From NCBI RefSeq assembly GCF_019175365.1, contig NZ_CP059572.1:6882001-6946000 (forward strand): a stretch of 64,000 nucleotides of DNA, given 5' to 3'. Below, piece after piece: positions 1-64,000 of this stretch. Positions within the stretch are counted from its first letter, which is position 1; each line of letters begins with the position of its first letter. The notes under the pieces were generated by a model. The model searched no databases, was not told where the DNA came from, and saw only the letters and a program-made list of their open reading frames with translations. Position numbers and translations under genes: made by a program. The DNA comes from Actinomadura graeca (GTDB lineage: Bacteria; Actinomycetota; Actinomycetes; Streptosporangiales; Streptosporangiaceae).

Positions 1-279
1 GCCGCCGCCGCGATGCCCGCGCTGGCCCGCGCCGCCCCCGCCGGGTTCCGGGCCGGGCTGTGCGCGGCGTCGGCGACGGGCCGTCCCCTGATCGGCCGCG
101 TGCCGGGACGCGAGCGCCTCTGGCTCGCCACCGGGCACGACGGGCACGGGCTCCTCACGGCCCGGCACAGCGCGCGGGGCCTGACCGCCGGGCTGACCGA
201 AGGACAGTGGGACACCGTCCCGTGGATCATGTGCCCGCACCGGGCGCTGGGAGGGGAGACATGCGCATCGACCATGTGA
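1..279 (+). CDS. FAD-dependent amino-acid oxidase family protein, C-terminal fragment
   Basis: The frame is open from the first base of the window, so only the C-terminal ~92 residues are present. The stretch around SATGRPLIGRVPG and LWLATGHDGHGLL matches the C-terminal FAD-contacting end of DAO-type flavin oxidoreductases (glycine or D-amino-acid oxidase, sarcosine oxidase), where a GHxxxG motif closes over the flavin. The last 19 nt overlap the start of the next gene, so the two are probably translated together. Substrate cannot be judged from this fragment. A few internal ATGs exist but are not real starts, because the fold needs the upstream part. Confidence 0.75.
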   Translation, partial: AAAAMPALARAAPAGFRAGLCAASATGRPLIGRVPGRERLWLATGHDGHGLLTARHSARGLTAGLTEGQWDTVPWIMCPHRALGGETCASTM

Positions 280-938
280 TGATCGGCGCCCGCGACGTCG
301 GACCCGTGCGCGACCTGCTGCGCGAGCGCCACGGCTTCGGCCTCGTGCGCGGCGGGCGGCTGCACAACGGCACGACCTGCTGGATCGTGCCGTTCGACAC
401 GCCCGACGTCCAGTACCTGGAGGTGGTCGTCCCGCACGACGAGGCCGTCATGGAGGGCAGGGGGCTGCGCGAGGCGTTCATGGAGCGGACCGCGGACGGT
501 CCCGCCTACCTGACCTGGGTCGTCCATGTCGATGACATCCAGGAGACCGCGGCGCGGATCGGGAAGGTCCTGGGCGACGATCCCGGGCTCCGCCACGGAG
601 AGTCCGTGCGGGCCGACGGGCAGCGCCTGCCCTGGGCGGAGGCGGGCTTCGCCGCCGCGTGGCGGCAGCCCTCCCGGCCCTTCTTCCTGGAGTTCGGCGA
701 GCAGCCTGCCCGCCGTTCCCGCGTCCCGCGCGAGCTGGCCGCCGCCGCGCACCGGCGCACGCCCACGGCGTTCTCGTCCATCACGGTGGGCGGCTTCGAC
801 GACCTGGCGGACTGGCTCGGCGGCCCCGGCCTGCCCGTCGAGATCGACCCGTCCGCGCCGACCGGCGTGCGGGAGGTCACGATCGCCGTACGCGACGGTG
901 ACGCCGGGCGCGGCGAGGTGACCCTGACGCTGCCATGA
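261..938 (+). CDS. VOC/glyoxalase-like domain protein
   Basis: This is a 225-residue protein. The ATG at 261 follows a GAGGGGAG ribosome site. The N-terminus (MRIDHVMIGARDVGPVRDLL) is the first beta-alpha unit of the vicinal-oxygen-chelate fold. The large size and low conservation fit the Glyoxalase_3-like group better than glyoxalase I. It overlaps the oxidoreductase upstream, and its stop overlaps a possible start of the FMN reductase. It therefore belongs to a short operon with an O-methyltransferase that may be the end of a biosynthetic cluster lying mostly upstream. Function and substrate are unknown. Confidence 0.7.
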   Translation: MRIDHVMIGARDVGPVRDLLRERHGFGLVRGGRLHNGTTCWIVPFDTPDVQYLEVVVPHDEAVMEGRGLREAFMERTADGPAYLTWVVHVDDIQETAARIGKVLGDDPGLRHGESVRADGQRLPWAEAGFAAAWRQPSRPFFLEFGEQPARRSRVPRELAAAAHRRTPTAFSSITVGGFDDLADWLGGPGLPVEIDPSAPTGVREVTIAVRDGDAGRGEVTLTLP

Positions 939-955
939 CCAGGACAGGAGCCCCC

Positions 956-1561
956 GTGAACGTGGCACCGAAGATCGTCTTCCTCAGCGGTTCCCTCAGC
1001 GGGAACTCCAAGACCGGCCGCATCGCCGACTGGTGCGCCGCCCACTGCGCGCGGTACCGGGCCGTCACCCGGGTCTTCCGCGGCACCGACCTGGAGTTCC
1101 CCTTCTACCGGCACGGCGGCGCCGCGGACCATGGCCCGGAGATCCACGACTACCTCCGGGCGATGGAGCAGGCCGACGCCGTCGTCCTGGTGTCGCCCGC
1201 CTACCACGGCGCCGTGTCCGGCCTGCTGAAGAACGCGATCGACTACGTGAACGAGCTCACCGGACCGGACCGGCCGCTCCTGGACGGCCGGGCGATCGGC
1301 TGCGTCGCGGTGGCCCGCGGCGAGCAGGGCGCGGCGAGCACCCTCGGCATGCTGCGGACGATCGGCCACGCCCTCCGCGGCTGGCCCACCCCCCTCGGCG
1401 TCGCCCTCTCGAACGACCAGGCGCTCGTCGACGGCACCGGCATGCCCGTGGCCGAGCGGACGCGCGCCCAGCTCCAGGTGATGCTCGGCCAGGTCGTCTC
1501 GCACTCCACCCTCAGCGCCCGGAGACGGGCCGCCCGGACCCCGGCGGGCACCCGCCCGTGA
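956..1561 (+). CDS. NADPH-dependent FMN reductase family protein
   Basis: This is a flavodoxin-like reductase of about 200 residues. FLSGSLSGNSKT near the N-terminus is the FMN phosphate-binding loop, and SPAYHGAVSGLLKNAIDY is the family's second flavin-contacting motif. Such enzymes pass electrons from NAD(P)H to FMN, sometimes supplying flavin to a partner oxygenase. The GTG at 956 is preferred because AGGACAGGAG lies just upstream; the in-frame ATG at 935 overlaps the previous stop and is the alternative. The neighbours suggest a role in the same tailoring pathway. That role is inferred. Confidence 0.8.
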   Translation: MNVAPKIVFLSGSLSGNSKTGRIADWCAAHCARYRAVTRVFRGTDLEFPFYRHGGAADHGPEIHDYLRAMEQADAVVLVSPAYHGAVSGLLKNAIDYVNELTGPDRPLLDGRAIGCVAVARGEQGAASTLGMLRTIGHALRGWPTPLGVALSNDQALVDGTGMPVAERTRAQLQVMLGQVVSHSTLSARRRAARTPAGTRP

Positions 1562-1587
1562 CGTCCACCGATCAGGAGGGACCGGCC

Positions 1588-2616
1588 ATGCCGGAGCAGA
1601 GACCCCAGGCCGCCGTCCCCGACGGCGCGTGGGGCGACGCCGAGCTACGGCGCCGGGCAGACCTGACCCTCCCGATGGCCATCCGCGTCGCGGCCACGGT
1701 GCGGCTGGCCGACCACATCGCCGACGGGGGAAGCACGGCGGGCGAACTCGCCGGCCGCGTGGGCGCGGACCCCGACGCGCTGGAACGGCTGCTCCGTCAC
1801 CTGGCGGCCGGAGGCGTCCTCGCCCGCGAAGGCACCGGACGCTACCGGCTCACGCCCCACGCCCGAACCTTGCGGGACGACCATCCGCAGAGCGTCCGCG
1901 CCGTCCTGGACATGGAGGGCGCCCTGGGCCGGGCGGAACTCACCTTCGTCGAACTGCTCCACAGCATCCGCACCGGCCAAGCGGCCTACGCCACCCGCTA
2001 CGGCCGGACCATCTGGCGCGACCTGGAGGACTCACCCGACCTGGCCACCGGGTTCGACGCGTTCATGTCGTCCCGCATGCTGACCTGCCTGCCGGCGATC
2101 GTCCGCGCGTACGACTGGTCGTCCCTGGGCCGCGTGGTCGACGTCGGCGGCGGCGACGGACGGCTCCTCGCCGCGCTGCTGACCGGTTTCCCGCTGCTGC
2201 GCGGCACCCTCGTCGAGCGTCCCGGCCCCGCGTCCACCGCCCGCGCCACCCTGGCCGGGACCGGCGCCGACGTGACGGAGGCCGACTTCTTCGGCCCCCT
2301 GCCCGCCGGGGGCGGCGGCTATCTCCTGGCGAACGTCCTGCACAACTGGGACGACGAATCATGCAGGCGGATCCTGGGCCGCTGCCGCGAAGCGGCCGGT
2401 GACACCGGGCGGGTCATCGTGATCGAGCACCTGCGCGCCGACGACAGCGTCCCCGGAACCGCCCTCGACCTGCGCATGCTGGTCCTGTTCGGCGGCAGCC
2501 AGCGCAGCCTGCCGCAGATGGCCGATCTCGCGGCCGCCACCGGCCTCGGCGTCCACCAGGCCCACCCCGCAGGAGAAATGACCATCCTCGACCTCCGCCA
2601 CGCCGCCGGTCCCTGA
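1588..2616 (+). CDS. O-methyltransferase (COMT/acetylserotonin-type)
   Basis: This is a 342-residue SAM-dependent methyltransferase. It has an N-terminal winged-helix dimerisation region (LADHIADGGSTAGELAGRVG), the SAM motif VVDVGGGDGRLLAALL, and the family signature NVLHNWDDE followed by IVIEHL. This architecture is typical of small-molecule O-methyltransferases in aromatic polyketide and phenazine-type pathways. The start is fixed by AGGAGGG eight bases upstream of the ATG. It is the last gene of the rightward operon at the window's left edge and probably a tailoring enzyme. The substrate is unknown. Confidence 0.85.
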   Translation: MPEQRPQAAVPDGAWGDAELRRRADLTLPMAIRVAATVRLADHIADGGSTAGELAGRVGADPDALERLLRHLAAGGVLAREGTGRYRLTPHARTLRDDHPQSVRAVLDMEGALGRAELTFVELLHSIRTGQAAYATRYGRTIWRDLEDSPDLATGFDAFMSSRMLTCLPAIVRAYDWSSLGRVVDVGGGDGRLLAALLTGFPLLRGTLVERPGPASTARATLAGTGADVTEADFFGPLPAGGGGYLLANVLHNWDDESCRRILGRCREAAGDTGRVIVIEHLRADDSVPGTALDLRMLVLFGGSQRSLPQMADLAAATGLGVHQAHPAGEMTILDLRHAAGP

Positions 2617-2673
2617 CGCACGCGACAATGCGGGCGGCCCGTGGACCGCCCGCACCCCGTCACCGGGCCGGGA

Positions 2674-2994
2674 TCAGCTCTCCCATTGGAAGGTGGCCCG
2701 CACGCGCAGGTTGCTGTCCCATTCGATGTTCGCCCAGACGTGCACGCCCCCCTGGTAGGGCCGCACGTTGTGGATGGTCATGCGCGCCGACCCGATGAAC
2801 GGCACGTTGTTGGCGTCGACCTCGACGATCGAGACGACGACCCGCGTCGAGGGGGTGAACGCGCCCGAGGTGGCGTTGAGGATCACCTGTCCGCGCGTGT
2901 TGAAGAAGGCGAAGCCGGTGAAGACGGCCCTGGTGGACTCGGCGAGATCCTCCGCGCCCGTCTCGATACTCGCGTCGACGGTCGGTAGCCCCAT
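2674..2994 (-). CDS. Hypothetical 106-residue protein, beta-rich
   Basis: No family is recognised. The ATG at 2994 is chosen because AGGAAAAGGG precedes it; an upstream ATG would add nine unlikely residues. The protein has no signal peptide or membrane segment. Its alternation of hydrophobic residues (VVVSIVEVDANNVPFIGSA, then HVWANIEWD) suggests a small beta-sandwich. It stands alone between the O-methyltransferase and the accessory island. Its upstream region carries a palindromic motif nearly identical to the one before the gene at 4503, in the same orientation relative to each gene. The two units are therefore probably co-regulated. Confidence 0.65.
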   Translation of the reverse strand: MGLPTVDASIETGAEDLAESTRAVFTGFAFFNTRGQVILNATSGAFTPSTRVVVSIVEVDANNVPFIGSARMTIHNVRPYQGGVHVWANIEWDSNLRVRATFQWES

Positions 2995-3110
2995 AGTCCC
3001 TTTTCCTCTCTTTGCGGGCATTGCACCGTTTCCAGCCGGGAGTCACCTTTGCGAGTGATCACCACGGCCTGTTCTGCCGGTCCCCACGGTCACCCGGACG
3101 ACAGGCATGC

Positions 3111-3136
3111 AGGTATCCCCAAAGTTGGGAGGTTGC
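3111..3136 (-). promoter_or_regulatory. Shared 26-bp palindromic motif, copy A
   Basis: Read toward the minus-strand gene at 2994, this site carries GCAACC, then a CCCAA/TTGGG palindrome, then GGATACCT. It matches 23 of 26 bases with the site at 4406-4431. It ends 116 nt before the ATG at 2994. It may be an operator overlapping a promoter; that role is inferred. Confidence 0.55.
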
Positions 3137-3191
3137 CGAGCGGGCAGACATCAGAAACCCACCCCAAGCAGTGTGAGAACAGGAAAACAGA

Positions 3192-3377
3192 GTGGCGCGG
3201 ACGACCCCCACCGCCAAAAGATCTCGCAAGACCCCCTCACCGAACAACCCGACTTCGGTAGCCCTGAGGATCGCCCCATATCCCAGTAAGAAAAAACGCA
3301 CGCTCGAAGCCATAGCGAGGCCGAGCCCGATGTGCAGCTCGACCGCCAATGATCGCCCCCCGATGCACGACGGCTAG
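3192..3377 (+). CDS. Possible 61-residue peptide upstream of the decayed methyltransferase
   Basis: A GTG at 3192 follows AGGAAAACAGA, and the frame ends at a TAG 18 nt before the methyltransferase-like gene. By hand count 45 of the 60 codons after the start end in G or C, which supports coding. The peptide is basic and proline-rich, with ALRIAPYP in the middle and a short tail MCSSTANDRPPMHDG. PIMT-like methyltransferases are known partners of RiPP precursors (ATP-grasp and lanthipeptide systems), so a precursor is conceivable. No maturase lies nearby and the methyltransferase is broken. It could equally be non-coding; an antisense frame is also open. Confidence 0.3.
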   Translation: MARTTPTAKRSRKTPSPNNPTSVALRIAPYPSKKKRTLEAIARPSPMCSSTANDRPPMHDG

Positions 3378-3395
3378 ATCGGAGAGAGGAACCCC

Positions 3396-4248
3396 GTGAA
3401 ATTTGCGAAAAAGCTTCAAGAAACAGGACCCGGAGGTGTGATGTCGGTGGAGGGTGCCCTCCGGACCGTGCGGCGCGAGCAGTTCATCCCGGACACGATC
3501 TGGGTTCCGGTCGAAGGGACCGGCTGGTTCAAGCCTCTGCGGCGCGAGGACGACCCGGAAGCCTGGAGGGCGGAAGTCGAGTCGCAGCATTCGGTGATCA
3601 CTCAGGTCGACGACGGCGCCACCGGTCGCGGCGTGTGGCCGACGAGCTCAAGTAGCGCCCCGCGCATCGTCAAGGCGATGCTCGAAACGCTCGCCCTTCG
3701 CAGTGGCATGCGAGTGCTGAAATCGGTACGGGAACCGGCTTCAACGCCGCGTTGCTCGCCGAACTGGCAGGCGCGGAGAACGTCACGACCGTGGAGGTCG
3801 ATGCGTCGTTGGCAGAACACGCACGGGCGGCCTTGGAGAGGGCCGGATATCCGGTCACGGTGGTGACCGGCGACGGCATGCGGGGTTACCAGCCAAGGCC
3901 CTCTTTGACCGGATCACCGCCACCGCCGCCGTACGCGAAGTGCCGTATTCCTGGGTGGAGCAGACCCGCGTGGGCGGGCTCATCGTGGTGCCCTGGGTGG
4001 CGTCGTTCCATCCGGACGAGCCATTGGCCACGCTCGAAGTCCAAGCGGACGGCACAGCGGTGGGCCGCTTCGGCACTCCGGCCTGGTTCATGCCGATGCG
4101 CAGCCAGCGCCTCTCGCAGTACTCCATCCGCGAGACCGAGAAGCGCTGGACGGAAGCTGGCAAACCCGAAACAACGCGATACGGGATCACCGTCACGCCG
4201 AAGGGCCAACACATCTGGCTGGACTCACCCGCCGACCCCGTCGCCTAA
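3396..4248 (+). pseudogene. PIMT-like SAM methyltransferase, two frameshifts
   Basis: The gene begins at a GTG after GGAGAGAGG. Three frames must be joined to give a full protein. The first runs to GMRVL, where loss of one base near 3720 breaks the expected EIGTGTG SAM motif. The second carries TTVEVDASLAEHARAALE up to VTGDGMRGYQ. A second one-base loss near 3894 moves the reading to a third frame, beginning KALFDRITATAAV and ending DSPADPVA at 4248. The joined protein resembles the intact copy at 8362-9147 along its length. It belongs to the L-isoaspartyl-methyltransferase-like family often linked to RiPP clusters. It is almost certainly non-functional unless the shifts are sequencing errors. 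Confidence 0.85.
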
Positions 4249-4405
4249 CGCCGTCCACCGACTGCTCCTTGCGATCGTCCAGCCAGGACCGGCCGCGCGT
4301 CCCCTGATCCAAAACCGCACGCTCGCGCCGGTCCACTTTGCCGCCCTCGCGCGCTCGTCGTCCGCTCGATCACACCCGGGGGTCGACCTACTGGTCGTCG
4401 CCGAC

Positions 4406-4431
4406 GCAACCCCCCAATGTTGGGGATACCT
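4406..4431 (+). promoter_or_regulatory. Shared 26-bp palindromic motif, copy B
   Basis: This site carries GCAACC, then the palindrome CCCCAATGTTGGGG, then ATACCT. It lies 71 nt before the ATG at 4503. It matches copy A at 3111-3136 (opposite strand) in 23 of 26 bases and has the same orientation relative to the gene it precedes. It is likely a common operator or promoter. Confidence 0.55.
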
Positions 4432-4502
4432 CCGTACCGGCCGGTCAGCGACGCTTCGAGAACACCTCGCCACGGCAGATTCGACGCGTGTGGAGACTTC
4501 TC

Positions 4503-4925
4503 ATGACCGATGACCAAGTGCCCAACGATCCGGGCCATGAGACCGTCCTGCCCCCGGTGGCGTGGACGCATGGTGGCGAAGGCGGTCCCGGGCCCGACCG
4601 GCCGGCCCAGGCGGCGGAGTTCGCCCGGCGGCAGGCCGGAACGGTCCGGTCGGAACCCGTGCTCGCGGAGCACCGTGACGCCGCCGCATCCTGGCTGCAC
4701 GAGAACGCCGACGGTCTTCAGGACGACCCCGGGTCGCTCGTGGACGCGGTCATCGCACGGGTGCTGGCCCGGCCCGACCAGAAGACGCTTCTGGAGACGC
4801 ACGCGCTCCTCACCGAGCTGGGCCGCGACCCGGCGTTCTCAGCCCTGATCACCGAACGGCTGACCGGCGACGTCATGCATCGGATCATCCGGCTCAGCGG
4901 CACTCGCCGCCCCGAGGAGGGCTGA
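4503..4925 (+). CDS. Hypothetical 140-residue helical protein
   Basis: The ATG at 4503 follows GGAGACTTCTC. The N-terminal 50 residues are rich in Gly, Pro and Asp and look disordered. From about residue 60 on (AASWLHENADGLQDDPGSLVDAV) the sequence is amphipathic helix. There is no signal peptide, membrane span or recognisable motif. The stop lies three bases before the next gene, whose ribosome site GAGGAGGG sits inside this gene's end, so the two form an operon. The 26-bp motif upstream suggests shared control with the minus-strand gene ending at 2674. Confidence 0.65.
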   Translation: MTDDQVPNDPGHETVLPPVAWTHGGEGGPGPDRPAQAAEFARRQAGTVRSEPVLAEHRDAAASWLHENADGLQDDPGSLVDAVIARVLARPDQKTLLETHALLTELGRDPAFSALITERLTGDVMHRIIRLSGTRRPEEG

Positions 4926-4928
4926 CAG

Positions 4929-5795
4929 ATGTCCGTTCAGGCCACCACGATCCTCTACAAAGGCCCGAATCAGACCGGCGAATCCAAATACGGCTATCTC
5001 GCCCAGGATGACCGATACGGTCATGAGAACAGCCGCGACCTCCAGGACACCGGCTTCTACGAACAGACCCAGTCCGTGAAGCTGTTCGACTCGTCGGTAC
5101 AGGATGTCTGCCAGATCTTCTTCACCGGCGACCAGTACGACAAGGTGTACCAGTCGTGGTACGCGCTCAAGGGAAAGGGATTCCTGAATATCACGGGCAA
5201 CTGGGGTCCCGTGCGCAGCTATCTCCTGGTCGCCACGTCCAGGGACGGGGAGAACGAACTTCGGCTGAGCTACCGGGACATGTTCTTCCAGGAATGGATC
5301 ACCATGATCGACCAGATGAAGGGTGACTCCATCCGCCGGGACGTCGACCCCGTTCTCACATGGGAGTTGTTCCCCGCCGACCCGCGCTACGAGTGGCTCG
5401 ACCCGAAGCTGACCTACCTCAAGGTCCACCAGGACCTCATGGCGCTCGTCCCCTGGCCGTACACCGACTACCACATCTGGATGGAGTACTGGATCTACCT
5501 GTACCCCAGCGGCACCGGCGTCCGCGCTCACGTTCCCCAGTATTGGTGGTACGTCGACGGCGGCGCCCTGCATGAGAACGTCCGCGACCGATTCGTTTGG
5601 CGGGTACGCGACGGAGCCGTGACGCTACAGAACAAACTGAACGAGAAACTCGCTCAGTTCGACGGAATAGCCCCTAACGGCGTTCACGACGTTTACTACC
5701 TGCCCGGCAGGATGCTTCAGCGGCCCACCCACACCGGCTTCGTGGACGGCAACGTCACCACAAGTGACATCACGCTCATCGTCACCGCCAAATGA
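4929..5795 (+). CDS. Hypothetical 288-residue aromatic-rich protein
   Basis: This gene follows GAGGAGGGCTGACAG and is tightly coupled to the gene before it. The protein is unusually rich in Tyr, Trp and Phe, with stretches such as PYTDYHIWMEYWIYLYP and PQYWWYVDGG. The first ~100 residues (TTILYKGPNQTGESKYGY, then SVKLFDSSVQDVCQIFFTG) loosely recall a beta/gamma-crystallin-like sandwich; this is only a resemblance. There is no signal peptide or membrane span. GC content is lower than in the housekeeping genes, which fits an acquired gene. Function unknown. Confidence 0.65.
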   Translation: MSVQATTILYKGPNQTGESKYGYLAQDDRYGHENSRDLQDTGFYEQTQSVKLFDSSVQDVCQIFFTGDQYDKVYQSWYALKGKGFLNITGNWGPVRSYLLVATSRDGENELRLSYRDMFFQEWITMIDQMKGDSIRRDVDPVLTWELFPADPRYEWLDPKLTYLKVHQDLMALVPWPYTDYHIWMEYWIYLYPSGTGVRAHVPQYWWYVDGGALHENVRDRFVWRVRDGAVTLQNKLNEKLAQFDGIAPNGVHDVYYLPGRMLQRPTHTGFVDGNVTTSDITLIVTAK

Positions 5796-5831
5796 TCCAA
5801 TGCCCGGGTGAGGTGGTTCTAGCCCGAGAGT

Positions 5832-6912
5832 TCAAATGGCGGCGGTGAGTGCGTGGAGTTCTCGCGCCGCGGGAAGCACGCGGGCGGCCCGGGGGATGGT
5901 GTTCAGCAATTGCTCGACCAGCTGGCGGGTGGCCATGACCGGGCGGGGGCGGTCGGTGAGAGATGTGACGGCCAGGTTCAGGCCCTCGTGCACGTCGTTG
6001 TCCGCGGCCAGGTTGATGGCCTGCATGAGATGGAGGTTGACGATCGGGGCGACGGCGGTGGAGGGGTAGAGGGTGCGGGCATTGTCGATTGCGTCCGATG
6101 CGCCTTTGCCGCCGGAGGCCGTACGGACGTAAGCCTCGTTCCAGTGCAGTTGGCTTTCCTGGAAGCCGAGGACGGTTGGCTCGCCTGGACGGTGAGGGAG
6201 CTGGTCGAAGGTCCGCTTCAGCTTTGTGAGGTTGGTGGACGCCGTCTTGTGGTCGTTGTAGAGGGCCGCGGTGTAGGCGCCTGCGGCGTAGGCCCGTGCG
6301 AGTCCGGAGGACGGGACGCCATCGGCGATCTCGCTGGCCGCGTCGACCATGGTCATGACGGCTTGGTGTGAGCTGCCTGCCCACGTCGCGTGCTGAGCGG
6401 CTCTGCCACGCGTCCAGACGCGCAGTGCTCGATCGCCGGACGCGTCCGCTGCCCGGCGTGCGGTGCTCCACGTCCGGCGTGCGGCGCGATCGTCCCCCAT
6501 GTTGCCGAGCGTGTCCGCCAAGATGCCGGAGAGCCCGGCGCTCACTCGCAGCAGCCCCGCTTGCTCGTTGGGCGGACGGCTCGTTTCGAGGAGTTCCCCG
6601 ACGGCGACGATGTCCGCCGTCAGAGCCGAGATGAGAACAGTGAACGGCCGCCGGTAGAGCTGGTGACCGTAGTCGTAGACCACTCGGTCCCATTCTTCGA
6701 GGTCGGTCCCGGCATCAAGGACGTGATCGATGCCGGAAAGAAACTCCTCAAGGACTCCCGGTGGTACGACCCCTCCTGCACCCAGAGCGGAGATGATGTG
6801 GATTGCGGCTCGGCGCTTCACGTCGTCGTTCCTTCACAGTAGGAGTAGTCCCAGTGGCGGTCGAGGCGTCGGTCTCCAACCGCGCCGACCATGCGGGACG
6901 GATGACGGTCAT
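5832..6912 (-). pseudogene. XRE/TPR-type regulator, copy 1, HTH region deleted
   Basis: Compared with the full copy at 11016-12311, the first ~14 codons survive from an ATG at 6912 (MTVIRPAWSARLET). Then one A is lost, shifting the frame, and roughly 290 nt carrying the helix-turn-helix are gone. The remaining sensor part is open as 329 residues from a GTG at 6821, which has AAGGAA upstream, to 5832. It keeps the helical repeats of the intact copy (LRVWTRGRAAQ, FQESQLHWNEAYVR, AARELHALTA). It may still be translated as a DNA-binding-less protein, or be dead. It is the left-most of three related copies. Confidence 0.75.
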
Positions 6913-7012
6913 GGTCCTGATCCCTCCGCCGGAGCCGGGGGCAGGCGGCGCCCCTGCAAGTAATTCATCGCCAATGTTCGGTGACGCTTCGTGCGCGCGT
7001 TTCATTTGGTGG
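6913..7012 (-). repeat. Leader duplicated upstream of regulator copies 1 and 3
   Basis: About 100 bp upstream of copy 1 closely match 12312-12411 upstream of copy 3, including TAATTCAT, a GTGACGCT element and GCGTTTCATT. The length and closeness of the match show that the duplication included the promoter region. Confidence 0.7.
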
Positions 7013-7056
7013 ACGCGGGATCGTCGGTACGTGAAGCTGTCGCGTGCCGATGCGCG

Positions 7057-7191
7057 TAGCTCTCGTCCGGCGTTCCTATCTGGGAGGCGGTTCCGGGGGG
7101 CGATGGGCGCGTCCGTGCGGTCTTATGCATCGGCTGAGTGTGTTCGCGTTGACCGGGTCGACTCGTCCTGCAAGCTCGTTTAAGGTGAAGT
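7057..7191. repeat. 3' flank shared with regulator copy 3
   Basis: This stretch just downstream of copy 2 resembles 10858-11015 just downstream of copy 3. Shared blocks include CGTCCGTGCGGTCT, GACTCGTCCTGC and similar, with small gaps. It marks the other edge of the duplicated unit. Confidence 0.6.
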
Positions 7192-8181
7192 TCAGTTGGC
7201 GGCGGTGAATGCGTGGAGTTCTCGTGCGACGGGGAGTGTTCGGGCATTTTCTGGGAGGATACGCAGGACTTGTTTGACCAGACGGATCCGTCCTGCCGCC
7301 CCCCGGTGAGAGTTCTCCATCGTCGCGAGGGCGTGATCTAGTCCGGCATCGACCTCACGGTTCTTTATCAGGACGGCCGCCTTCATGAGCGACAAATTCT
7401 CCCTGGGGGCGGTGGCGTGGAGTGGATACAATGAGAGTGTGTTTGCCAATGAGGTCTCAGCGTGTCGGTCCCCCCGCCACGTTTGAGCATACGACTCTGC
7501 CCAATGTAGTTGGCTTTCGCGGTACGCGAGCACAGATTGATCGTCCGTATCCTGTGGCAGTCGAGCGAAGACGTCCTTGAGGTCGCGAAGTGCCTTCTCG
7601 GCTTCACTTGCGTCGTCCCCATCTGCCGCCGCATAGACGCGAACGGCGTGAGCCCGTGCCAGACCGGCAGATGGTTTTCCGTCTGCGATCTCGATTGCCT
7701 CTGCTGCCAATGTCATGACCACGGTCCGAGGGCGTTCCAACCAGAACGCATCCTGCGCGGCGCGGCCGCGTGCCCATACGCGCAGGTCCTGGTCGCCTGA
7801 GGCGTCGGCTGTTCGTCTTGCAATGTTCCAGGCGATGCGTGCGGCGCGCTTTTCGCCGACGTCGCCGAGGTCGATGGCGAGGATGCCGGACAGTCCGGCG
7901 CTGATGCGGAAGAGGGCCGCTTGGTCGGTCGCACTGTCCGGGCGGTCGAGGAGTTCGCTTACGGTGACGACGTCGGCGGTCAAGTCTTTGATCAGCGCTC
8001 CCGCTGGTCGGCTGACGATCGCTTGGCCGTATTGGTGGACGGTGGCCTCCCATTCGGGGAGGTCGAGGGGGCGGCCCAGCGAGTCGTCGAGACCGGAGAA
8101 CATGATCTTGGTGGCTCCCGGGGGGATTGCGGTTCCGGCTGTGATGGCGGAGATGATCTGGAGTGCGGTGCGACGCTTCAT
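7192..8181 (-). CDS. HTH-less XRE/TPR-type sensor protein, copy 2
   Basis: This is a 329-residue protein whose ATG follows GGCGGGAGATTCTCAA, a good ribosome site. It aligns from its first residues (MKRRTALQIISAITAGTAIPPGA) with the region just after the HTH of the full-length copy at 11016-12311 and continues to the same end (ELHAFTAAN). No trace of the DNA-binding domain remains upstream. The gene is therefore a clean stand-alone version of the helical ligand/peptide-sensing domain. It is divergent from the intact PIMT-like gene at 8362, so it may be a modulator of a full regulator or a partner of the methyltransferase. Confidence 0.75.
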   Translation of the reverse strand: MKRRTALQIISAITAGTAIPPGATKIMFSGLDDSLGRPLDLPEWEATVHQYGQAIVSRPAGALIKDLTADVVTVSELLDRPDSATDQAALFRISAGLSGILAIDLGDVGEKRAARIAWNIARRTADASGDQDLRVWARGRAAQDAFWLERPRTVVMTLAAEAIEIADGKPSAGLARAHAVRVYAAADGDDASEAEKALRDLKDVFARLPQDTDDQSVLAYRESQLHWAESYAQTWRGDRHAETSLANTLSLYPLHATAPRENLSLMKAAVLIKNREVDAGLDHALATMENSHRGAAGRIRLVKQVLRILPENARTLPVARELHAFTAAN

Positions 8182-8361
8182 TTGAGAATCTCCCGCCTGG
8201 TGGTGGGGCTTTTCCTACGGTATTCCCTGGGGTGGTGTTGAAAATCGGGTGGTTGCGTCTCTGTATCGGTGAAGCGATTGATACGGACTGCTTCGTTCGT
8301 CATGCTGGAGTCGGCGAGTGACCGGAGCGGTGTGTGGATTGTGTAGTGGGAGTGGGCGTGG

Positions 8362-9147
8362 ATGAGTGATTTCCATGGGCTTCCGCCCGTCGACCGCCGT
8401 TTGTTCATTCCCGAAACGATCTGGGTGGTGCGGCATCGGCGGTTCGTGGAGCTATCGCGGGCCGGTGCGCCGGAAGAGTGGCAAGAGTTGGTGATGTCCG
8501 ATGAGTCGGTCGTCACGCGGCTCAAGGACGGTATGTGGCCGGTGTCCTCCTCGACCGCCCCGTCGATGATGGCTCAGATTATCGAATCTCTGGATCTCAA
8601 GCCTGGTATGCGCGTTCTGGAGATCGGTACGGGAACCGGGTACAACGCGGCCTGCTTTGCGGCCCTCGGTGCCGAGGTGGTGTCGGTCGAGGTCGACGCG
8701 TCGGTGGCCGACCATGCGCGGGACGCTTTGCGCGCCGCAGGCCGTCCCGAGGTGGTTGTGATCACTGGTGACGGGGAGTCCGGGGCACCGTCACATGGCC
8801 CGTTCGATCGAGTGATCGCCACCGCGGCTGCTCACACCGTCCCTCGTGCGTGGATCGAACAGACGAAGGTCGGAGGCGTGATCGTGGTTCCTTGGGCGGC
8901 CACCTTCCATCCGGCCGGGCCGCTGGCCGTGCTCGTCGTCAAGGGGGACGGAAGCGCCGAGGGGCGTTTCACGGCGCCAGCGCGTTTCATGCCGCTCCGA
9001 GGCCAGCAACTGCCGCCGATGGTCCGCGATGAAACTGAGGAACGTTGGATTGCGGCCGGTCGGCCTGAGGCGTCGCGATACGGGGTCACCGTCACGTCTG
9101 CTGGCCAAATCGTCTGGCTGGACTCGCCAGATAGCCCCGTTGCTTAG
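8362..9147 (+). CDS. PIMT-like SAM-dependent methyltransferase, intact copy
   Basis: This is a 261-residue protein with the SAM motif VLEIGTGTGYNAA, an acidic loop (SVEVDASVADHA), and the post-motif FDRVIATAAAHTVPRAW of the L-isoaspartyl methyltransferase fold. The N-terminal part (RRLFIPETIWVVRHRR, then ESVVTRLKDG) matches RiPP-associated PIMT homologues rather than housekeeping Pcm. These act on aspartate side chains, often to form aspartimide. It is the working paralogue of the pseudogene at 3396. It is divergent from the HTH-less sensor. No precursor peptide or ATP-grasp/lanthionine enzyme is seen beside it, so its substrate is unknown. Confidence 0.8.
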   Translation: MSDFHGLPPVDRRLFIPETIWVVRHRRFVELSRAGAPEEWQELVMSDESVVTRLKDGMWPVSSSTAPSMMAQIIESLDLKPGMRVLEIGTGTGYNAACFAALGAEVVSVEVDASVADHARDALRAAGRPEVVVITGDGESGAPSHGPFDRVIATAAAHTVPRAWIEQTKVGGVIVVPWAATFHPAGPLAVLVVKGDGSAEGRFTAPARFMPLRGQQLPPMVRDETEERWIAAGRPEASRYGVTVTSAGQIVWLDSPDSPVA

Positions 9148-9315
9148 ACGTCTTGCGACTCGTCCGTGACTCAACTTGTGCGGCAGGGATGAGTGTTGAT
9201 GGCTCTGCCTGGTGGCGCATGGGAATGTGATCCGCAGCATCTGGCGAGGCCGTGTTAAGGGGCGGGCGAAGCCTGTCTTCGATTGTGGCTTGTGGGCTGT
9301 TTGGCTCTGGGGCGT

Positions 9316-10188
9316 TCAGCGGCCGATGTCGTCCAGTTCGGTCACGTCCTTATGAGAGAGGGAGAGTCCTGCACCGGCGATGTTCTCGCGTAGGTGTGCC
9401 GTGGATGACGTGTCAGGGATGAGCAGGATGTTGGGTGATCGTTGCAGCAGCCAGGCCAGTGCAACGGACATCTGCGTCGTCTCCAATCGGGCGGCGACCG
9501 CCGAGAGCGCCGAGGACTGAAGCGGGGTGAAGCCGCCAAGGGGGAAGAAGGGCACGTACGCGACGCCGTTGGTGGCGAGCCGGTCGATGAGCTTGTCGTC
9601 GTGGCGGTGGGCGAGGTTGTACATGTTCTGCACGCACACGATCGGCGCGATGCCTTGTGCCTCGGTGACCTGCTCCTCGGTGGCGTTGCTGACCCCGAGG
9701 TGGCGGATCAGGCCCTGCTGCTGGAGTTCGACGAGCGTCTCGAACGGCTCGGCGAGCGAGCCGGGCTGGGGGCCTTCGGCGTTGCCGAGCCGGAGGTTGA
9801 CCAGGTCGAGTACGTCGAGCCGGAGTGACTTGAGGTTGTCGTGGATCTGGCGGCGCAGATCCTCGGGTCGCCGGGCCGGAGGCCAGCCACCCTTCTCGTC
9901 GCGGGTCGCGCCCACCTTGGTCACGATGTGCAGCGACTCGGGATAGGGGTGCAGTGCCTCGCGGATCAACTCGTTGGTGACGCGCGGCCCGTAGGCGTCG
10001 CTGGTGTCGATGTGGGTGATACCGACGTCGACCGCTTCACGCAGGACGGCCAGGGCGCCCTCGCGATCGGCGGGCGGCCCCATGACCCACGGGCCGGCCA
10101 GTTGCATGGCCCCGTAGCCGAACCGGGTGACGGTCAGGTCACCCAGAGCCCAGGTGCCGCCGGGGAGAGAAGGGGAGGGTGCGCTCAT
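9316..10188 (-). CDS. Aldo/keto reductase family oxidoreductase
   Basis: This is a 290-residue TIM-barrel NADPH reductase. D61 and Y66 (HIDTSDAYG) and K91 (IVTK) of the catalytic tetrad are present. The position usually held by His reads DLVNLRLGN, so N131 replaces it, as in the subgroup of bacterial AKRs related to E. coli YdbC. The end (LLIPDTSSTAHLREN) binds NADPH phosphate. It is divergent from an HxlR regulator, with palindromes in the 132-bp gap. It is probably the regulator's target, reducing a reactive aldehyde or quinone. Confidence 0.85.
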   Translation of the reverse strand: MSAPSPSLPGGTWALGDLTVTRFGYGAMQLAGPWVMGPPADREGALAVLREAVDVGITHIDTSDAYGPRVTNELIREALHPYPESLHIVTKVGATRDEKGGWPPARRPEDLRRQIHDNLKSLRLDVLDLVNLRLGNAEGPQPGSLAEPFETLVELQQQGLIRHLGVSNATEEQVTEAQGIAPIVCVQNMYNLAHRHDDKLIDRLATNGVAYVPFFPLGGFTPLQSSALSAVAARLETTQMSVALAWLLQRSPNILLIPDTSSTAHLRENIAGAGLSLSHKDVTELDDIGR

Positions 10189-10256
10189 CCTGGTGCCTTT
10201 CGTCGTGCCTGTGAGGGGTGGCGCCTGCTGCCTGTCTGCATCAGCATTAGAGAGAA

Positions 10257-10289
10257 ACTTCCTTTCGGGAAGTAGGCACTCTGGAGTGC
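10257..10289. promoter_or_regulatory. Two palindromes between the AKR and HxlR genes
   Basis: ACTTCC-TTTCG-GGAAGT (10257-10273) is directly followed by GCACTC-TG-GAGTGC (10276-10289), both perfect in their arms. Their place in a divergent promoter suggests operators for the HxlR protein, which would control both genes. Confidence 0.6.
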
Positions 10290-10320
10290 GTAACCCACCC
10301 GTCGGTGAGAGGTGCGATCA

Positions 10321-10767
10321 GTGACGACGATGAAGGCGGCCCAGAAGAGGGCTCAGGCCAAGGTGGAGTACAACGCGTTCCTGGCGGCATGTCCCAGCCG
10401 GAAGCTGCTCGACCGGATCTCGGACAAGTGGGTCGTCCTGATCCTGTGTGCGCTGGGCGGCGACAACAACGCCGCCCAGCCCGGTGCAGCACACGCAGAC
10501 GCTCCGAAGGCGATGCGTTACTCCGAGATCGCTCGTCTTCTGGCCGGGGTCAGCCAGAAAATGCTGACCCAGACGCTACGGTCGCTGGAGCGCGACGGTC
10601 TGCTCACCCGTACCGTCACGCCGACCGTCCCTGTCACCGTCTCCTACGAGCTGACCGACCTCGGTCTCTCGCTCCACCACGTGACGCGCGGGCTCAGAAG
10701 CTGGGCGCAGACGCACATGGACGAGGTCCTGGCAAACCGCGAGGAGCACGACGCTCGCACCTCGTGA
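10321..10767 (+). CDS. HxlR-family winged-helix regulator
   Basis: This is a 148-residue regulator. CPSRKLLDRISDKWVVLIL is the family's N-terminal signature (C-P-x14-KW), and RYSEIARLLAGVSQKMLTQTLRSLERDGLL is the winged helix. Between them is a Gly/Ala/Asn-rich insertion (GGDNNAAQPGAAHADAP) longer than in most members. The GTG at 10321 is preferred with GAGAGGTG upstream; the GTG at 10312 and ATG at 10330 are alternatives. The conserved Cys may sense oxidants or electrophiles, as in other HxlR proteins. It is divergent from the aldo/keto reductase. Confidence 0.85.
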   Translation: MTTMKAAQKRAQAKVEYNAFLAACPSRKLLDRISDKWVVLILCALGGDNNAAQPGAAHADAPKAMRYSEIARLLAGVSQKMLTQTLRSLERDGLLTRTVTPTVPVTVSYELTDLGLSLHHVTRGLRSWAQTHMDEVLANREEHDARTS

Positions 10768-10857
10768 CGACTCACATCCGAACCGTCCGACAGCTCTACA
10801 TTCTCAGCCCTACACCGCCCTTAGCTGTGGAAAGCCTGTTACGGCGGTGAACGCCGC

Positions 10858-11015
10858 GTAGCCCCCGTCCGGCGTGCCCCATCTGAAAGGCGTTTCCGGG
10901 AGGCGCTGGGCACGTCCGTGCGGTCTCTGCGTCAGCGGAGCGTGGCCGCGTTGGTTGGACGTGGTGTTGCTTGACCGAGTCGGCTCGTCCTGCGAGATCG
11001 TTCGAGGGTGAGAGT
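10858..11015. repeat. 3' flank shared with regulator copy 2
   Basis: This is the partner of 7057-7191, lying directly after the stop of the full-length regulator. The resemblance is patchy but continuous over about 150 bp. It contains no gene. Confidence 0.6.
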
Positions 11016-12311
11016 TCAGGTGGCGGTGGTGAACGCGTGGAGTTCTCGTGCGGCGGGGAGTGTTCGCGCGTTGCCTGGGAGGGTGTGCAGTACCCTCTTG
11101 ACCAGTTGGGCCCGTCCGGCGCAGCGCCGGTAGTCGTTTTCCATCGTCGTGATGGCGTGTTGCAGACCCGCCTCTATCTCGCGGTCGTTGATCATCACCG
11201 CGGCCTTCATGAGCGCCAGATTGGTCCTGGGCGCGAAGGCGTTGCTGGGGTAGAGGCTGAGCGCGTGCTCCAGTGAAACCTCTGCGCGAGGATCAGCGTT
11301 CCATGTTCGGGCGTACGACTCCGCCCAGCGGAGCTGACTCTCCCGGAACGCGAGTGCGGACTGATCGTTTGTGTCCTGCGGCAGGTGGTCGAAGACCCGC
11401 CTCAGGTCGTCGAGTGTGCTGTCGACCCGGTCTGTGTCGCCTCTGGCGGCGGCGACGTAGACGCGGGCGGCGTATGCGTCGGCCAGTCCTGCCGACGGTG
11501 TCCCGTCGGCGATTCCGATCGCCTCGCTTGCGAGCTCCGCGACGACGGAATCGGGACGTTCTGTCCAGAACGCCTTCTGGGCGGCCTTGCCGCGTACCCA
11601 GACGCGAAGATCCCGATCACCGGAGGCGTCGGCGCTCTGTCTCGCTGCAGCCCATGACATGCGGGCGGCTCGTTTCTCGCCGACATCGCCAAAGTCGACG
11701 GCGAGCACACCGGCCAACCCTGCATTCACACGCATGAGGGCGGCCCGATCATCGGTGCTGTTGGGACGGTTGAGCAGCTCGCCCACGGCGACGATGTCCG
11801 CGATCAAGTCCTTGATAAGTTCTCCGGCCGGAAGCGTGCCGACGACCTGGCCGTATTCGTGGACGGTGGCCTCCCATTCGGAGAGGCCGAGGGGGCGGCC
11901 CAGTGAGTCGTCGAGGCCGGAGAACAGGGTCTCGATGGCTCCTGGGGGGATGGCGGTTCCGGCTGCGATGGCGGAGATGATGTGGATTGCGGCTCTGCGC
12001 TTCACGTTGTCGTCCCCCTGCCTGGGAGTTGAACCTTCCTGCACGGTACCCAGAAGGGCGGTCTCGTGCTTGGGGAAGAGTTCGTCGTAGGGGATGCCGA
12101 GGACTTCGGAGAAGACGTAGTCCCAGTTGCGGGGGTAGTGGGCGCCGTTTTCGTAGCCGCGGATCTGGTTGGCGAGGTTCTTCACCTTGTCCGGGGTGGG
12201 GGTGATCCCCAGGTGGATGAGGAGTCGGCGCGCCATCTCGTGCTTGCCCCAGTGGCGGTCGAGGCGTTCGGTCTCCAGCCGTGCCGACCATGCGGGACGG
12301 GTGTCGGTCAT
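11016..12311 (-). CDS. XRE-family regulator with TPR-like sensor domain, copy 3 (full length)
   Basis: This is a 431-residue protein. Residues ~15-85 form the DNA-binding part (HWGKHEMARRLLIHLG, VKNLANQIRGYENGAHYPRNW), an XRE-type helix-turn-helix. Residues ~105-431 are helical repeats that match copies 1 and 2. GGAGGG lies nine bases before the ATG. Such proteins are common in Actinomadura and Streptomyces and often sit beside DUF397 or small unknown genes; here two small genes are divergent from it. It is the only one of the three copies in this window able to bind DNA, so it may control promoters in the whole island. Confidence 0.8.
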   Translation of the reverse strand: MTDTRPAWSARLETERLDRHWGKHEMARRLLIHLGITPTPDKVKNLANQIRGYENGAHYPRNWDYVFSEVLGIPYDELFPKHETALLGTVQEGSTPRQGDDNVKRRAAIHIISAIAAGTAIPPGAIETLFSGLDDSLGRPLGLSEWEATVHEYGQVVGTLPAGELIKDLIADIVAVGELLNRPNSTDDRAALMRVNAGLAGVLAVDFGDVGEKRAARMSWAAARQSADASGDRDLRVWVRGKAAQKAFWTERPDSVVAELASEAIGIADGTPSAGLADAYAARVYVAAARGDTDRVDSTLDDLRRVFDHLPQDTNDQSALAFRESQLRWAESYARTWNADPRAEVSLEHALSLYPSNAFAPRTNLALMKAAVMINDREIEAGLQHAITTMENDYRRCAGRAQLVKRVLHTLPGNARTLPAARELHAFTTAT

Positions 12312-12411
12312 GGTCCTGAGCCCTCCGTCGGAGCCGGGGGCAGGCGGTGCCCCCCTGCGGGTAATTCATTGTCAGTGTTCCGTGACGCTCCGTGCAGGCG
12401 TTTCATTCGGT
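12312..12411 (-). repeat. Conserved leader of regulator copy 3
   Basis: This is the partner of 6913-7012, with about 80% identity by eye, and lies immediately upstream of the ATG at 12311. It holds GGAGGG and probably the promoter. Confidence 0.65.
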
Positions 12412-12496
12412 TGGCGCGGGCGGACGCCAACGGGCCCGCGTTCCGACGAGGGAGCGGCCCCGGCCTCGGGTGCCGAATCGGGAATGAGGTCCCACT

Positions 12497-12727
12497 GTGA
12501 GAGAAATGCCGGTCGTGGACGGCGCCGACGCGCAGAAGGCGGCGTTGCGGGAGGAGTTCCCGGGCTGGTCGATCATCCACACCACCGACACCGGACGGTG
12601 GTGGGCGATGCGCGGGCCTTTGCGCCGGGAGGACATGGACAAGACCGCCACGGTGGACGCCGACACCCCCGACGGCCTGCGCAGCGGGATCCGGGCGCTG
12701 GACGTACCCGCGCGGGACGGGCTGTGA
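12497..12727 (+). CDS. Small hypothetical protein (76 aa)
   Basis: The GTG at 12497 follows GGAATGAGGT. The protein has the pattern FPGWSIIHTTDTGRWWAMRG seen in many small actinomycete proteins found next to XRE regulators; their function is unknown. It has no signal or membrane segment. Its TGA overlaps the GTG of the next gene (GTGA), so the two are coupled. The pair is divergent from the full-length XRE regulator and is likely controlled by it. Confidence 0.7.
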   Translation: MREMPVVDGADAQKAALREEFPGWSIIHTTDTGRWWAMRGPLRREDMDKTATVDADTPDGLRSGIRALDVPARDGL

Positions 12728-13110
12728 CGTCGCCGTATCTCGACCTGCTCGCGCGGGTCCTCGCGACCGCCGGGTGGTCGTCGCGGCCGCGGTACGAGCA
12801 GGACCCGGCGCGGCTGCACGTGTACTCGCCGTGCCTTCCGTCGATCGGGGAGAGCGTCCACGTGAAGCCGGGCGTGGGCGGGGTGCCGTGGTTCATCGCC
12901 TCGACCGGCGACCCGATCGCGCCCTGCCACGACCTTGAGGGCGCCGTCGCGGAGATCGGGAGGCGTCTTGAGCCGTGGGTGACGTTCGCCGCGGCCTACA
13001 GGGCGGCGTCCAGGCCGGATGAGACGCGGGCGCGGCGCTCCCTCGGCCGGCTGCTGACCGCGTTCGGGATGTGGTGGCGGCCGGACGGGAGTGCCCGGAC
13101 GGGCGGCTGA
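12724..13110 (+). CDS. Hypothetical protein (128 aa) coupled to the small upstream gene
   Basis: This gene starts at the GTG that overlaps the preceding stop. The protein contains VYSPCLPSIGESVHVKPG and WFIASTGDPIAPCHDLEGAV and ends in a basic helix. No domain is recognised. The gene pair (12497 and 12724) reads as one small transcription unit that ends ten bases before the convergent toroid-protein gene. Confidence 0.65.
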   Translation: MTSPYLDLLARVLATAGWSSRPRYEQDPARLHVYSPCLPSIGESVHVKPGVGGVPWFIASTGDPIAPCHDLEGAVAEIGRRLEPWVTFAAAYRAASRPDETRARRSLGRLLTAFGMWWRPDGSARTGG

Positions 13111-13120
13111 GCCCGGCCCG

Positions 13121-14233
13121 TCAGCGGCGGGCAGTCGCGACCAGGGCGCAGCCGCAGGCCAGGGGGTCGGACGCGTCGCAGGGGCCCAGGGGCCGCCCGG
13201 CGATCTCCTTGAAGAGGCGGGAGCCGGGGGAGGCGCCCTCCAGGGCGTCCGCCGCCAGTACGACCGCGGCGGCCGTGTAGGTGGAGCGGTCGCCGGGGAA
13301 GTGGCGGCGGTGCTCGAACTGCCAGCCCGTCCAGTACGAGCCGTCGTCGTGGCGCAAGTGCTGGATGGAGGCGAACAGCTCCAGGGCGCGGTCGCGGTCG
13401 CCGGCCGCGTCCAGGGCCATCACCAGCTCGCAGCTCTCCGCCGCCGTGACCCACGGCTGGTCGGACACGCAGCGGCAGCCGAGGCCCGGGACGACGAAGG
13501 TGTCCCAGCGCTCCGCGAGGCGCCGTGCGGCGGTCTCGCCGCGGACGGGGCCGCCGAGCACCGGGTAGTACCAGTCCATCGACCAGCGGCTCTTGTCGGC
13601 GAACGCCTCCGGGTGGGCGGCGACGACGTGGCCGAGCTGGTCGGCGGCGAGTTCCCAGCCCGGCTGGTGCTCGCCGAGGTGCTCGGCCAGCGCGACCGCG
13701 CACCGCAGCGACTGGTAGATCGACGAGCAGCCGGTCAGCAGCGCGTGGTCGGCGGGGGCGCCGTCCTCGCCGCGGATCCAGATGATCTCGCCGCGGCGGG
13801 TCTGGAGGCCGAGGGCGAAGTCGACCGCCCGCCGGACGGTCGGCCACATGCGGCGCGCGAAGTCGCCGTCGCCGGTCATCAGCAGCTCGTGCCAGACGCC
13901 CACTGCGACGTAGGCGGCGTGGTTGGACTCCCCGCCCGGCTCGGTGACCTCGCCCAGCACCCATTTCGCGGGCCACGACCCGTCGGGGCGCTGGACGCCG
14001 CGCAGCCACTCGTAGGCGCGCCGGGACTCCGCGCGGAGCCCGGCGGAGGTGAGGGCCATCGCGGCCTCGACGTGGTTCCAGGCGTCGACGTGGCCGGGGA
14101 CGCCCGCGGTGGGGGAGAACCAGGGGATCGCGCCCGAGTCCTCCTGCTGCGCGGCGATGCTGCGGGCCGTCGCGACGACGCCGTCCCTGGTCACGACCCC
14201 CGGGACCGAAGGCGGGACGGCGTCAGAGCGCAT
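13121..14233 (-). CDS. Alpha/alpha-toroid (prenyltransferase-like) protein
   Basis: This is a 370-residue protein made of helical hairpins with the recurring pattern of squalene-cyclase/prenyltransferase or six-hairpin glycosidase barrels (AYEWLRGVQRPDGSWP, LQTRRGEIIW, SIQHLRHDDGSYWTGWQ). It has no signal peptide and no clear DxDD or QW catalytic set, so enzymatic activity is not certain. Its ATG lies inside the 3' end of the methyltransferase gene upstream (11-nt overlap). It is the last of three genes in an operon with a GT4 glycosyltransferase and a methyltransferase, an arrangement often seen in actinobacteria. The trio may make or modify a glycoconjugate. Confidence 0.7.
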   Translation of the reverse strand: MRSDAVPPSVPGVVTRDGVVATARSIAAQQEDSGAIPWFSPTAGVPGHVDAWNHVEAAMALTSAGLRAESRRAYEWLRGVQRPDGSWPAKWVLGEVTEPGGESNHAAYVAVGVWHELLMTGDGDFARRMWPTVRRAVDFALGLQTRRGEIIWIRGEDGAPADHALLTGCSSIYQSLRCAVALAEHLGEHQPGWELAADQLGHVVAAHPEAFADKSRWSMDWYYPVLGGPVRGETAARRLAERWDTFVVPGLGCRCVSDQPWVTAAESCELVMALDAAGDRDRALELFASIQHLRHDDGSYWTGWQFEHRRHFPGDRSTYTAAAVVLAADALEGASPGSRLFKEIAGRPLGPCDASDPLACGCALVATARR

Positions 14234-14972
14234 CCGCCGTCTCCTTGGCGGGGACGGGACCGTCCGGGGTCGCGGGCTTGGTGAGGTAGACGACGACGCT
14301 CTTGCCGATCAGGGGGTTCATGACGCGCTCGGCCAGCCGGGTGGCGAGCGGCCGGTTCATGATGTCCCAGACGAGGAGCCGGTGGTACGCCTTGGCGAGG
14401 GGGTTGCCGTCGTTGTCCACGCCGACGGCGCACTTGATCCACCAGTAGGGGGCGTGCAGCCCGTGCGCGTGGTGGTGGCCGCCGACCTTGAAGCCGGTCG
14501 CCTTCAGCTTGGCCTCCAGCTCGGCGCGGGTGTAGATCCGCACGTGCCCGCCTGGGGCGGTGTGGTAGTCCTCCGACAGCGCCCAGCAGACCCGCTCGGG
14601 CAGCCAGCTCGGCACGGTCACCGCGAGCCTGCCGCCGGGTTTCAGGACGCGCAGCAGCTCCCGCATCGCCCGCATGTCGTCGGGGATGTGCTCCAGCACC
14701 TCGGACGCGACGATCCCGTCGAAGTGGTCGTCGGGGAACGGCAGGTCGAGCGCGTCGCCCTGGACGGTCTCCGCGGCGGCGTCCTCGGGCACCTCGCCCT
14801 CCAGGCGCATGGCCGCGAACATCTTCTCGACGCCGTCCAGCTCGCCGGCGTCCTGGTCGAAGGCCACGACGTCGGCGCCCCTGCGGTACAGCTCGAAGGC
14901 GTGCCGCCCGGCGCCGCAGCCCATGTCGAGGACGCGGTCTCCGGGGGTCACGCGGAACCGCTGGAAATCCAC
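14223..14972 (-). CDS. Class I SAM-dependent methyltransferase
   Basis: This methyltransferase of about 249 residues has motif I (VLDMGCGAGRHAFELYRRGADVVAFD) and motif IV/post-I (DHFDGIVASEVLEHIPDD, VLKPGGRLAVTVP) of the UbiE/Methyltransf_11 fold. The start is uncertain. The GTG at 14972 gives MDFQRF, but the AAGGAG site lies 16 nt upstream and fits an in-frame CTG a few codons earlier. It lies between the glycosyltransferase (upstream) and the toroid protein (overlapping downstream). The substrate is probably the lipid or sugar product handled by those genes. Confidence 0.8.
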   Translation of the reverse strand: MDFQRFRVTPGDRVLDMGCGAGRHAFELYRRGADVVAFDQDAGELDGVEKMFAAMRLEGEVPEDAAAETVQGDALDLPFPDDHFDGIVASEVLEHIPDDMRAMRELLRVLKPGGRLAVTVPSWLPERVCWALSEDYHTAPGGHVRIYTRAELEAKLKATGFKVGGHHHAHGLHAPYWWIKCAVGVDNDGNPLAKAYHRLLVWDIMNRPLATRLAERVMNPLIGKSVVVYLTKPATPDGPVPAKETADAL

Positions 14973-15033
14973 GGTCAGCAGGATCGTGCTCCTTCCGTAC
15001 AGAGGGATCCGCCGATGCGGCCCCTCGCTGTGC

Positions 15034-16296
15034 CTACCGCCGGGGGGACCGCCGCTCGATGGCGGCGCGGTAGTGCTCGACCGTGGCCTGTGCCACGGCG
15101 GGCCAGGCGAAGCGTTCCTGGACGCGGGCGAGACCGGCGGCGCCGACACGCGCGCGCTCCTCGGCGGAGTCGTGCAGGCGGCGCAGGGTCGCGGCGAGTT
15201 CCTCGGCGTCGCCGGGAGGGACCAGGACGCCCGCGTCGCCGACGACCTCGGGCAGCGCACCGGCGCGGCTGGCGACCAGCGGCGTCCCGGACGCCATGTG
15301 CTCGACGGCGGGCAGCGAGAACCCCTCGTAGCGGGACGGGACGACGGCCGTCTCCGCCGAGGCCATCAGCGCGCCGAGCTCCTCGTCGCTGATGCCGGAC
15401 ACGAACCGCACGCGCTCGCCGAGGGCCAGTTCCCGGGCGAGCCGCTCGGTGGGGCCGTCCTTCTGGGGGCGGCTGACGACGATCACGTGGACGTCGCGTT
15501 CGGTGGCGACCTTGGCGACCGCGCGCAGCAGCACGTCCACGCCCTTGATCGGCGCGTCGGCGCTGGCCATCGCGACGATCCGGCCGGGGACGCGGTCGCC
15601 GCGCGGGTGGAAGACGCGGGTGTCGACGCCGAGCGGCAGGATCTCGATGTCGCGGGGACGGACCTTGAAGTCCTTGACGATGTCGGTCTTGGACGACCCG
15701 GAGACGGTCAGCACCGGCCCGATCCGCCGCGCCACCTGCGACTGCATCGCGACGAACCCGTACCAGCGGCGTTTGCCGAGCTTCTGCTTCAGCCCCCGGG
15801 CGGCCTCCAGCTCGATGCGGCGGTCGACGCTGATCGGGTGGTGGATGCTCGTGACGAGCGGCAGCCCGAGCCGGGTGATGCCGAGGTTGCCGAGGCCGAG
15901 GACCTGGTTGTCGTGCACCACGTCGAAGTCGTGGCGGCGGGCGCGGAGGGCGCGCAGCACGCGCAGGCTGAAGGTGAGGGGCTCGGGGAAGCCGCCCGTC
16001 CGCATGTGGGCGAACTCCAGGACGTCGATCCAGTCGCGGAACTCGGCGAGCGCCGGGGTGCGGAAGGGGTCCTCGTCCCGGTAGAGGTCGAGGCTCGGGA
16101 TCCGGGTCAGCGTGATCTCGTCGCGGTCGAGTTCGGGATAGGGCTGCCCGGACAGGACCTCCACGGTGTGTCCGAGGTCGGCCAGCTCGCGGCTCAGATG
16201 CCGGAGGTAGACGCCTTGGCCGCCGCAGTGCGGCTTGCTCCGGTACGACAGCAGCGCCACCCGCAAGGGACGGCCCGCCCCGCCTGCCTCAGCCAC
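15034..16296 (-). CDS. GT4-family glycosyltransferase
   Basis: This is a 420-residue GT-B enzyme. The N-terminal Rossmann half contains the acceptor glycine-rich loop (PHCGGQGVYLRHLSREL), and the C-terminal half contains VPSRYEGFSLPAVEHMASGTP and ALPEVVGDAGVLVPPGD, the nucleotide-sugar site with the E-x7-E motif of family GT4. The enzyme is retaining and cytoplasmic. It starts at a GTG. It is the first gene of the leftward trio. The acceptor is unknown. Confidence 0.85.
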   Translation of the reverse strand: MAEAGGAGRPLRVALLSYRSKPHCGGQGVYLRHLSRELADLGHTVEVLSGQPYPELDRDEITLTRIPSLDLYRDEDPFRTPALAEFRDWIDVLEFAHMRTGGFPEPLTFSLRVLRALRARRHDFDVVHDNQVLGLGNLGITRLGLPLVTSIHHPISVDRRIELEAARGLKQKLGKRRWYGFVAMQSQVARRIGPVLTVSGSSKTDIVKDFKVRPRDIEILPLGVDTRVFHPRGDRVPGRIVAMASADAPIKGVDVLLRAVAKVATERDVHVIVVSRPQKDGPTERLARELALGERVRFVSGISDEELGALMASAETAVVPSRYEGFSLPAVEHMASGTPLVASRAGALPEVVGDAGVLVPPGDAEELAATLRRLHDSAEERARVGAAGLARVQERFAWPAVAQATVEHYRAAIERRSPRR

Positions 16297-16519
16297 GTCG
16301 GCCTCTGGTCACGCACCACTCCCGTCGGTCGCGGGACGCCCGTCGCACACGCACCGGGCATCCCCGTGAAGGTGTCGATGAAACTCGACCCTGGCCTCCG
16401 CACGTTACCGCTCAGTTCCATATTGGGCACGGCGTCCAAAAGTGTTCTCGATCGCACTTCGGCCCCGGCCCCGGCGGGCGTCCGCGGGTGTAACCTGCAC
16501 CTTTCCGCAGGCCGGGAGG

Positions 16520-17788
16520 TCAGGCCCGCTTCGGGGCGGACGAGGTGAAGGCGACCGGCAGTTCCTTGAGCCCGTTGACGAAGTTGGAGCGGAGCCTGCG
16601 GGCCGGGCCCGCGGGGCGGATGTCGGGCATCCGGTCGAGGATCGCCTCGAACACGATCCTCAGGTTCAGCCGGGCGAGGTGGGTGCCGAGGCAGAAGTGG
16701 GGCCCGCCGCCGCCGAAGCCGAGGTGGAGGTTCGGGTCGCGGCCGGCGTCGAAGGAGAACGGGTCGTCGAAGACCCGCTCGTCCCGGTTGGCCGAGCCGT
16801 AGAACAGGACGACCTTGTCACCGGCGCCGATCCGCCTTCCGCCCAGCTCGGTGTCGGCGAGCGCCGTCCGGCGGAACAGGTTGACGGGGGTCACCCAGCG
16901 GACGATCTCCTCGACCGCCGTGGGCAGCAGGCTCCGGTCGGCCCGCAGCCGCTCCCACTGGTCGGGGTGCTGGAAGAACGCCTGCATGCCGCCCGCCGTC
17001 GCCGTCCGGGTGGTCTCGTTGCCGGCGATCGACAGCATGATCACGAAGAGCTGGAACTCCTCCTCGGTGAGGCGCGTCCCGTCCGCGCCGGGTCGCAGGA
17101 GCCTGGTCACGATGTCGTCCCGCGGGGTGGCCGCGCGGTCGCGTGCCAGCTCGCCCGCCCATCCGGCGAACTCGGCGGCGCACAGCTGCGACTCCGCCCG
17201 GTCGCCGATGAACTCGGGGTCGTTGAACGCGACGAGCCGGTTGGACCAGCGGAAGATCTGCTCGCGCTCCTCCAGCGGCGCGCCGAGCAGCTCGCAGATC
17301 GTGTACAGCGGCAGCGGCGCGGCGACGTGCTCCACGAAGTCGCACTCGCCGAGCGCGGCCGCCTCGTCGATCAGCCGGTCGCAGATCCCGCGGACGTGGT
17401 CCTGGAGCCGGGCGATCATCCGGGGCGTGAACCCCTTGTTGACCATGCCACGGAGCCGGGCGTGGCCGGGTGGGTCCTGGAACAGCATCATCTGCCCGTA
17501 GAGGGCGATGTCGTCGTCGGCGAACTCCTCGAACATCGCCGTCCGCGCGTGGGAGGAGAACAGCTCGGGGTGCCGCGACACATGGACGACGTCCGCGTGC
17601 CGGGTCACCGCCCAGAAGCCGGGCACGCCGTCGTTGGGGTCGGGGTGCCAGTGGACGGGGTCGTTGTCGCGCAGCCACGCGAACTGCCGGTGGGGGATGC
17701 CGCCGCGCTCGTAGACGCCCGGGTCGATGACGTCGATCTCAGGCGCCCGGGGGGACCGGGCGGGGACGGAGCGGATGTCGACGGCCAT
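16520..17788 (-). CDS. Cytochrome P450, CYP125/CYP142-like
   Basis: This 422-residue P450 has the I-helix motif AGNETTR, the K-helix ExxR (EEIVRW), and the heme loop FGGGGPHFCLGTHLAR. The heme loop, and the stretches MMLFQDPPGHARLRGMVNKGFTP and NRDERVFDDPFSFDAGR, are close to the CYP125/CYP142/CYP124 group. Those enzymes hydroxylate the terminal carbon of steroid side chains or methyl-branched lipids. A perfect palindrome lies 57 bp upstream of its ATG. A KstR-like regulator and a FadE28/29-type dehydrogenase pair elsewhere in the window support a steroid connection, although they are 33 kb away. Confidence 0.8.
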   Translation of the reverse strand: MAVDIRSVPARSPRAPEIDVIDPGVYERGGIPHRQFAWLRDNDPVHWHPDPNDGVPGFWAVTRHADVVHVSRHPELFSSHARTAMFEEFADDDIALYGQMMLFQDPPGHARLRGMVNKGFTPRMIARLQDHVRGICDRLIDEAAALGECDFVEHVAAPLPLYTICELLGAPLEEREQIFRWSNRLVAFNDPEFIGDRAESQLCAAEFAGWAGELARDRAATPRDDIVTRLLRPGADGTRLTEEEFQLFVIMLSIAGNETTRTATAGGMQAFFQHPDQWERLRADRSLLPTAVEEIVRWVTPVNLFRRTALADTELGGRRIGAGDKVVLFYGSANRDERVFDDPFSFDAGRDPNLHLGFGGGGPHFCLGTHLARLNLRIVFEAILDRMPDIRPAGPARRLRSNFVNGLKELPVAFTSSAPKRA

Positions 17789-17844
17789 GGACGAGCCTCC
17801 GGTCGCGCCTGATTGAGCGCTTGCCTGGTAGAGCTGGTTCTCAC

Positions 17845-17862
17845 ATGAGACTGGAGTCTCAT
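17845..17862. promoter_or_regulatory. 18-bp perfect palindrome upstream of the P450
   Basis: ATGAGACTGGAGTCTCAT has 8-bp arms around GG. It sits in the divergent region between the P450 and the sugar dehydrogenase, 57 bp from the P450 start. It is a likely operator, perhaps for a TetR-type repressor. It does not match the KstR consensus. Confidence 0.55.
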
Positions 17863-17930
17863 TAGGGCTCTGTCCAGGGAAGTAATCCTGTCCGCACCCC
17901 CGGGTGTGGCCGTTGACACCGGTCGGCTGT

Positions 17931-17945
17931 CATTGATTGTCAATG
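17931..17945. promoter_or_regulatory. 15-bp palindrome between the P450 and dehydrogenase genes
   Basis: CATTGA-TTG-TCAATG has perfect 6-bp arms. It lies closer to the dehydrogenase side of the divergent gap. It may be an operator for the sugar genes. Confidence 0.4.
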
Positions 17946-18073
17946 GTTCACCCCTCGGCCCACCAATGACCTATTACTGGGTGTGTTTTCCGTATCACTC
18001 AGGGAAGTCAGGAATGAGTGCCCCGGCAGGGGAAGGCACGCCCGGTACTGACCGACCGCGAAGGGACGGCGGA

Positions 18074-19123
18074 ATGAAGGCGCTCACCGTGGTCCCCGGC
18101 CGTCCCGACCAGGTCCGGGTCGAGGAGCGGCCCGACCCCGTCCCGGGCCCCGGGGACCTGCTGGTCGAGGGGTCGCTGCTCGGCATCTGCGGCACCGACT
18201 ACGACATCGTCGAGGGCGAGGGCTACGGCTGGGTTCCGCCCGGACGCGACCGGCTCGTGATCGGGCACGAGTCGCTCGGCCGGGTGCTGGCCGCGCCGCC
18301 CTACGCCCCGTTCGAGGAGGGCGACCTGGTCGTCGGCGTCGTCCGGCGGCCCGACCCCGTCCCGTGCACGCCCTGCGCGCACGGCGAGGCCGACTTCTGC
18401 CGCAACGGCCGGTACACCGAGCGCGGCATCAGAGAACTGGACGGGTTCGGCGCGCAGCGCTGGCTGACCGAGGCGGAGTACGCCGTCAAGCTGGACCCTG
18501 GGCTCGGTGACCGCGGCGTCCTGCTGGAGCCCGCGTCGGTGCTCGCCAAGGCGTGGGAGCAGATCGAGCACGTCCTCGCGCGGGCCTCGTGGCGGCCCCG
18601 GGTGGCGCTGGTGACCGGCGCCGGCCCGATCGGGCTGTTCGCGGCGCTGATGGCCGTCCAGCGCGGGCTGGAGGTCCACGTCGCCGACATCCGCGACAGC
18701 CCGGCCAAGCGCGCCCTCGTGACCGGCCTCGGCGCGGCCTTCCACACCGGCGACGTCCGTGACACCGGCATCGCACCCGACGTGGTGATCGAGTGCACCG
18801 GCCACGGGCCGCTGGTCTTCGGGCTCGTCGAGATGGTCGCGCCGGGCGCGGTGATCTGCCTGACCGGAATCTCGCCGGACGCGGGCCGGGTGCCGCTGGG
18901 CGCCGACCGGATCAACCGGGACCTGGTGCTGGAGAACATCGTGATGCTCGGGACGGTCAACGCCGGGCGCCGCAACTTCGAGCAGGCGGCCGGGGCCCTG
19001 GCGAAGGCCGATCCCGGCTGGCTGGACCGGCTGATCACCAGGAGGGTCCCGATGGAGGGGTTCTCCGACGGCCTGCACAAGGACGAGGACGACATCAAGG
19101 TCGTGGTCGACCTGCGGGCATGA
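18074..19123 (+). CDS. Zinc-dependent glucose dehydrogenase-like MDR oxidoreductase
   Basis: This 349-residue medium-chain dehydrogenase starts at MKALTVVPG, with AAGGGACGG upstream; an earlier start would add a poor N-terminus. GICGTDYDIVEG and GHESLGRVL give the catalytic zinc ligands, CTPCAHGEADFC the structural-zinc region, and VTGAGPIGLFAALMA the NAD(P) site. The end (DGLHKDEDDIKVVVDL) is typical of archaeal/actinobacterial glucose 1-dehydrogenases. It is followed 16 nt later by a sugar porter, so the pair probably takes up and oxidises a hexose. Confidence 0.85.
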   Translation: MKALTVVPGRPDQVRVEERPDPVPGPGDLLVEGSLLGICGTDYDIVEGEGYGWVPPGRDRLVIGHESLGRVLAAPPYAPFEEGDLVVGVVRRPDPVPCTPCAHGEADFCRNGRYTERGIRELDGFGAQRWLTEAEYAVKLDPGLGDRGVLLEPASVLAKAWEQIEHVLARASWRPRVALVTGAGPIGLFAALMAVQRGLEVHVADIRDSPAKRALVTGLGAAFHTGDVRDTGIAPDVVIECTGHGPLVFGLVEMVAPGAVICLTGISPDAGRVPLGADRINRDLVLENIVMLGTVNAGRRNFEQAAGALAKADPGWLDRLITRRVPMEGFSDGLHKDEDDIKVVVDLRA

Positions 19124-19139
19124 CCAAGGGGGACCAGGC

Positions 19140-20567
19140 ATGCAGGGATACTCCAGCGCCCCGATCGCCCAGGGCCCCGTGGAGGGCGTCTCGCCCGCCG
19201 GGCTCCGCAGGATCCGGTTCCACGCCGTCCTGATCGCGGTCGGCGGCTTCCTGTTCGGCTTCGACACCGGGGTCATCTCCGGCGCCCTGCTGTTCATCAA
19301 GGACGACTTCGACCTGGACTCCTTCCAGCAGGGCAGTGTGGTGAGCGTGCTCGTCCTCGGCGCGATGGCCGGGGCGCTCGGCTCCGGGCGGCTCGCCGAC
19401 CGGATCGGCCGCCGCCGGATCTTCTGCCTGGAGGGCGCGGTCTTCCTCGTGGGCACCGTCGTCGCCGTCCTGTCGACCGGCTACTGGACGCTCATCGCGG
19501 GGCGGCTGGTGCTCGGGCTGGCGGTGGGGGCGGCGTCGGCGACCGTCCCGCCCTACCTGGCGGAGATCTCCCCGAAGGAGGTCCGGGGCCGGCTGCTCAC
19601 CCTCAACCAGCTGATGATCACGCTCGGGATCCTCGTCGCGTACCTGGTCAACCTGGCCTTCTCCGGCGGCGGGACGTGGCGGGCGATGATCGGCGTCGGC
19701 GCGGTGCCCGCGCTGGTGATGGTCGCGTCGGCGCTGTGGGCGCTGCCGGAGTCGCCCGAGTGGCTGCTGGCGCACGGGCGGCGCGCGGAGGCGCGCTCCC
19801 TGGTCGCGTCGGTGAGCGACGAGGCGACCGCCGACCGGCTGATCGAGCGGCGCGAGCGGGACCGGGCCGCCTCGGACCCGGGCGCGCCGCCGGGCGAGGA
19901 GACGGCCGGATGGCGCGCGCTGCGGACCCGCCGCGTCAGGCCCGCGCTGGTCGTCGGCCTCGCGCTGGCCGCCGGGCAGCAGTTCGGCGGCATCAACACG
20001 ATCATCTACTACGCGCCGACGATCATCGAGCGGACGGGGCTGACCGCGTCCAACGCCATCGTCTACTCGATCGCGATCGGGGTGATCAACCTCGTGATGA
20101 CCCTGGTGGCGATCCGGCTGATCGACCGATCCGGGCGCCGCGACCTGCTGCTGTGGTCGTTCGCGGCGATGGTCGTCACGATGGGCCTGCTCGGCCTGGC
20201 GTTCGTGGCGGGCTGGGCCCCGGTCCTCGCGCTGCTGTTCATGGTCCTCTACATCGCCGGGTACGCCGGCGGGGTCGGGCCGGTGTTCTGGACGCTGATC
20301 GGCGAGATCTTCCCGCCCTCGGCGAGCGCCACGGGCGCGAGCGCCTGCACGGCCGTGAACTGGGCGTCGAACTTCACGGTGAGCCTGGTGTTCCTGCCGG
20401 CCGTCGGGCTCATCGGCGAGGGCGAGACGTTCTGGGTGTTCGCGGCCATCTCCATGCTCGGGCTGCTCTTCACCGCCCGGTTCGTCCCGGAGACGAAGGC
20501 GCGCGGCTTCGCGGAGGTGGACCGGGACCTCCAGAGCCGCTTCGGCGGACGCCGGCTTGCGGATTAG
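19140..20567 (+). CDS. MFS sugar porter
   Basis: This 475-residue, 12-span transporter has all sugar-porter signatures: GGFLFGFDTGVISGAL in helix 1, GRLADRIGRRR in loop 2-3, PESPEWLLAHGR after helix 6, GQQFGGINTIIYYAPTI in helix 7, and PETKARGF after helix 12. It is a proton-coupled or facilitative hexose or polyol importer in the cytoplasmic membrane. It is co-transcribed with the dehydrogenase upstream. Long open frames on the opposite strand are shadows of its codon bias. Confidence 0.9.
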   Translation: MQGYSSAPIAQGPVEGVSPAGLRRIRFHAVLIAVGGFLFGFDTGVISGALLFIKDDFDLDSFQQGSVVSVLVLGAMAGALGSGRLADRIGRRRIFCLEGAVFLVGTVVAVLSTGYWTLIAGRLVLGLAVGAASATVPPYLAEISPKEVRGRLLTLNQLMITLGILVAYLVNLAFSGGGTWRAMIGVGAVPALVMVASALWALPESPEWLLAHGRRAEARSLVASVSDEATADRLIERRERDRAASDPGAPPGEETAGWRALRTRRVRPALVVGLALAAGQQFGGINTIIYYAPTIIERTGLTASNAIVYSIAIGVINLVMTLVAIRLIDRSGRRDLLLWSFAAMVVTMGLLGLAFVAGWAPVLALLFMVLYIAGYAGGVGPVFWTLIGEIFPPSASATGASACTAVNWASNFTVSLVFLPAVGLIGEGETFWVFAAISMLGLLFTARFVPETKARGFAEVDRDLQSRFGGRRLAD

Positions 20568-20623
20568 TGCCCAATGCCCGCGGCCGGGGCTCCGCCCGCC
20601 CCGCCGCTGGCTACGATGCGCCG

Positions 20624-21679
20624 ATGCTAGGGAATCAAGGCGCGCTCCCGGACCACTGCGCCGACCTCGTCCGGACGACCCGGCGCCACGACTGGGACGG
20701 CGCGGGCCTCGCACACGACCTCGCGATCCTCCGCTCGCACCACGCCGACCCCGCCGAGCTGACGGACGGCCTGGTCGTCCTCGCCGAGGCCATCGCCGAC
20801 GCCCCCCTCGGCGAGGGCCCCGAGCTGGCGATCCTGGCCGGTGAGCTGATGGACCTCGGCGCCGACACGGCGATCGGCCTGGACGCCCTGGTCCCGCGTG
20901 TCGCCGAGGGCCTGGAGTCGGCCGCGCGCTTCCCGGAGCTGTGGGAGAGCGCGGGAGGCGAGGGCCTGCCGTCCCCCGAGGACATCGCGCAGATCGGCGA
21001 GGTGCTGGAGCTGCTCAACGCCGACCACGAGCGGCTGTCGCTGCCCCCCGAGGAGGCGGGGCACGCCACCGAGGCGTGGTTCTCCGTCGGCACCTGGGCG
21101 CGGGGTGTGATCGTCCCGCTCCAGCGTCCGGAGGTGCGCGCCGACCTGCCCCACCGCGACGTCCTCGTGCGCGCCGTCGAGGCGGCGTCCGGGCGCGTCC
21201 CCGCCGCCGCCCTGCTGGACGGGCTGCTGCGGGTGCTGGACGGCGAGACCGTGATCGTCCTCGACCGCGCGGGCGGCCGCGGCTACGAGATGACCATCGG
21301 CGGCATCGGCGACAACGCCCAGCTCACGATCCTGCTCGCCGCGACGCTCATCGGCGACGGCCTCATGGAGGGCGAGGCGCCCGCCCCGGAGTGGGTGATC
21401 GCCGCGACCGACGGCGAGACCCGTCCCGAAGGGGGCGTCAAGGTGCGGCTCGCGCTCACCGACGCCCACGGCGCGCCGATCCCGGCCGAGGGCAGGCCGT
21501 CCGACATCCCGCAGGTCGAGGGCAGGCGGGTCATCGTCGCCGGGCCCGAGCCGTCCCCGAAGACGTGGGAGGCGGGCCGCACCTACGTGCTGATGCGGCC
21601 GGTCCTCACCCTCGACCGCGCCCTGGACCCCGGCGAGGCCGCGCACTGGCTCTCCAAGACCAAACCCGCCGCCGGGTAG
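20624..21679 (+). CDS. Hypothetical protein (351 aa)
   Basis: This is a soluble acidic protein with no recognised domain. Residues 1-190 are helical and Ala/Leu-rich (HDLAILRSHHADPAELTDGLVVLAEAI). The middle reads LDGLLRVLDGETVIVLDRAGGRGYEM, and the C-terminal third is mixed alpha/beta (EWVIAATDGETRPEGGVKVRLALTD). It starts at the ATG at 20624; no strong ribosome site is visible. It stands alone after the sugar porter. Codon bias supports a real gene. Confidence 0.65.
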   Translation: MLGNQGALPDHCADLVRTTRRHDWDGAGLAHDLAILRSHHADPAELTDGLVVLAEAIADAPLGEGPELAILAGELMDLGADTAIGLDALVPRVAEGLESAARFPELWESAGGEGLPSPEDIAQIGEVLELLNADHERLSLPPEEAGHATEAWFSVGTWARGVIVPLQRPEVRADLPHRDVLVRAVEAASGRVPAAALLDGLLRVLDGETVIVLDRAGGRGYEMTIGGIGDNAQLTILLAATLIGDGLMEGEAPAPEWVIAATDGETRPEGGVKVRLALTDAHGAPIPAEGRPSDIPQVEGRRVIVAGPEPSPKTWEAGRTYVLMRPVLTLDRALDPGEAAHWLSKTKPAAG

Positions 21680-21861
21680 CGCGCCGGGAGCGGTCCTCCG
21701 GGCATCTGTCAATGGCTCTGGCTGACGGGTTGCGGCCGCCTCCGGCCGCCTCTGCGTCCCGCCGGGGAACAACGCGGACACGGGTCTCTTTTCGCGCGCT
21801 CGAAAGGCGTATCGTCTTCGAGCATCGCCGAAAGAGCGGGGGTGCCGTCACGTATTTCAAA

Positions 21862-22131
21862 ATGATCGTCGTGGCGCTTCTCCTGTACGCCTTGGCCGAT
21901 GTCGTGAGAACCGCCGTCCGGCGGCGGCCGTGGCGTCGGGACGGGAACGTCCCACCGGGCTGGACGGTGGCGGATCAGGAGTGGCTGAAAGGGCAGCGGA
22001 TCGATCCCGCCGCCCTCAGGGACGGGAGTGGCGGAGGAGATCGCCCGTGCCCGCGCGGCGGGCGATGCCCCGGTCCTCCGGGGTGCGCAGACGGGCCGCC
22101 GCCTCACCGGTCCCCATGCGACGAGCCATAA
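21862..22131 (+). CDS. Small membrane-anchored protein, possibly frameshifted
   Basis: The N-terminus MIVVALLLYALADVVRTAVRR is a membrane segment followed by basic residues, then GNVPPGWTVADQEWLKGQRIDPAALRDG. After that point the frame degenerates into Gly/Pro/Cys-rich sequence. The next frame reads GVAEEIARARAAGDAPVLRG and stays open to 22240. A one-base insertion in the GGGAGTGG stretch near 22022 would explain this. The gene is probably real but broken, or carries a sequencing error. Confidence 0.45.
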   Translation: MIVVALLLYALADVVRTAVRRRPWRRDGNVPPGWTVADQEWLKGQRIDPAALRDGSGGGDRPCPRGGRCPGPPGCADGPPPHRSPCDEP

Positions 22132-22161
22132 AGCCATTTCGGCGCACGGATGCCCGCCAGC

Positions 22162-22579
22162 TCAGAATCGCGGTGAGATCCCAAGGGCAAATGGGGAGTC
22201 CGACGGCAGGGCGGCGACTTCCGCCAAGCGTTCCTCATGATGCGCGATGATCTCCCGGGCGCACCCGGAAAGATCGCCGAAGCGGTATTGGCGCGCGGGC
22301 AGCACCTCGGTCACGCGCAGCGCGGAGATCTTTTCCAGTGAGCCGGGGAAATCGCCGAGCGGATCCGCGTCGGGCAGGTCGTCCTCATCGCGCCTGCGCG
22401 GCGGAGGGCGGCCACATGGCCACCCAGGCGCCGGACGCCTCGGGACCGCGGGAGGTCTCCAGCGCGTCCACGATCGTGCCGCCGAGCGGGTTGCCGGGGA
22501 GGGGGACGGGGATGCTCCACACCCTCTCCGCCGAGGTCCTCGGGTGTCAGCTGACCGTCCTCCCTCGCGGGTGGGGCCA
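22162..22579 (-). pseudogene. MBL-fold metallo-hydrolase remnant
   Basis: Three short reading frames on the minus strand can be joined. They give a leader around TPEDLGGEG, then VWSIPVPLPGNPLGGTIVDAL and ETSRGP, then EASGAWVAMWPPSAAQAR, and then DPLGDFPGSLEKISALRVTE plus REIIAHHEERLAEVAALP. These are recognisable N-terminal, middle and C-terminal pieces of actinobacterial MBL-fold hydrolases. The metal motif HxHxDH and most of the core are deleted, and two frame changes are needed. No single frame is long, so it is easily missed. It is dead. Confidence 0.65.
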
Positions 22580-22659
22580 CCTCGTCTCGTCCCGGCGTGA
22601 GGCGCGGAAGGTCGGTTAGCCTGGGCTCACCCTCCCCCCCGCGCCGGAGAGAGCCCGAG

Positions 22660-23700
22660 ATGTCCGCAGATGCCGACGAGCCCGTGTTCGACGACGACTT
22701 CATCAGGGGCGCCGCGTTCATCGAGCCGTCCGCGCGCGAACGCGCCAGGGCACCCGGGCGGATCGAGCGGGTCCGCGCGCGCCGGGCCGAGCGCAGGCGG
22801 CACCGGGCCCGCCGCCGCCTCGGGCGGGCGCGGCGGCGCGAGTTCCACGAGCCGAGCCACCGCGGGGCCGTAGTCCAGGTGATCGCCGGGGTGCTGGTGC
22901 TGCTGCTGGTCTCGACCGGGCTGTGGTGGTGGAATCGCCCCGGCGACCCCGCCGCCCTCCCCGCGCCACCGGCGATCGTCCCCGTGCCCGCCCCGACCGG
23001 CGGCGTCCCGCCCGCCGACCCGTTCGCCGGGTCGCCCGCCGCCTCCTACGCCGACGGTGAGGCGGGCCTGCGGATGCCCGGGCCACGGGCGATGAACGGG
23101 CTGTCGGCCGCCGACCTGGCGCTCGCCTACGGCCGCGTCCGCAAGCTGATCGCCGCCGCGAACCTCGACCCCGGCACCGTCTTCGGCCGCAGCCCCGACG
23201 CGTTCGCGGCACTGCTCCACCCCGGGCAGCGCCGCGACTTCCGCGCGAACCTCGACCGCGCGGGCGAGGGCAACACCCGGGGCTGGCTGACGAGCTTCGC
23301 CGCGGGCACCGCCGAGCAGGCCGCCGAGACCGTCAAGGTGCACGGGACGGCGACAGCGGGCGAGGCGTCCGAGCGGGGCGCGGACGGGGTGCTGGTGAAG
23401 GCCGACCACCTGTTCGTGTACGCGGTCCGGAGTCCCGGGCGGCCCGAGACGGTGATCCGCGAGGTGGTCCGGAGGGTGACCGAGGTGTTCGTCCACCGCG
23501 AGGGCGGGACGGTGAGGCTGTGGGTCACCGGGACCGACACCTCGTCAGCGCCGTCCGCCTGCGACTACGGCGACGGTTTCGTCCACCCGCTGTACCCGGG
23601 GACGCCCGGCGGGACGCCGACCGGGAAGCCGGTGGACCCCTACGACCAGTCCGGCCCGGTCCGGCGTGACCAGGGCTGTGAGCAGACCGTCCGCGTCTGA
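22660..23700 (+). CDS. Single-pass membrane protein with large exported domain
   Basis: This 346-residue protein has a very basic cytoplasmic head (residues ~25-62, many Arg), one membrane span (~69-91, VVQVIAGVLVLLLVSTGLWWW), a Pro/Ala-rich linker and an extracytoplasmic domain of ~220 residues. That domain has no recognised family; it includes SPDAFAALLHPGQRRDF and a C-terminal CDYGDG and GCEQT that could form a disulfide. The ATG at 22660 is preceded by GGAGAGAG. Function unknown. Confidence 0.7.
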   Translation: MSADADEPVFDDDFIRGAAFIEPSARERARAPGRIERVRARRAERRRHRARRRLGRARRREFHEPSHRGAVVQVIAGVLVLLLVSTGLWWWNRPGDPAALPAPPAIVPVPAPTGGVPPADPFAGSPAASYADGEAGLRMPGPRAMNGLSAADLALAYGRVRKLIAAANLDPGTVFGRSPDAFAALLHPGQRRDFRANLDRAGEGNTRGWLTSFAAGTAEQAAETVKVHGTATAGEASERGADGVLVKADHLFVYAVRSPGRPETVIREVVRRVTEVFVHREGGTVRLWVTGTDTSSAPSACDYGDGFVHPLYPGTPGGTPTGKPVDPYDQSGPVRRDQGCEQTVRV

Positions 23701-23732
23701 CCCGCGAGCCCGGCGCCCGGGGGGACCGGGTG

Positions 23733-24923
23733 TCAGCCGCGCGCGAGCGTCACGCGCAGCTCCGCGTACGACGGCACCAGGACGCGGCGTGCCGCGCGCC
23801 GGGACACGATCCGGTACGGGCGCCCGCCGGAGTGCAGCGTCGACAGCATCCGCGCGACCTGCGTGCGGGCCACGGCGGCGCCCAGGCAGAGGTGCCTCCC
23901 GCCGCCGAACCACAGCTGCCGGGTCTCGGGGACGTACGCGCGGTGGACGTCGAACGGCCCGGCGCCGTTGGTGGCGAGGTAGGTCAGCAGGAGGACCCGG
24001 TCGCCCGCGCGGAGCCTCCGGCCGTCCACGACGGCGTCGCGGGCGACGTGCCGGCCGATCACCGGCGCGGGGGCGGCGACGCGCAGGCCCTCGCGCACGG
24101 CGCCCTCCCTCAGTGACGGGTCGGCGAGCAGGGCCCGCTGCTGGCCGGTGTCGTGGAGCAGCGCGACCGTGCGGACCGTCCCGGACGCGCCGGTCTCGGT
24201 GCCCGCGATCACCAGCAGGGTGGCGAGCCCGCGCGCCAGGGGCAGGCCGAGGCCCATCGCGCGGCAGCGCCCGAGGAGGGTGCCGGGCCCGCCGTCCGCG
24301 TAGCCGCGCGGCACCCCGGTGGTGATCTCGTCCACGATCGCGCGGGCCCGCGCGATCGTCGCCGGGTCGAGGCCGGTCGAGGCGGTGGTGCCGAGGGCCA
24401 GCCCGGCGAGCCGCTCGCCCGCGCCGAACAGGTCCCGGTACGCGCGGTCCGGGCGGTCCGCGGGCAGGCCGAGCAGGTCGGCGACCATCCGCCCGGCCAG
24501 GACGCGGGCCGCGTCGGCGACGTCCACGGTGCCGCCGGCGGCCAGCCGCCGGGCCAGCTCGGCGTGATGCCTCCCCTGGGAGCGTTCGACCAGGTCACGG
24601 GCGGCGTCCTCGGTGAACAGGCCGCGGGCGCGGGTGCGGACCTCCGCGTGCCGGGCGCCGCCGAAGAACTGCGCCATCTCGTCGCCGAACAGCTGCGTCC
24701 ACAGATGCCCGACGCCGCCCTCCCCGTTCATCCCGAAGCGGTCGTGGTCGTTGAGGACGCGGCGCGCCAGGACGGGATCGGTCACCACCCAGCCGAGCCG
24801 TGGCACGCGCGTGATCGGGCCCGTGTGCCTGGCCGCCTGGAGGAGCGCGTAGAGCCCGCGGTTGCCCTGCCAGAGCAGGCGCGCTTCGTGCCGGGCCGCG
24901 TTCTTGGTCCTTGTGCTGGTCAC
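23733..24923 (-). CDS. Cytochrome P450, related to the one in the OleA/C/D-like operon
   Basis: This is a 396-residue P450 starting at a GTG. The I-helix reads VIAGTETGASG, the heme loop WFGGGRHLCLGAAVAR, and the C-terminus SRRAARRVLVPSYAEL. The last two closely match the P450 at 26968-28188 (WFGAGPHFCIG, TRRAAARDVLIPTY), so the two are paralogues of an uncommon family. The gene is divergent from the KAS III-like gene across a 240-bp gap that holds no other gene. It is probably part of the same pathway, hydroxylating the acyl chain or product. Redox partners are not nearby. Confidence 0.8.
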   Translation of the reverse strand: MTSTRTKNAARHEARLLWQGNRGLYALLQAARHTGPITRVPRLGWVVTDPVLARRVLNDHDRFGMNGEGGVGHLWTQLFGDEMAQFFGGARHAEVRTRARGLFTEDAARDLVERSQGRHHAELARRLAAGGTVDVADAARVLAGRMVADLLGLPADRPDRAYRDLFGAGERLAGLALGTTASTGLDPATIARARAIVDEITTGVPRGYADGGPGTLLGRCRAMGLGLPLARGLATLLVIAGTETGASGTVRTVALLHDTGQQRALLADPSLREGAVREGLRVAAPAPVIGRHVARDAVVDGRRLRAGDRVLLLTYLATNGAGPFDVHRAYVPETRQLWFGGGRHLCLGAAVARTQVARMLSTLHSGGRPYRIVSRRAARRVLVPSYAELRVTLARG

Positions 24924-25163
24924 TCCGCGATTGTGCCGGGCGGCGCGGCCGTCCCGACACCGCGATGGCCTATGAACCGGATGAGTGGTAGTACTCACGG
25001 CGAACCGGGTTACAACGCCCATGGGATGTTCCGTAAGGTCTCCCTGTCCGGGGACGGCAGGGGTCGGCGAACCTTGGTCCGACCAGGCACGAGGCGGCCG
25101 GACGGGCGGACGGGGCCGCCGCCGCGCCGCCGTCCACGGAGCACGAGGAACCGGGGGACACCC

Positions 25164-26189
25164 ATGAGAGCCCGCATCACGGCCGTCGCGGCGCACCTGC
25201 CCGCGCGGACCGTCACCAGCGCCGAGGTCGAGGCCAGGATCGCGGCCGAGAGCGCCGTCCCGCCCGGATCCGGGGGCGGCGGCTACCGGCCGCCGCCGAC
25301 GATCGTCGAGCGGCTGACCGGCATCCGCCGACGGCACGTCATGCGCGACGACGAGCAGGCGTCCGACCTGGCCGTCGCCGCCGCGCGCCGCGTCCTCGGC
25401 GAACGCGGCGCCGTCCCCGGGAACCTCGATCTGCTGATCTTCGGCTCGGCGTCCCAGGACCTCGTCGAGCCCGCCACGGCGCACATCGTCGCCGCCAAGC
25501 TCGGCGCCGCGTGCCCGGTGTTCGACGTCAAGAACGCGTGCAACAGCTTCCTGAACGGCCTCCAGATGGCGGACGCGCTGATCCGCACGGGCCAGCACGA
25601 GCGCGTGCTGGTGTGCACGGGGGAGAGCCCGTCCCGCGCGATCCGGTGGAAGGTCCGCGACCGCGCGCAGTTCGCGGACGCGTTCGCCGGCTACACCCTC
25701 TCCGACGGCGGCGCCGCGATGCTCGTGGAGGCCGCCCCGGACGGCGGGATCTTCTACCGCGACTTCGCGGCCGTCTCCAGCGCCTGGCGGATCGGAACGC
25801 TCCCGGGTGGCGGGTCGATGCACCCGCGCGACCCCGAGCGCGGCTACTTCAGCGGCGACGGGCGTCGGCTGAAGGACGCGTTCGTCGCCGGTGGCCCCGA
25901 GCTGTTCGACACCGCGCTGAAGAAGACCGGGCTGGCCTGGGACGACTTCGCGGTCATCGCCGTCCACCAGGTGACCCTGCCGTACCTGGAGACGCTGCGG
26001 GCGACGCTCGGCATCCCGGCGGACCGGCTGGTCGTCACGCTCCCCGAGCACGGCAACACCGCCTCGGCGAGCCTGCCGCTCCAGCTCGCGACCGCGCTCG
26101 CCGAGGGCCGCTGCCGGCCGGGCGACCGGATCGCGCTGGCCGGGCTCGCCGGGGGCATCAGCCTCGGCGTCGTCTTCGCCGAGCTGTGA
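25164..26189 (+). CDS. OleA-like KAS III/thiolase-fold condensing enzyme
   Basis: This 341-residue thiolase-fold enzyme has its triad at Cys126 (KNACNSF), His268 (AVHQV) and Asn298 (EHGNTAS). Glu102 (QDLVEPATA) lies 24 residues before the Cys, close to the spacing of the Glu that acts as base in OleA. OleA joins two fatty acyl-CoAs head to head to give a 2-alkyl-3-keto acid. FabH would be ~320-330 residues and lack the linked ligase and SDR. Assignment to OleA rests mainly on co-occurrence with OleC-like and OleD-like genes. GGGGGA precedes the ATG. It heads an operon of five genes with 1-4 nt junctions. Confidence 0.75.
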   Translation: MRARITAVAAHLPARTVTSAEVEARIAAESAVPPGSGGGGYRPPPTIVERLTGIRRRHVMRDDEQASDLAVAAARRVLGERGAVPGNLDLLIFGSASQDLVEPATAHIVAAKLGAACPVFDVKNACNSFLNGLQMADALIRTGQHERVLVCTGESPSRAIRWKVRDRAQFADAFAGYTLSDGGAAMLVEAAPDGGIFYRDFAAVSSAWRIGTLPGGGSMHPRDPERGYFSGDGRRLKDAFVAGGPELFDTALKKTGLAWDDFAVIAVHQVTLPYLETLRATLGIPADRLVVTLPEHGNTASASLPLQLATALAEGRCRPGDRIALAGLAGGISLGVVFAEL

Positions 26190-26218
26190 GCGGGCGCGCT
26201 GTGACCGACAGGGTGACC

Positions 26219-26971
26219 ATGCGGCTGTGGGTCGTCATCCCCGCCTACGACGAGGAGCGCTCGATCGGCGCGACGCTGCGGCGCCTCGCCGGGCAGACCG
26301 ACACCGGCTTCGCGCTCGTGGTGGTCGACAACGGCAGCACCGACGGGACCGCGCGGGTCGTCCGGGAGTTCGCCGCCGGGCACCCGTCGATGGACGTCCG
26401 GATCGTCGCGGAGCCGGAGAAGGGCACCGGCGCCGCCGCCGACACCGGCGTCCGGCACGCCATCGCCGCGGGCGCGACGCACATCGCCCGCACCGACGCC
26501 GACTGCCTGCCGGACCGCGGCTGGGTGGCGGCGGTGAAGCGGGCCTTCGGCGAGGGCCTGGAGATGGTGTCCGGCCCGCTGCGCCCCCGCACCGACGAGT
26601 TCCCGCTCAAGTTCTGGGAGCGGCGCCTGCTGCCCGCCGTGATCGACGTCGCCGCGCTGTTCGGGCGGTTCCGGCCCGGCAACCAGGACCCGTCCTTCCT
26701 CGGCCCGTACGTGATGATGCCCGGCTGCAACGTCGCGATCACCGCCGGGCTGTACGAGCGCGCGGGCGGCTTCCCGCGCACCCGCATCGAGGACGTCCAC
26801 GAGGACCGGGCGCTGGTCAACCGCGTCCGGCGCCTGACGTCGGCCTACGGGCTGCGCGAGGACGTGGCCGTCTACGGCTCCGTCCGGCGTCTGCGCGCGT
26901 TCGGGCTGGTCAGGACGCTCGGCTGGTACGCCGACCACCGTTACCGCCCGGCCGTCGTGGACATCCGGTGA
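26219..26971 (+). CDS. GT2-family glycosyltransferase
   Basis: This is a 250-residue GT-A enzyme. WVVIPAYDEERSIGATL and VVVDNGSTDGTARVV form the nucleotide-binding half, RTDADC is the metal-binding DxD-type motif, and EDVHEDRALVNRVRR lies in the acceptor region. A terminal membrane span is not obvious. The ATG at 26219 follows AGGGTGACC; GTGs at 26186 and 26201 are alternatives. Its place between the OleA-like gene and a P450 suggests that the cluster's product, or a hydroxylated intermediate, is glycosylated. This is unusual for ole-type clusters. Confidence 0.8.
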   Translation: MRLWVVIPAYDEERSIGATLRRLAGQTDTGFALVVVDNGSTDGTARVVREFAAGHPSMDVRIVAEPEKGTGAAADTGVRHAIAAGATHIARTDADCLPDRGWVAAVKRAFGEGLEMVSGPLRPRTDEFPLKFWERRLLPAVIDVAALFGRFRPGNQDPSFLGPYVMMPGCNVAITAGLYERAGGFPRTRIEDVHEDRALVNRVRRLTSAYGLREDVAVYGSVRRLRAFGLVRTLGWYADHRYRPAVVDIR

Positions 26972-28188
26972 ACGCCGTCGAATCGCGTGCACGCCGTGGA
27001 CGCCCCGTGCTCACCGGGGACCGTGCCGCCGCCTGGGAACGGCGGCTCTACCTGGCCGCGCACCCGGTCGCGTACCCGCTGCTGCGCGGCATCGCCCGCC
27101 GCGGCCCCGCCGTGCGCGTCCCGGGCGTCGGCGTGGTGGTCAACGACGCGGCCGCGGCCCGCGCCGTCCTCATGGACGGGGAGACGTTCCGCAAGGACGG
27201 GCCGGGCTCCCCGGCCGAACTGTGGACGCCGGTGCTCGGCCCGTCCGTCCTGCTCAACATGGAAGGCGACGCGCACCGCGCGCTCCGCCGCCGCCTGGCC
27301 GACCTGTTCACGCCGTCCTACGCTGCGGCGCTGTGCTCCCGCGTGCTGTCCGCGCCGCTGGAGCGGCTCGCCGACCGGCTGGCGCGCGGCGCGGCCGTCG
27401 ACCTGGTCGACGCCTCCCGCGTCATGGCCGGCGCGGTGATCGGCGAGGTCATCGGCCTGGACGCGCGGGACGAGGCGGCCTACCGCGCCCTGTTCGAGCG
27501 CGGCGAGCGGATCGTCTCGATGATCTCGCTGCGGACGCGCCGGCTCTCCCCGCCGCAGGTGGCGCGGGCCCGCGCGGTGCTGGACCCGCTCGGCGACATC
27601 GCCGCCGCGTCCTACGCCGCCGGGGACGAGACCACCGTGATGGGGCGGATGCGCGCCCTCGGCCTGTCCCCGGACGAGGCGCGCGGCGCCGCCGGGGCGT
27701 TCTTCCTCACCGGCACCGAGACCGTCGCGACGCTGCTGCCCCGCCTGATCGCCCTCCTCGCCGACTCCGGGCAGCTCGGCCGCGTCGCCGCCGACCCCGG
27801 CGGCCTCCTCGACCGGGCCGTCGAGGAGGCCATGCGCGCGGCGACCCCGACGCCGGTCATGCTGCGCAGCGTCCACCGCCCCGCCGCCGTGGCCGGGGTC
27901 GCGGTCCGGCCGGGCGACCGCGTCCTCATCGCCACGCACAACTGCTGCCGCGCCCTCGGCCCGTTCGACCTCGACCGGCCGCACCCGCCCGAGCTGCGCC
28001 GCCTGTGGTTCGGCGCGGGCCCGCACTTCTGCATCGGCTATCCGCTCGCCATGGCCGAGATCCGGCTGGTCGCCCGCACCCTGCTCGCCGCCACGCCGCT
28101 GCGGATCACCCGCCGCGCCGCCGCCCGCGACGTGCTGATCCCGACCTACCGGCACCTGGCCGTCCGCTCGGAGGGGAGCGCGCCGTGA
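26968..28188 (+). CDS. Cytochrome P450 in the OleA/C/D-like operon
   Basis: This is a 406-residue P450 whose GTG overlaps the preceding stop. The I-helix reads FFLTGTETVATLL, the ExxR is EEAMRA, and the heme loop WFGAGPHFCIGYPLA. It is a paralogue of the divergent P450 at 23733-24923. The operon position implies oxidation of the long-chain acyl intermediate or of the final compound, creating a site for the glycosyltransferase next to it. Its stop overlaps the start of the ligase gene. Confidence 0.8.
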   Translation: MNAVESRARRGRPVLTGDRAAAWERRLYLAAHPVAYPLLRGIARRGPAVRVPGVGVVVNDAAAARAVLMDGETFRKDGPGSPAELWTPVLGPSVLLNMEGDAHRALRRRLADLFTPSYAAALCSRVLSAPLERLADRLARGAAVDLVDASRVMAGAVIGEVIGLDARDEAAYRALFERGERIVSMISLRTRRLSPPQVARARAVLDPLGDIAAASYAAGDETTVMGRMRALGLSPDEARGAAGAFFLTGTETVATLLPRLIALLADSGQLGRVAADPGGLLDRAVEEAMRAATPTPVMLRSVHRPAAVAGVAVRPGDRVLIATHNCCRALGPFDLDRPHPPELRRLWFGAGPHFCIGYPLAMAEIRLVARTLLAATPLRITRRAAARDVLIPTYRHLAVRSEGSAP

Positions 28189-29699
28189 CACTGATCCGGG
28201 CCCTGCTGGACCAGGCGGGGCGCACGCCCGGCCACGTCGCCCTCGTCGCCGGGGACGGCGCGGAGCTGACCTACGGGGAACTGCGGCGGCGGGTCCTCGC
28301 CGTCCGCCACGGGCTGCTGTCGGGCGGGCTCGCGCCGGGGGACGGGGTCCTGTTCTCGGTGCGGCCCTCGCCGGAGTCGCTCGTCCTGGCGCTGGCGGTC
28401 GTCGCGGCGGGCGGCGTCGTGGTGTTCGCCGACCCCGGGGCCGGGCCCGCGATGTTCACCGCGCGGCTGCGGCTGGCCCGCCCGCGCTGGTCGGCGGCCG
28501 AGTCGGTCCTGTACGCGGGCAGCAGGCTGCGGCCGGTGCGGGCGTACGCGCGGCGGCGCGGGCTGCTCCTGCCGGACCTCGGTGACCTGGAGGTGCCCGG
28601 CGGGGGGCCGATGTCGCACGTCCACGTCGGGCGCCGCCTGCCGGGCGTCCCGCGCGGGTCGCTGTCGTTCGCGTCCCTGGCGCGGGGCCCTGCGCCCGAA
28701 CCGGACGACGACGGCGACCCGGGCGCGCCCGCCGCCGTGATCTTCACCTCCGGGACCACGGACGACCCGCGCGCGGTCGTCCACACCCAGGGCTCGCTCG
28801 CGGCGGCGCTCGGCCTGTTCCGGGAGCGGATGCCGCTCGGCCCCGGCGACGTCGTGCACACCGACCAGCTCATGCTCGGGCTGCCCACGCTGATCTCCGG
28901 TGCCCGCTGGTCGATGCCGCCCCCCGGCTGCGCGCCCGCGGACTTCGCCCGGATGCTGCGCGGGCGCGGCGCCACCCACACCTTCTGCGTGCCCGCCCAC
29001 CTCGCCGAGATCCTGGACGCGGCGCCGACGCTGCCGCCGGGGCTGCGGCACGTGCTGCTCGGCGCGGCGCCCGCGCCCGCCGGGATCCTGCGGCGCGCGA
29101 TCGCCGCGGCTCCGACGGCCGAGGTCCTGTCGGTGTACGCGATGACGGAGATCCTGCCCGTCGCCATCGCGTCGGCGCGGGACAAGCTCGCGCACACCGC
29201 GTCCGGCGCGGGCGGCGACCTCCTCGGCGCACCGCTCCCCGGCGTCGGCGCGCGGCTGGCCGCGGACGGGGAGCTGCTGCTGTCGGGCCCCAACCTCTGC
29301 CGCGGCTACCTCGGCGCCGAGCCCCGCGGCGAACTGCCCACCGGCGACCTCGCGCGCCTGGACGAGGGGCGGCTCGTCCTGGTCGGCCGCAAGAAGGACA
29401 TGCTGATCCGCGGCAAGTTCAACCTCTACCCGGGCCTGTACGAGCCCGCCATCGCCGCGCTCCCGGACGTGGCGGACGCGGCGATCGTCGGCGTCCCCGA
29501 CCCCGGGACCGGGGACGAGGAGGTCGTCCTCGCGGTGGTCGGCCCTCCCGGCCTGCCCTCCCGGCTGCGCCGTGCCCTCCCCGACGTCATCGACCACGAC
29601 GCGCTCCCGGACCGGATCGTCGTCCTGGACGGGCTGCCCCGCTCCGGCCGCACCCGCAAGCTCGACCGGGACCGGCTCCGCGAGCAGGTCGCCCGGTGA
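28185..29699 (+). CDS. OleC-like AMP-dependent ligase (beta-lactone synthetase type)
   Basis: This 504-residue adenylate-forming enzyme has the P-loop IFTSGTTDDPRAVVHTQGS (~185-205), A5 motif YAMTEILPVA (~317), TGDLARLDEGRLVLVGRKKD and the terminal Lys loop GRTRKLDRDRL (~489). VRPSPESLVLALAVVAAG and the A5 wording resemble OleC, which closes 3-hydroxy acids to beta-lactones, more than acetyl- or fatty acyl-CoA ligases. It starts at a GTG overlapping the P450 stop. It could also be a fatty acid-AMP ligase; the OleA-like and OleD-like neighbours favour OleC. Confidence 0.75.
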   Translation: MTLIRALLDQAGRTPGHVALVAGDGAELTYGELRRRVLAVRHGLLSGGLAPGDGVLFSVRPSPESLVLALAVVAAGGVVVFADPGAGPAMFTARLRLARPRWSAAESVLYAGSRLRPVRAYARRRGLLLPDLGDLEVPGGGPMSHVHVGRRLPGVPRGSLSFASLARGPAPEPDDDGDPGAPAAVIFTSGTTDDPRAVVHTQGSLAAALGLFRERMPLGPGDVVHTDQLMLGLPTLISGARWSMPPPGCAPADFARMLRGRGATHTFCVPAHLAEILDAAPTLPPGLRHVLLGAAPAPAGILRRAIAAAPTAEVLSVYAMTEILPVAIASARDKLAHTASGAGGDLLGAPLPGVGARLAADGELLLSGPNLCRGYLGAEPRGELPTGDLARLDEGRLVLVGRKKDMLIRGKFNLYPGLYEPAIAALPDVADAAIVGVPDPGTGDEEVVLAVVGPPGLPSRLRRALPDVIDHDALPDRIVVLDGLPRSGRTRKLDRDRLREQVAR

Positions 29700-29795
29700 G
29701 GGGGACGCGGTGAGGGGGACGCGGTGAGGGGGACGCGGTGAGGGGGACGCGGTGAGGGGGACGCGGTGAGGGGGACGCGGTGAGGAGGGAGACGC
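29695..29795 (+). repeat. 14-bp tandem repeat forming a ladder of overlapping mini-ORFs
   Basis: There are six perfect copies of GGTGAGGGGGACGC (29695-29778), then a 17-bp variant GGTGAGGAGGGAGACGC. Each unit supplies a purine-rich ribosome site and a GTG. Each GTG opens a five-codon frame (GTG AGG GGG ACG CGG TGA) whose TGA overlaps the next unit's GTG. The first unit contains the ligase stop, and the last leads into the GTG of the SDR. Confidence 0.9.
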
Positions 29796-29796
29796 G

Positions 29797-30732
29797 GTGA
29801 GGATCGCGGTGACGGGGGCGTCCGGGTTCGTGGGCGGCGCGGTGTGCCGGGCGCTGGCGGGCCGGGGCGTCACCACCTGCGGATTCGGGCGCCGGACGAA
29901 CGTGCCGGGGGAGCACCTGGGCGGCGCCCGGTACCGCACATGGGACCTGACCCTCGGCCCGCTCGAAGATCCCCCCGACGTCGACGCCGTCGTCCACTGC
30001 GCGGGGAGCGTCACCGACTGGGGCCCGGCCGCGGAGGTGTTCGCCGGGAACCTCACCGGGACCCGCAACGCGCTGGTGACCTTCCCCGGCGCCCGTTTCG
30101 TCCATGTCAGCACGGCCAGCGTCTACGACCCGTTCCGGCCCGGCGTCATGGTCACCGAGGACGAGGCGCCCGTCGCCCGCTACCTCAACGCCTACGGCGC
30201 GTCGAAGGCGGCCGCCGAGCGCGCGGCCCTGGCCCGGGGGGCGATCGTGCTGCGGCCCCACGCCGTCTACGGGCCGGGCGACACCACGCTGCTCCCGCGC
30301 GTCCTGTCCGCGGTGCGCGGCCCGGTCCTGCCCGCCGTGGGCACCGGCCGGCAGCGCGTCAGCCTCACCTCGATCGCGAACCTCGTCCAGGCGTGCGTGC
30401 TGGCGGCGACCGGGCCGGTCGCCTCGGGCGTCTTCAACGTCGCGGACGCCTCGCCGGTCACGGTCGACGACGCGCTCCGGGCGCTCCTGCGCGAGCGCGG
30501 CGTCCGCGCCAGGCCCGTCTACGCCCCCGCCCGCCTCGCCATGCCCCTGGCCACGGCCGTGGAGGGCGCGTTCCTGCTGGCGCGGCGTCCACGGCCCCCG
30601 CGCCTGACCCGGTACGCCGTCGGGCACCTCGCGGTCGAGCGGACCCTCGACATCGGCGCCGCGCGCGCGGTCCTCGGCTATGCCCCGCATGAGACGAGCT
30701 TCGCCGGGGCCGCCGGCTGGTCGTCAACCTGA
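29797..30732 (+). CDS. OleD-like NAD(P)-dependent reductase (extended SDR)
   Basis: This 311-residue extended short-chain dehydrogenase has VTGASGFVGGAVCRAL as the dinucleotide site, a Ser in STASVY, and the Y133-x3-K137 pair (YGASK). RPHAVYGPGDTTLLPRVL and the tail RLTRYAVGHLAVERTLD, then ARAVLGYAP, parallel OleD and 3-beta-HSD-type reductases. OleD reduces 2-alkyl-3-ketoacids to 3-hydroxy acids, the substrate for OleC. The GTG start overlaps the TGA of the last mini-ORF in the repeat. The stop lies inside the first operator of the next gene. Confidence 0.8.
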   Translation: MRIAVTGASGFVGGAVCRALAGRGVTTCGFGRRTNVPGEHLGGARYRTWDLTLGPLEDPPDVDAVVHCAGSVTDWGPAAEVFAGNLTGTRNALVTFPGARFVHVSTASVYDPFRPGVMVTEDEAPVARYLNAYGASKAAAERAALARGAIVLRPHAVYGPGDTTLLPRVLSAVRGPVLPAVGTGRQRVSLTSIANLVQACVLAATGPVASGVFNVADASPVTVDDALRALLRERGVRARPVYAPARLAMPLATAVEGAFLLARRPRPPRLTRYAVGHLAVERTLDIGAARAVLGYAPHETSFAGAAGWSST

Positions 30733-30768
30733 GGTTGACGACTCGGGGAGCGTCAACCTATCGTTGAC
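30723..30768 (+). promoter_or_regulatory. Two operators over a leaderless promoter
   Basis: GTCAACCTGAGGTTGAC (30723-30739) and GTCAACCTATCGTTGAC (30752-30768) lie 29 bp apart. Within them, TTGACG (30735-30740) and TATCGT (30759-30764) are 18 bp apart and look like -35 and -10 boxes. The ATG follows six bases after the -10 with no ribosome site, which predicts a leaderless transcript under direct repression. Confidence 0.65.
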
Positions 30769-30770
30769 GC

Positions 30771-31502
30771 ATGACGGATCCCCTCCAGGCGACCGGCCAG
30801 GTCCGCCTCGACGAACTGATCGACGCCATCAAGAAGGTGCACTCCGACGCCCTCGACCAGCTCACCAGCGCGGTGATCGCCGCGGACCACCTCGGCGAGG
30901 TGGCCGACCATCTCATCGGCCACTTCGTCGACCAGGCACGGCGCTCCGGCGCGTCCTGGACCGACATCGGCAAGAGCATGGGGGTCACCAAGCAGGCCGC
31001 CCAGAAGCGGTTCGTCCCCAAGGCGCATCCGGCGGACCTCGACCCGTCCCAGGGGTTCTCCCGGTTCACCCAGCGCGCCCGGAACGTCACGATCGGGTCG
31101 CAGAACGAGGCCCGCGCGGCGGGCAACGACCAGATCGTCCCCGCGCACCTGGTCCTCGGCCTGCTCGGCGAGCCGGAGGCGCTCGCGGCCAGGGCGGTCG
31201 TCGCGCAGGGGGTGGCGCTCGACGCCGTCCGCGAGGCCGCCGCCGCCGTGCTGCCCCCGGCGGCCGGCCAGGTCCCCGAGCTGATCCCCTTCGACCAGGA
31301 CGCGAAGAAGGTCCTGGAGCTGACCTTCCGCGAGGCGCTGCGCCTCGGCCACAACTACGTCGGGACCGAGCACATCCTGCTCGCCCTGCTGGAGTTCGAG
31401 GACGGCACCGGGACGCTGTCCGGCCTCGGCCTCGGCAAGGACGCCGTGGAGGCGACGATCACCGAGGCACTGGACGCCATCGCGGCCCGCCCGCAGGCGT
31501 GA
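30771..31502 (+). CDS. Clp N-domain protein with helix-turn-helix, probable autoregulator
   Basis: This is a 243-residue protein. Residues ~1-90 are helical and include the helix-turn-helix SWTDIGKSMGVTKQAAQKRF. Residues ~95-243 hold a ClpC-type N-domain repeat pair (ARAAGNDQIVPAHLVLGLLG, ALRLGHNYVGTEHILLALLE). There is no AAA+ domain, so it is not a chaperone ATPase. Such stand-alone proteins probably use the Clp-N part as a sensor. Two palindromic sites overlap its own promoter, so autoregulation is likely. Confidence 0.8.
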   Translation: MTDPLQATGQVRLDELIDAIKKVHSDALDQLTSAVIAADHLGEVADHLIGHFVDQARRSGASWTDIGKSMGVTKQAAQKRFVPKAHPADLDPSQGFSRFTQRARNVTIGSQNEARAAGNDQIVPAHLVLGLLGEPEALAARAVVAQGVALDAVREAAAAVLPPAAGQVPELIPFDQDAKKVLELTFREALRLGHNYVGTEHILLALLEFEDGTGTLSGLGLGKDAVEATITEALDAIAARPQA

Positions 31503-31540
31503 GCCGATGAGTTCCGGGCGCGGCCCTGGTCCACATCGGC

Positions 31541-32437
31541 ATGGAGACCCTCATGAAGGCCGACGGGGTGGAGCTGTGCGCCGAGACGTTCGGTGATCCG
31601 GCCGACCCTCCGCTCCTCCTCATCGGCAACACCATGCTCACCTGGCCCGGCGGCCTGTGCGCGCGGCTGAGCGCGTTGCGCCGGTTCGTCGTCCGCTACG
31701 ACCTGCGCGGCACCGGGCGGTCCACCGGCGCCGGCGAGGGCGCCCCCCGCCACACCCTGCGGGACCTGGTCGCCGACGCGGCCGCCCTGCTGGACGCGCT
31801 CGGCCTGCCCCGGGCGCACGTCGCGGGCTTCGGCGTGGGCGGCTGGATCGCCCAGCTCCTCGCGCTCGACCACCCCGGCCGGGTCACGACCCTCACGCTG
31901 GTCGCGGCCCGGCCGACCGCGCCCGGCCCGGCCGACCCCGACCTCCCCGAGCACGCCCCGGAGGTGATGGCGCACTTCATGGCCCCGCCGCCCGTCGACT
32001 GGTCCGACCGGGCGTCCGTCGTCGCGTTCATGGTCGAGAACGCGCGCCACCTCGCGGGCCCGGCGTTCGACGAGGCCGAGGCGCGCGAGCGCGCCGAGCG
32101 GATCGCCGGCCGCACCGTGCTCCCGGACCCGGCGTCCCCGGACGGCGACCCCGGCGCGGCCCACCGCGCGGACCAGATGGCGGCCGGTTTCGCCGAGCTC
32201 GACAGCGGTGATCGCTGGCGCGAGCGGCTCGGCGGCATCACCGCGCCCACCCTGGTCGTCCACGGGGAGGACGACCCGTTCTTCCCCCTGGGCAACGGAC
32301 GCGCCCTCGCCGCGGAGATCCCCGGCGCGCGCCTGGTCACCGTCCCCGGGATGGGCCATGGGCTGCCCCGCGCGGCATGGGACGTGATCGTCCCCGCGAT
32401 CCTCCAGCACACCTCCGGCGCCGCCGCGGCCGGATAA
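31541..32437 (+). CDS. Alpha/beta hydrolase-fold protein lacking the nucleophile Ser
   Basis: This 298-residue protein has the order and spacing of alpha/beta hydrolases of the RdmC/DnrP esterase type (ETFGDPADPPLLLIGN oxyanion strand, RYDLRGTGRS, HGEDDPFFP acid, GMGHGLP histidine). The nucleophile elbow reads AGFGVGG, so Gly98 (GGC) stands where G-x-S-x-G needs Ser. The Asp and His are kept. It may be a binding protein or use another mechanism, or the gene may be decaying. It is not OleB, which needs an Asp nucleophile. It lies 38 nt after the Clp-N gene. Confidence 0.8.
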   Translation: METLMKADGVELCAETFGDPADPPLLLIGNTMLTWPGGLCARLSALRRFVVRYDLRGTGRSTGAGEGAPRHTLRDLVADAAALLDALGLPRAHVAGFGVGGWIAQLLALDHPGRVTTLTLVAARPTAPGPADPDLPEHAPEVMAHFMAPPPVDWSDRASVVAFMVENARHLAGPAFDEAEARERAERIAGRTVLPDPASPDGDPGAAHRADQMAAGFAELDSGDRWRERLGGITAPTLVVHGEDDPFFPLGNGRALAAEIPGARLVTVPGMGHGLPRAAWDVIVPAILQHTSGAAAAG

Positions 32438-32479
32438 AACCGCTCGCCCGGCCCCGGCGTCCTCTGATGGGGTGGCGGC

Positions 32480-33628
32480 GTGGACGACCACCTACGCGGC
32501 GCCGCCCTCGCCGGGGCCTTCCACGCCGACGTCGTCCGGCCGCTCCTGGCCGAGGCGATGCCCCGGCTCCGGTACGCCGCGGCTCGGCTCGGCTCCGGGT
32601 CCGACGTGCTCGGGTTCGACGACGTGATGAGCCGCGACCACGACTGGGGCTGCCGCCTGACGCTGCTGGTCGACGACCCCGGCGCGGTGCCCGTGGTGGG
32701 ACGCCTTCTCGAACGCGGCCTGCCCGGGCACTACCGGGGGTACCCGGTCCGGTTCCCGGTGACCTGGGACGCCTCGGACACCCACAACGTAGAGGTCGCG
32801 ACCGTCGCGGGGTTCTGCCGGAGCCGCCTCGGCCTGGACCCGACGCGCGCCCTGTCGGCCGTGGACTGGCTGTGCCTCACCGGCCAGTCCGTCCTGGAGG
32901 TGACCGCCGGGCCGGTGTTCGAGGACACGACGGCGACGCTGGCGCCCGTCCGCGCGACGCTGCGCCGCTACCCGCCCGACGTCGAGCGGTACGTCCTCGC
33001 GGCCTGGTGGCGGCGGGTGTCGCAGTGGATGCCGGTGGCCGGGCGCACCGCCGCGCGCGGCGACGGGACCGGCTCCCGGATCCTCGGCGCCCGCCTCGCC
33101 GAAGATCTGTGCCGCCTGGCGTTCGCGCTCTCCCGCGAATGGGCGCCGTACGCGAAGTGGCGCGGGACGGCGTTCGCCCGCCTGGACATCGCGGGCGCGC
33201 TGGAAGGGCCGCTCGCCGCGGCCGTCGCGGAGCCCCGCTGGCAGGACCGCGAGCAGGCGCTGGCCGAGGCCGTCCTGACGCTGTCCCGCCTGCAACGGCG
33301 GCGCGGGCTGCCCGTCCCCGATCCCGCGGTGATTCCCTTCTGGGACCGGCCGTACCGGACCGTGGACGAGGGGCTCTCGGCCGGCCTGCTCGCCGGGGTC
33401 CGCGACCCGGAGGTCGCCGCGCTGCCTCCGGGCGCGGGCTCGGTGGAGCAGTGGTCCGACAACGTGGACGTCCTGACCGCGCCCGATCGGCGGACCGCCC
33501 TCGCCGCCGCGTACCGCGCCTGGATCGGCGGGGACGCGCGGACCGGCGGGGACGCCGGGGTCAGCCGAGACGCAGGGCCAGGAAGAAGTCGACCCGGTCC
33601 TCAAGGCGGGACAGATCACGGCCCGTGA
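32480..33628 (+). CDS. DUF4037 domain protein, nucleotidyltransferase-like
   Basis: This is a 382-residue protein. SRDHDWGCRLTLLVDDPG near residues 50-68 is the acidic strand typical of DUF4037, a family related to nucleotidyltransferases; the rest is helical. It starts at a GTG, without a clear ribosome site, after the hydrolase gene. The 3' end overlaps the convergent pucR-like gene by 68 bp, and the last ~25 residues (GGDAGVSRDAGPGRSRPG) look unstructured. Function unknown. Confidence 0.7.
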   Translation: MDDHLRGAALAGAFHADVVRPLLAEAMPRLRYAAARLGSGSDVLGFDDVMSRDHDWGCRLTLLVDDPGAVPVVGRLLERGLPGHYRGYPVRFPVTWDASDTHNVEVATVAGFCRSRLGLDPTRALSAVDWLCLTGQSVLEVTAGPVFEDTTATLAPVRATLRRYPPDVERYVLAAWWRRVSQWMPVAGRTAARGDGTGSRILGARLAEDLCRLAFALSREWAPYAKWRGTAFARLDIAGALEGPLAAAVAEPRWQDREQALAEAVLTLSRLQRRRGLPVPDPAVIPFWDRPYRTVDEGLSAGLLAGVRDPEVAALPPGAGSVEQWSDNVDVLTAPDRRTALAAAYRAWIGGDARTGGDAGVSRDAGPGRSRPGPQGGTDHGP

Positions 33629-35063
33629 GCTCCTCGATCCGCTGGATCCGGTAGCGGACGGAGTTCACGTGCAGGTGGAGCCGCTCGGCGCAGCGCGTCC
33701 ACGACCCCGAGTTCTGGAGGAACGTCTCCAGCGTCCGGACCAGGTCGGCGTTGTGGACCTCGTCGTAGGTGCGCAGCGGGTCCAGCAGCCGGACCCGGAA
33801 CATGTCCCGGACGTCGTCGGGGACGCTGGCCAGCAGCAGTACGTGCGTCGCCAGCTCGTCGTGGCGCACCACGCACACCGGGTCGGCGCGCTGGGCCGCC
33901 AGCCGCCGCGCGAACCGCGCCTCCTCGACCGCGCCCCGCAGCTCGCCCGCCGCGACGACGTCGCTGACCCCCACCGCGAGGCCGCCGTCCGTGAACCCGG
34001 GGGCCAGCGCCGCCAGGGCCGCCTGGATCCGGTCCGCCACGTCCTTCTCGGTCTCGGGTACGGGGACGAGGGCGATGACCTCCTCCTCCAGCAGCCCCAC
34101 CACCGGGCGCGGGACGGGGATGGCCTCGCCGAGCACCGCGCGCACCTCGGCCGGGCGCAGCGGCGGCCGGCCGGACGCGGCGACCGCGGTGAACGACGCC
34201 CCGGCGTCCAGCCCGGCCAGCGCCAGCCGCGAGGCGATCTCCCCGGCCCCCGCCGCCGAGACGACCAGCCGGACCAGCTCCTGCGCGAGGCGCCCCTCGA
34301 CGCTCAGCCGGTCGTCCAGCCGGGCACGCTCCAGCGCGACGATCGCCGCCAGCTCGGCCGCCAGGGCGCGGTGCTCGGGGGGCCAGTCCCGCGCGTCGCC
34401 CTCGAAGGCGAGGAACCAGTCCGCCGCCCTGGGCACCGTCTCGGCGGCGACCGGGAAGATCGTCACACCGTCGTGCGGGTGCGGCAGCCGCGGCGCGGTG
34501 AGGAACGCGTGCGCCAGCTCTCCGCCCGCTGGCGGGGGCTCCGGGCCGGCGACCACCCGCCCGGTGGGGGTCAGCACCCAGCAGCGCAGGCCGACGTCGC
34601 GCGTCACCAGGTCCAGGACGGCGCCGAGGCCCGCGCCCTCGCCCGCGCCCGCGACGAGCCGCCGGTGCCGGTCGAGGACCGCGGTCAGGTCGCGGGCCCC
34701 CGACAGGTGCCGGACGACCTCCTCGGTGACGGTCGCGAACGCCACGTCCTCGGGCACCGAGAACAGCGGCATCCGGTGCCGCCTGCACGCCGCCACGAGA
34801 TCGTCCGGCAGGGCGCCCCTGGCCAGGCCGCCCGCGAGGGCGGAGACGCCCGCCTTGGCCAGCTCCTCGACGAACGCCTCGGAGTCGGCGGGCCCGGACC
34901 GCCACATCAGCCCCGACAGCACCAGCTCCCCGCCGCGCAGGTACCGGCCGGGCTGCGGCAGGTCGGTGGTGACGACCCACCGCACCGGACGGTCCAGCCC
35001 GTCCCGTCCGGTGACGAGCTCCAGCCGCGAATCCGGCAGGGTGAGCAGCGCGCGCAGCTTCAT
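33561..35063 (-). CDS. PucR-family transcriptional regulator of purine catabolism
   Basis: This 500-residue regulator has an N-terminal PucR domain (LPDSRLELVTGRDGLDRPVRW, GGELVLSGLMW), a central GGDEF-like region, and a C-terminal PucR-type helix-turn-helix (FLQNSGSWTRCAERLHLHVN and VRYRIQRIEELTGRDLS). It is divergent from the nine-gene purine operon and is the obvious activator or repressor of it, as PucR is in Bacillus, responding to a pathway intermediate such as allantoin. AGTTAACT (35071-35078) lies just upstream. Confidence 0.9.
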   Translation of the reverse strand: MKLRALLTLPDSRLELVTGRDGLDRPVRWVVTTDLPQPGRYLRGGELVLSGLMWRSGPADSEAFVEELAKAGVSALAGGLARGALPDDLVAACRRHRMPLFSVPEDVAFATVTEEVVRHLSGARDLTAVLDRHRRLVAGAGEGAGLGAVLDLVTRDVGLRCWVLTPTGRVVAGPEPPPAGGELAHAFLTAPRLPHPHDGVTIFPVAAETVPRAADWFLAFEGDARDWPPEHRALAAELAAIVALERARLDDRLSVEGRLAQELVRLVVSAAGAGEIASRLALAGLDAGASFTAVAASGRPPLRPAEVRAVLGEAIPVPRPVVGLLEEEVIALVPVPETEKDVADRIQAALAALAPGFTDGGLAVGVSDVVAAGELRGAVEEARFARRLAAQRADPVCVVRHDELATHVLLLASVPDDVRDMFRVRLLDPLRTYDEVHNADLVRTLETFLQNSGSWTRCAERLHLHVNSVRYRIQRIEELTGRDLSRLEDRVDFFLALRLG

Positions 35064-35206
35064 GGACTCAAGTTAACTGGAGCATCGTACGAAGACGCGC
35101 CGGGAAGACCGCTCACAGTTCGGATCTCCTGTCCCTCGACGCCGATCCCGCTCCCTGTGTGTACTACAGCAGTGCAGCGGGTGACGGTGAGACAAGGGAA
35201 GTGCCA

Positions 35207-35743
35207 GTGACGACGGAATGGCTGACGTCGATGAACTCACTGGACGCAGAGGCCGCCCGCGCCGAGCTGCTCACCTGCTGCACGGCCCGCCGCTGGGCCG
35301 ACGCGGTGATCGCGGGACGCCCCTACGCCGACCCCGCCGCGCTGCGGGCGGCGTCGGCGGCGGCCCTCGCCGCCCAGGACTGGGCCGGGATCGAGGAGGC
35401 GCTCGCCGCGCACCCCCGCATCGGCGACCGGGTCGGCGGCCAGGACCGCGAGGCCGCCTGGTCCCGGGCCGAGCAGTCCGGCGTGGACGGTGCCGCCGAC
35501 GGCCTGCGCGACGCGCTCGCGGCGGGCAACCGGGCCTACGAGGAGCGCTTCGGCCACGTCTTCCTCATCTGCGCCACCGGCCTCGGCGGGGAGGAGATGC
35601 TCGCCGCGCTCCGGGCCCGCCTGCGCAACGACCCCGGGACCGAGCGGGCGGTCGTCCGCCAAGAGCTTGCCAAGATCGTCGAGCTGCGCCTGGGCAGGCT
35701 GCTCGACGGGGAAGGGACCGAGGGGGACGGGAGGTCCGCATGA
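35207..35743 (+). CDS. uraD: OHCU decarboxylase
   Basis: This 178-residue enzyme converts 2-oxo-4-hydroxy-4-carboxy-5-ureidoimidazoline to S-allantoin, the last step of the uricase branch. AAHPRIGD carries the catalytic His, and the C-terminal helix bundle (RNDPGTERAVVRQELAKIVELRLGRL) is characteristic. The GTG at 35207 is chosen for AAGGGAA six bases upstream. It is the first gene of the purine operon, and its stop overlaps uraH (ATGA). Confidence 0.88.
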   Translation: MTTEWLTSMNSLDAEAARAELLTCCTARRWADAVIAGRPYADPAALRAASAAALAAQDWAGIEEALAAHPRIGDRVGGQDREAAWSRAEQSGVDGAADGLRDALAAGNRAYEERFGHVFLICATGLGGEEMLAALRARLRNDPGTERAVVRQELAKIVELRLGRLLDGEGTEGDGRSA

Positions 35744-36054
35744 GCCTGTCGACGCACGTGCTGGACGCGGCGCGGGGCCTGCCCGCCGCCGGGGTGGCGG
35801 TCCGGCTGGACCACCGGGGACCCGACGGCCGCTGGACCACGCTCGCCGAGGCCCGCACCGACGCGGACGGCCGGATCCGGGACTGGGGCGTCACCCCCGG
35901 CGCCGGGGTGCACCGGCTGACCTTCGACACCGCCGGGCTGTCCGACTTCTACCCCGAGGTCACGGTCGCGTTCACCATCGACGACCCGTCGCGGCACCTG
36001 CACGTCCCGCTGCTGCTCAGCCCGTTCGCCTACTCCACCTACCGAGGGAGCTAG
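35740..36054 (+). CDS. uraH: 5-hydroxyisourate hydrolase
   Basis: This 104-residue transthyretin-related protein has STHVLDAARGLPAAGVAV with the N-terminal His, R in LTFDTAGL/HRLTF, and the diagnostic C-terminal tetrapeptide YRGS. It hydrolyses the product of urate oxidase to OHCU as a cytoplasmic tetramer. It overlaps uraD by 4 nt and is eight bases before the uricase gene, so all three steps from urate to allantoin are adjacent. Confidence 0.92.
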   Translation: MSLSTHVLDAARGLPAAGVAVRLDHRGPDGRWTTLAEARTDADGRIRDWGVTPGAGVHRLTFDTAGLSDFYPEVTVAFTIDDPSRHLHVPLLLSPFAYSTYRGS

Positions 36055-36062
36055 ATCCCGCC

Positions 36063-36929
36063 ATGGCCATCGTGCTCGGGCCCAACCGCTACGGAAAGGC
36101 CGAGATCCGCGTCGTCCGGGTCGAAAGGGACGGCGTCGTCCACCGGATCAAGGATCTCAACGTGAGCGTCTCCCTCTCCGGCGCCATGGACGAGGTGCAC
36201 CTGACCGGCGACAACGCCGCCGTGCTGACGACCGACACGCAGAAGAACACGGTGTTCGCGTTCGCGAAGAAGTACGGGATCGGGGAGATCGAGGACTTCG
36301 GGCTCCTGCTCGCCCGGCACTTCGTGGACTCCCAGCCGACGATCCACCACGCGCGGGTGGAGATCCGCGAGTACACCTGGGACCGGATCTCCGGCCCGCA
36401 CTCCTTCATCCGCGACGGCGGCGAGATCCGCACCGCGCTCGTGCGCAGCGACGGATCGGACGGCCCCGAGTCGGTCGTGTCGGGCCTGACGGACCTGGTC
36501 CTGCTCAACTCGACCGGCAGCGAGTTCCACGGCTTCGCCGAGGACGAGTACACGACGCTCGCGCCCACCGACGACCGGATCCTGGCCACCGCCGTGACCG
36601 CGTGGTGGCGGCACCGGGGCACCGCCGCGTCCTGGGGCGAGTCCTACCGCGCCGCCCGCGCGGGCCTGCTCGCCGGGTTCGCCGAGACGCACAGCCTGTC
36701 GCTCCAGCAGACCCTCTACGAGATGGGGCGCCGCGTCCTGGACGGCCAGCCCGGCCTCTGCGAGGTGCGGATGTCGATGCCCAACAAGCACCACTTCCTG
36801 GTCGATCTCGAGCCGTTCGGCATGGACAACGACAACGAGGTCTACTTCGCCGCGGACCGTCCGTACGGGCTCATCGAGGGCTCCGTGCTCACCGACGACG
36901 CCCCGCCCGTCCCGCCGCACTGGCACTGA
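36063..36929 (+). CDS. Urate oxidase (uricase)
   Basis: This 288-residue cofactor-free oxidase has two T-fold repeats. Lys in GPNRYGKAEIRVV and Thr in LTTDTQKNTVFAFAKKYG form the catalytic dyad, and His in MPNKHHFLVDLEPFG completes the relay. QPTIHHARVEIREYTWDRI and the urate-binding Arg/Gln region are conserved. It oxidises urate to 5-hydroxyisourate, giving hydrogen peroxide. No peroxisomal-type signal is expected in bacteria and none is seen. It lies between uraH and the xanthine dehydrogenase genes. Confidence 0.93.
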   Translation: MAIVLGPNRYGKAEIRVVRVERDGVVHRIKDLNVSVSLSGAMDEVHLTGDNAAVLTTDTQKNTVFAFAKKYGIGEIEDFGLLLARHFVDSQPTIHHARVEIREYTWDRISGPHSFIRDGGEIRTALVRSDGSDGPESVVSGLTDLVLLNSTGSEFHGFAEDEYTTLAPTDDRILATAVTAWWRHRGTAASWGESYRAARAGLLAGFAETHSLSLQQTLYEMGRRVLDGQPGLCEVRMSMPNKHHFLVDLEPFGMDNDNEVYFAADRPYGLIEGSVLTDDAPPVPPHWH

Positions 36930-36961
36930 TCCGCCCGGAACAGAGGAGGTATACCCGAATC

Positions 36962-37840
36962 ATGGACTTTCTGCGACCGATGACCTGGGCGGACGCGCTC
37001 GCCGTCAAGGCGGAGCGGCCCGAGGCGCTGCCCGTCCAGGGCGGCACCGACGTCATGGTCGAGATCAACTTCGATGTGCACCGCCCCGGTGCGCTGCTGG
37101 ACCTGAACCGGGTCCGCGAGCTGGCGGAGTGGGAGCAGGCGGACGGACGGCTGCGGGTCGGCGCCGGCGTCCCGTACACCCGGCTGATCGCCGAGCTGGG
37201 GGACCGGCTGCCCGGCCTCGCGCAGGCGTCCCGGACGGTCGGCTCGCCGCAGATCCGCAACCGCGGCACGGTCGGCGGCAACCTCGGCGCGGCCTCGCCC
37301 GCCGGGGACACGCACCCCGCGCTGCTGGCGGGGGACGCGGTGATCGAGGTCGAGTCCGCAGCCCGCGGCGTCCGGATGATCCCCGTGACCGACTTCTACC
37401 TGGGCGTGAAGCGCAACGCGCTGGAGCCCGACGAGCTGATCCGCGCGTTCTGGAGCGCTCCAGCCGCCGGCCCGCAGTACTTCTCCAAGATCGGCACACG
37501 GAACGCGATGGTCATCGCGGTGTGCTCGTTCGCGCTCGCCCTGCACCCGGCCGAGCGCCGCGTGGGCACCGGCGTCGGCTCGGCCGCCCCGACGCCGCGC
37601 CGCGCCACCGCCGCCGAGGAGTTCCTCTCCGGCGAGCTGGACTGGGACGGCCGCGGCCCGCTGGCGGTGTCGCTGTCCAAGCGGTTCGGCGAGCTGGTCA
37701 AGGAGGCCGCCGCGCCGATCGACGACGTCCGGGGGACCGCCGACTACCGCAGGCACGCCCTGTCGGTGATGGCGCGCCGCACCCTGACCTGGGCCTGGAA
37801 CGACTACAGAGCCCGCATTCCGGGCGAGGAGGCATCCTGA
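36962..37840 (+). CDS. Xanthine dehydrogenase-type FAD-binding subunit
   Basis: This 292-residue CoxM/PucC-type subunit has PVQGGTDVMVEINFDVHRPG and GSPQIRNRGTVGGNLGAASPAGDTHP as the two FAD pyrophosphate loops, with the C-terminal CO_deh_flav domain after them. It passes electrons from the 2Fe-2S subunit to NAD or another acceptor. ACAGAGGAGG precedes the ATG. It overlaps the next subunit by 1 nt. It is the medium chain of a three-subunit molybdenum hydroxylase. Confidence 0.9.
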   Translation: MDFLRPMTWADALAVKAERPEALPVQGGTDVMVEINFDVHRPGALLDLNRVRELAEWEQADGRLRVGAGVPYTRLIAELGDRLPGLAQASRTVGSPQIRNRGTVGGNLGAASPAGDTHPALLAGDAVIEVESAARGVRMIPVTDFYLGVKRNALEPDELIRAFWSAPAAGPQYFSKIGTRNAMVIAVCSFALALHPAERRVGTGVGSAAPTPRRATAAEEFLSGELDWDGRGPLAVSLSKRFGELVKEAAAPIDDVRGTADYRRHALSVMARRTLTWAWNDYRARIPGEEAS

Positions 37841-38325
37841 TGCGCGTCAACGTCACCGTCAACGGGTCCAAGGAGACCGTCGACGACGTGTGGGAGGGCG
37901 AGAGCCTGCTGTACATGCTGCGCGAGCGGATGGGGCTCCCCGGCTCCAAGAACGCCTGCGAGCAGGGCGAGTGCGGCTCCTGCACCGTCTACCTGGACGG
38001 CGTCCCCGCCTGCGCGTGCCTGGTCGCCGCGGGCCAGGCCGAGGGCCGTGAGGTCCGCACCGTGGAGGGCCTCGCCGAGGGGCCGTCCGGCGAGGAGCGG
38101 CTCGACCCCGTCCAGGAGGCGTTCGTCGAGTCCGGCGCCGTCCAGTGCGGGTTCTGCACGCCGGGACTGATCGTCCAGGCGCACGACCTGATCGAGCGGA
38201 ACGCCGCGCCGTCCGACGCCGAGATCCGCGAGGCCCTCGCCGGGAACCTGTGCCGCTGCACCGGCTACGAGAAGATCCTGGACGCGGTGCGCCTCGCGGC
38301 GCGCCGGAAGGCGGCCCGCACATGA
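37840..38325 (+). CDS. Xanthine dehydrogenase-type 2Fe-2S subunit
   Basis: This 161-residue subunit has a plant-type ferredoxin cluster (CEQGECGSC with a further C in PACAC) and the helical second cluster (CGFCTPG and CRCTGYEKI). The length and motif order match CoxS/PucE. It carries electrons from the molybdenum site to the FAD subunit. It overlaps the neighbours on both sides (TGATG and ATGA), which supports balanced synthesis. Confidence 0.93.
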   Translation: MRVNVTVNGSKETVDDVWEGESLLYMLRERMGLPGSKNACEQGECGSCTVYLDGVPACACLVAAGQAEGREVRTVEGLAEGPSGEERLDPVQEAFVESGAVQCGFCTPGLIVQAHDLIERNAAPSDAEIREALAGNLCRCTGYEKILDAVRLAARRKAART

Positions 38326-39674
38326 CGGTCGTCATCGAGAACGCCCACATCGTCACCGTGTCCGGTGACGAGCATCCCACCGGGCACATCGTCATCGACG
38401 GCAACCGGATCACGGCCGTCGGCCCGGGGCCGGCCCCGACCGCCGGGAGGGTCGAGCGGATCAACGGGCGCGGCTGCCTCGCCACGCCCGGCCTCGTCAA
38501 CACCCATCACCACCTCTACCAGTGGGCGAGCCAGGGCATCGCGACCGGCGGCACGCTGTTCGAGTGGCTGACCACGCTCTACAAGCCCTGGTCGAAGATG
38601 GACGCGGAGATCGCCGGGGGCGCGGCGACCGCCGGCCTGGCGTGGCTCGCCAAGTCCGGCTGCACCACCAGCACCGACCACCACTACATCTTCCCCAAGG
38701 GGCGCGGCGACCTGTTCGCCGCCGAGATCGAGGCGGCCGCCGAGCTCGGCGTGCGCTTCCACCCCTGCCGGGGCTCGATGGACCGGGGCCGGTCCGACGG
38801 GGGGCTCCCGCCCGACGAGGTCGTCGAGGACCTCGACACGATCCTCGACGAGACCGCCGCCGCCATCGACCTGTACCACGACCCCTCGCCCGGCTCCCTG
38901 CTGCGCGTCGCCGTCGCGCCCTGCTCCCCGTTCTCCGTCAGCCGCGACCTGCTGACCCGGTCGGCGGAACTGGCACGCGCCAGGGGCGTCCGGCTGCACA
39001 CCCACCTCGCCGAGACCCTCGACGAGGAGGAGCACACCTCCGAGCAGTTCGGCATGACGCCGGCCGAGTACATGGACTCGATCGGCTGGCTCGGCCCCGA
39101 CGTCTGGCTCGCGCACTGCGTCCACCTGCACGACGCCGACGTCAAGCGCCTCGCCGAGACCGGCACGGGCACCGCGCACTGCCCGAGCTCCAACGCCCGC
39201 CTCGGCTCCGGCATCGCCCGCGTCGCGCACCTGCTGGAGGCGGGCGCGCCGGTCGGGCTGGGCGTGGACGGCCCCGCGTCCGCCGAGCTCGTCCCCCTCG
39301 CCGGGGAGATGCGGCAGGCGATCTACATGCAGCGCGCCCGCTACGGCCCGGACGCGCTGACCGCGCGGCAGGCCCTGGAGATGGCGACGCTCGGCGGCGC
39401 CCGCTGCCTCGGCCGCGAGGCCGAGATCGGCACCCTGGAGCCCGGCAAGCTCGCCGACATCGCCCTGTGGCGGCTCGACGGGTTCCACGCCGCGATCGAC
39501 GACCCGGTGGTCGCCCTCACGTTCGGGCAGACCCCGCCGCTGCGGCGGCTGTTCGTCGGCGGCCGGACGATCGTACGGGACGACGCCCTCGTCACCGTCC
39601 CCCAGGACGAGGCGGGACGACGCGGCGCCGCCGCGCACCGCCGCCTCATGACACTCGCGGAGGAGGTCCTCTGA
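38322..39674 (+). CDS. 8-oxoguanine deaminase-type amidohydrolase
   Basis: This 450-residue amidohydrolase has metal ligands in [23 protein letters not shown], and [10 protein letters not shown]. The sequence around [24 protein letters not shown] positions ([10 protein letters not shown]) is typical of 8-oxoguanine deaminases, which turn 8-oxoguanine into urate; atrazine chlorohydrolase and guanine deaminase are distant relatives. It is inserted between the small and large subunits of the dehydrogenase. This feeds urate from oxidised guanine into the same pathway. Confidence 0.85.
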
Positions 39675-41992
39675 TGGCGGCCCCGGTGAAGAGCCCGAGC
39701 CACGTCGAAGCGCCCGGACTGGGCGGCGTCGGCGCCAGCACCCTGCGCCCGGACGGCACCCTGAAGGTCGCGGGCGAGTTCGCGTACGCGTCCGACCTGT
39801 GGATCGACGGGATGCTGTGGGGCGCGACGCTGCGCAGCCCCCACCCCCGCGCGCTGATCCGCTCGATCGGCATCGGCGAGGCCGTGGCGATGCCCGGCGT
39901 CCGCGCCGTCCTCACCCACGAGGACGTGCCGGGCCGCAAGATGTTCGGCATCGACCACACCGAGGACCAGCCCGTCCTCGCCATCGACCAGGTCCGGCAC
40001 CAGGGCGAGCCCGTCGCGCTCGTCGCCGCCGACCACCCCGAGATCGCGCGCCGCGCGCTGAAGGCGATCACGGTCGAGTACGAGGTGCTGGAGCCGATCA
40101 CCGACCCCCGCGCCGTCGTCGCCGACCCCGAGGGGATGAAGGTCCAGGACCGCGGCGGCATCACCCGCCACCAGCCCGTCGTCGTCGGCGACGTGGAGGC
40201 GGCGCGCGCGGCGGCCGAGGTCGTCGTGACGTCGGAGTACGAGGTCGGCATCCAGGACCAGGCGTTCCTCGGCCCCGAGGCGGGCCTGGCGATCCCGTCC
40301 GAGGACGGCGGCATCGACCTGTACGTGTCCACCCAGTGGATCCACAACGACCTCCGGCAGATCGCGCCGTGCCTCGGCCTCGCCGAGGACCAGGTCCACA
40401 TGACGCTCGCGGGCGTCGGCGGCGCGTTCGGCGGCCGCGAGGACCTGTCGATGCAGATCCACGCGGGCATGCTCGCGCTGCGCACCGGCAAGCCGGTGAA
40501 GATGTCCTACAACCGGTACGAGTCGTTCTTCGGGCACGTCCACCGGCATCCCGCCCTGATGCGGTACGAGTACGGCGCCACCTCCGAGGGGCGGCTGCTG
40601 TACGCCGACGTCGAGATCATCCTGGACGGTGGCGCGTACACCTCGTCCACCATCAACGTGACCGGCAACGCCGCCTCGCTCGGCGTCGGCCCCTACGAGA
40701 TCCCCAACATCAGGATCGACGCCTACGGGGTCTACACGAACAACCCGCCCTGCGGCGCGATGCGCGGCTTCGGAGCGGTCCAGGCGTGCTTCGCCTACGA
40801 GTCGATGATGGACAAGCTCGGCGCCGCCTGCGGCATCGGCCCGGTCGAGATCCGCCGCCGCAACGCCGTCTCGCAGGGCTCCCGGCTCGCGACCGGGCAG
40901 ATCATCGAGGCGCCCGCGCCGCTCGCCGAGATGCTGACGCGGCTGGAGGCCATGCCGATGCCCCCGGCCCTCGACCCGGCCGACCTGCGCCACCTGCCCG
41001 GCGGGGTCTCCCAGACCACCCACGGCGAGGGCGTCGTCCGCGGTGTCGGCTACGGCGTCGGGATCAAGAACATCTGCTTCTCCGAGGCGTTCGACGACTA
41101 CTCCACCGCCCGCGTCCGGCTGGAGGTCATCGGCGGGGAGGCGACCGCGCTCGTCCACACCGCCGCCGCCGAGGTCGGGCAGGGCCTCGTCACGCTCCAG
41201 GCGCAGATCGCCCGCACCGAGCTCGGCGTCCAGAAGGTCACCATCGCCCCGGCCGACGACCGGGTCGGCGACGCCGGCTCGTCCAGCGCCTCGCGCCAGT
41301 CCTACATGTCCGGCGGCGCGGTCAAGGCCGCCTGCGAGGCCGTCCGCGCCGAGCTGTTCGCGCGCGCCCGCCGCCGCCTCGGCACCGCCCGCGCCATCGC
41401 CGACCTCGACGTCGCCGGCGGCAAGATCATCTCACGGTCGGGCGGGGTGCTCGCCACGATCGAGGACGTCCTCGGCGACGCCGTCATCGAGGAGACCCGC
41501 GAATACCATCACCGTCCCACCGAGCGGATGGACCCCGTCACCGGCCAGGGCCGCAGCCACACCCAGCTCGCCCTCTGCGTCCACCGCGCCGTCGTCGACG
41601 TGGATGTGGACCTCGGCCTCGTCAAGGTGGTCGAGCTGGCCGCCGTCCAGGACGTCGGCAAGATCCTCAACCGGCTGTCGCTGGAGGGCCAGATCCACGG
41701 CGGCACCGCGCAGGGCCTCGGCCTCGCGCTGATGGAGGAGATCGTCGTGTCCGGCGGGCTCGTCCGCAACCCGTCCTTCACCGACTACCTCATCCCGACC
41801 ATCCTCGACATGCCGCCGATGCGGCTCGACATCCTCGAGAACCCCGACCCCGAGGCCCCCTACGGCCTCCGCGGCGCCGGGGAGCCGCCCACGCTGTCGT
41901 CCACCCCCGCCGTCGTCGCGGCCGTCCGCGACGCCACGGGCCGGGCGCTCACCCGCGTGCCGGTCCGCCCCGAGCACATCACGCTCGCATGA
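39674..41992 (+). CDS. Xanthine dehydrogenase molybdopterin-binding subunit
   Basis: This 772-residue large subunit has the first-domain motif [30 protein letters not shown] and [10 protein letters not shown] for the molybdopterin, and GAGEPPT near the end with the catalytic Glu. It hydroxylates hypoxanthine and xanthine to urate. Together with the FAD and 2Fe-2S subunits it forms a complete enzyme. It overlaps the deaminase stop by 1 nt (TGATG). Maturation proteins are not in the window. Confidence 0.92.
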
Positions 41993-43293
41993 CGCACGAC
42001 CTGGTCATCAGATCCCTGCGGACCGTCCTCCCGGACGGCGAACGCCCCGCCGCGGTCGCCGTCCGGGACGGCCGCGTCGCCGCCGTCGCCGACCACGACG
42101 CCCCCCTGCCCGCCAAGACCGAGGTCAGCCTCGGCACCACGGCCCTGCTGCCGGGCCTCGTCGACACCCACGTCCACATCAACGAACCCGGCCGCACCGA
42201 ATGGGAGGGCTTCGCCAGCGCGACCCGCGCCGCCGCCTCCGGCGGCGTCACGACCCTGATCGACATGCCGCTGAACTCGGTGCCGCCGACGGTCGACCCC
42301 GACGCCCTCGCCGCCAAGCGCAAGGCCGCCGAGCAGAACTGCGCCGTGGACGTCGGCTTCTGGGGCGGCGCCGTCCCCGGCAACGTCCCGCACCTGCGCG
42401 CCCTCCACGACGCCGGCGTGTTCGGGTTCAAGTGCTTCACCTCCGACTCCGGCGTCCCGGAGTTCCCGCCCCTCACCCACGAGGGGATGCGCGAGGCGTT
42501 CCAGGAGATCGCCTCGTTCGACGGGCTCGTCATCGTGCACGCCGAGGACCCGGCCGCCCTCGGGACGCCCTCCGACGGCGGATACGCCGCCTTCCTGGCC
42601 TCCCGCCCGCCCTCCGCCGAGCGCCTCGCCGTCGAGCGGGTCATCCGGCTGGCGGAGGAGACCGGCGTCCGCGCGCACATCCTGCACCTGTCCGCCGCCG
42701 ACTGCCTCATCCCCCTCGCGGAGGCCCAGGCCGCGGGCCTGCGCGTCACCGCCGAGACCTGCCCGCACTACCTGACGCTGTCCGCGGAGGAGGTCGGCGG
42801 GCCGTCCTACAAGTGCTGCCCGCCGATCCGCGACGCCGCGAACCGCCACGAGCTCTGGCTCGGCCTCGCCGCCGGCGTGATCTCCTGCGTCGTCACCGAC
42901 CACTCGCCCTGCACACCCGAGCTCAAGCGCGGCGACTTCGCCACCGCCTGGGGCGGCGTCTCCTCCCTCCAGCTCGGCCTGCCCGCCGTCTGGACGGCCG
43001 CCCGCGCCCGCGGCCACGGCCTGCCCGCCGTCGTCCGCTGGATGTCCGAGGCGCCCGCCGCCCTCGTGGGCCTGCCCAAGGGCGGCATCGCCCCCGGCTG
43101 CGACGCCGACCTCGTCGCCTTCGACCCCGACGCGACGTTCACCGTCGACCCGTCGTCCCTCCACCACCGCCACCCCGTCACCCCGTACGAGGGCCGCACC
43201 CTCACGGGCGCCGTCACGGCCACCTGGCTGCGCGGCACCCCCACCGGCGACACGCCCGCCGGACGACTGCTCAGCCGAACGGAGACACCTTGA
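41989..43293 (+). CDS. allB: Allantoinase
   Basis: This is a 434-residue cyclic amidohydrolase. [17 protein letters not shown] carries the first two metal His residues, [10 protein letters not shown] the carbamylated Lys, VHAEDP and HILHLSAAD the next His ligands, and VTDHSPCTP the Asp. It opens the hydantoin ring of allantoin to allantoate. It overlaps the xanthine dehydrogenase stop (ATGA), and its own stop overlaps the TTG start of allantoicase. Confidence 0.93.
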
Positions 43294-44288
43294 CCGGCTT
43301 CACGACGCTCCCGGACCTCGCCGTCCGGACCCTCGGAGGGTCCGTCATCGCGGCCAGCGACGAGTCCTTCGCGGCCAAGGAGAACCTCCTCAACCCCTGG
43401 ACCCCGGAGTTCCGGCCCAAGACGTTCGGGCCCAAGGGCCAGGAGTACGACGGCTGGGAGACCGCCCGCCGCCGCGACGGCGGCCACGACTGGACCCTGA
43501 TCCGCCTCGGCCTGCCCGGCGTCGTCCACGGCGTCGTCATCGACACCGCGTGGTTCGAGGGCAACTACCCCTCCCACGCGTCCGTGGAGGCGTGCGCCGT
43601 GGACGGCCACCCGTCCCCGGACGAGCTCGCCGCCGCCGACTGGACCGAGATCGTCCCGAGGTCCCCCCTCAAGGGCGACGCCGCCCACGCCTTCCCCGTC
43701 GACACCGGCCGCCTGGTCACCCACGTCCGGCTGAACATGTTCCCGGACGGCGGCATCGCCCGCCTGCGCGTCCACGGCGAGGTCGTCCCGGACCCCGCCC
43801 ACCTCACCGGCCTCACCGTCGACCTGGCCGCCCTGGAGAACGGCGCCCGCGTCACCGAATGCTCCAACATGTTCTACTCGTCCCCCGACAACATGCTGTT
43901 CCCGGGCCTGGCCCGCAACCAGGCCGAGGGCTGGGAGACCGCCCGCCGCCGCGAGGGCCCCGACGACTGGGCGCTGATCGCCCTCGCCGCCCCCGGCACC
44001 ATCCGCCTCGTCGAGGTCGACACCACCCACCTGAAGTTCAACGCCCCCGGCGCCTTCACCCTCACCGGCATCGACGAGCAGGGCAAGGCCACACCGCTCC
44101 TCACCCGCGTCCGCCTCCAGCCGGACGCCCGCCACCGCTTCCGCCTCACGTCCCCCGAGGTCACGAGCGTCCGCCTGGACATCCACCCCGACGGCGGCAT
44201 CGCCCGGCTCCGCCTCTGGGGCGACCTGACCCCCGACGCCGAACGGGACCTCACCACCCGCTGGCAAAATCTCCGTCACGGAACGTGA
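43290..44288 (+). CDS. alc: Allantoicase
   Basis: This 332-residue protein has two homologous halves. Each carries a GWETARRR box, a hydrophobic strand ([43 protein letters not shown]) and a PDGGIARLR element. It hydrolyses allantoate to ureidoglycolate and urea. It starts at a rare TTG, with GGAGACACC upstream, that overlaps the allB stop; a low initiation rate may tune it to the rest. It is the last gene of the operon. Confidence 0.9.
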
Positions 44289-44357
44289 TGTAGAACACAC
44301 GCAGGGTCATTCAATAGTGCCGGTATCCAATGCCGGTCGCAACGTAGCGTTCTGCGC

Positions 44358-45278
44358 ATGGTCACCGTCGAACACGAGTCGCCGATCCAGATCGTCCGCG
44401 ACCACCCCGAGGTCCTCGCGCAGTTACTCCGCACGGCCTTCGACATCGAGGTCCCCGACGACCTCGTCGTCCGGACGGTCTCGGAGGACTTCACCCAGAT
44501 CACCCCGGCCGCCTACCGCGCCGACAACGTCGTCGAGATCCGCGAACGGGGTTGCTCCAAGCCGAAGATCAGTGTCGTCGCCGAGACACAGCGGGCCGTC
44601 GACCGGAGGAAATGCCGCAGCTGGCCCGTCTACCTGACGGCCCTCCACGCGAGATCCGGCTGCCCGAGCTACCTCCTCGTCTTCTGCCCCGCCCGCCGCG
44701 TCGCCGACTGGGCCCGCGAACCCGTCGTCATCGGCCACCCCGGCTTCACCCTGACGCCTCTCGTCATCGGCCCGGGCACCGGCCCCCTCGTCACGTCCAC
44801 GGCCCAGGCCGCCCAGATGCCGGAACTGACCATCGTCGCGTCCCTGACCAACGTCAGCCCGCATACAGAGGAATCTCTGGAGATCACCCACGCCGCCCTG
44901 GCGACCATCGAGAACACAGGGCACGAGAACGCCACGCTGTACACTGACATGGTGCTCGGCGTGCTCCCACAAGCCGCCCGGAAAGTCCTGGAGGAGCTAG
45001 TGACCACAGGTACCGCCGACTACAAGTTCAAGAGCGACTTCGCCCTCCGCAACCAGGCCATAGGCAAGATCGAGGGCAAGATCGAAGGCAAGATCGAGGG
45101 CAAGATTGAAGGTGAAGCGGAGGCGGTGTTGACGGTTCTCGCCGGGCGGGGATTGTCGGTATCGGACGAGGCGCGGCGGAGGATCCTGGCCTGCGAGGAC
45201 CAGGATGTCTTGACCGGCTGGCTCTTGCGGGTCGCTGTGGTCGAGTTCGCTGAGGAACTGTTCGACGAAGTGCCGTGA
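44358..45278 (+). CDS. Rpn-like PD-(D/E)XK nuclease family protein
   Basis: This 306-residue protein has a likely nuclease core in the first ~200 residues. D56 (RADNVVEIRERG) and E76-x-Q78 (ISVVAETQRAVDRRK), followed by YLTALHARSGCPSYLLVF, fit the PD-(D/E)XK pattern of recombination-promoting nucleases. Residues ~223-306 form a variable tail starting with four KIEG repeats and ending RRILACEDQDVLTGWLLRVA. In known Rpn systems this tail is also made separately as a short antitoxin. A second copy of the tail follows as its own gene. No ribosome site is seen before the ATG; it may be leaderless. Confidence 0.7.
   Translation: MVTVEHESPIQIVRDHPEVLAQLLRTAFDIEVPDDLVVRTVSEDFTQITPAAYRADNVVEIRERGCSKPKISVVAETQRAVDRRKCRSWPVYLTALHARSGCPSYLLVFCPARRVADWAREPVVIGHPGFTLTPLVIGPGTGPLVTSTAQAAQMPELTIVASLTNVSPHTEESLEITHAALATIENTGHENATLYTDMVLGVLPQAARKVLEELVTTGTADYKFKSDFALRNQAIGKIEGKIEGKIEGKIEGEAEAVLTVLAGRGLSVSDEARRRILACEDQDVLTGWLLRVAVVEFAEELFDEVP
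45066..45113 (+). repeat. Four 12-bp repeats encoding KIEG
   Basis: AAGATCGAGGGC and close variants occur four times in frame in the nuclease tail. The downstream tail copy has one unit (45335-45346). Length variation here would change the linker between the nuclease and the tail without a frameshift. Confidence 0.9.
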
Positions 45279-45502
45279 GCGCCGAGGGCCATGTCTTTAA
45301 GAGCGACTTCGCCCTCCGTAACCAGGCCATAGGCAAGATCGAGGGTGAAGCGGAGGCGGTGTTGACGGTTCTCGCTGGGCGGGGATTGTCGGTATCGGAC
45401 GAGGTGCGGCGGAGGATTCTGGCCTGCGAGGATCAGGATGTTCTGACCGGCTGGCTCTTGCGGGTCGCTGCGGTCCAGTCTGCTGAAGAGTTGTTGGGCT
45501 GA
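45275..45502 (+). CDS. Stand-alone duplicate of the Rpn-like tail (possible RpnS-type antitoxin)
   Basis: This is a 75-residue protein starting at the GTG that overlaps the nuclease stop (GTGA). From about residue 8 (FKSDFALRNQAIGKIEG) it repeats the last ~80 residues of the nuclease with few changes, and only one KIEG unit. The DNA identity is high, so the duplication is recent. It lacks the nuclease core. By analogy with published Rpn systems, in which a separately translated C-terminal fragment blocks the full-length toxin, this copy could be a dedicated antitoxin. That function is inferred. Confidence 0.7.
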   Translation: MSAEGHVFKSDFALRNQAIGKIEGEAEAVLTVLAGRGLSVSDEVRRRILACEDQDVLTGWLLRVAAVQSAEELLG

Positions 45503-45539
45503 GCCGCGCACTGGGGTTACTGGGGTCGGCGAAGGCGAC

Positions 45540-45664
45540 GCCGAGGCGCGCTCCGCGAGGACGCTGAGGCCGACGCCCTGGATCATGCTCCGGTAGACGC
45601 CCAGGAACGCGCTTTCGATCCGTTCGACCAGCACGCCGCCCGGCTCCGGGGGAGGGTTCTCCAT
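45540..45664 (-). pseudogene. 5' remnant of a truncated gene
   Basis: An ATG at 45664 has GAGGAAGG upstream and reads MENPPPEPGGVLVERIESAF, then LGVYRSMIQGVGLSVLAERA before the frame runs into the antisense of the duplicated Rpn tail. The first ~40 residues look coding, and the rest is an accidental open frame. The gene was probably cut when the Rpn region arrived or duplicated. Confidence 0.4.
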
Positions 45665-45797
45665 GCGTGGGGCCCCCTTCCTCGGGTGCCGGAAAGCGGT
45701 GATCGGTTGCGAATGTCTCTAAGGTTCTATGTGCGATCTTTAAGCGGCGGGAACGGCCGCATTTTCGTGAAGGTCCATAAATGCCCTTCGGTCGTCG

Positions 45798-47084
45798 TCA
45801 GTAGGTGTCGTCAATGAGCACGACGTCGCGTCCGGCGCGGTCGAGGAGGCTCGCGGCGATGGACGCGCGGTAGCCGGTCGCGCAGTGCACCCACACGTCG
45901 CCGGGCGGGACCTCGTCCAGGCGGGCCGTGAGGGAGTGCAGGGGGATGTGCGTGGAGTCCGGGAGGGATCCGGCGGCGCGCTCGTCGTCGCGGCGGACGT
46001 CGAGGACGTTGGCCCCGGGCGGGACGTCGGCGAACGCGGCGGTGCGGTAGCCGCGCAGCCCCGCCGACGGCAGGCCGAGCGCGGCGGACGGACGGTCGAT
46101 GCCGATGCGCACGAGCTGCCGCTGCGCGTCCGCGACCTCGGACGGGGTGTCCCCGAGCAGGGTCAGCGGCGTGCCCCACGGGATCAGCCAGCCGAGGTAG
46201 GTCGCGAAGTTCCGGCCCAGCTCGATGCCGATCGTGCCCGCGAGGTGCCCGGCGGCGTAGGCGGTGCGGGCGCGCAGGTCCACGACCCAGTCGCCGGCGG
46301 CGACGCGCGCGGCGAGGTCGCCGGGCGCCACGGGCGCCGGGGGTGACAGGTCGGCGGGCCCGGCGCCGTCCAGGTTCAGCGGTCCCACGTGGGCGTAGTA
46401 GCGGGGGTAGGCGGTGAGCCCGGCGACGAGCCGGGACACGAAGGCGTCCTCGTCGGTCTCGACCAGCGCGTCGTTGCGGGCCCGCTCCTCGCCGACGGTG
46501 GACACGGACGCGCCGTCCGCGATGGAGCCGGACGAGCAGAAACTCCCGAACCCGTGCGTCGGGTAGACACGCGCGTCGTCCTCGCAGAGTTCGGCGAGGC
46601 GCTGGACGGAGCGGAACTGCGCCCGGGTCAGCGCCTCGGTGCGGGCCGGGTCCACGAGGTCGGTGCGGCCCACGCTGCCGTACAGCAGGGACCCGCCGGT
46701 GAAGACGGCGGACTCGTTCACGATGTACGCCAGATGGTTGTCGGTATGCCCGGGTGTGGCGACCACCTGGACCCACAGGTCGCCCACTCGCAGGGCGTCG
46801 CCGTCCGTGAGGGGCCTGCGGACGAAGCCGACGGGGTCGTCCGCGGACACCGCGTAGGTCGCGCCGGTCGCGCGGGCCAGCTGGAGGCCGCCCGAGACGT
46901 AGTCGTTGTGGATGTGCGTCTCCAGCACCAGCGCGCAGCGCAGGTCACGGTCGTCCAGCACCCGCCGGACGCGGTCCAGGTCGCGCTGCGGGTCCACGAC
47001 GATCGCGTGCTCGCCGTCGTGCGCGACGTAGCTGCGGTCGCCCAGCTCCGCGGTCTCGATGGTCTCGACGTCCACGATGTCCAT
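45798..47084 (-). CDS. MBL-fold hydrolase with rhodanese domains (persulfide dioxygenase-like)
   Basis: This 428-residue protein has a metallo-beta-lactamase domain at residues ~1-250 with the motif H57-I-H59-N-D61 (THIHNDYVSG), a GHTDNHLAY helix and YPTHGFGSFC. It is followed by an inactive rhodanese-like domain (~265-345, WVVDLRARTAYAAGHLAG) and an active one (~350-428, loop CATGYR with the catalytic Cys). This order matches the persulfide dioxygenase-sulfurtransferase (CstB/BlhPRF-type) proteins that detoxify sulfide. It is divergent from a GntR regulator; a perfect palindrome lies 20 bp upstream of its ATG. Confidence 0.87.
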   Translation of the reverse strand: MDIVDVETIETAELGDRSYVAHDGEHAIVVDPQRDLDRVRRVLDDRDLRCALVLETHIHNDYVSGGLQLARATGATYAVSADDPVGFVRRPLTDGDALRVGDLWVQVVATPGHTDNHLAYIVNESAVFTGGSLLYGSVGRTDLVDPARTEALTRAQFRSVQRLAELCEDDARVYPTHGFGSFCSSGSIADGASVSTVGEERARNDALVETDEDAFVSRLVAGLTAYPRYYAHVGPLNLDGAGPADLSPPAPVAPGDLAARVAAGDWVVDLRARTAYAAGHLAGTIGIELGRNFATYLGWLIPWGTPLTLLGDTPSEVADAQRQLVRIGIDRPSAALGLPSAGLRGYRTAAFADVPPGANVLDVRRDDERAAGSLPDSTHIPLHSLTARLDEVPPGDVWVHCATGYRASIAASLLDRAGRDVVLIDDTY

Positions 47085-47103
47085 CCCGTTGCCTAAAAGT
47101 CCG

Positions 47104-47117
47104 AATGTACGTACATT
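47104..47117. promoter_or_regulatory. 14-bp perfect palindrome, likely GntR operator
   Basis: AATGTACGTACATT lies between the divergent MBL-rhodanese and GntR genes. The GTAC-GTAC core fits the GntR N-GT-N-TAC-type pattern. It probably controls both genes. Confidence 0.65.
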
Positions 47118-47158
47118 ATGCGATGAACGAGGTGCGCGGGTGGAACGGGGGTCAGGCG

Positions 47159-47929
47159 ATGCCGGGGCCACGGCCGGTCGACCGGTCCAGCGCCCTGCCG
47201 CTGTGGGCGCAGTTGCACGCCGATCTCGTCCGGCGGCTGGAGGGCGGTGAGTTCCGGCGGGCGTTCCCGGGCGAGCTGGCACTGGTCGCCGAATACGGGG
47301 TGAGCCGGCACACGGTGCGGGAGGCGCTGCGGCGCCTGCGGGCGGACGGGGTCGTGGTCGCCGGCCGCGGACGGGCACCCCGGCTCGCCGAGCCGGTCGC
47401 GATCGAGCAGCCGCTCGGCGCCCTGTACAGCCTGTTCGCTTCGGTGGAGGCGGCGGGGCGGCACCAGCGCAGCGTCGTCCGCGTCCTCGACGTCCGGGCG
47501 GACGGGGTGGTCGCCGCGCGGCTCGGGCTGGAGGAGTCCACGCCGCTGCTGCATGTGGAACGGCTGCGTCTGGCGGACGAGGACCCGCTCGCCCTCGACC
47601 GGGTGTGGCTCCCCGCGCACGTCGCCGCGCCTCTGCTGGACGCCGACCTCGCCCACACCGGCCTGTACGACGCGCTGGCGGAACGCTGCGGCGTGCGGCC
47701 GACCGGCGGGCGCGAGCACATCCGGGCCGTCGTGCCCACCTCGGCGGAGCGGCGCCTGCTCGGCGTCGGACGGGGCGTCGCCGCCTTCGCCGTCGACCGC
47801 CTCGCGGAACAGGACGGCCGTCCACTGGAATGGCGCCGCACACTGGTGCGGGGCGACCGTTTCGCGGTCGTCGCCCGGTTCTCGGGACGGGCGGGATACG
47901 AACTGAGCGTGGCCGGCACCCTCAGCTGA
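47159..47929 (+). CDS. GntR/HutC-family transcriptional regulator
   Basis: This regulator of about 256 residues has an N-terminal winged helix (PLWAQLHADLVRRLEGGEF, ELALVAEYGVSRHTVREALRRLRADG) and a C-terminal UTRA ligand domain (TPLLHVERLRLADEDPLALDR, LEWRRTLVRGDRFAV). The ATG at 47159 is chosen because GGGGGTC lies just upstream and an earlier ATG (47105) would lie inside the palindrome; 47123 is an alternative. It is divergent from the MBL-rhodanese gene and probably represses it until a sulfur or other signal is present. Confidence 0.85.
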   Translation: MPGPRPVDRSSALPLWAQLHADLVRRLEGGEFRRAFPGELALVAEYGVSRHTVREALRRLRADGVVVAGRGRAPRLAEPVAIEQPLGALYSLFASVEAAGRHQRSVVRVLDVRADGVVAARLGLEESTPLLHVERLRLADEDPLALDRVWLPAHVAAPLLDADLAHTGLYDALAERCGVRPTGGREHIRAVVPTSAERRLLGVGRGVAAFAVDRLAEQDGRPLEWRRTLVRGDRFAVVARFSGRAGYELSVAGTLS

Positions 47930-48122
47930 ACGATCGACTTCGCGTCTCCAGCAGGTTCGCCGCCCACGGGCCTTTGGTCCGGTGGAGGAGTGTCCCGCTG
48001 GACGGGCGCGGCGGGCGGGCGGTCCTGGTGTGGCGCGGGGCGCGAGCCGTGGGGGAGCGGGTCGTCCGATGCGACGGCCCCGCGGCTGTGGCGGAGCCGC
48101 GGGGCCGAATGCCGCTGGGGGG

Positions 48123-48356
48123 TCAGACCCCTTCGACGGGCTCCTCCAGCAGGTCGTCGAACTCGCCGTCCTTGACGCCCGCGATGAAGGCGTCCCACTC
48201 GGCCTCGGTGAAGTAGAGGATCGGCCCCTCGGGGTTCTTGGCGTCGCGCATCACGACGGCCCTCTCACCGAAGTCCTTGTGCTGGGCGGGCACGTCCTTG
48301 CCATCGACGAACTCGATGATGACCCCGTCGCTCAGGATCGGTTCCTGCTCGCTCAC
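48123..48356 (-). CDS. DUF397 domain protein
   Basis: This 77-residue protein ends in a DUF397 core (VVMRDAKNPEGPILYFTEAEWDAFIAGVKDGEFD). DUF397 proteins are small partners of XRE regulators in actinomycetes, sometimes acting as antitoxin-like antagonists. Here no XRE gene is adjacent, which is less usual. The start at 48356 has a weak ribosome site. The 193 bp between the GntR gene and this gene hold nothing recognised. Confidence 0.85.
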   Translation of the reverse strand: MSEQEPILSDGVIIEFVDGKDVPAQHKDFGERAVVMRDAKNPEGPILYFTEAEWDAFIAGVKDGEFDDLLEEPVEGV

Positions 48357-48431
48357 TGCGCACCTTCTTCGTCCCGGCTCCTGTTCGCGTCCCAGGCTAG
48401 TGGGAGCGGAACCCGCGCCACAGGAAAAGCA

Positions 48432-48470
48432 GTCCCCGGCCGCCCAGTGTGGGGAGGGACGGCCGGGGAC
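48432..48470 (-). terminator. Terminator of the protease gene
   Basis: An 11-bp perfect stem (GTCCCCGGCCG and its complement) with a 17-nt loop lies 16 bp after the protease stop. There is no U-run, as is usual in actinomycetes. Confidence 0.7.
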
Positions 48471-48485
48471 GATCAGAGGCGCCGG

Positions 48486-49931
48486 TCAGGGCCTGGTGAA
48501 GCCCAGGGTGTACTCACCGGTGCCGTCGTAGGAGTGCACGCGGTACCGGTAGGTGCCGGCGGTGCCGTTGTAGGTGATGCTCTCGTCGGGGTTGGGGCTG
48601 GTGGAGCTGGCGACGGTCGTCCAGGTGCTCCCGTTCTGCTTCTGCAGGTACAGGTCGAAGTCGACGCCGTCCGGGCCGTCCAGGCAGGCGGTGTGCGTGC
48701 CCGACGCGGTCGTGGTGTAGCTGCCGTCCGGCTGGTAGACGCTGGTGCCGGAGGTCAGCGAGCCGGCGGCCTTGGTCTGGTGGCCGTCGCACGGGTTGGC
48801 GGGGCTGCCGCCGCCGCCCTGGGTGATGAGCCTGCGGCCGTCCTTGGCGATGATCTGCAGGACCTCGTCGACCGGCTGGAAGTAGGTCGTGTCCTGGGAG
48901 TCCTGGCCGTTCTTGCAGGAGCCCGACGTGCCCGAGGTGATGCCCTGCGCCTGACCGCCGGTCTCGGTGATCAGCGCGCCGCCGGAGTCACCGGGGTCGG
49001 CGCAGATGTTGGCCTGGATGAGTCCCTTGACCGCGCCCTCCTGGTAGTTGACGGTCACGTTCCGCGCCTGGATCGGGCCGCACCAGATCTGGGTGTTGGT
49101 GGTGCCGCCGGAGCGGCAGGTGCGCGCGCCGATGGCGGCGTCGGTCGCGCCGAGGACGGTCTCGTACGAGCCGTTCCACTTGGTGACCTTGGGCGTCGGC
49201 GTCCACTGGCTGTTGGTGTCGATCCACGCGTAGTCGTCGCCCGGGAAGGACGAGCCGCCGAAGGTGCCCTGGTCGACCTGGTTGGAGCCCTTCGTCGTCT
49301 CGCCGGTCTTGCCGCAGTGGCCGGCGCTGATGAACCCGCCGGTGACGGAGAAGGCGACCGAGCAGCCGTACTTGGTCGTCCAGTAGCGCTCGCCTCCGAC
49401 GAGGTCGTGGACCAGCCGCGGCCGCTGCGCGGAACGGACGATCTTCACGGTCGCGGCGTCCACGCCGCTCGCGGCGACGAACCGCTGCGCCGCGGCCGTG
49501 GAGGTCGCGTTGACGACGATGCGGTTGGTCGCGGCGTCCACGCGCCACGAGGTCACCGACTTGGGAGCGGACGCGGCGTGGCGGTTCAGCCCGTCCTGGA
49601 CGGAGGCCAGCTTCGCCTCGCCGAACGGCACGACCTTCGCCCGGGCGCCGGCCGCCTCGATCTTCGCGACGGCCGACGCGTCGGTCGTGGCGACGACGAC
49701 CTGGGATCCCTGCCCGATCCAGGCGCCGCCGAACTTCGTGCCGAGGCTCATCTTCAGCTGCTTCTGCACGCGGGCGGCGCGGTCGCCGGGCCCGGGGGCG
49801 ATGGGCGCGGCGGGTGCGGCCTGCGGACGCGCCGCGGGGGATGCCGGCTCGCCTGCATGCGCCGGGGTCACCAGCGCCGCGACGAGGCCGGCCGCGGCAC
49901 CTATGCCCAGCACAAGGTGTTTGCGGGACAT
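48486..49931 (-). CDS. Secreted S1-type serine protease with C-terminal beta domain
   Basis: This is a 481-residue preproprotein. Residues 1-26 are a Sec signal peptide (AAAGLVAALVTPAHA). The pro-region to ~165 resembles alpha-lytic protease pro-domains. The trypsin-like domain has His in SAGHCG, Asp in DDYAWIDT, Ser in CADPGDSGGAL, and paired Cys residues. After a Gly-rich linker, ~385-481 is a PPC-type beta-sandwich (DGVDFDLYLQKQNGSTWTTV). It resembles streptogrisin-like enzymes. It is exported and acts outside the cell. A terminator hairpin follows. The leader upstream is AT-rich compared with its surroundings. Confidence 0.9.
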   Translation of the reverse strand: MSRKHLVLGIGAAAGLVAALVTPAHAGEPASPAARPQAAPAAPIAPGPGDRAARVQKQLKMSLGTKFGGAWIGQGSQVVVATTDASAVAKIEAAGARAKVVPFGEAKLASVQDGLNRHAASAPKSVTSWRVDAATNRIVVNATSTAAAQRFVAASGVDAATVKIVRSAQRPRLVHDLVGGERYWTTKYGCSVAFSVTGGFISAGHCGKTGETTKGSNQVDQGTFGGSSFPGDDYAWIDTNSQWTPTPKVTKWNGSYETVLGATDAAIGARTCRSGGTTNTQIWCGPIQARNVTVNYQEGAVKGLIQANICADPGDSGGALITETGGQAQGITSGTSGSCKNGQDSQDTTYFQPVDEVLQIIAKDGRRLITQGGGGSPANPCDGHQTKAAGSLTSGTSVYQPDGSYTTTASGTHTACLDGPDGVDFDLYLQKQNGSTWTTVASSTSPNPDESITYNGTAGTYRYRVHSYDGTGEYTLGFTRP

Positions 49932-50159
49932 ATCACTCTCCTGGGGGGTGGCGGGGGGGTGGGGAGAGAAACAGGGCTGCCCTGCCCGGACTGTACGGCC
50001 GCGTCACAATGGCCACAATTCATCGCTCTAAAGTTGTTTTTCAGTGTTGATTGCGTTCCTGTCGAATGAATTCGGACACTGCGCGCAAGGCCGGTGTGAA
50101 CAGGAAGTGAAGGGCCGCGCAAGGACGCGGCGGGGCCGCCGTAGGCCGGGAACCGGGCG

Positions 50160-50798
50160 TCAGGAGTCGGTGAGCAGGCGCGCGGCGGAGACCTCCAGCC
50201 GGGCCTGGATCTCCTCGGCGTCCGCATGCCCGCGCAGCATCTCGATCATCTCCATCGTCCAGACGCTGGTCAGGGCCCCGGCCACGACACGGCGCGGATC
50301 GTCGGCGGGGACGGTGGCGCCGGGGCCGGCGGCGGCGCGCAGCAGCAGCCCGGTCATCCGGTCGCCGAAGTCGGTCCTGACGTCCGACAGCAGCAGCGAG
50401 CGGATCAGCGCCTCCGCCAGCTCGGGCTCGCGCATCAGGCCGCGGGTGGCGCGCATCAGGACGTCGACGGCGCGCTGCGGGGCGGTCCCGGCGCGGGGCG
50501 GGCGGCGCTCGATGCTGCCCTCCAGCAGGTCGAGCTCCTCGCCGACCACCGCGACGACGAGGTCCATCTTCGAGGGGAAGTAGCGGTAGAGGGTGCCGAG
50601 CGCGACCCCGGCACGCTCGGCCACGGTCCGCATCTGCATCGCCTCGACGCCGCCGCGCGAGGCCAGCGCGGCGGCGGCCTGCACGATGCGCCTGCGGCGC
50701 TGGTGCTGGCTGCGGGAACGGACGCTCTGGCCCGCGGTCCGCCCCGGCGCGGGCCGGCCCTGGGGCTCGTCCCCGGTCACCGTCGGATCTGCGGTCAC
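50160..50798 (-). CDS. KstR-like TetR-family regulator
   Basis: This is a 212-residue TetR protein. The helix-turn-helix region RRRIVQAAAALASRGGVEAM and QMRTVAERAGVALGTLYRYF and PSKMDLVVAVVGEEL closely follow mycobacterial KstR, the repressor of sterol catabolism. GTG start after GGAAGGA. Two sites with AACnnGTT-type cores lie in the gap to the divergent acyl-CoA dehydrogenase genes, which fits control of both directions. The ligand in KstR is a steroid CoA thioester; here that is inferred. Confidence 0.82.
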   Translation of the reverse strand: MTADPTVTGDEPQGRPAPGRTAGQSVRSRSQHQRRRRIVQAAAALASRGGVEAMQMRTVAERAGVALGTLYRYFPSKMDLVVAVVGEELDLLEGSIERRPPRAGTAPQRAVDVLMRATRGLMREPELAEALIRSLLLSDVRTDFGDRMTGLLLRAAAGPGATVPADDPRRVVAGALTSVWTMEMIEMLRGHADAEEIQARLEVSAARLLTDS

Positions 50799-50889
50799 GG
50801 TCTTCCTTCCATGGACGGGGGCCGCGCCGCTCGGTGGCGGGTCCGGCCCGTTCGCCCTTCCCTTGCGTCCACCAGAGTACAACCCTCGC

Positions 50890-50903
50890 GAGAACCTGTT
50901 ATC
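50890..50903. promoter_or_regulatory. KstR-type operator half-match
   Basis: The core AACCTGTT (50893-50900) matches the inner part of TNNAACNNGTTNNA; the outer T and A do not match. It is about 95 bp upstream of the KstR-like gene. Confidence 0.45.
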
Positions 50904-51015
50904 TGATCGTCCGGCGTCGGCGCGTCGCGAGAACCGGGCCTTGTACGTGGCAGACCCTGCAAGACGGGCCACAACAGGATCTGACAGGTGCCAGTAAAGT
51001 TCCCTGGACACTGAC

Positions 51016-51029
51016 TAGAATCTGTTCTA
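51016..51029. promoter_or_regulatory. KstR-type operator
   Basis: TAGAATCTGTTCTA fits TNNAACNNGTTNNA with one mismatch and is a palindrome with 5-bp arms. It lies 68 bp before the start of the first acyl-CoA dehydrogenase gene. Confidence 0.6.
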
Positions 51030-51096
51030 CTTTCGGGGCGGAGAGTGGGCCGAGGCGGTGGCGGCCCCGCGAGCGGAGCGGGAAGGGAGCGGACGA

Positions 51097-52203
51097 GTGG
51101 ACTTCGACCTGGACGGGGCCCAGCGGGAGCTGCGCGGCCTCGCCGCCGACGTGCTCGCGCGCGAGGCGGCGCCGGCGCGGCTGGAGGCGTTCGAGAGGGG
51201 CGGCGCCGCCTATGACGGCGCGACCTGGCGGGCGCTCGCGCGGACCGGGCTGCTCGGCGCCGTCCTGCCCGCGGACGCGGGCGGCGCGGGACTCGGCCCG
51301 GTCGGGATGGCGGTCCTGCTGCGGGAGGCCGGCGCGCGGGCCGCGCCCGTCCCGCTGCACGCCTCGCTCGCGCTGGGGGCCGCGCCGATCGCCCGGCACG
51401 GCACTCCGGGCCAGCGTGCCCTGCTCGCGCCGCTGGCCGGGGGCACGGGCGTCCTGACGGGCGCCTACCGCGAGGTCGGGCCGCCCGGGCGGGTCGCCTC
51501 GACGGCCCGCGCGGACGGCGGCGGCTACGTCCTGGACGGGGTGAAGACGTTCGTCCCGTACGCGCGGGAGGCGTCGGTGATCCTCGTGCCTGCGCGCGTC
51601 GAGGGCGCGGGCGTCGGGGTCTTCCTGGTCGAGCCGCCGGAGGTGACGATCACCCCGCAGCCGTCCGCGACGACCGAGCCGCTGTCGCGCCTCGCGCTCG
51701 GCGGGGCCCGGGTCGGACGCGAGGCGCTGCTCGGCGGCGCCGCCGACGGCGCCGCCTGGGACACCCTGCGCCGCTCCGCCGTCGCGGGCATCGTCGCGCT
51801 GTGCTCCGGCGTCATCAGGGGCGCCCTTGACCTCACCAAGGAGTACGTCAAGGCGCGCGAGCAGTTCGGGCAGGCGCTCGCGGAGTTCCAGGCCGTCACG
51901 ATGCAGATCGGCGACGTCTACATCGCCAAGCGCGCGCTGGACGTGGCGATGTGGGCGGGGGTGTGGCGCCTCGCCGAGGACGCCGACGACGTCGACGAGG
52001 TCCTCACCGTCGCCTCCTACAACGCGTGCGGCCCCGTCGTGAAGGCCCTCTACACCTGCCAGCACCTGCACGGGGGCATCGGGCTGGACGTCACGTACCC
52101 GCTGCACCGCTACTTCGCGTGGGCCAAGCACTGCGGGCACCTGCTCGGCGGCGCGGACGACCGTCTCGACGCCCTCGGCGCGCTCGTCGCCCGGGAGGCG
52201 TGA
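51097..52203 (+). CDS. Acyl-CoA dehydrogenase, FadE28-like subunit
   Basis: This 368-residue protein starts at a GTG with GGGAGCGG upstream. The C-terminal region HLHGGIGLDVTYPLHRYFAW and the shortened middle resemble FadE28 (ChsE1). That protein pairs with FadE29 as an alpha2beta2 dehydrogenase acting on the shortened steroid side chain. It joins the next gene by TGATG, so the two subunits are made together. FAD binding depends on both. The KstR-like gene and operator upstream support a sterol or similar CoA substrate. Confidence 0.8.
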   Translation: MDFDLDGAQRELRGLAADVLAREAAPARLEAFERGGAAYDGATWRALARTGLLGAVLPADAGGAGLGPVGMAVLLREAGARAAPVPLHASLALGAAPIARHGTPGQRALLAPLAGGTGVLTGAYREVGPPGRVASTARADGGGYVLDGVKTFVPYAREASVILVPARVEGAGVGVFLVEPPEVTITPQPSATTEPLSRLALGGARVGREALLGGAADGAAWDTLRRSAVAGIVALCSGVIRGALDLTKEYVKAREQFGQALAEFQAVTMQIGDVYIAKRALDVAMWAGVWRLAEDADDVDEVLTVASYNACGPVVKALYTCQHLHGGIGLDVTYPLHRYFAWAKHCGHLLGGADDRLDALGALVAREA

Positions 52204-53375
52204 TGTTCATCGACCTGACCGATGAGCAGAAGAGGCTCCGCGGCGAGCTGCGCGAGTACTTCCGGGGCTGCCTCGGCGAGGACGGGCGCGCCGCCATCGC
52301 CGCCGACCCGTTCGGCCCGTCCTACCTGGAGCATTGCAGGCGCCTCGGACGCGACGGGATGCTCGGCGTCGCGCTGCCCCCGGAGTACGGCGGACGCGGC
52401 TACGGCCCGGTGGAGCAGCAGATCTTCGCCAACGAGATCGCCCGCGCGGGCGTCCCGTACCCGATCATCACGCTGAACTCCGTCGCGCCGACGATCCTGC
52501 ACCACGGCACGGACGCGCAGAAGGGGTTCTTCCTTCCCCGCATCCTCGCGGGGGAGTGCCACTTCGCGGTCGGGTACAGCGAGGCGGGCGCGGGCACCGA
52601 CCTCGCGTCCCTGCGCACCACCGCCGTCAGGGACGGCGCCCACTACGTCGTCAACGGCCAGAAGACCTTCACCTCGGGCGCGCACCGCTCCGACTACGTC
52701 TGGCTCGCCGCCCGCACCGACCCCGGCGCCGAGAAGCACCGGGGCATCTCGATGCTCGTCGTGGACTGCCGCGACCCGGGGTTCTCCTGGACGCCGATCG
52801 TCACGATGGACGGCCGCCACCACACCAACGTCACCTACTACCAGGACGTCCGCGTCCCGGCGGACATGCTGGTCGGCGGCGAGAACCGGGGCTGGGACCT
52901 CATCGTCGACCAGCTCAACCACGAGCGCGTCACGCTCGGGCCCGCCGGGAACATCGGCCGCACCTACGACCGTTTCGCGCGGTGGGCCCGCACCACCACC
53001 GGCCCGGACGGCCGCGCGCTCATCGAGGAGCCCGCCGTCCGCCGCGCGGTCGCGCGCGTGTACGCCTATCTGCGCGTCAACGAGCTCCTCAACTGGCAGG
53101 TCGCCGCGGACCAGGGCCCCGGCCCGCTCGGCGCCGCCGACGCGTCCGCCACCAAGGTCTACGGTTCGGAGCGGATGCAGGACGTCGGCCGGATCGTCGG
53201 CGACGTCCTCGCCCGGCACGGCGATCCCGGCGACCCGGTGACCGCCCGGTTCGTCGAGGCGCTCGACCACGGGGTGAAGGGCGCGGTGGTGCTCACCTTC
53301 GGCGGCGGCGTCAACGAGATCCAGCGCGAGCTGATCGCGATGATCGGCCTCGGCCTGCCCCGCGCCCCCCGCTGA
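52203..53375 (+). CDS. Acyl-CoA dehydrogenase, FadE29-like subunit
   Basis: This is a 390-residue partner subunit. SEAGAGTDLASLRTTAVRDG is the FAD/substrate loop, NGQKTFTSGAHRSDYVWLAART the middle sheet, and FGGGVNEIQRELIAMIGLGLPR the C-terminal FAD-binding helix. Length and motifs match FadE29 (ChsE2). Together with the upstream subunit it should form one enzyme. The region after the stop contains a short direct repeat, GCGCGGGTGTCCG. Confidence 0.82.
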   Translation: MFIDLTDEQKRLRGELREYFRGCLGEDGRAAIAADPFGPSYLEHCRRLGRDGMLGVALPPEYGGRGYGPVEQQIFANEIARAGVPYPIITLNSVAPTILHHGTDAQKGFFLPRILAGECHFAVGYSEAGAGTDLASLRTTAVRDGAHYVVNGQKTFTSGAHRSDYVWLAARTDPGAEKHRGISMLVVDCRDPGFSWTPIVTMDGRHHTNVTYYQDVRVPADMLVGGENRGWDLIVDQLNHERVTLGPAGNIGRTYDRFARWARTTTGPDGRALIEEPAVRRAVARVYAYLRVNELLNWQVAADQGPGPLGAADASATKVYGSERMQDVGRIVGDVLARHGDPGDPVTARFVEALDHGVKGAVVLTFGGGVNEIQRELIAMIGLGLPRAPR

Positions 53376-53447
53376 CGGGCGGTCCGACGCGCCGGCGCGC
53401 GCGGGTGTCCGGCGCGCGGGTGTCCGGCGCGGTGCCCGGAGCCGTGG

Positions 53448-54119
53448 TCAGGCGGACTCGCCGGGCGGGATGTTGAGGCCGGACTCCAGGATGGCGAACG
53501 CCTGGTCGATCGTCTCCGACAGCGAGCCGAAGGCCGCCTCGTGGCGGCGGCTGACGTCGGCCGCCGCCTGGAAGCCGCAGGTCGCGGCGGCGGCGATCAC
53601 GTGCGGGCGCAGGTCGGACTCGACGTCCAGGCCCATCCGCTCGGCGATGACCTCCGTCAGCAGCTGCTGCTTGCGCTGCGCGTGCTCCAGGCTGCCCGCC
53701 ATGAGCGTGGGGCTGTCGGCCATCATGCTGAGCAGGCACTGGAACCGCTCGGGCTTGAAGCCCAGCTCGCCGCGCTCGCAGGCGCCCGCGATCTCGACCA
53801 CCGTGCGGCGCAGCGCCGTCATGATCGGCTCGTGCGCCGGACGGCCGGCCAGCGCCGTCATGACGGCGCGGGTCTGCTCCTCCTGGAAGGTGAGCGCGAC
53901 GTCCTCCTTCGAGGCGAAGTAGCGGAAGAAGGTCCGGGACGAGACGTCCACGGCGTCGGCGATCTCCTCGACGGTGGTCGCGTCGAACCCCTTCTCGGCG
54001 AAGAGGGTGAACGCGGCGTTGACGAGCGCCTCCCGGGTGCGCTGCTTCTTGCGTTCGCGCCTGCCCGGGGGCGGGGTGCCGGGACACGAGGGGTGCGCCT
54101 CGGGGGCGGTCGCGGTCAT
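53448..54119 (-). CDS. TetR-family regulator
   Basis: This is a 223-residue TetR protein. NAAFTLFAEKGFDATTVEEI and ADAVDVSSRTFFRYFASKEDVAL form the DNA-binding domain; the rest is a helical ligand domain. It is divergent from a drug-type MFS pump, the classic repressor-efflux pair. The 165-bp gap holds a perfect palindrome, ACGACA-AG-TGTCGT. Confidence 0.88.
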   Translation of the reverse strand: MTATAPEAHPSCPGTPPPGRRERKKQRTREALVNAAFTLFAEKGFDATTVEEIADAVDVSSRTFFRYFASKEDVALTFQEEQTRAVMTALAGRPAHEPIMTALRRTVVEIAGACERGELGFKPERFQCLLSMMADSPTLMAGSLEHAQRKQQLLTEVIAERMGLDVESDLRPHVIAAAATCGFQAAADVSRRHEAAFGSLSETIDQAFAILESGLNIPPGESA

Positions 54120-54215
54120 GTGCGAAGTGTAACGAGCGGTGGACCCGAGGCCAACCGCCCGCGGCCCGAAGCTGTCGTGAGATGAATCATGTCGCAGGAT
54201 AACGACAGGCATTTG

Positions 54216-54229
54216 ACGACAAGTGTCGT
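54216..54229. promoter_or_regulatory. Palindrome between TetR and efflux pump
   Basis: ACGACAAGTGTCGT has 6-bp perfect arms. It lies 56 bp before the pump gene and is probably the TetR operator. Confidence 0.5.
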
Positions 54230-54284
54230 GCTGTGACAGTTTTGACCCCTCGCAGTCGCACACACCCTCGTTCGGAGGCGGAAG

Positions 54285-55895
54285 ATGACTCAGTCGCAGG
54301 GCGCCGAGGTGCTCCGCCCGGGAGCCCCCCAGCACGGCGCGCCGCCCGGCCGGCGCACGAGATCGGGACACGGCCACCCCTGGCTCACACTCGTCGCCGT
54401 GGCGCTCGGCGTCATGATGGTCGGCCTGGACGCCACGGTGGTCACCATCGCCAACCCCGCCATCGCCCAGGACCTCGGGGCCAGCCTGTCCGGCCTCCAG
54501 TGGGTCACCAACGCCTACCTCCTGGCGCTCGCCGTCACGCTGATCCCGGCGGGGAAGATCGCCGACCGGTTCGGGCGCAAGCGCACCTTCCTGGCCGGGG
54601 TGATCGGGTTCGCCGTCTCCTCGGTGCTGATCGGCCTGTCCGGCGGCCTCGGCATGGTCATCTTCTGGCGTGTCGTGCAGGGGTTCGCGGGGGCACTCCT
54701 GCAGCCCGCCAGCCTGGCCATCCTCCGCAACACCTTCCCGCCCGCCAAGCTCAACGCCGCGATCGGCATCTGGGGTTCCACGGTCGGCATCTCGATCGCC
54801 GGCGGCCCCATCGTCGCGGGGCTGCTCGTGGAGAACGTCAACTGGGAGTCGGTGTTCTTCCTGAACGCGCCGCTCGGCCTGATCGCGCTCCTCATGGGCG
54901 TGTGGGTGATCCGCGAGTCCCGGGACGAGGAGGCCGCGGGCTCGTTCGACCTGCCCGGCGTCGCGCTGCTGACGGGCGCGCTGTTCGCGCTGGTCTGGGG
55001 CCTGATCAAGGCCGGTGAGAACGGGTTCGGGGACGCGGTGCCGCTGGTGTCGTTCGCGGCCTCGGTGGTGCTGTTCGGCGCGTTCGTGTGGAACGAGCTG
55101 CGGGTCGAGCGCCCGCTGCTGCCGCTCGGGCTGTTCCGGTCGGTGTCGCTGTCGGCGGCGACCGGGCTCATCGTCCTCGGCTTCTTCGGGATGTTCGGGA
55201 CGATCTTCTTCATCACCCTGTACCTCCAGCAGGTGCACGGGATGAGCCCGGTGGACGCGGGCGTCCGGATGCTGCCCATGACCGGCGTGTTCATCATCGC
55301 CTCGCCGGTGGCGGGCGCGCTGACGAACCGGTTCGGGCCGCGGCTGCCGCTCGCCCTCGGGATGGCCTTCACCGCGGCGGCGATGTTCGGCCTGTCGCGG
55401 ATCGGGGTGGACGCCCCCTACATCCAGCTCTGGCCGTGGTTCGTGCTGGTCGGCGTGGCGTTCGGGATGGTGATCGTCGCGGGCACCGAGGCGATCGTCG
55501 GCAACGCCCCGGCCCATCTCGCCGGGGTCGCGGGCGGTCTCCAGCAGACCGCAGCGCAGGTCGGCGGCGTGCTCGGCACGTCGGTGCTCGGGGTCCTGAT
55601 GTCCACCAAGGTCGGCGACGTGCTGGTCACCCGGCTGACGGACCAGGGGCTGCCCGGCCCCGCGGCGGAGCGGCTGTCCGGCCAGGGTGGGCTCGTCGCG
55701 CAGGGCGTCGCGCCCGTCCCGCCGGGCACCCCGGCGCCGGCGGCGGACGCCATCACCAGCGGCAGCCACCTGGCGTTCATGGACGGCTTCCAGACCTCCC
55801 TGACCGTCGCCGGGGCCGTCGCCCTGGTCGCGATCCTCGCGGCCCTGCTCGTCCGGCGCGGTGCCTCGCCCGTCGAGGGCGCCGCCGTCGCGTGA
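54285..55895 (+). CDS. DHA2-family (14-span) MFS multidrug transporter
   Basis: This is a 536-residue transporter. WLTLVAVALGVMMVGLDATVVTIA is helix 1 with the DHA2 motif D1, AGKIADRFGRKRTF is motif A, and GSTVGISIAGGPIVAGLL is the antiporter motif C. About 14 membrane spans are expected. It exports drugs or metabolites by proton antiport. It is divergent from the TetR gene and followed by two strong hairpins. Confidence 0.9.
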   Translation: MTQSQGAEVLRPGAPQHGAPPGRRTRSGHGHPWLTLVAVALGVMMVGLDATVVTIANPAIAQDLGASLSGLQWVTNAYLLALAVTLIPAGKIADRFGRKRTFLAGVIGFAVSSVLIGLSGGLGMVIFWRVVQGFAGALLQPASLAILRNTFPPAKLNAAIGIWGSTVGISIAGGPIVAGLLVENVNWESVFFLNAPLGLIALLMGVWVIRESRDEEAAGSFDLPGVALLTGALFALVWGLIKAGENGFGDAVPLVSFAASVVLFGAFVWNELRVERPLLPLGLFRSVSLSAATGLIVLGFFGMFGTIFFITLYLQQVHGMSPVDAGVRMLPMTGVFIIASPVAGALTNRFGPRLPLALGMAFTAAAMFGLSRIGVDAPYIQLWPWFVLVGVAFGMVIVAGTEAIVGNAPAHLAGVAGGLQQTAAQVGGVLGTSVLGVLMSTKVGDVLVTRLTDQGLPGPAAERLSGQGGLVAQGVAPVPPGTPAPAADAITSGSHLAFMDGFQTSLTVAGAVALVAILAALLVRRGASPVEGAAVA

Positions 55896-55900
55896 GACCC

Positions 55901-55944
55901 GCGGCACGCCGTCCCGCGAATGCCGCCCTGGGACGGCGTGCCGC
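55901..55944 (+). terminator. Strong hairpin after the efflux gene
   Basis: There is a 15-bp perfect stem, GCGGCACGCCGTCCC with its complement, and a 14-nt loop, starting five bases after the stop. Confidence 0.8.
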
Positions 55945-55971
55945 GTCCTTCGCCGCCGTGACGCGCCGTTA

Positions 55972-56008
55972 CGCCCGCCGTGGCGTGACGGCCGCGCCAC
56001 GGCGGGCG
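55972..56008. terminator. Second hairpin in the convergent gap
   Basis: There is a 14-bp perfect stem (CGCCCGCCGTGGCG) with a 9-nt loop. It may act for the convergent sigma-factor gene ending at 56114. Confidence 0.65.
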
Positions 56009-56113
56009 TGCGTCCGGCGCGGTCTTCGCGCTGGTCCGGCGCGGTTTCGCGGGGGACGTCCCGGATATCGGCGGCGCGCTGCTGGTGCGCGAGCGGCGCC
56101 GCCCGGCGGCGGC

Positions 56114-57397
56114 TCAGCCCTCCCCGGGATCCGGCGCGGCGTTGGACGTGGGGCTCGGCGCCGGGTTGGACGTGGGACTCGGGCTCGACGTCCCCGGCTC
56201 CTGTGCCGGCGGGTCCGTCGGGGTCCCCGGGGGCGTGGTCGGCTCGGTGGGACCGGGCGGGGTCGTCGGGCCGGTGGGACCGGTCGGGGACGTGGTCGGG
56301 GTGCCCGGCGAGGGGGACGGCTTGCCGGGCGTGGACGGCTTGCCCGGCTTGGGCGTCACCGGTTCCTCACGCGGAGCGGGCGTGCCGGACGGTGAGCGCG
56401 CGGGCGTACCCGGCACGGTGCCGCCGGGGGACGTGCCGGCCGGCTGAGGCGTGTCGCCGCCGGCGGCGGTGGCGGGCGCCCCGGGGTGCGTGCCCCGCTC
56501 GGCGCCCGTCAGGCCGGGAGGCAGGCCCCCTGTGCCGCTCGCGCCCGTCGACGCCTGCTCGGTACGGCCGGTGCTGGCCGTGGGCATCAGCGACGCGGCG
56601 CTGCCGCCCTTCGCGGTCGGCCACGTCGCGAGCAGCCCGAGGACGGCGGCGGCCGAGGCGGCGAGGCCCGCGACCGCGCCGGCGCCCTTGGAGAGCCCGC
56701 TGCCGCGGTCGTGCCGCGCGCCGGTGCCGGGGCCGATGACGATGAGCGGGCTCGGCGCGGCGACGCTCGGCAGCGGCCGGACCGCCTCCTCCTCGCACGC
56801 GGCGAGGACCCGGTCGCGCAGCCAGGCGGGCGGCCGCGACGGCGCGCGCTCGGCCAGCAGCCGGGGCAGCGTGCCCTTCTCGAACGCGGTGATGAGGTCG
56901 TGGTGCGGCGCCCCGCGCATGAGGGTGTCGAGGACGGCCCGCTCCAGCCGCGTCCGGGCCGCGTGCAGCAGCTGGGCGACGGTGTCGGGCGCGATGCCGA
57001 GGACGCGGGCGATGTCGTACGGCTCCAGCCATTCGCCCGCCCACAGCAGCAGGACCTCGCGGTGGTCGGAGCGCAGGCCGGCGGCGGCGCGCAGCAGCGG
57101 GTCCGTGCCGGTGAACAGCGGCGCGCCGCGTCCGTCCGGCGTGTGGCGTCCGTGTGGCGTCTGGCGTCCGTGCGGCGCGCGGTCTGGCATGTGGCCCGGC
57201 GCGCCGCGTCCGGCGCAGGCCGTGCGGGCCAGCGAGTACAGCCAGAGCACGCTGTCGCCCCGCGGCGGCTGGTGCACCGCCGCGGCGAACGTGTCGCCGA
57301 CCGCCGAGGCCGCCTCCGCGTCGCCGACCAGCGACCAGCAGTAGGCGTAGAGGCGGGCGGAGTGCGCGTCGTAGAGGGAACCCAGGTCCCCGCGCAT
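56114..57397 (-). CDS. ECF-like sigma factor with membrane span and Pro/Thr-rich tail
   Basis: This is a 427-residue protein. Residues 1-60 carry a sigma-2-like helix set (SLYDAHSARLYAYCWSLVGDAEAA). Residues ~105-155 carry a sigma-4 type HTH (LRSDHREVLLLWAGEWLEPY, DIARVLGIAPDTVAQLLHAARTRL). A low-complexity Arg/His/Pro stretch separates them. A membrane span lies at ~238-259, followed by a ~165-residue exported Pro/Thr/Gly tail (TTPPGPTEPTTPPGTPTDPP). This suggests a sigma factor tethered to the membrane or fused to its own sensor. GGAGGCAAC precedes the ATG. Confidence 0.75.
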   Translation of the reverse strand: MRGDLGSLYDAHSARLYAYCWSLVGDAEAASAVGDTFAAAVHQPPRGDSVLWLYSLARTACAGRGAPGHMPDRAPHGRQTPHGRHTPDGRGAPLFTGTDPLLRAAAGLRSDHREVLLLWAGEWLEPYDIARVLGIAPDTVAQLLHAARTRLERAVLDTLMRGAPHHDLITAFEKGTLPRLLAERAPSRPPAWLRDRVLAACEEEAVRPLPSVAAPSPLIVIGPGTGARHDRGSGLSKGAGAVAGLAASAAAVLGLLATWPTAKGGSAASLMPTASTGRTEQASTGASGTGGLPPGLTGAERGTHPGAPATAAGGDTPQPAGTSPGGTVPGTPARSPSGTPAPREEPVTPKPGKPSTPGKPSPSPGTPTTSPTGPTGPTTPPGPTEPTTPPGTPTDPPAQEPGTSSPSPTSNPAPSPTSNAAPDPGEG

Positions 57398-57714
57398 GTT
57401 GCCTCCGGAAGTGTGCTCGGTGGTGTCACCTGACTGTGGCTCGGTCAGCCTTCGGTGACCCTTCGGTGACGCTGCCGGTGTCGAACGTCCGCAAGCGGAC
57501 ATACCGGCGGGTACCGGGACTCTAGCGTCTCCCGTCAAGAGCTGCGACGCGGGGAGACGGCTGGGACCGTTCCGCGGAGACGGATGGTATGCGGCCTACC
57601 TGCGGAGAGTGACGTACACGGAGATTTAAGGAACTTCTCCGATTTTGTCGGATTCCTGATCCGGTTCAGCAGGGAAGGATTCGAACCCGTGATCGAATTT
57701 CGGAGGAGTTGAGA
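57398..57714. other. Divergent gap between sigma factor and egtA
   Basis: This 317-bp region holds no supported gene. It contains a tandem CTTCGGTGAC pair, a palindrome GTCCGCAAGCGGAC (57487-57500), and a GGAGGAG ribosome site before egtA. Promoters for both genes must lie here. A tRNA-like GGATTCGAACCC does not fold into a tRNA. Confidence 0.5.
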
Positions 57715-58932
57715 GTGACGCGGTTGACCGTGGACGGTGTCTACCAGCACATTCGCGGCGTCTGTTTCAAGACGGGCCCGCCCGGCACGGTCGGCGCGGA
57801 GACCGAGTGGTTCGTGGTCGACGCGGGCGACCCGGCCGCCCACGTCCCCCGCGAGCTTGTGCGCGGACTCGTCGAGGCGGCCGGCCCGCCGTCCGGCGGG
57901 AGCATGGTGACCTACGAGCCCGGCGGCCAGCTGGAGCTCAGCTCGGCGCCGTTCCGCGGCCTCAGACGCCTGCACCGCGCGCTCAAGGCGGACATCGAGC
58001 ACATCGAGGGCGCGCTGGAACCCGCCGGGCTCGCGCTCGCCGGGCACGGCGTCGACCCGGTGCGGCGCCCGCGTTTCCAGGCCGACCACCCGCGCTACCA
58101 GTGCATGCGCGACTACTACGTCTCGGGCGGCTTCGAGGACGTCGGCCTGGCGATGATGTGCTCGACCGCGTCCGTCCAGGTGTGCCTGGACATCGGCGCC
58201 GACGCCGCCGACGCGGCCCGGCGCTGGCGTCTCGCGCACGCGCTCGGCCCCGTGCTCGTCGCCGCGTTCGCCAACTCGCCCGTGCACTGCGGGCGCCGGA
58301 CGGGGCTGCGCTCGTCCCGGCAGGGCATCTGGACGGAGCTGGACCCGTGCCGCACGCTGCCCGTCCTGCGGAAGGGCGCCGACGCGGACCCGGCCGAGGC
58401 GTGGACGCGTTACGCCCTGGACGCGCAGGTCATGCTCGTCCACACGGCGGAGGGCGAGTGGGTGTCCGCCCCCGGGCTGTCGTTCCGGGAGTGGATCGAC
58501 AAGGGCGAGCCCGACGAGCAGGACCTGGACTACCACCTGTCCACGCTGTTCCCGCCCGTCCGCCCGCGCGGATGGCTGGAGCTGAGGATGATCGACGCGC
58601 TGCCCGGCCCGTACTGGCCGGTCCCGGTCGCCGTCGCCACCGCCCTGCTGGACGACCCCGGCGCCTCGCGGGCGGCCGAGGCGGCCGCCGAACCCGTCGC
58701 GCACCTGTGGACGGAGGCGGCGCGGTGCGGCCTCGCCGATCCCGCCCTCGCCGCCGCCGCGCGGGCGTGCTTCCGCGCCGCCTTGGACGCGCTGCCCCGG
58801 CTCGGCGCGCCCGGGCTCGTCCCGCTGGTGGAGGAGTACACCGTCCGCTACGTCGAGCGGGGCCGCAGTCCGGCCGACGACGCGGCGTCCCGTTCCCCGA
58901 TGTCCGAGGAGGACCCAGCATGGCCCCGATGA
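57715..58932 (+). CDS. egtA: Glutamate-cysteine ligase EgtA
   Basis: This 405-residue GCS2-type ligase makes gamma-glutamyl-cysteine for ergothioneine. GAETEWFVVDAG and YEPGGQLELSSAP hold the metal/ATP and glutamate sites; STASVQVCLDIG follows. The GTG at 57715 is chosen because GGAGGAG is six bases upstream; a TTG at 57709 would overlap that site. It is the first gene of egtABCD and overlaps egtB by 13 nt. Confidence 0.9.
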   Translation: MTRLTVDGVYQHIRGVCFKTGPPGTVGAETEWFVVDAGDPAAHVPRELVRGLVEAAGPPSGGSMVTYEPGGQLELSSAPFRGLRRLHRALKADIEHIEGALEPAGLALAGHGVDPVRRPRFQADHPRYQCMRDYYVSGGFEDVGLAMMCSTASVQVCLDIGADAADAARRWRLAHALGPVLVAAFANSPVHCGRRTGLRSSRQGIWTELDPCRTLPVLRKGADADPAEAWTRYALDAQVMLVHTAEGEWVSAPGLSFREWIDKGEPDEQDLDYHLSTLFPPVRPRGWLELRMIDALPGPYWPVPVAVATALLDDPGASRAAEAAAEPVAHLWTEAARCGLADPALAAAARACFRAALDALPRLGAPGLVPLVEEYTVRYVERGRSPADDAASRSPMSEEDPAWPR

Positions 58933-60275
58933 GCTCCCCGGGCACGGCCGCCGGGCACGACGAGGAGGCGCTGAAGGAACTGATCGCCGACGAGCTCGGC
59001 GCGGTCCGCGGCCGCAGCCTCGGCCTGACCACCGACGTCCTCGCGGAGGCCGACCTCACCGCGCAGGTCTCGCCGCTGATGTCGCCGCTCGTGTGGGACC
59101 TCGCCCACATCGGCAACTACGAGGAGCTGTGGCTGCTCCGCGCGGCCGCCGGGATCGAGCCGATGCGCCCGGAGATCGACGGGCTGTACGACGCGTTCGA
59201 GCATCCGCGCGCCGAGCGCCCGTCCCTGCCGCTGCTGCCCCCGGGGGAGGCGCGCTCCTACATCGAGACCGTCCGCGCCAAGGTGCTCGACACGCTGCCG
59301 TCCGTGCGGTTCGACTCCGGCGATCCGCTCACGGACGGCGGGTTCGTGTACACGATGGTCGTCCAGCACGAGCACATGCACGACGAGACGATGCTGGCCA
59401 CCCACCAGCTCCGCAAGGGCGCCCCGGCGCTCCTGGACCCGCCCGCCGAGCCCCTCCAGATACCGGGCGGACCCACCGGGGCGGGTGAGGTGCTGGTCGA
59501 GGCGGGCCCGTTCCAGATGGGCACCTCGGACGACCCATGGGCCTACGACAACGAGCGCCCGGTGCACTTGGTGGACGTCGCCGCGTTCTACATCGACGTC
59601 GAGCCCGTGACGAACGCGGAGTACGCGGCGTTCATCGAGGCCGGCGGGTACGACGACCCGCGCTGGTGGGATCCCGCCGGATGGGACTGGCGCAACTCCA
59701 GTGGCAAACGCGCCCCCGCCTTCTGGACACGCGACGGCGGCCAGTGGGTACGGCGCCGGTTCGGACGCGTCGAACCCGTCCCGCCTGGCGAGGCCGTCCA
59801 GCACGTGTGCTGGTACGAGGCGGACGCCTATGCGCGGTGGGCCGGGAAACGCCTTCCGACCGAGGCCGAGTGGGAGAAGGCCGCCCGCTGGGATCCCGTC
59901 ACCGAGCACTCCCGGCGCTACCCGTGGGGCGAGGTGTATGAGGAGGGACGCGCCAACCTGGGGCAGCAGGCGCTCCACCCGTCCGAGAGCGGCTCCTACA
60001 GCTCCGGCGCGTCGGCGTACGGAGTGCGGCGCCTGCTAGGGGACGTGTGGGAGTGGACGTCCTCGGACTTCCACGGATACCCCGGATTCCGTTCCTTCCC
60101 CTACAAGGAGTACTCGGAGGTCTTCTTCGGACCCGAATACAAGGTCCTGCGAGGCGGCTCTTGGGCAACGCATCCGCTGGCCATACGCGGCTCCTTCCGC
60201 AACTGGGACTATCCGATCCGCCGCCAGATCTTCTCCGGGTTCCGCTGCGCACGGTCGGCGGGGGAGGGGACCTGA
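58920..60275 (+). CDS. egtB: Hercynine oxygenase EgtB
   Basis: This 451-residue non-heme iron sulfoxide synthase joins gamma-glutamyl-cysteine (or Cys) to hercynine. The N-terminal DinB-like domain carries H63 ([11 protein letters not shown]) and the HEHMH pair of iron ligands. The C-terminal FGE-sulfatase domain has [31 protein letters not shown], and the closing [19 protein letters not shown]. The ATG lies inside egtA after GAGGAGGACCC. Confidence 0.93.
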
Positions 60276-61010
60276 ATGTGCCGTCATCTCGGATACCTCG
60301 GTCCCGAACGGGCGCTGCGATCGATCGTCTACGAGGGCGGGCACTCCCTGGAGCACCAGGCGTACGCGCCGCGCATGACGCAGGGCAACCTGCTCAACGC
60401 CGACGGGTACGGCGTCGGCTGGTACCACGACGGCGCGGCCGTCCGCTTCCGGCGGGCCCAGCCGATCTGGACGGACCAGTCGTTCCGCGAGGTGGCCGGC
60501 GCCGTCCGGGCGTCGTGCGCGGTCGCGGCGGTCCGCTCGGCGACCCCCGGGTTCCCCGTGGACGAGTCGTGTGCGCAGCCGTTCCGCGCCGGGACCCGGT
60601 TGTTCAGCCACAACGGCAAGATCGAGGGATACGCCGGGGTCGAGGGCAAGCTGCGCGAGCTGGCCGGGGACCTCGGCGATATCCCGGACGCGCGGGCGCC
60701 GGTCGACTCCGCGCCGCTGTTCGCGCTGGCCGCGCAGCTGTGGCGGGAGGGCGCCCCGCTCGGCGAGGGCCTCGCCGCCGTGCTCGCCACGGTCACCGCG
60801 CTCGCCCCCGGCCGCTACAACCTGCTCGCCTCCGACGGGACGGCGCTGGCCGCCACCACCTGGGGCGACTCCCTGTTCGTCCGCGAGTCCGGGGACGCGA
60901 TCCGGATCGCCTCCGAGCCGCTCGACGGCGGCCCCGGCTGGCGTCCCGTCCCCGACCGCTCGCTCGTCACCGCCGCGCACGCGACCGGCGTCCGGATAGA
61001 CCCGCTCTGA
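60276..61010 (+). CDS. egtC: Ergothioneine amidohydrolase EgtC
   Basis: This 244-residue Ntn-type glutamine amidotransferase-fold enzyme removes glutamate from the sulfoxide intermediate. Cys2 (MCRHLGYLG) becomes the N-terminal nucleophile. [12 protein letters not shown] and [10 protein letters not shown] are the typical substrate loops. It begins at the base after the egtB stop, with GGCGGGGGAGGGG upstream. Confidence 0.92.
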
Positions 61011-61021
61011 AGGAGAACCGC

Positions 61022-61978
61022 GTGGACAGGTTCCTGACCGCCGACGACCTCGCCAAGACGCTCCGACAGGACGTCCGGGAGGGGCTCACCGGCACGCCGA
61101 AGACGCTGCCGCCCAAGTGGTTCTACGACGAGCGCGGCAGCGCGCTCTTCGAGGAGATCACCCGGCTGGAGGAGTACTACCCGACCCGCCGCGAACGCGA
61201 GATCCTCGCCGCCCGCGCCCCCGAGATCGCCGCCGTCACCCGGGCCCGGACGCTCCTGGAACTCGGCGCCGGCTCGGGGGAGAAGACCCGACTGCTCCTG
61301 GACGCCCTCGCCGGGACCCTCCGCTCCTACGTCCCGGTGGACGTCAGCGGCGACTTCCTGGAGGAGGCCGCCGCGGGCATCGCCGCCGACCACCCGGACC
61401 TCGCCGTCCGGGCCGTCGTCGCCGACTACGAGCAGCACCTGCACCTGCTGCCCGCCGGGGAGCGGCGCCTCATCGCCTTCCTCGGCGGCACGATCGGCAA
61501 CATGCCGCCCGCCGCCCGCATCGGCTTCCTCGGCGGCCTGCGCGCCACGATGGGCGAGGGCGACTTCCTCCTCCTCGGCGCCGACCTCGTCAAGGACACC
61601 GGACGGCTCGTCCGCGCCTACGACGACGCGGACGGCGTGACCGCCGAGTTCAACCGCAACGTCCTGCGCGTCATCAACCGGGACCTGGGCGCCGACTTCG
61701 ACCCGTCCGCGTTCGAGCACGTCGCCCGCTGGGACGCCGCCGAGGAGTGGATCGAGATGGTGCTGCGCTCCACCCGCGACCAGCGCGTCCATGTCGCCGG
61801 CCTGGACCTGGAGGTGGCGTTCGCGGCGGGCGAGGAGATGCGCACCGAGATCTCCTCGAAGTTCCGCCGCGAGCGCATGGAGGCGGAGCTGGGAGCCTCC
61901 GGCCTGGACCTGGTCGCCTTCTGGACGGACGAGGCGGGGGACTTCTCCCTCACCCTGGCCCGCCCCGCCCTCGACTGA
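61022..61978 (+). CDS. egtD: Histidine N-alpha-methyltransferase EgtD
   Basis: This 318-residue SAM enzyme makes hercynine from histidine. [25 protein letters not shown] is the family signature, [19 protein letters not shown] the SAM motif, and [11 protein letters not shown] plus [18 protein letters not shown] follow. GTG start after AAGGAGAACC. An egtE-type lyase gene is not seen nearby; a PLP enzyme elsewhere often does that step. A strong bidirectional terminator follows. Confidence 0.93.
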
Positions 61979-61985
61979 CCCGCCT

Positions 61986-62013
61986 CCGGCCGGCCCCGTC
62001 CGGGGCCGGCCGG
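61986..62013. terminator. Bidirectional terminator of egtD and the GDSL gene
   Basis: There is a 12-bp stem CCGGCCGGCCCC with a 4-nt loop and its full complement, lying in the 41-bp convergent gap. Confidence 0.85.
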
Positions 62014-62019
62014 GTCCGT

Positions 62020-62787
62020 CTAGCCGCGCGCCGGCCGGGCGAGGTTCAGGCGCCTGAGGTCGTCGGCCAGGCGGGTCGCCACGTAACGGTGGCCCGCCTG
62101 GTTCGGGTGCGTGCCGTCGCGCCGGATGAACTGGTGCGCGTTCCCGGAGTCGGACAGGCGGCCGCCGGTGATCCACTGCTCGCCGATCGGGTCGACGAAC
62201 GGGATCCCGAGCTGCGCGGCCAGCGTCTTCAGGGCGTCCCGGACGGCGAGCGCGCTCGGCGGCGGGCTTCCGCCGCCCCACAGCGGGCCCATCAGCACCA
62301 GCCGCGTGCCCGGCCAGCGCTGCCGGGCACGCTCCAGGAGGATGTGGGCCGCCACCGCGACCCGCGTGGGGGGGAAGCGCCAGTCGTTGTGCCCGCCGGA
62401 CACGATGAGCATGTCGGGCGCGGGCCGCCATCCGAGCTGGCTCTCGAACAGCTCCAGGAACGCCTCGCGGTGCGCCTGCCCGCCCCGCGCCACGAACCCC
62501 GTGCCCGCCCGTCCGCCGACGATGACCTGCCATCCGAGCAGGCGCGCGGTCGCGGGGGCGTAGGTCGTCTCGGGAACGGCGCCCCGCTCCCCGACGGTGT
62601 AGCTGTCGCCGAGGAACATCACCACCGGCGGGGCGGCGCGGTCCGGCGCGCGGGCCGGGCCCGCCGCCGCGGCGGACTTGTGCACCGACCCCACGAGCCC
62701 GCCGCAGCCCGCCAGCGAAAGGCCGACGGGCAGGCTCAGGCACAGCATGAGGATCGCCGCGCCGCGGCGGGCGCGGCGAGATGTCAT
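62020..62787 (-). CDS. SGNH/GDSL hydrolase, lipoprotein
   Basis: This 255-residue protein has a lipobox LSLAGCGG (Cys28), so it should be anchored to the membrane outside the cell. Catalytic blocks: FLGDSYTVG (Ser), VSGGHND (Gly/Asn), DGTHPNQAGH (Asp/His). It is a predicted esterase or acyl-group remover, possibly acting on cell-wall polymers. It is divergent from the acyltransferase at 62976, which could be a functional counterpart. Confidence 0.88.
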   Translation of the reverse strand: MTSRRARRGAAILMLCLSLPVGLSLAGCGGLVGSVHKSAAAAGPARAPDRAAPPVVMFLGDSYTVGERGAVPETTYAPATARLLGWQVIVGGRAGTGFVARGGQAHREAFLELFESQLGWRPAPDMLIVSGGHNDWRFPPTRVAVAAHILLERARQRWPGTRLVLMGPLWGGGSPPPSALAVRDALKTLAAQLGIPFVDPIGEQWITGGRLSDSGNAHQFIRRDGTHPNQAGHRYVATRLADDLRRLNLARPARG

Positions 62788-62975
62788 GGAGGACCACCAA
62801 ATGTTCCGGGGGATGTACAGGCATCCTACTGAGGCGGGTGCCGAACCCGCGGCCGTCCACGCCGGTTGACCGCTTCCTCCCCCGATCGAGACCGCATCGT
62901 TTCCTACACCGTGCGTTCACCGCGCCCTCACCCCGCGGCCGGTGCCGCGCAACCGGGCACCGAGAGGGTTCCGCG

Positions 62976-64000
62976 GTGACCGGGCGTGCGCGGCTGCGCG
63001 AACTTGACCTGCTCCGCTTCGTGGCGGCTCTGGCGGTGGTCCTCTACCACTTCACCGGCTTCGGCGGGGCCGGGGCGTGGCCCGAGCCCGCGCGGGACGT
63101 CTTCCCCGAGCTGGAGGGGATCACGCGCTACGGCTACCTCGGCGTGGACCTGTTCTTCATGATCAGCGGGTTCGTCATCCTGATGAGCGCGTGGGGACGC
63201 GGGCCCGGCGGGTTCGGGATCTCCCGGCTGGTCCGGCTGATGCCCGCGTACTGGGCGAGCGTGCTGCTGGGCGCGGCCGTCTACGCGGTGTTCCGCGAGG
63301 GGAACGGCGTCCCCGGCCTGGTGGTGCCGAACCTGACGATGATGCAGGGCGGGCTCGGTCTCCGGAACGTGGACGCCGTGTACTGGACCCTCTGGGTCGA
63401 GATGCACTTCTACGTGCTGGTCGCCGTCCTCGCGGGCATCGGCATCACCTACCGGTCCTGCCTGGTCCTCATGGCGGCGTGGATGTTCGGCGGCGTCTTC
63501 GCAGACGAGGCCGGGAACAGGCTGCTGCAGATCATGCTGGTGCCGACGTGGAGCCCGTACTTCATCGCGGGCATGGCGCTCTACATGATCCACCGGTTCG
63601 GCCCGACGCTGCTGCTGTGGGGGTATGTGGCGGCGTCGTGGCTGCTGGCACTGCACTGGGGCGCATGGCGCGCGGGCAACGCGTTCAAGGGATCGGACGA
63701 CATGGTCGTGTCGGTGGCCGTCACCGGCATCTTCCTGGTGATGATCCTGGTCGCGACCGGGCGGCTCGGCCGCGTCCGGTGGAGCGGCCTGACGGTGCTC
63801 GGCGCGCTCACCTACCCGCTGTACCTCGTCCATTCGCAGCTCGCGCTGCCCCTGCTGGACGCGGTGTACCCGGGGCTGAACCGGTGGGCGGCGCTCGCGG
63901 CCGTGATCGCGGCGTCGCTCGTCCTGGCGTACGCGCTGCACAGGCTGGTCGAGAAGCCGGGGGCGCGGTGGATGCGGGCGCGGCTGCTGGAGTCGCTGGA
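62976..64000 (+). CDS. Membrane acyltransferase family 3, truncated by the window end
   Basis: The frame is open from a GTG at 62976 (GAGAGGG upstream) to the end of the window, so the C-terminus is missing; 341 codons are present. RELDLLRFVAALAVVLYHFTGFGG is helix 1 with the catalytic His, GYLGVDLFFMISGFVILMSA and SRLVRLMPAYWASVLLG follow, and about ten membrane helices are visible. Family members O-acetylate sugars, lipids or antibiotics. It is divergent from the GDSL lipoprotein. Confidence 0.87.
   Translation, partial: MTGRARLRELDLLRFVAALAVVLYHFTGFGGAGAWPEPARDVFPELEGITRYGYLGVDLFFMISGFVILMSAWGRGPGGFGISRLVRLMPAYWASVLLGAAVYAVFREGNGVPGLVVPNLTMMQGGLGLRNVDAVYWTLWVEMHFYVLVAVLAGIGITYRSCLVLMAAWMFGGVFADEAGNRLLQIMLVPTWSPYFIAGMALYMIHRFGPTLLLWGYVAASWLLALHWGAWRAGNAFKGSDDMVVSVAVTGIFLVMILVATGRLGRVRWSGLTVLGALTYPLYLVHSQLALPLLDAVYPGLNRWAALAAVIAASLVLAYALHRLVEKPGARWMRARLLESL

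Follow-up and report, generated by a model that had tools for sequence, protein, structure and literature searches.

Gene Content of the Locus

Genes were called from codon usage and assigned to families with Pfam and NCBIfam at positions 23733–30732 of the window (the whole 64,000-nucleotide stretch of DNA analyzed), limits that coincide with the outer ends of its two outermost genes. The following features were found.

23733..24923, minus strand: cytochrome P450 (P450B), divergent and an optional member; PF00067 at 27.0 bits (cut-off 22.8), heme motif FGGGRHLCLG
24924..25163, no strand: computed 240-base gap between the P450B and OleA-type genes, a probable promoter region
25164..26189, plus strand: OleA-type KASIII, predicted head-to-head condensing enzyme; E102-P103, C126, H268, and N298, tree placement
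26201..26971, plus strand: GT2 glycosyltransferase; PF00535 at 73.7 bits, structure model, PDB matches
27007..28188, plus strand: cytochrome P450 (P450A), core member; PF00067 at 40.1 bits, heme motif FGAGPHFCIG
28185..29699, plus strand: AMP-forming ligase in its own clade beside OleC; PF00501 at 156.1 bits (longer reading frame), trees, signature N-x-YPGLYEP
29797..30732, plus strand: OleD-like NAD(P)-dependent reductase (SDR); best NCBIfam model OleD NF042422, motifs GASGFVG and YGASK

These calls confirmed the gene set of the original prediction, namely a head-to-head condensing enzyme, a GT2 enzyme, two P450s, a ligase, and an SDR. That prediction placed all of them in one operon. The five plus strand genes fit this arrangement, being separated from KASIII through SDR by gaps of 11, 35, −4, and 97 bases, but P450B reads in the opposite direction, away from the operon, on the far side of the 240-base gap and is therefore a divergent neighbor. 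P450A and P450B both carry the heme-Cys motif and are 40% identical over 384 residues, so that their description as paralogous is fair. Ten of the 15 loci from the window's genus contain P450B, as do 4 of 20 other loci of its family. Two further nearby genes were rejected as cluster members: a Clp_N-domain gene (present in 4 of the 15 loci of the genus) and an adjoining α/β hydrolase at 31541–32437 (6 of the 15).

The Condensing Enzyme

Residues E102-P103 of the window KASIII align with the Glu-Pro of PDB 3fk5, which is named in the database as 3-oxoacyl synthase III and which we take to be Xanthomonas campestris OleA. The Cys-His-Asn triad is formed by C126, H268, and N298. Glu-Pro was present in all 96 cassette KAS rows and the triad in 95 of them, the exception (L092) being an overlong gene call. 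The Glu-Pro pair was also present in all five OleA-like KAS proteins of the window's genus that lie outside the cassette, and it was absent from the other seven of the eight KASIII proteins found in the window genome by family search. According to PMC7064751, Glu117-Pro (X. campestris numbering) occurs in all but two of the OleA proteins treated there, and Glu117 is essential. In a phylogenetic tree the KAS proteins of cassettes in the window's family formed one clade with the five OleA-like KAS of the genus (99/98); the separation of OleA plus cassette KAS from other KASIII was weakly supported (88/43). The predicted OleA-type condensation by the window KASIII is, from the Glu-Pro hallmark and the tree, well supported, as originally proposed.

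The Ligase Is a Sister Group to OleC

The ligase was compared with OleC proteins named by their oleABD neighbors and with an outgroup of adenylating enzymes from the window genome only. This genome gave 91 adenylating matches, of which 25 loci were fetched and read for single enzymes; eight loci gave no enzyme by the length and motif filter and two duplicates were dropped, giving 17 enzymes. The tree separated 20 cassette ligases and eight OleC from these 17 (99/95). When ten NRPS A-domains were added and one long-branch row was dropped, cassette ligases and OleC again separated from the resulting 26 same-genome adenylating enzymes (100/98). In both trees the window ligase lay in its own clade, sister to OleC and outside the sampled acyl-CoA ligases. 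A grouping with acyl-CoA ligases, which the original prediction had named as fatal to it, was thus not seen within the enzymes sampled.

The kinship does not extend to identity with OleC. The window ligase scored 81 bits against the NCBIfam OleC model, a Xanthomonas-type model with a cut-off of 900 bits, and its best NCBIfam score was to a generic long-chain acyl-CoA ligase model (145 bits). This cut-off is narrow, since three context-named OleC proteins also fell under it, with 583, 576, and 497 bits. An RHN[SA]K motif, read off our own alignment, was present in five of seven OleC, the remaining two having RHHSK, and in none of 99 cassette ligases. The cassette ligases keep instead the canonical adenylation motifs, including the KDM..R..N.YP stretch seen in ordinary acyl-CoA ligases, and all 99 of those scoring above 400 bits share the signature N-x-YPGLYEP. 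Judged on its sequence, the window ligase is OleC-like rather than OleC. Because it misses both the OleC cut-off and the RHNSK motif, the β-lactone step is one that we only infer.

These features raise the alternative of an acyl-CoA (or acyl-ACP) ligase working upstream, which would feed OleA a special acyl chain; the product would then be a glycosylated, oxidized 2-alkyl-3-hydroxy acid with its carboxylate free or esterified, and no β-lactone would form. The retained adenylation motifs, with KDM..R..N.YP among them, and the best NCBIfam score both favor such a role. It would also fit the genomes with a split cassette (see below), in all six of which the ligase travels with the KAS and away from the SDR. 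However, the ligase groups beside OleC and with none of the 17 single same-genome adenylating enzymes sampled, and we consider an upstream role rather unlikely.

Searched across the phylum with the Xanthomonas-type profile, OleC gave a match at E ≤ 1e-100 in one of 149 genomes, which served as a further OleC for comparison (L191/L211), and no match over the family cut-off in the 149. The query protein P0002, searched in 246 phylum genomes at E ≤ 1e-30 with at most six candidates scored per genome, was found only in the window and in one Streptomyces-type cassette, with no relatives near but outside cassettes.

The Reductase and the Glycosyltransferase

OleD (NF042422) was the best NCBIfam model for the SDR, which has the cofactor motif GASGFVG and the YxxxK motif YGASK. 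The score of 123.5 bits is below the cut-off of 580, as is that of the OleD of locus L054 (390 bits). The proposed OleD-like reduction by the window SDR is, on the model and motifs, plausible.

The structure model of the window GT2 had a mean pLDDT of 79.4. The best PDB matches to the modeled fold were general GT2-type sugar transferases, and the fold search therefore names no candidate sugar or acceptor. In a tree that addressed whether the window GT2 is the orthologue of the second GT2 of Streptomyces loci, three groups met, with no outgroup.

Search for OleB

The absence of OleB from the cluster, on which the original prediction depended, was borne out, and no OleB, which would have counted against that prediction, was found elsewhere in the window genome, where the best OleB-like match among the 40 of 57 first-look candidates scored had an E value of 2.8e-11. 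The adjoining α/β hydrolase was rejected as OleB (BLASTP E of 0.096 versus an OleB). Among the 117 fetched loci described below, one had an OleB-like match, which was weak (66.6 bits). OleB acting from elsewhere in the genome would give an oxidized, glycosylated olefin as the end product, and four related genomes of the window's genus do carry OleB, within a separate PKS-oleABCD cluster. The window genome, however, has weak α/β-hydrolase matches only and no second Glu-Pro protein among its eight KASIII by family, and 10 of 12 other cassette genomes had no OleB match at E ≤ 1e-30, making a distant OleB very unlikely.

Conservation, Splitting, and Fusion of the Cassette

The cassette recurs across many soil actinobacteria. 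In the survey of neighboring genes that the original prediction had suggested, the five-gene core (KAS, GT2, P450, ligase, and SDR) was whole in 98 of 117 loci fetched by KAS or GT2 match, which argues that the grouping is not due to chance. Relatives of the window KAS with 78–94% identity were present in 32 of 35 other genomes searched of the window's genus. The cassette was found in named Streptomyces, Kitasatospora, and Actinoplanes, and in named Actinomadura via ligase relatives; these carriers are easy strains for product hunting.

In six genomes of two genera the cassette is split over two places with no gene lost. Both halves were read in all six; KAS and ligase lie at one place and P450B, GT2, P450A, and SDR at the other. 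Five of these six genomes carry the KAS-side ligase as a fusion with a GT2. Of 82 Streptomyces/Kitasatospora/Actinoplanes-type loci, 27 have a second GT2 placed between the ligase and the P450. The breadth of the cassette, its near genus-wide presence, the ligase signature, the splitting, and the fusion are new in this analysis.

The second GT2 and the fusion, which couples glycosylation with carboxylate activation, would fit a sophorolipid-like glycolipid, in which a P450 would hydroxylate the chain, one or two GT2 enzymes would add a mono- or disaccharide, and the ligase would close the carboxylate on a sugar hydroxyl as a macrolactone or ester. Such a route would parallel that of the yeast sophorolipid enzymes. 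Nevertheless, kinship to OleC favors the β-hydroxyl as the nucleophile, the ligase of one split genome (G516) has no fused GT2, and we know of no precedent for a ligase closing a carboxylate on a sugar hydroxyl. We regard this route as improbable. It is similarly doubtful that the cassette makes a near genus-wide, new class of glycolipid, a branched, mycolic-acid-like 2-alkyl-3-hydroxy acid that is hydroxylated, bears one or two sugars, and has its carboxylate closed onto a sugar or the β-hydroxyl by a new ligase family with the N-x-YPGLYEP signature. Such a compound would correspond, in bacteria, to lactonic sophorolipid and, because the KAS is in 32 of 35 other genomes of the genus, would be a standing lipid rather than an occasional antibiotic.

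The surroundings of the cluster suggest yet another role, modification of sterols as part of a steroid-degradation region. A CYP125-type P450 (16520–17788), a KstR-like regulator (50160–50798), and an acyl-CoA dehydrogenase pair lie around it, and a steroid 3-ketoacyl-CoA thiolase adjoins the half-cassette in L226. In a survey of neighbor families present in at least 8 of 110 loci, however, the thiolase-type family was confined to the window's family, and the nearby P450 family extended beyond it to a single Kitasatospora locus. A steroid role therefore seems most improbable.

Proposed Pathway

Our preferred reading, held at about even confidence, is that the operon represents a lipid cassette conserved among actinobacteria, running condensation, reduction, oxidation, glycosylation, and activation, for which we infer the step order, the oxidation site, the sugar, and lactone closure. 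Head-to-head condensation of two fatty acyl thioesters by the OleA-type enzyme would give a 2-alkyl-3-keto acid, from which the SDR would produce the 2-alkyl-3-hydroxy acid by reduction. A chain would then be hydroxylated by one P450 or by both, and the GT2 would add a sugar onto the new hydroxyl. The ligase would activate the carboxylate with ATP, whereupon the 3-hydroxyl would most likely close a β-lactone as in OleC. The lactone, or whichever activated product is formed, would persist in the absence of OleB. A condensed and glycosylated backbone is probable; whether the final form is a β-lactone is evenly balanced.

Relation to Known Clusters

The original prediction could not match its product to a described one. 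An OleA-GT-OleC-P450-OleD cluster of Actinoplanes atraurantiacus was published in 2020 in mBio, with a hydroxylated, glycosylated β-lactone formed by the same steps as its proposed product (PMC7064751). By that description the cluster has the same five protein kinds as the window, in a genome without oleB, and its OleA was active in a p-nitrophenyl ester assay and purifiable, though it precipitated (PMC7064751). By protein kind the window contains the same set, its ligase being OleC-like, and its cassette joins this known cluster type. In contrast to the published description, the P450 gene lies ahead of the ligase in the window, which also has a second, divergent P450; one glycosyltransferase is named for A. 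atraurantiacus (PMC7064751), whereas several Actinoplanes loci here have two (e.g. L118, L120, and L132). Among open-licence papers, we found no report of the product of such a cluster, and a phrase search found none on a glycosylated β-lactone.

The oleABCD olefin pathway shares with the window an OleA-type KAS with Glu-Pro and Cys-His-Asn, an OleC-related ligase, and an OleD-like SDR; the window differs in having no OleB, in the added GT2 and P450, and in a ligase of a separate clade without RHNSK. To our knowledge, GT2 and P450 are absent from the nocardiolactone and lipstatin clusters. Those clusters resemble the window in combining a condensing enzyme, a ligase, and an SDR without oleB, and their oleACD genes lead to long-chain β-lactones, according to PMC7064751 and PMC7413640.

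If the cassette makes a glycosylated long-chain β-lactone, it would represent a class without a described product in the open-licence papers searched. One long-chain β-lactone, lipstatin, is the compound from which an anti-obesity drug derives. The signature of the ligase, together with its place beside OleC, offers a way to study how adenylating enzymes shift between ligating CoA and closing lactones.

Within the genus, four genomes (L054–L057) have PKS-linked oleABCD clusters, which differ from the window in that OleB is present and no GT2 or P450 of the cassette kind was matched there. A PKS of ∼2,500 residues lies alongside in three of the four and is called in pieces in L056. The window KAS has 47% identity with the L054 OleA, and the Streptomyces-type cassette KAS is equally close to the window protein.

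Gene content of the cassette

The original prediction of OleA-, OleC- and OleD-like genes together with a glycosyltransferase and two P450s was borne out when codon-usage gene calling and domain searches placed six genes at 23733-30732 of the window.

Genes of the cluster, each placed by gene call and domain search
23733-24923, minus strand, P450 (P450B)
25164-26189, plus strand, KASIII (KAS)
26201-26971, plus strand, GT2
27007-28188, plus strand, second P450 (P450A)
28185-29699, plus strand, AMP-forming ligase
29797-30732, plus strand, NAD-dependent epimerase/reductase (SDR)

The five plus-strand genes, hereafter the cassette, are tightly spaced, with gaps of 11, 35, -4, and 97 bases. The two P450s are 40% identical, and both carry the heme-binding cysteine motif. 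Upstream of the cluster lies a membrane protein gene with a weak match to the SCO2583 family (22597-23700, plus strand; 93.1 bits, cut-off 205). Behind the operon is a gene for a small protein with a Clp_N domain in two stretches (30771-31502, plus strand); four of the 15 genus loci have it.

The condensing enzyme

By sequence, the top PDB matches of the window KAS are entries named 3-oxoacyl-ACP synthase 3; 3fk5, which we take to be OleA of X. campestris, is the fourth. In an alignment to 3fk5, Glu-102 and Pro-103 of the window KAS coincide with a Glu-Pro pair. OleA is set apart from other thiolases by a glutamate at position 117 followed by proline, according to PMC7064751. The pair is present in all 96 cassette KAS sequences (the window and 95 loci) and in all five OleA-like KAS that lie outside the cassette in this genus, four of them PKS-linked and one at locus L058. 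Of four KAS from other ole or OleB-like loci, three have it and one sequence is incomplete. It is absent from the seven other KASIII of the window genome. A KAS tree unites the cassette enzymes from the family of the window with the five OleA-like KAS in a single clade (support 99/98), so the cassette KAS is not one clade separate from OleA. Separation of OleA and cassette enzymes from other KASIII was weakly supported (88/43), with long branches.

The ligase

The adenylation motifs are present in the window ligase, the C-terminal lysine among them. The closest relatives of the enzyme belong to Actinomadura, which is taken here as the genus of the window on that ground. A tree separated 20 cassette ligases and 8 OleC, the latter identified by their ole neighbors, from 17 further adenylating enzymes encoded in the window genome (99/95), and a wider tree gave the same split against 26 adenylating enzymes, ten of them NRPS A-domains (100/98). 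Inside the joint group, OleC and the cassette ligases each form one clade. The motif N-x-YPGLYEP occurs in all 99 cassette ligases scoring >400 bits and RHN[SA]K in none of them, a count that excludes nine weaker matches, mostly broken pieces; in the seven OleC compared, the figures are 0/7 and 5/7, respectively. The trees and motif counts together place the window ligase in a clade that is sister to OleC and has a signature of its own; it is not OleC proper. The enzyme scores 81 bits against the NCBIfam OleC model and 145 bits against a generic model for long-chain acyl-CoA ligases.

OleB

The query was the OleB of L054, a PKS-linked oleABCD cluster. Consistent with the claim that the pathway lacks OleB, it found just weak α/β-hydrolases in the 9.0-Mb window genome, the best at E 2.8e-11 among the 40 candidates scored out of 57. 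The neighboring hydrolase was rejected as OleB on comparison. This α/β-hydrolase (31541-32437, plus strand) has macrolide esterase models as its nearest (221.6 bits, cut-off 420), and it and all six orthologues have G-x-G-x-G at the usual nucleophile elbow, with no serine there. No OleB match at E<=1e-30 was found in 10 of 12 other cassette genomes; the remaining two gave matches of 68% (G478) and 39% (G481). Among 36 genomes of the genus, matches of at least 65% were found in G021 (the query source), G026, G002, and G024, and further matches in G012 (partial, 59%) and G007 (40%). The first four are the genomes with a separate oleABCD cluster, including OleB, beside a PKS of ~2,500 residues, which in L056 comes out of the gene caller in pieces. 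Perhaps PKS-made chains feed an olefin pathway there.

oleABCD-PKS clusters of the genus
L054, 5567-17978
L055, 5247-17461
L056, 1197-13690
L057, 5858-18111

Distribution and gene order

Of the 35 other genus genomes that were searched, 32 have KAS, at 78-94% identity; it was missing in G018, G027, and G028. GT2 matches occurred in 70 of 250 family genomes (E<=1e-25) and in at least 3 of 396 phylum genomes (E<=1e-20), the window genome counted in both; the phylum figure is a lower bound, about six candidates having been scored per genome. Some GT2 relative is encoded in 408 stretches of named GTDB genomes, the best 80 of which belong to Streptomyces, Kitasatospora, Actinacidiphila, Actinoplanes and kin, and Actinospica.

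We surveyed 117 loci, each of which had been picked because it matched KAS or GT2. The five-gene core was complete in 98, comprising 15/15 loci of the genus, 13/20 other family loci, and 70/82 Streptomyces-type loci (a label inferred from named loci for L062 and L063). Of the other 19, five are split-cassette halves or their kin (L226, L227, L228, L233, and L231), and several more lie on contigs ending near the match (e.g. L079, L090, L101, L104, and L222). Gene order varies: KAS-GT2-P450-ligase-SDR in the window's family and KAS-GT2-ligase-(GT2)-P450-SDR outside it, with the second GT2 in 27/82. At L224 the ligase is on the opposite strand. The divergent P450B accompanies 10/15 genus loci and 4/20 other family loci. 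In a survey of neighbors at 110 loci, the sole family outside the core to recur in over three lineages was an ABC-transporter ATPase (11 loci, median distance 3.6 kb), taken for a large common family.

In G516 and five genomes of genus g321 the cassette is split, with KAS and ligase together at one place and P450B, GT2, P450A, and SDR at a second; both halves were read in all six (L226-L228, L233, and L248-L255). Retention of the whole set, including P450B, with the genes apart argues for one pathway. The KAS-side ligase of the five g321 genomes has 777-807 residues and starts with a GT2 domain; that of G516 has 513 residues and no such domain. Among the ligase relatives listed are at least four GT2-ligase fusions, three named Thermomonospora, and one 510-residue ligase from a Thermomonospora MAG with no GT2 domain listed for it.

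Proposed pathway and precedent

KAS would carry out an OleA-type condensation, SDR a reduction, P450 a hydroxylation, and GT2, whose predicted structure (mean pLDDT 79.4) is like that of GT2 sugar transferases at large, a glycosylation. The ligase would activate the carboxylate and probably close the lactone, β-lactone closure being suggested by its kinship to OleC.

According to PMC7064751, a region of Actinoplanes atraurantiacus holds OleA, a glycosyltransferase, OleC, a P450, and OleD, its genome has no candidate oleB, and its OleA is active in an ester assay. The product guessed there is the same as for the window cassette, so the idea is already in print. We found no report of the cassette product in the open-licence literature searched, including PMC7413640 and PMC7158056. 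As far as our searches show, what is new is the breadth, the near genus-wide presence, the signature and kinship of the ligase, the variants with a second P450 or second GT2, the splitting, and the fusion.

Surroundings in the window

The surroundings of the cluster resemble steroid-degradation loci.

Steroid-degradation-like features
16520-17788, minus strand, CYP125-type P450 (527.6 bits to an entry named CYP125MRCA)
50160-50798, minus strand, KstR-like regulator (137.7 bits, cut-off 280)
51097-53375, plus strand, acyl-CoA dehydrogenase pair

EgtB of ergothioneine synthesis is encoded at 58920-60275 (plus strand; 431.7 bits, cut-off 360). Downstream of the cluster is a xanthine dehydrogenase subunit D-like gene (39674-41992, plus strand; 780.2 bits, cut-off 783.65), and genes resembling it, as judged by their first residues, adjoin the half-cassette of L227.
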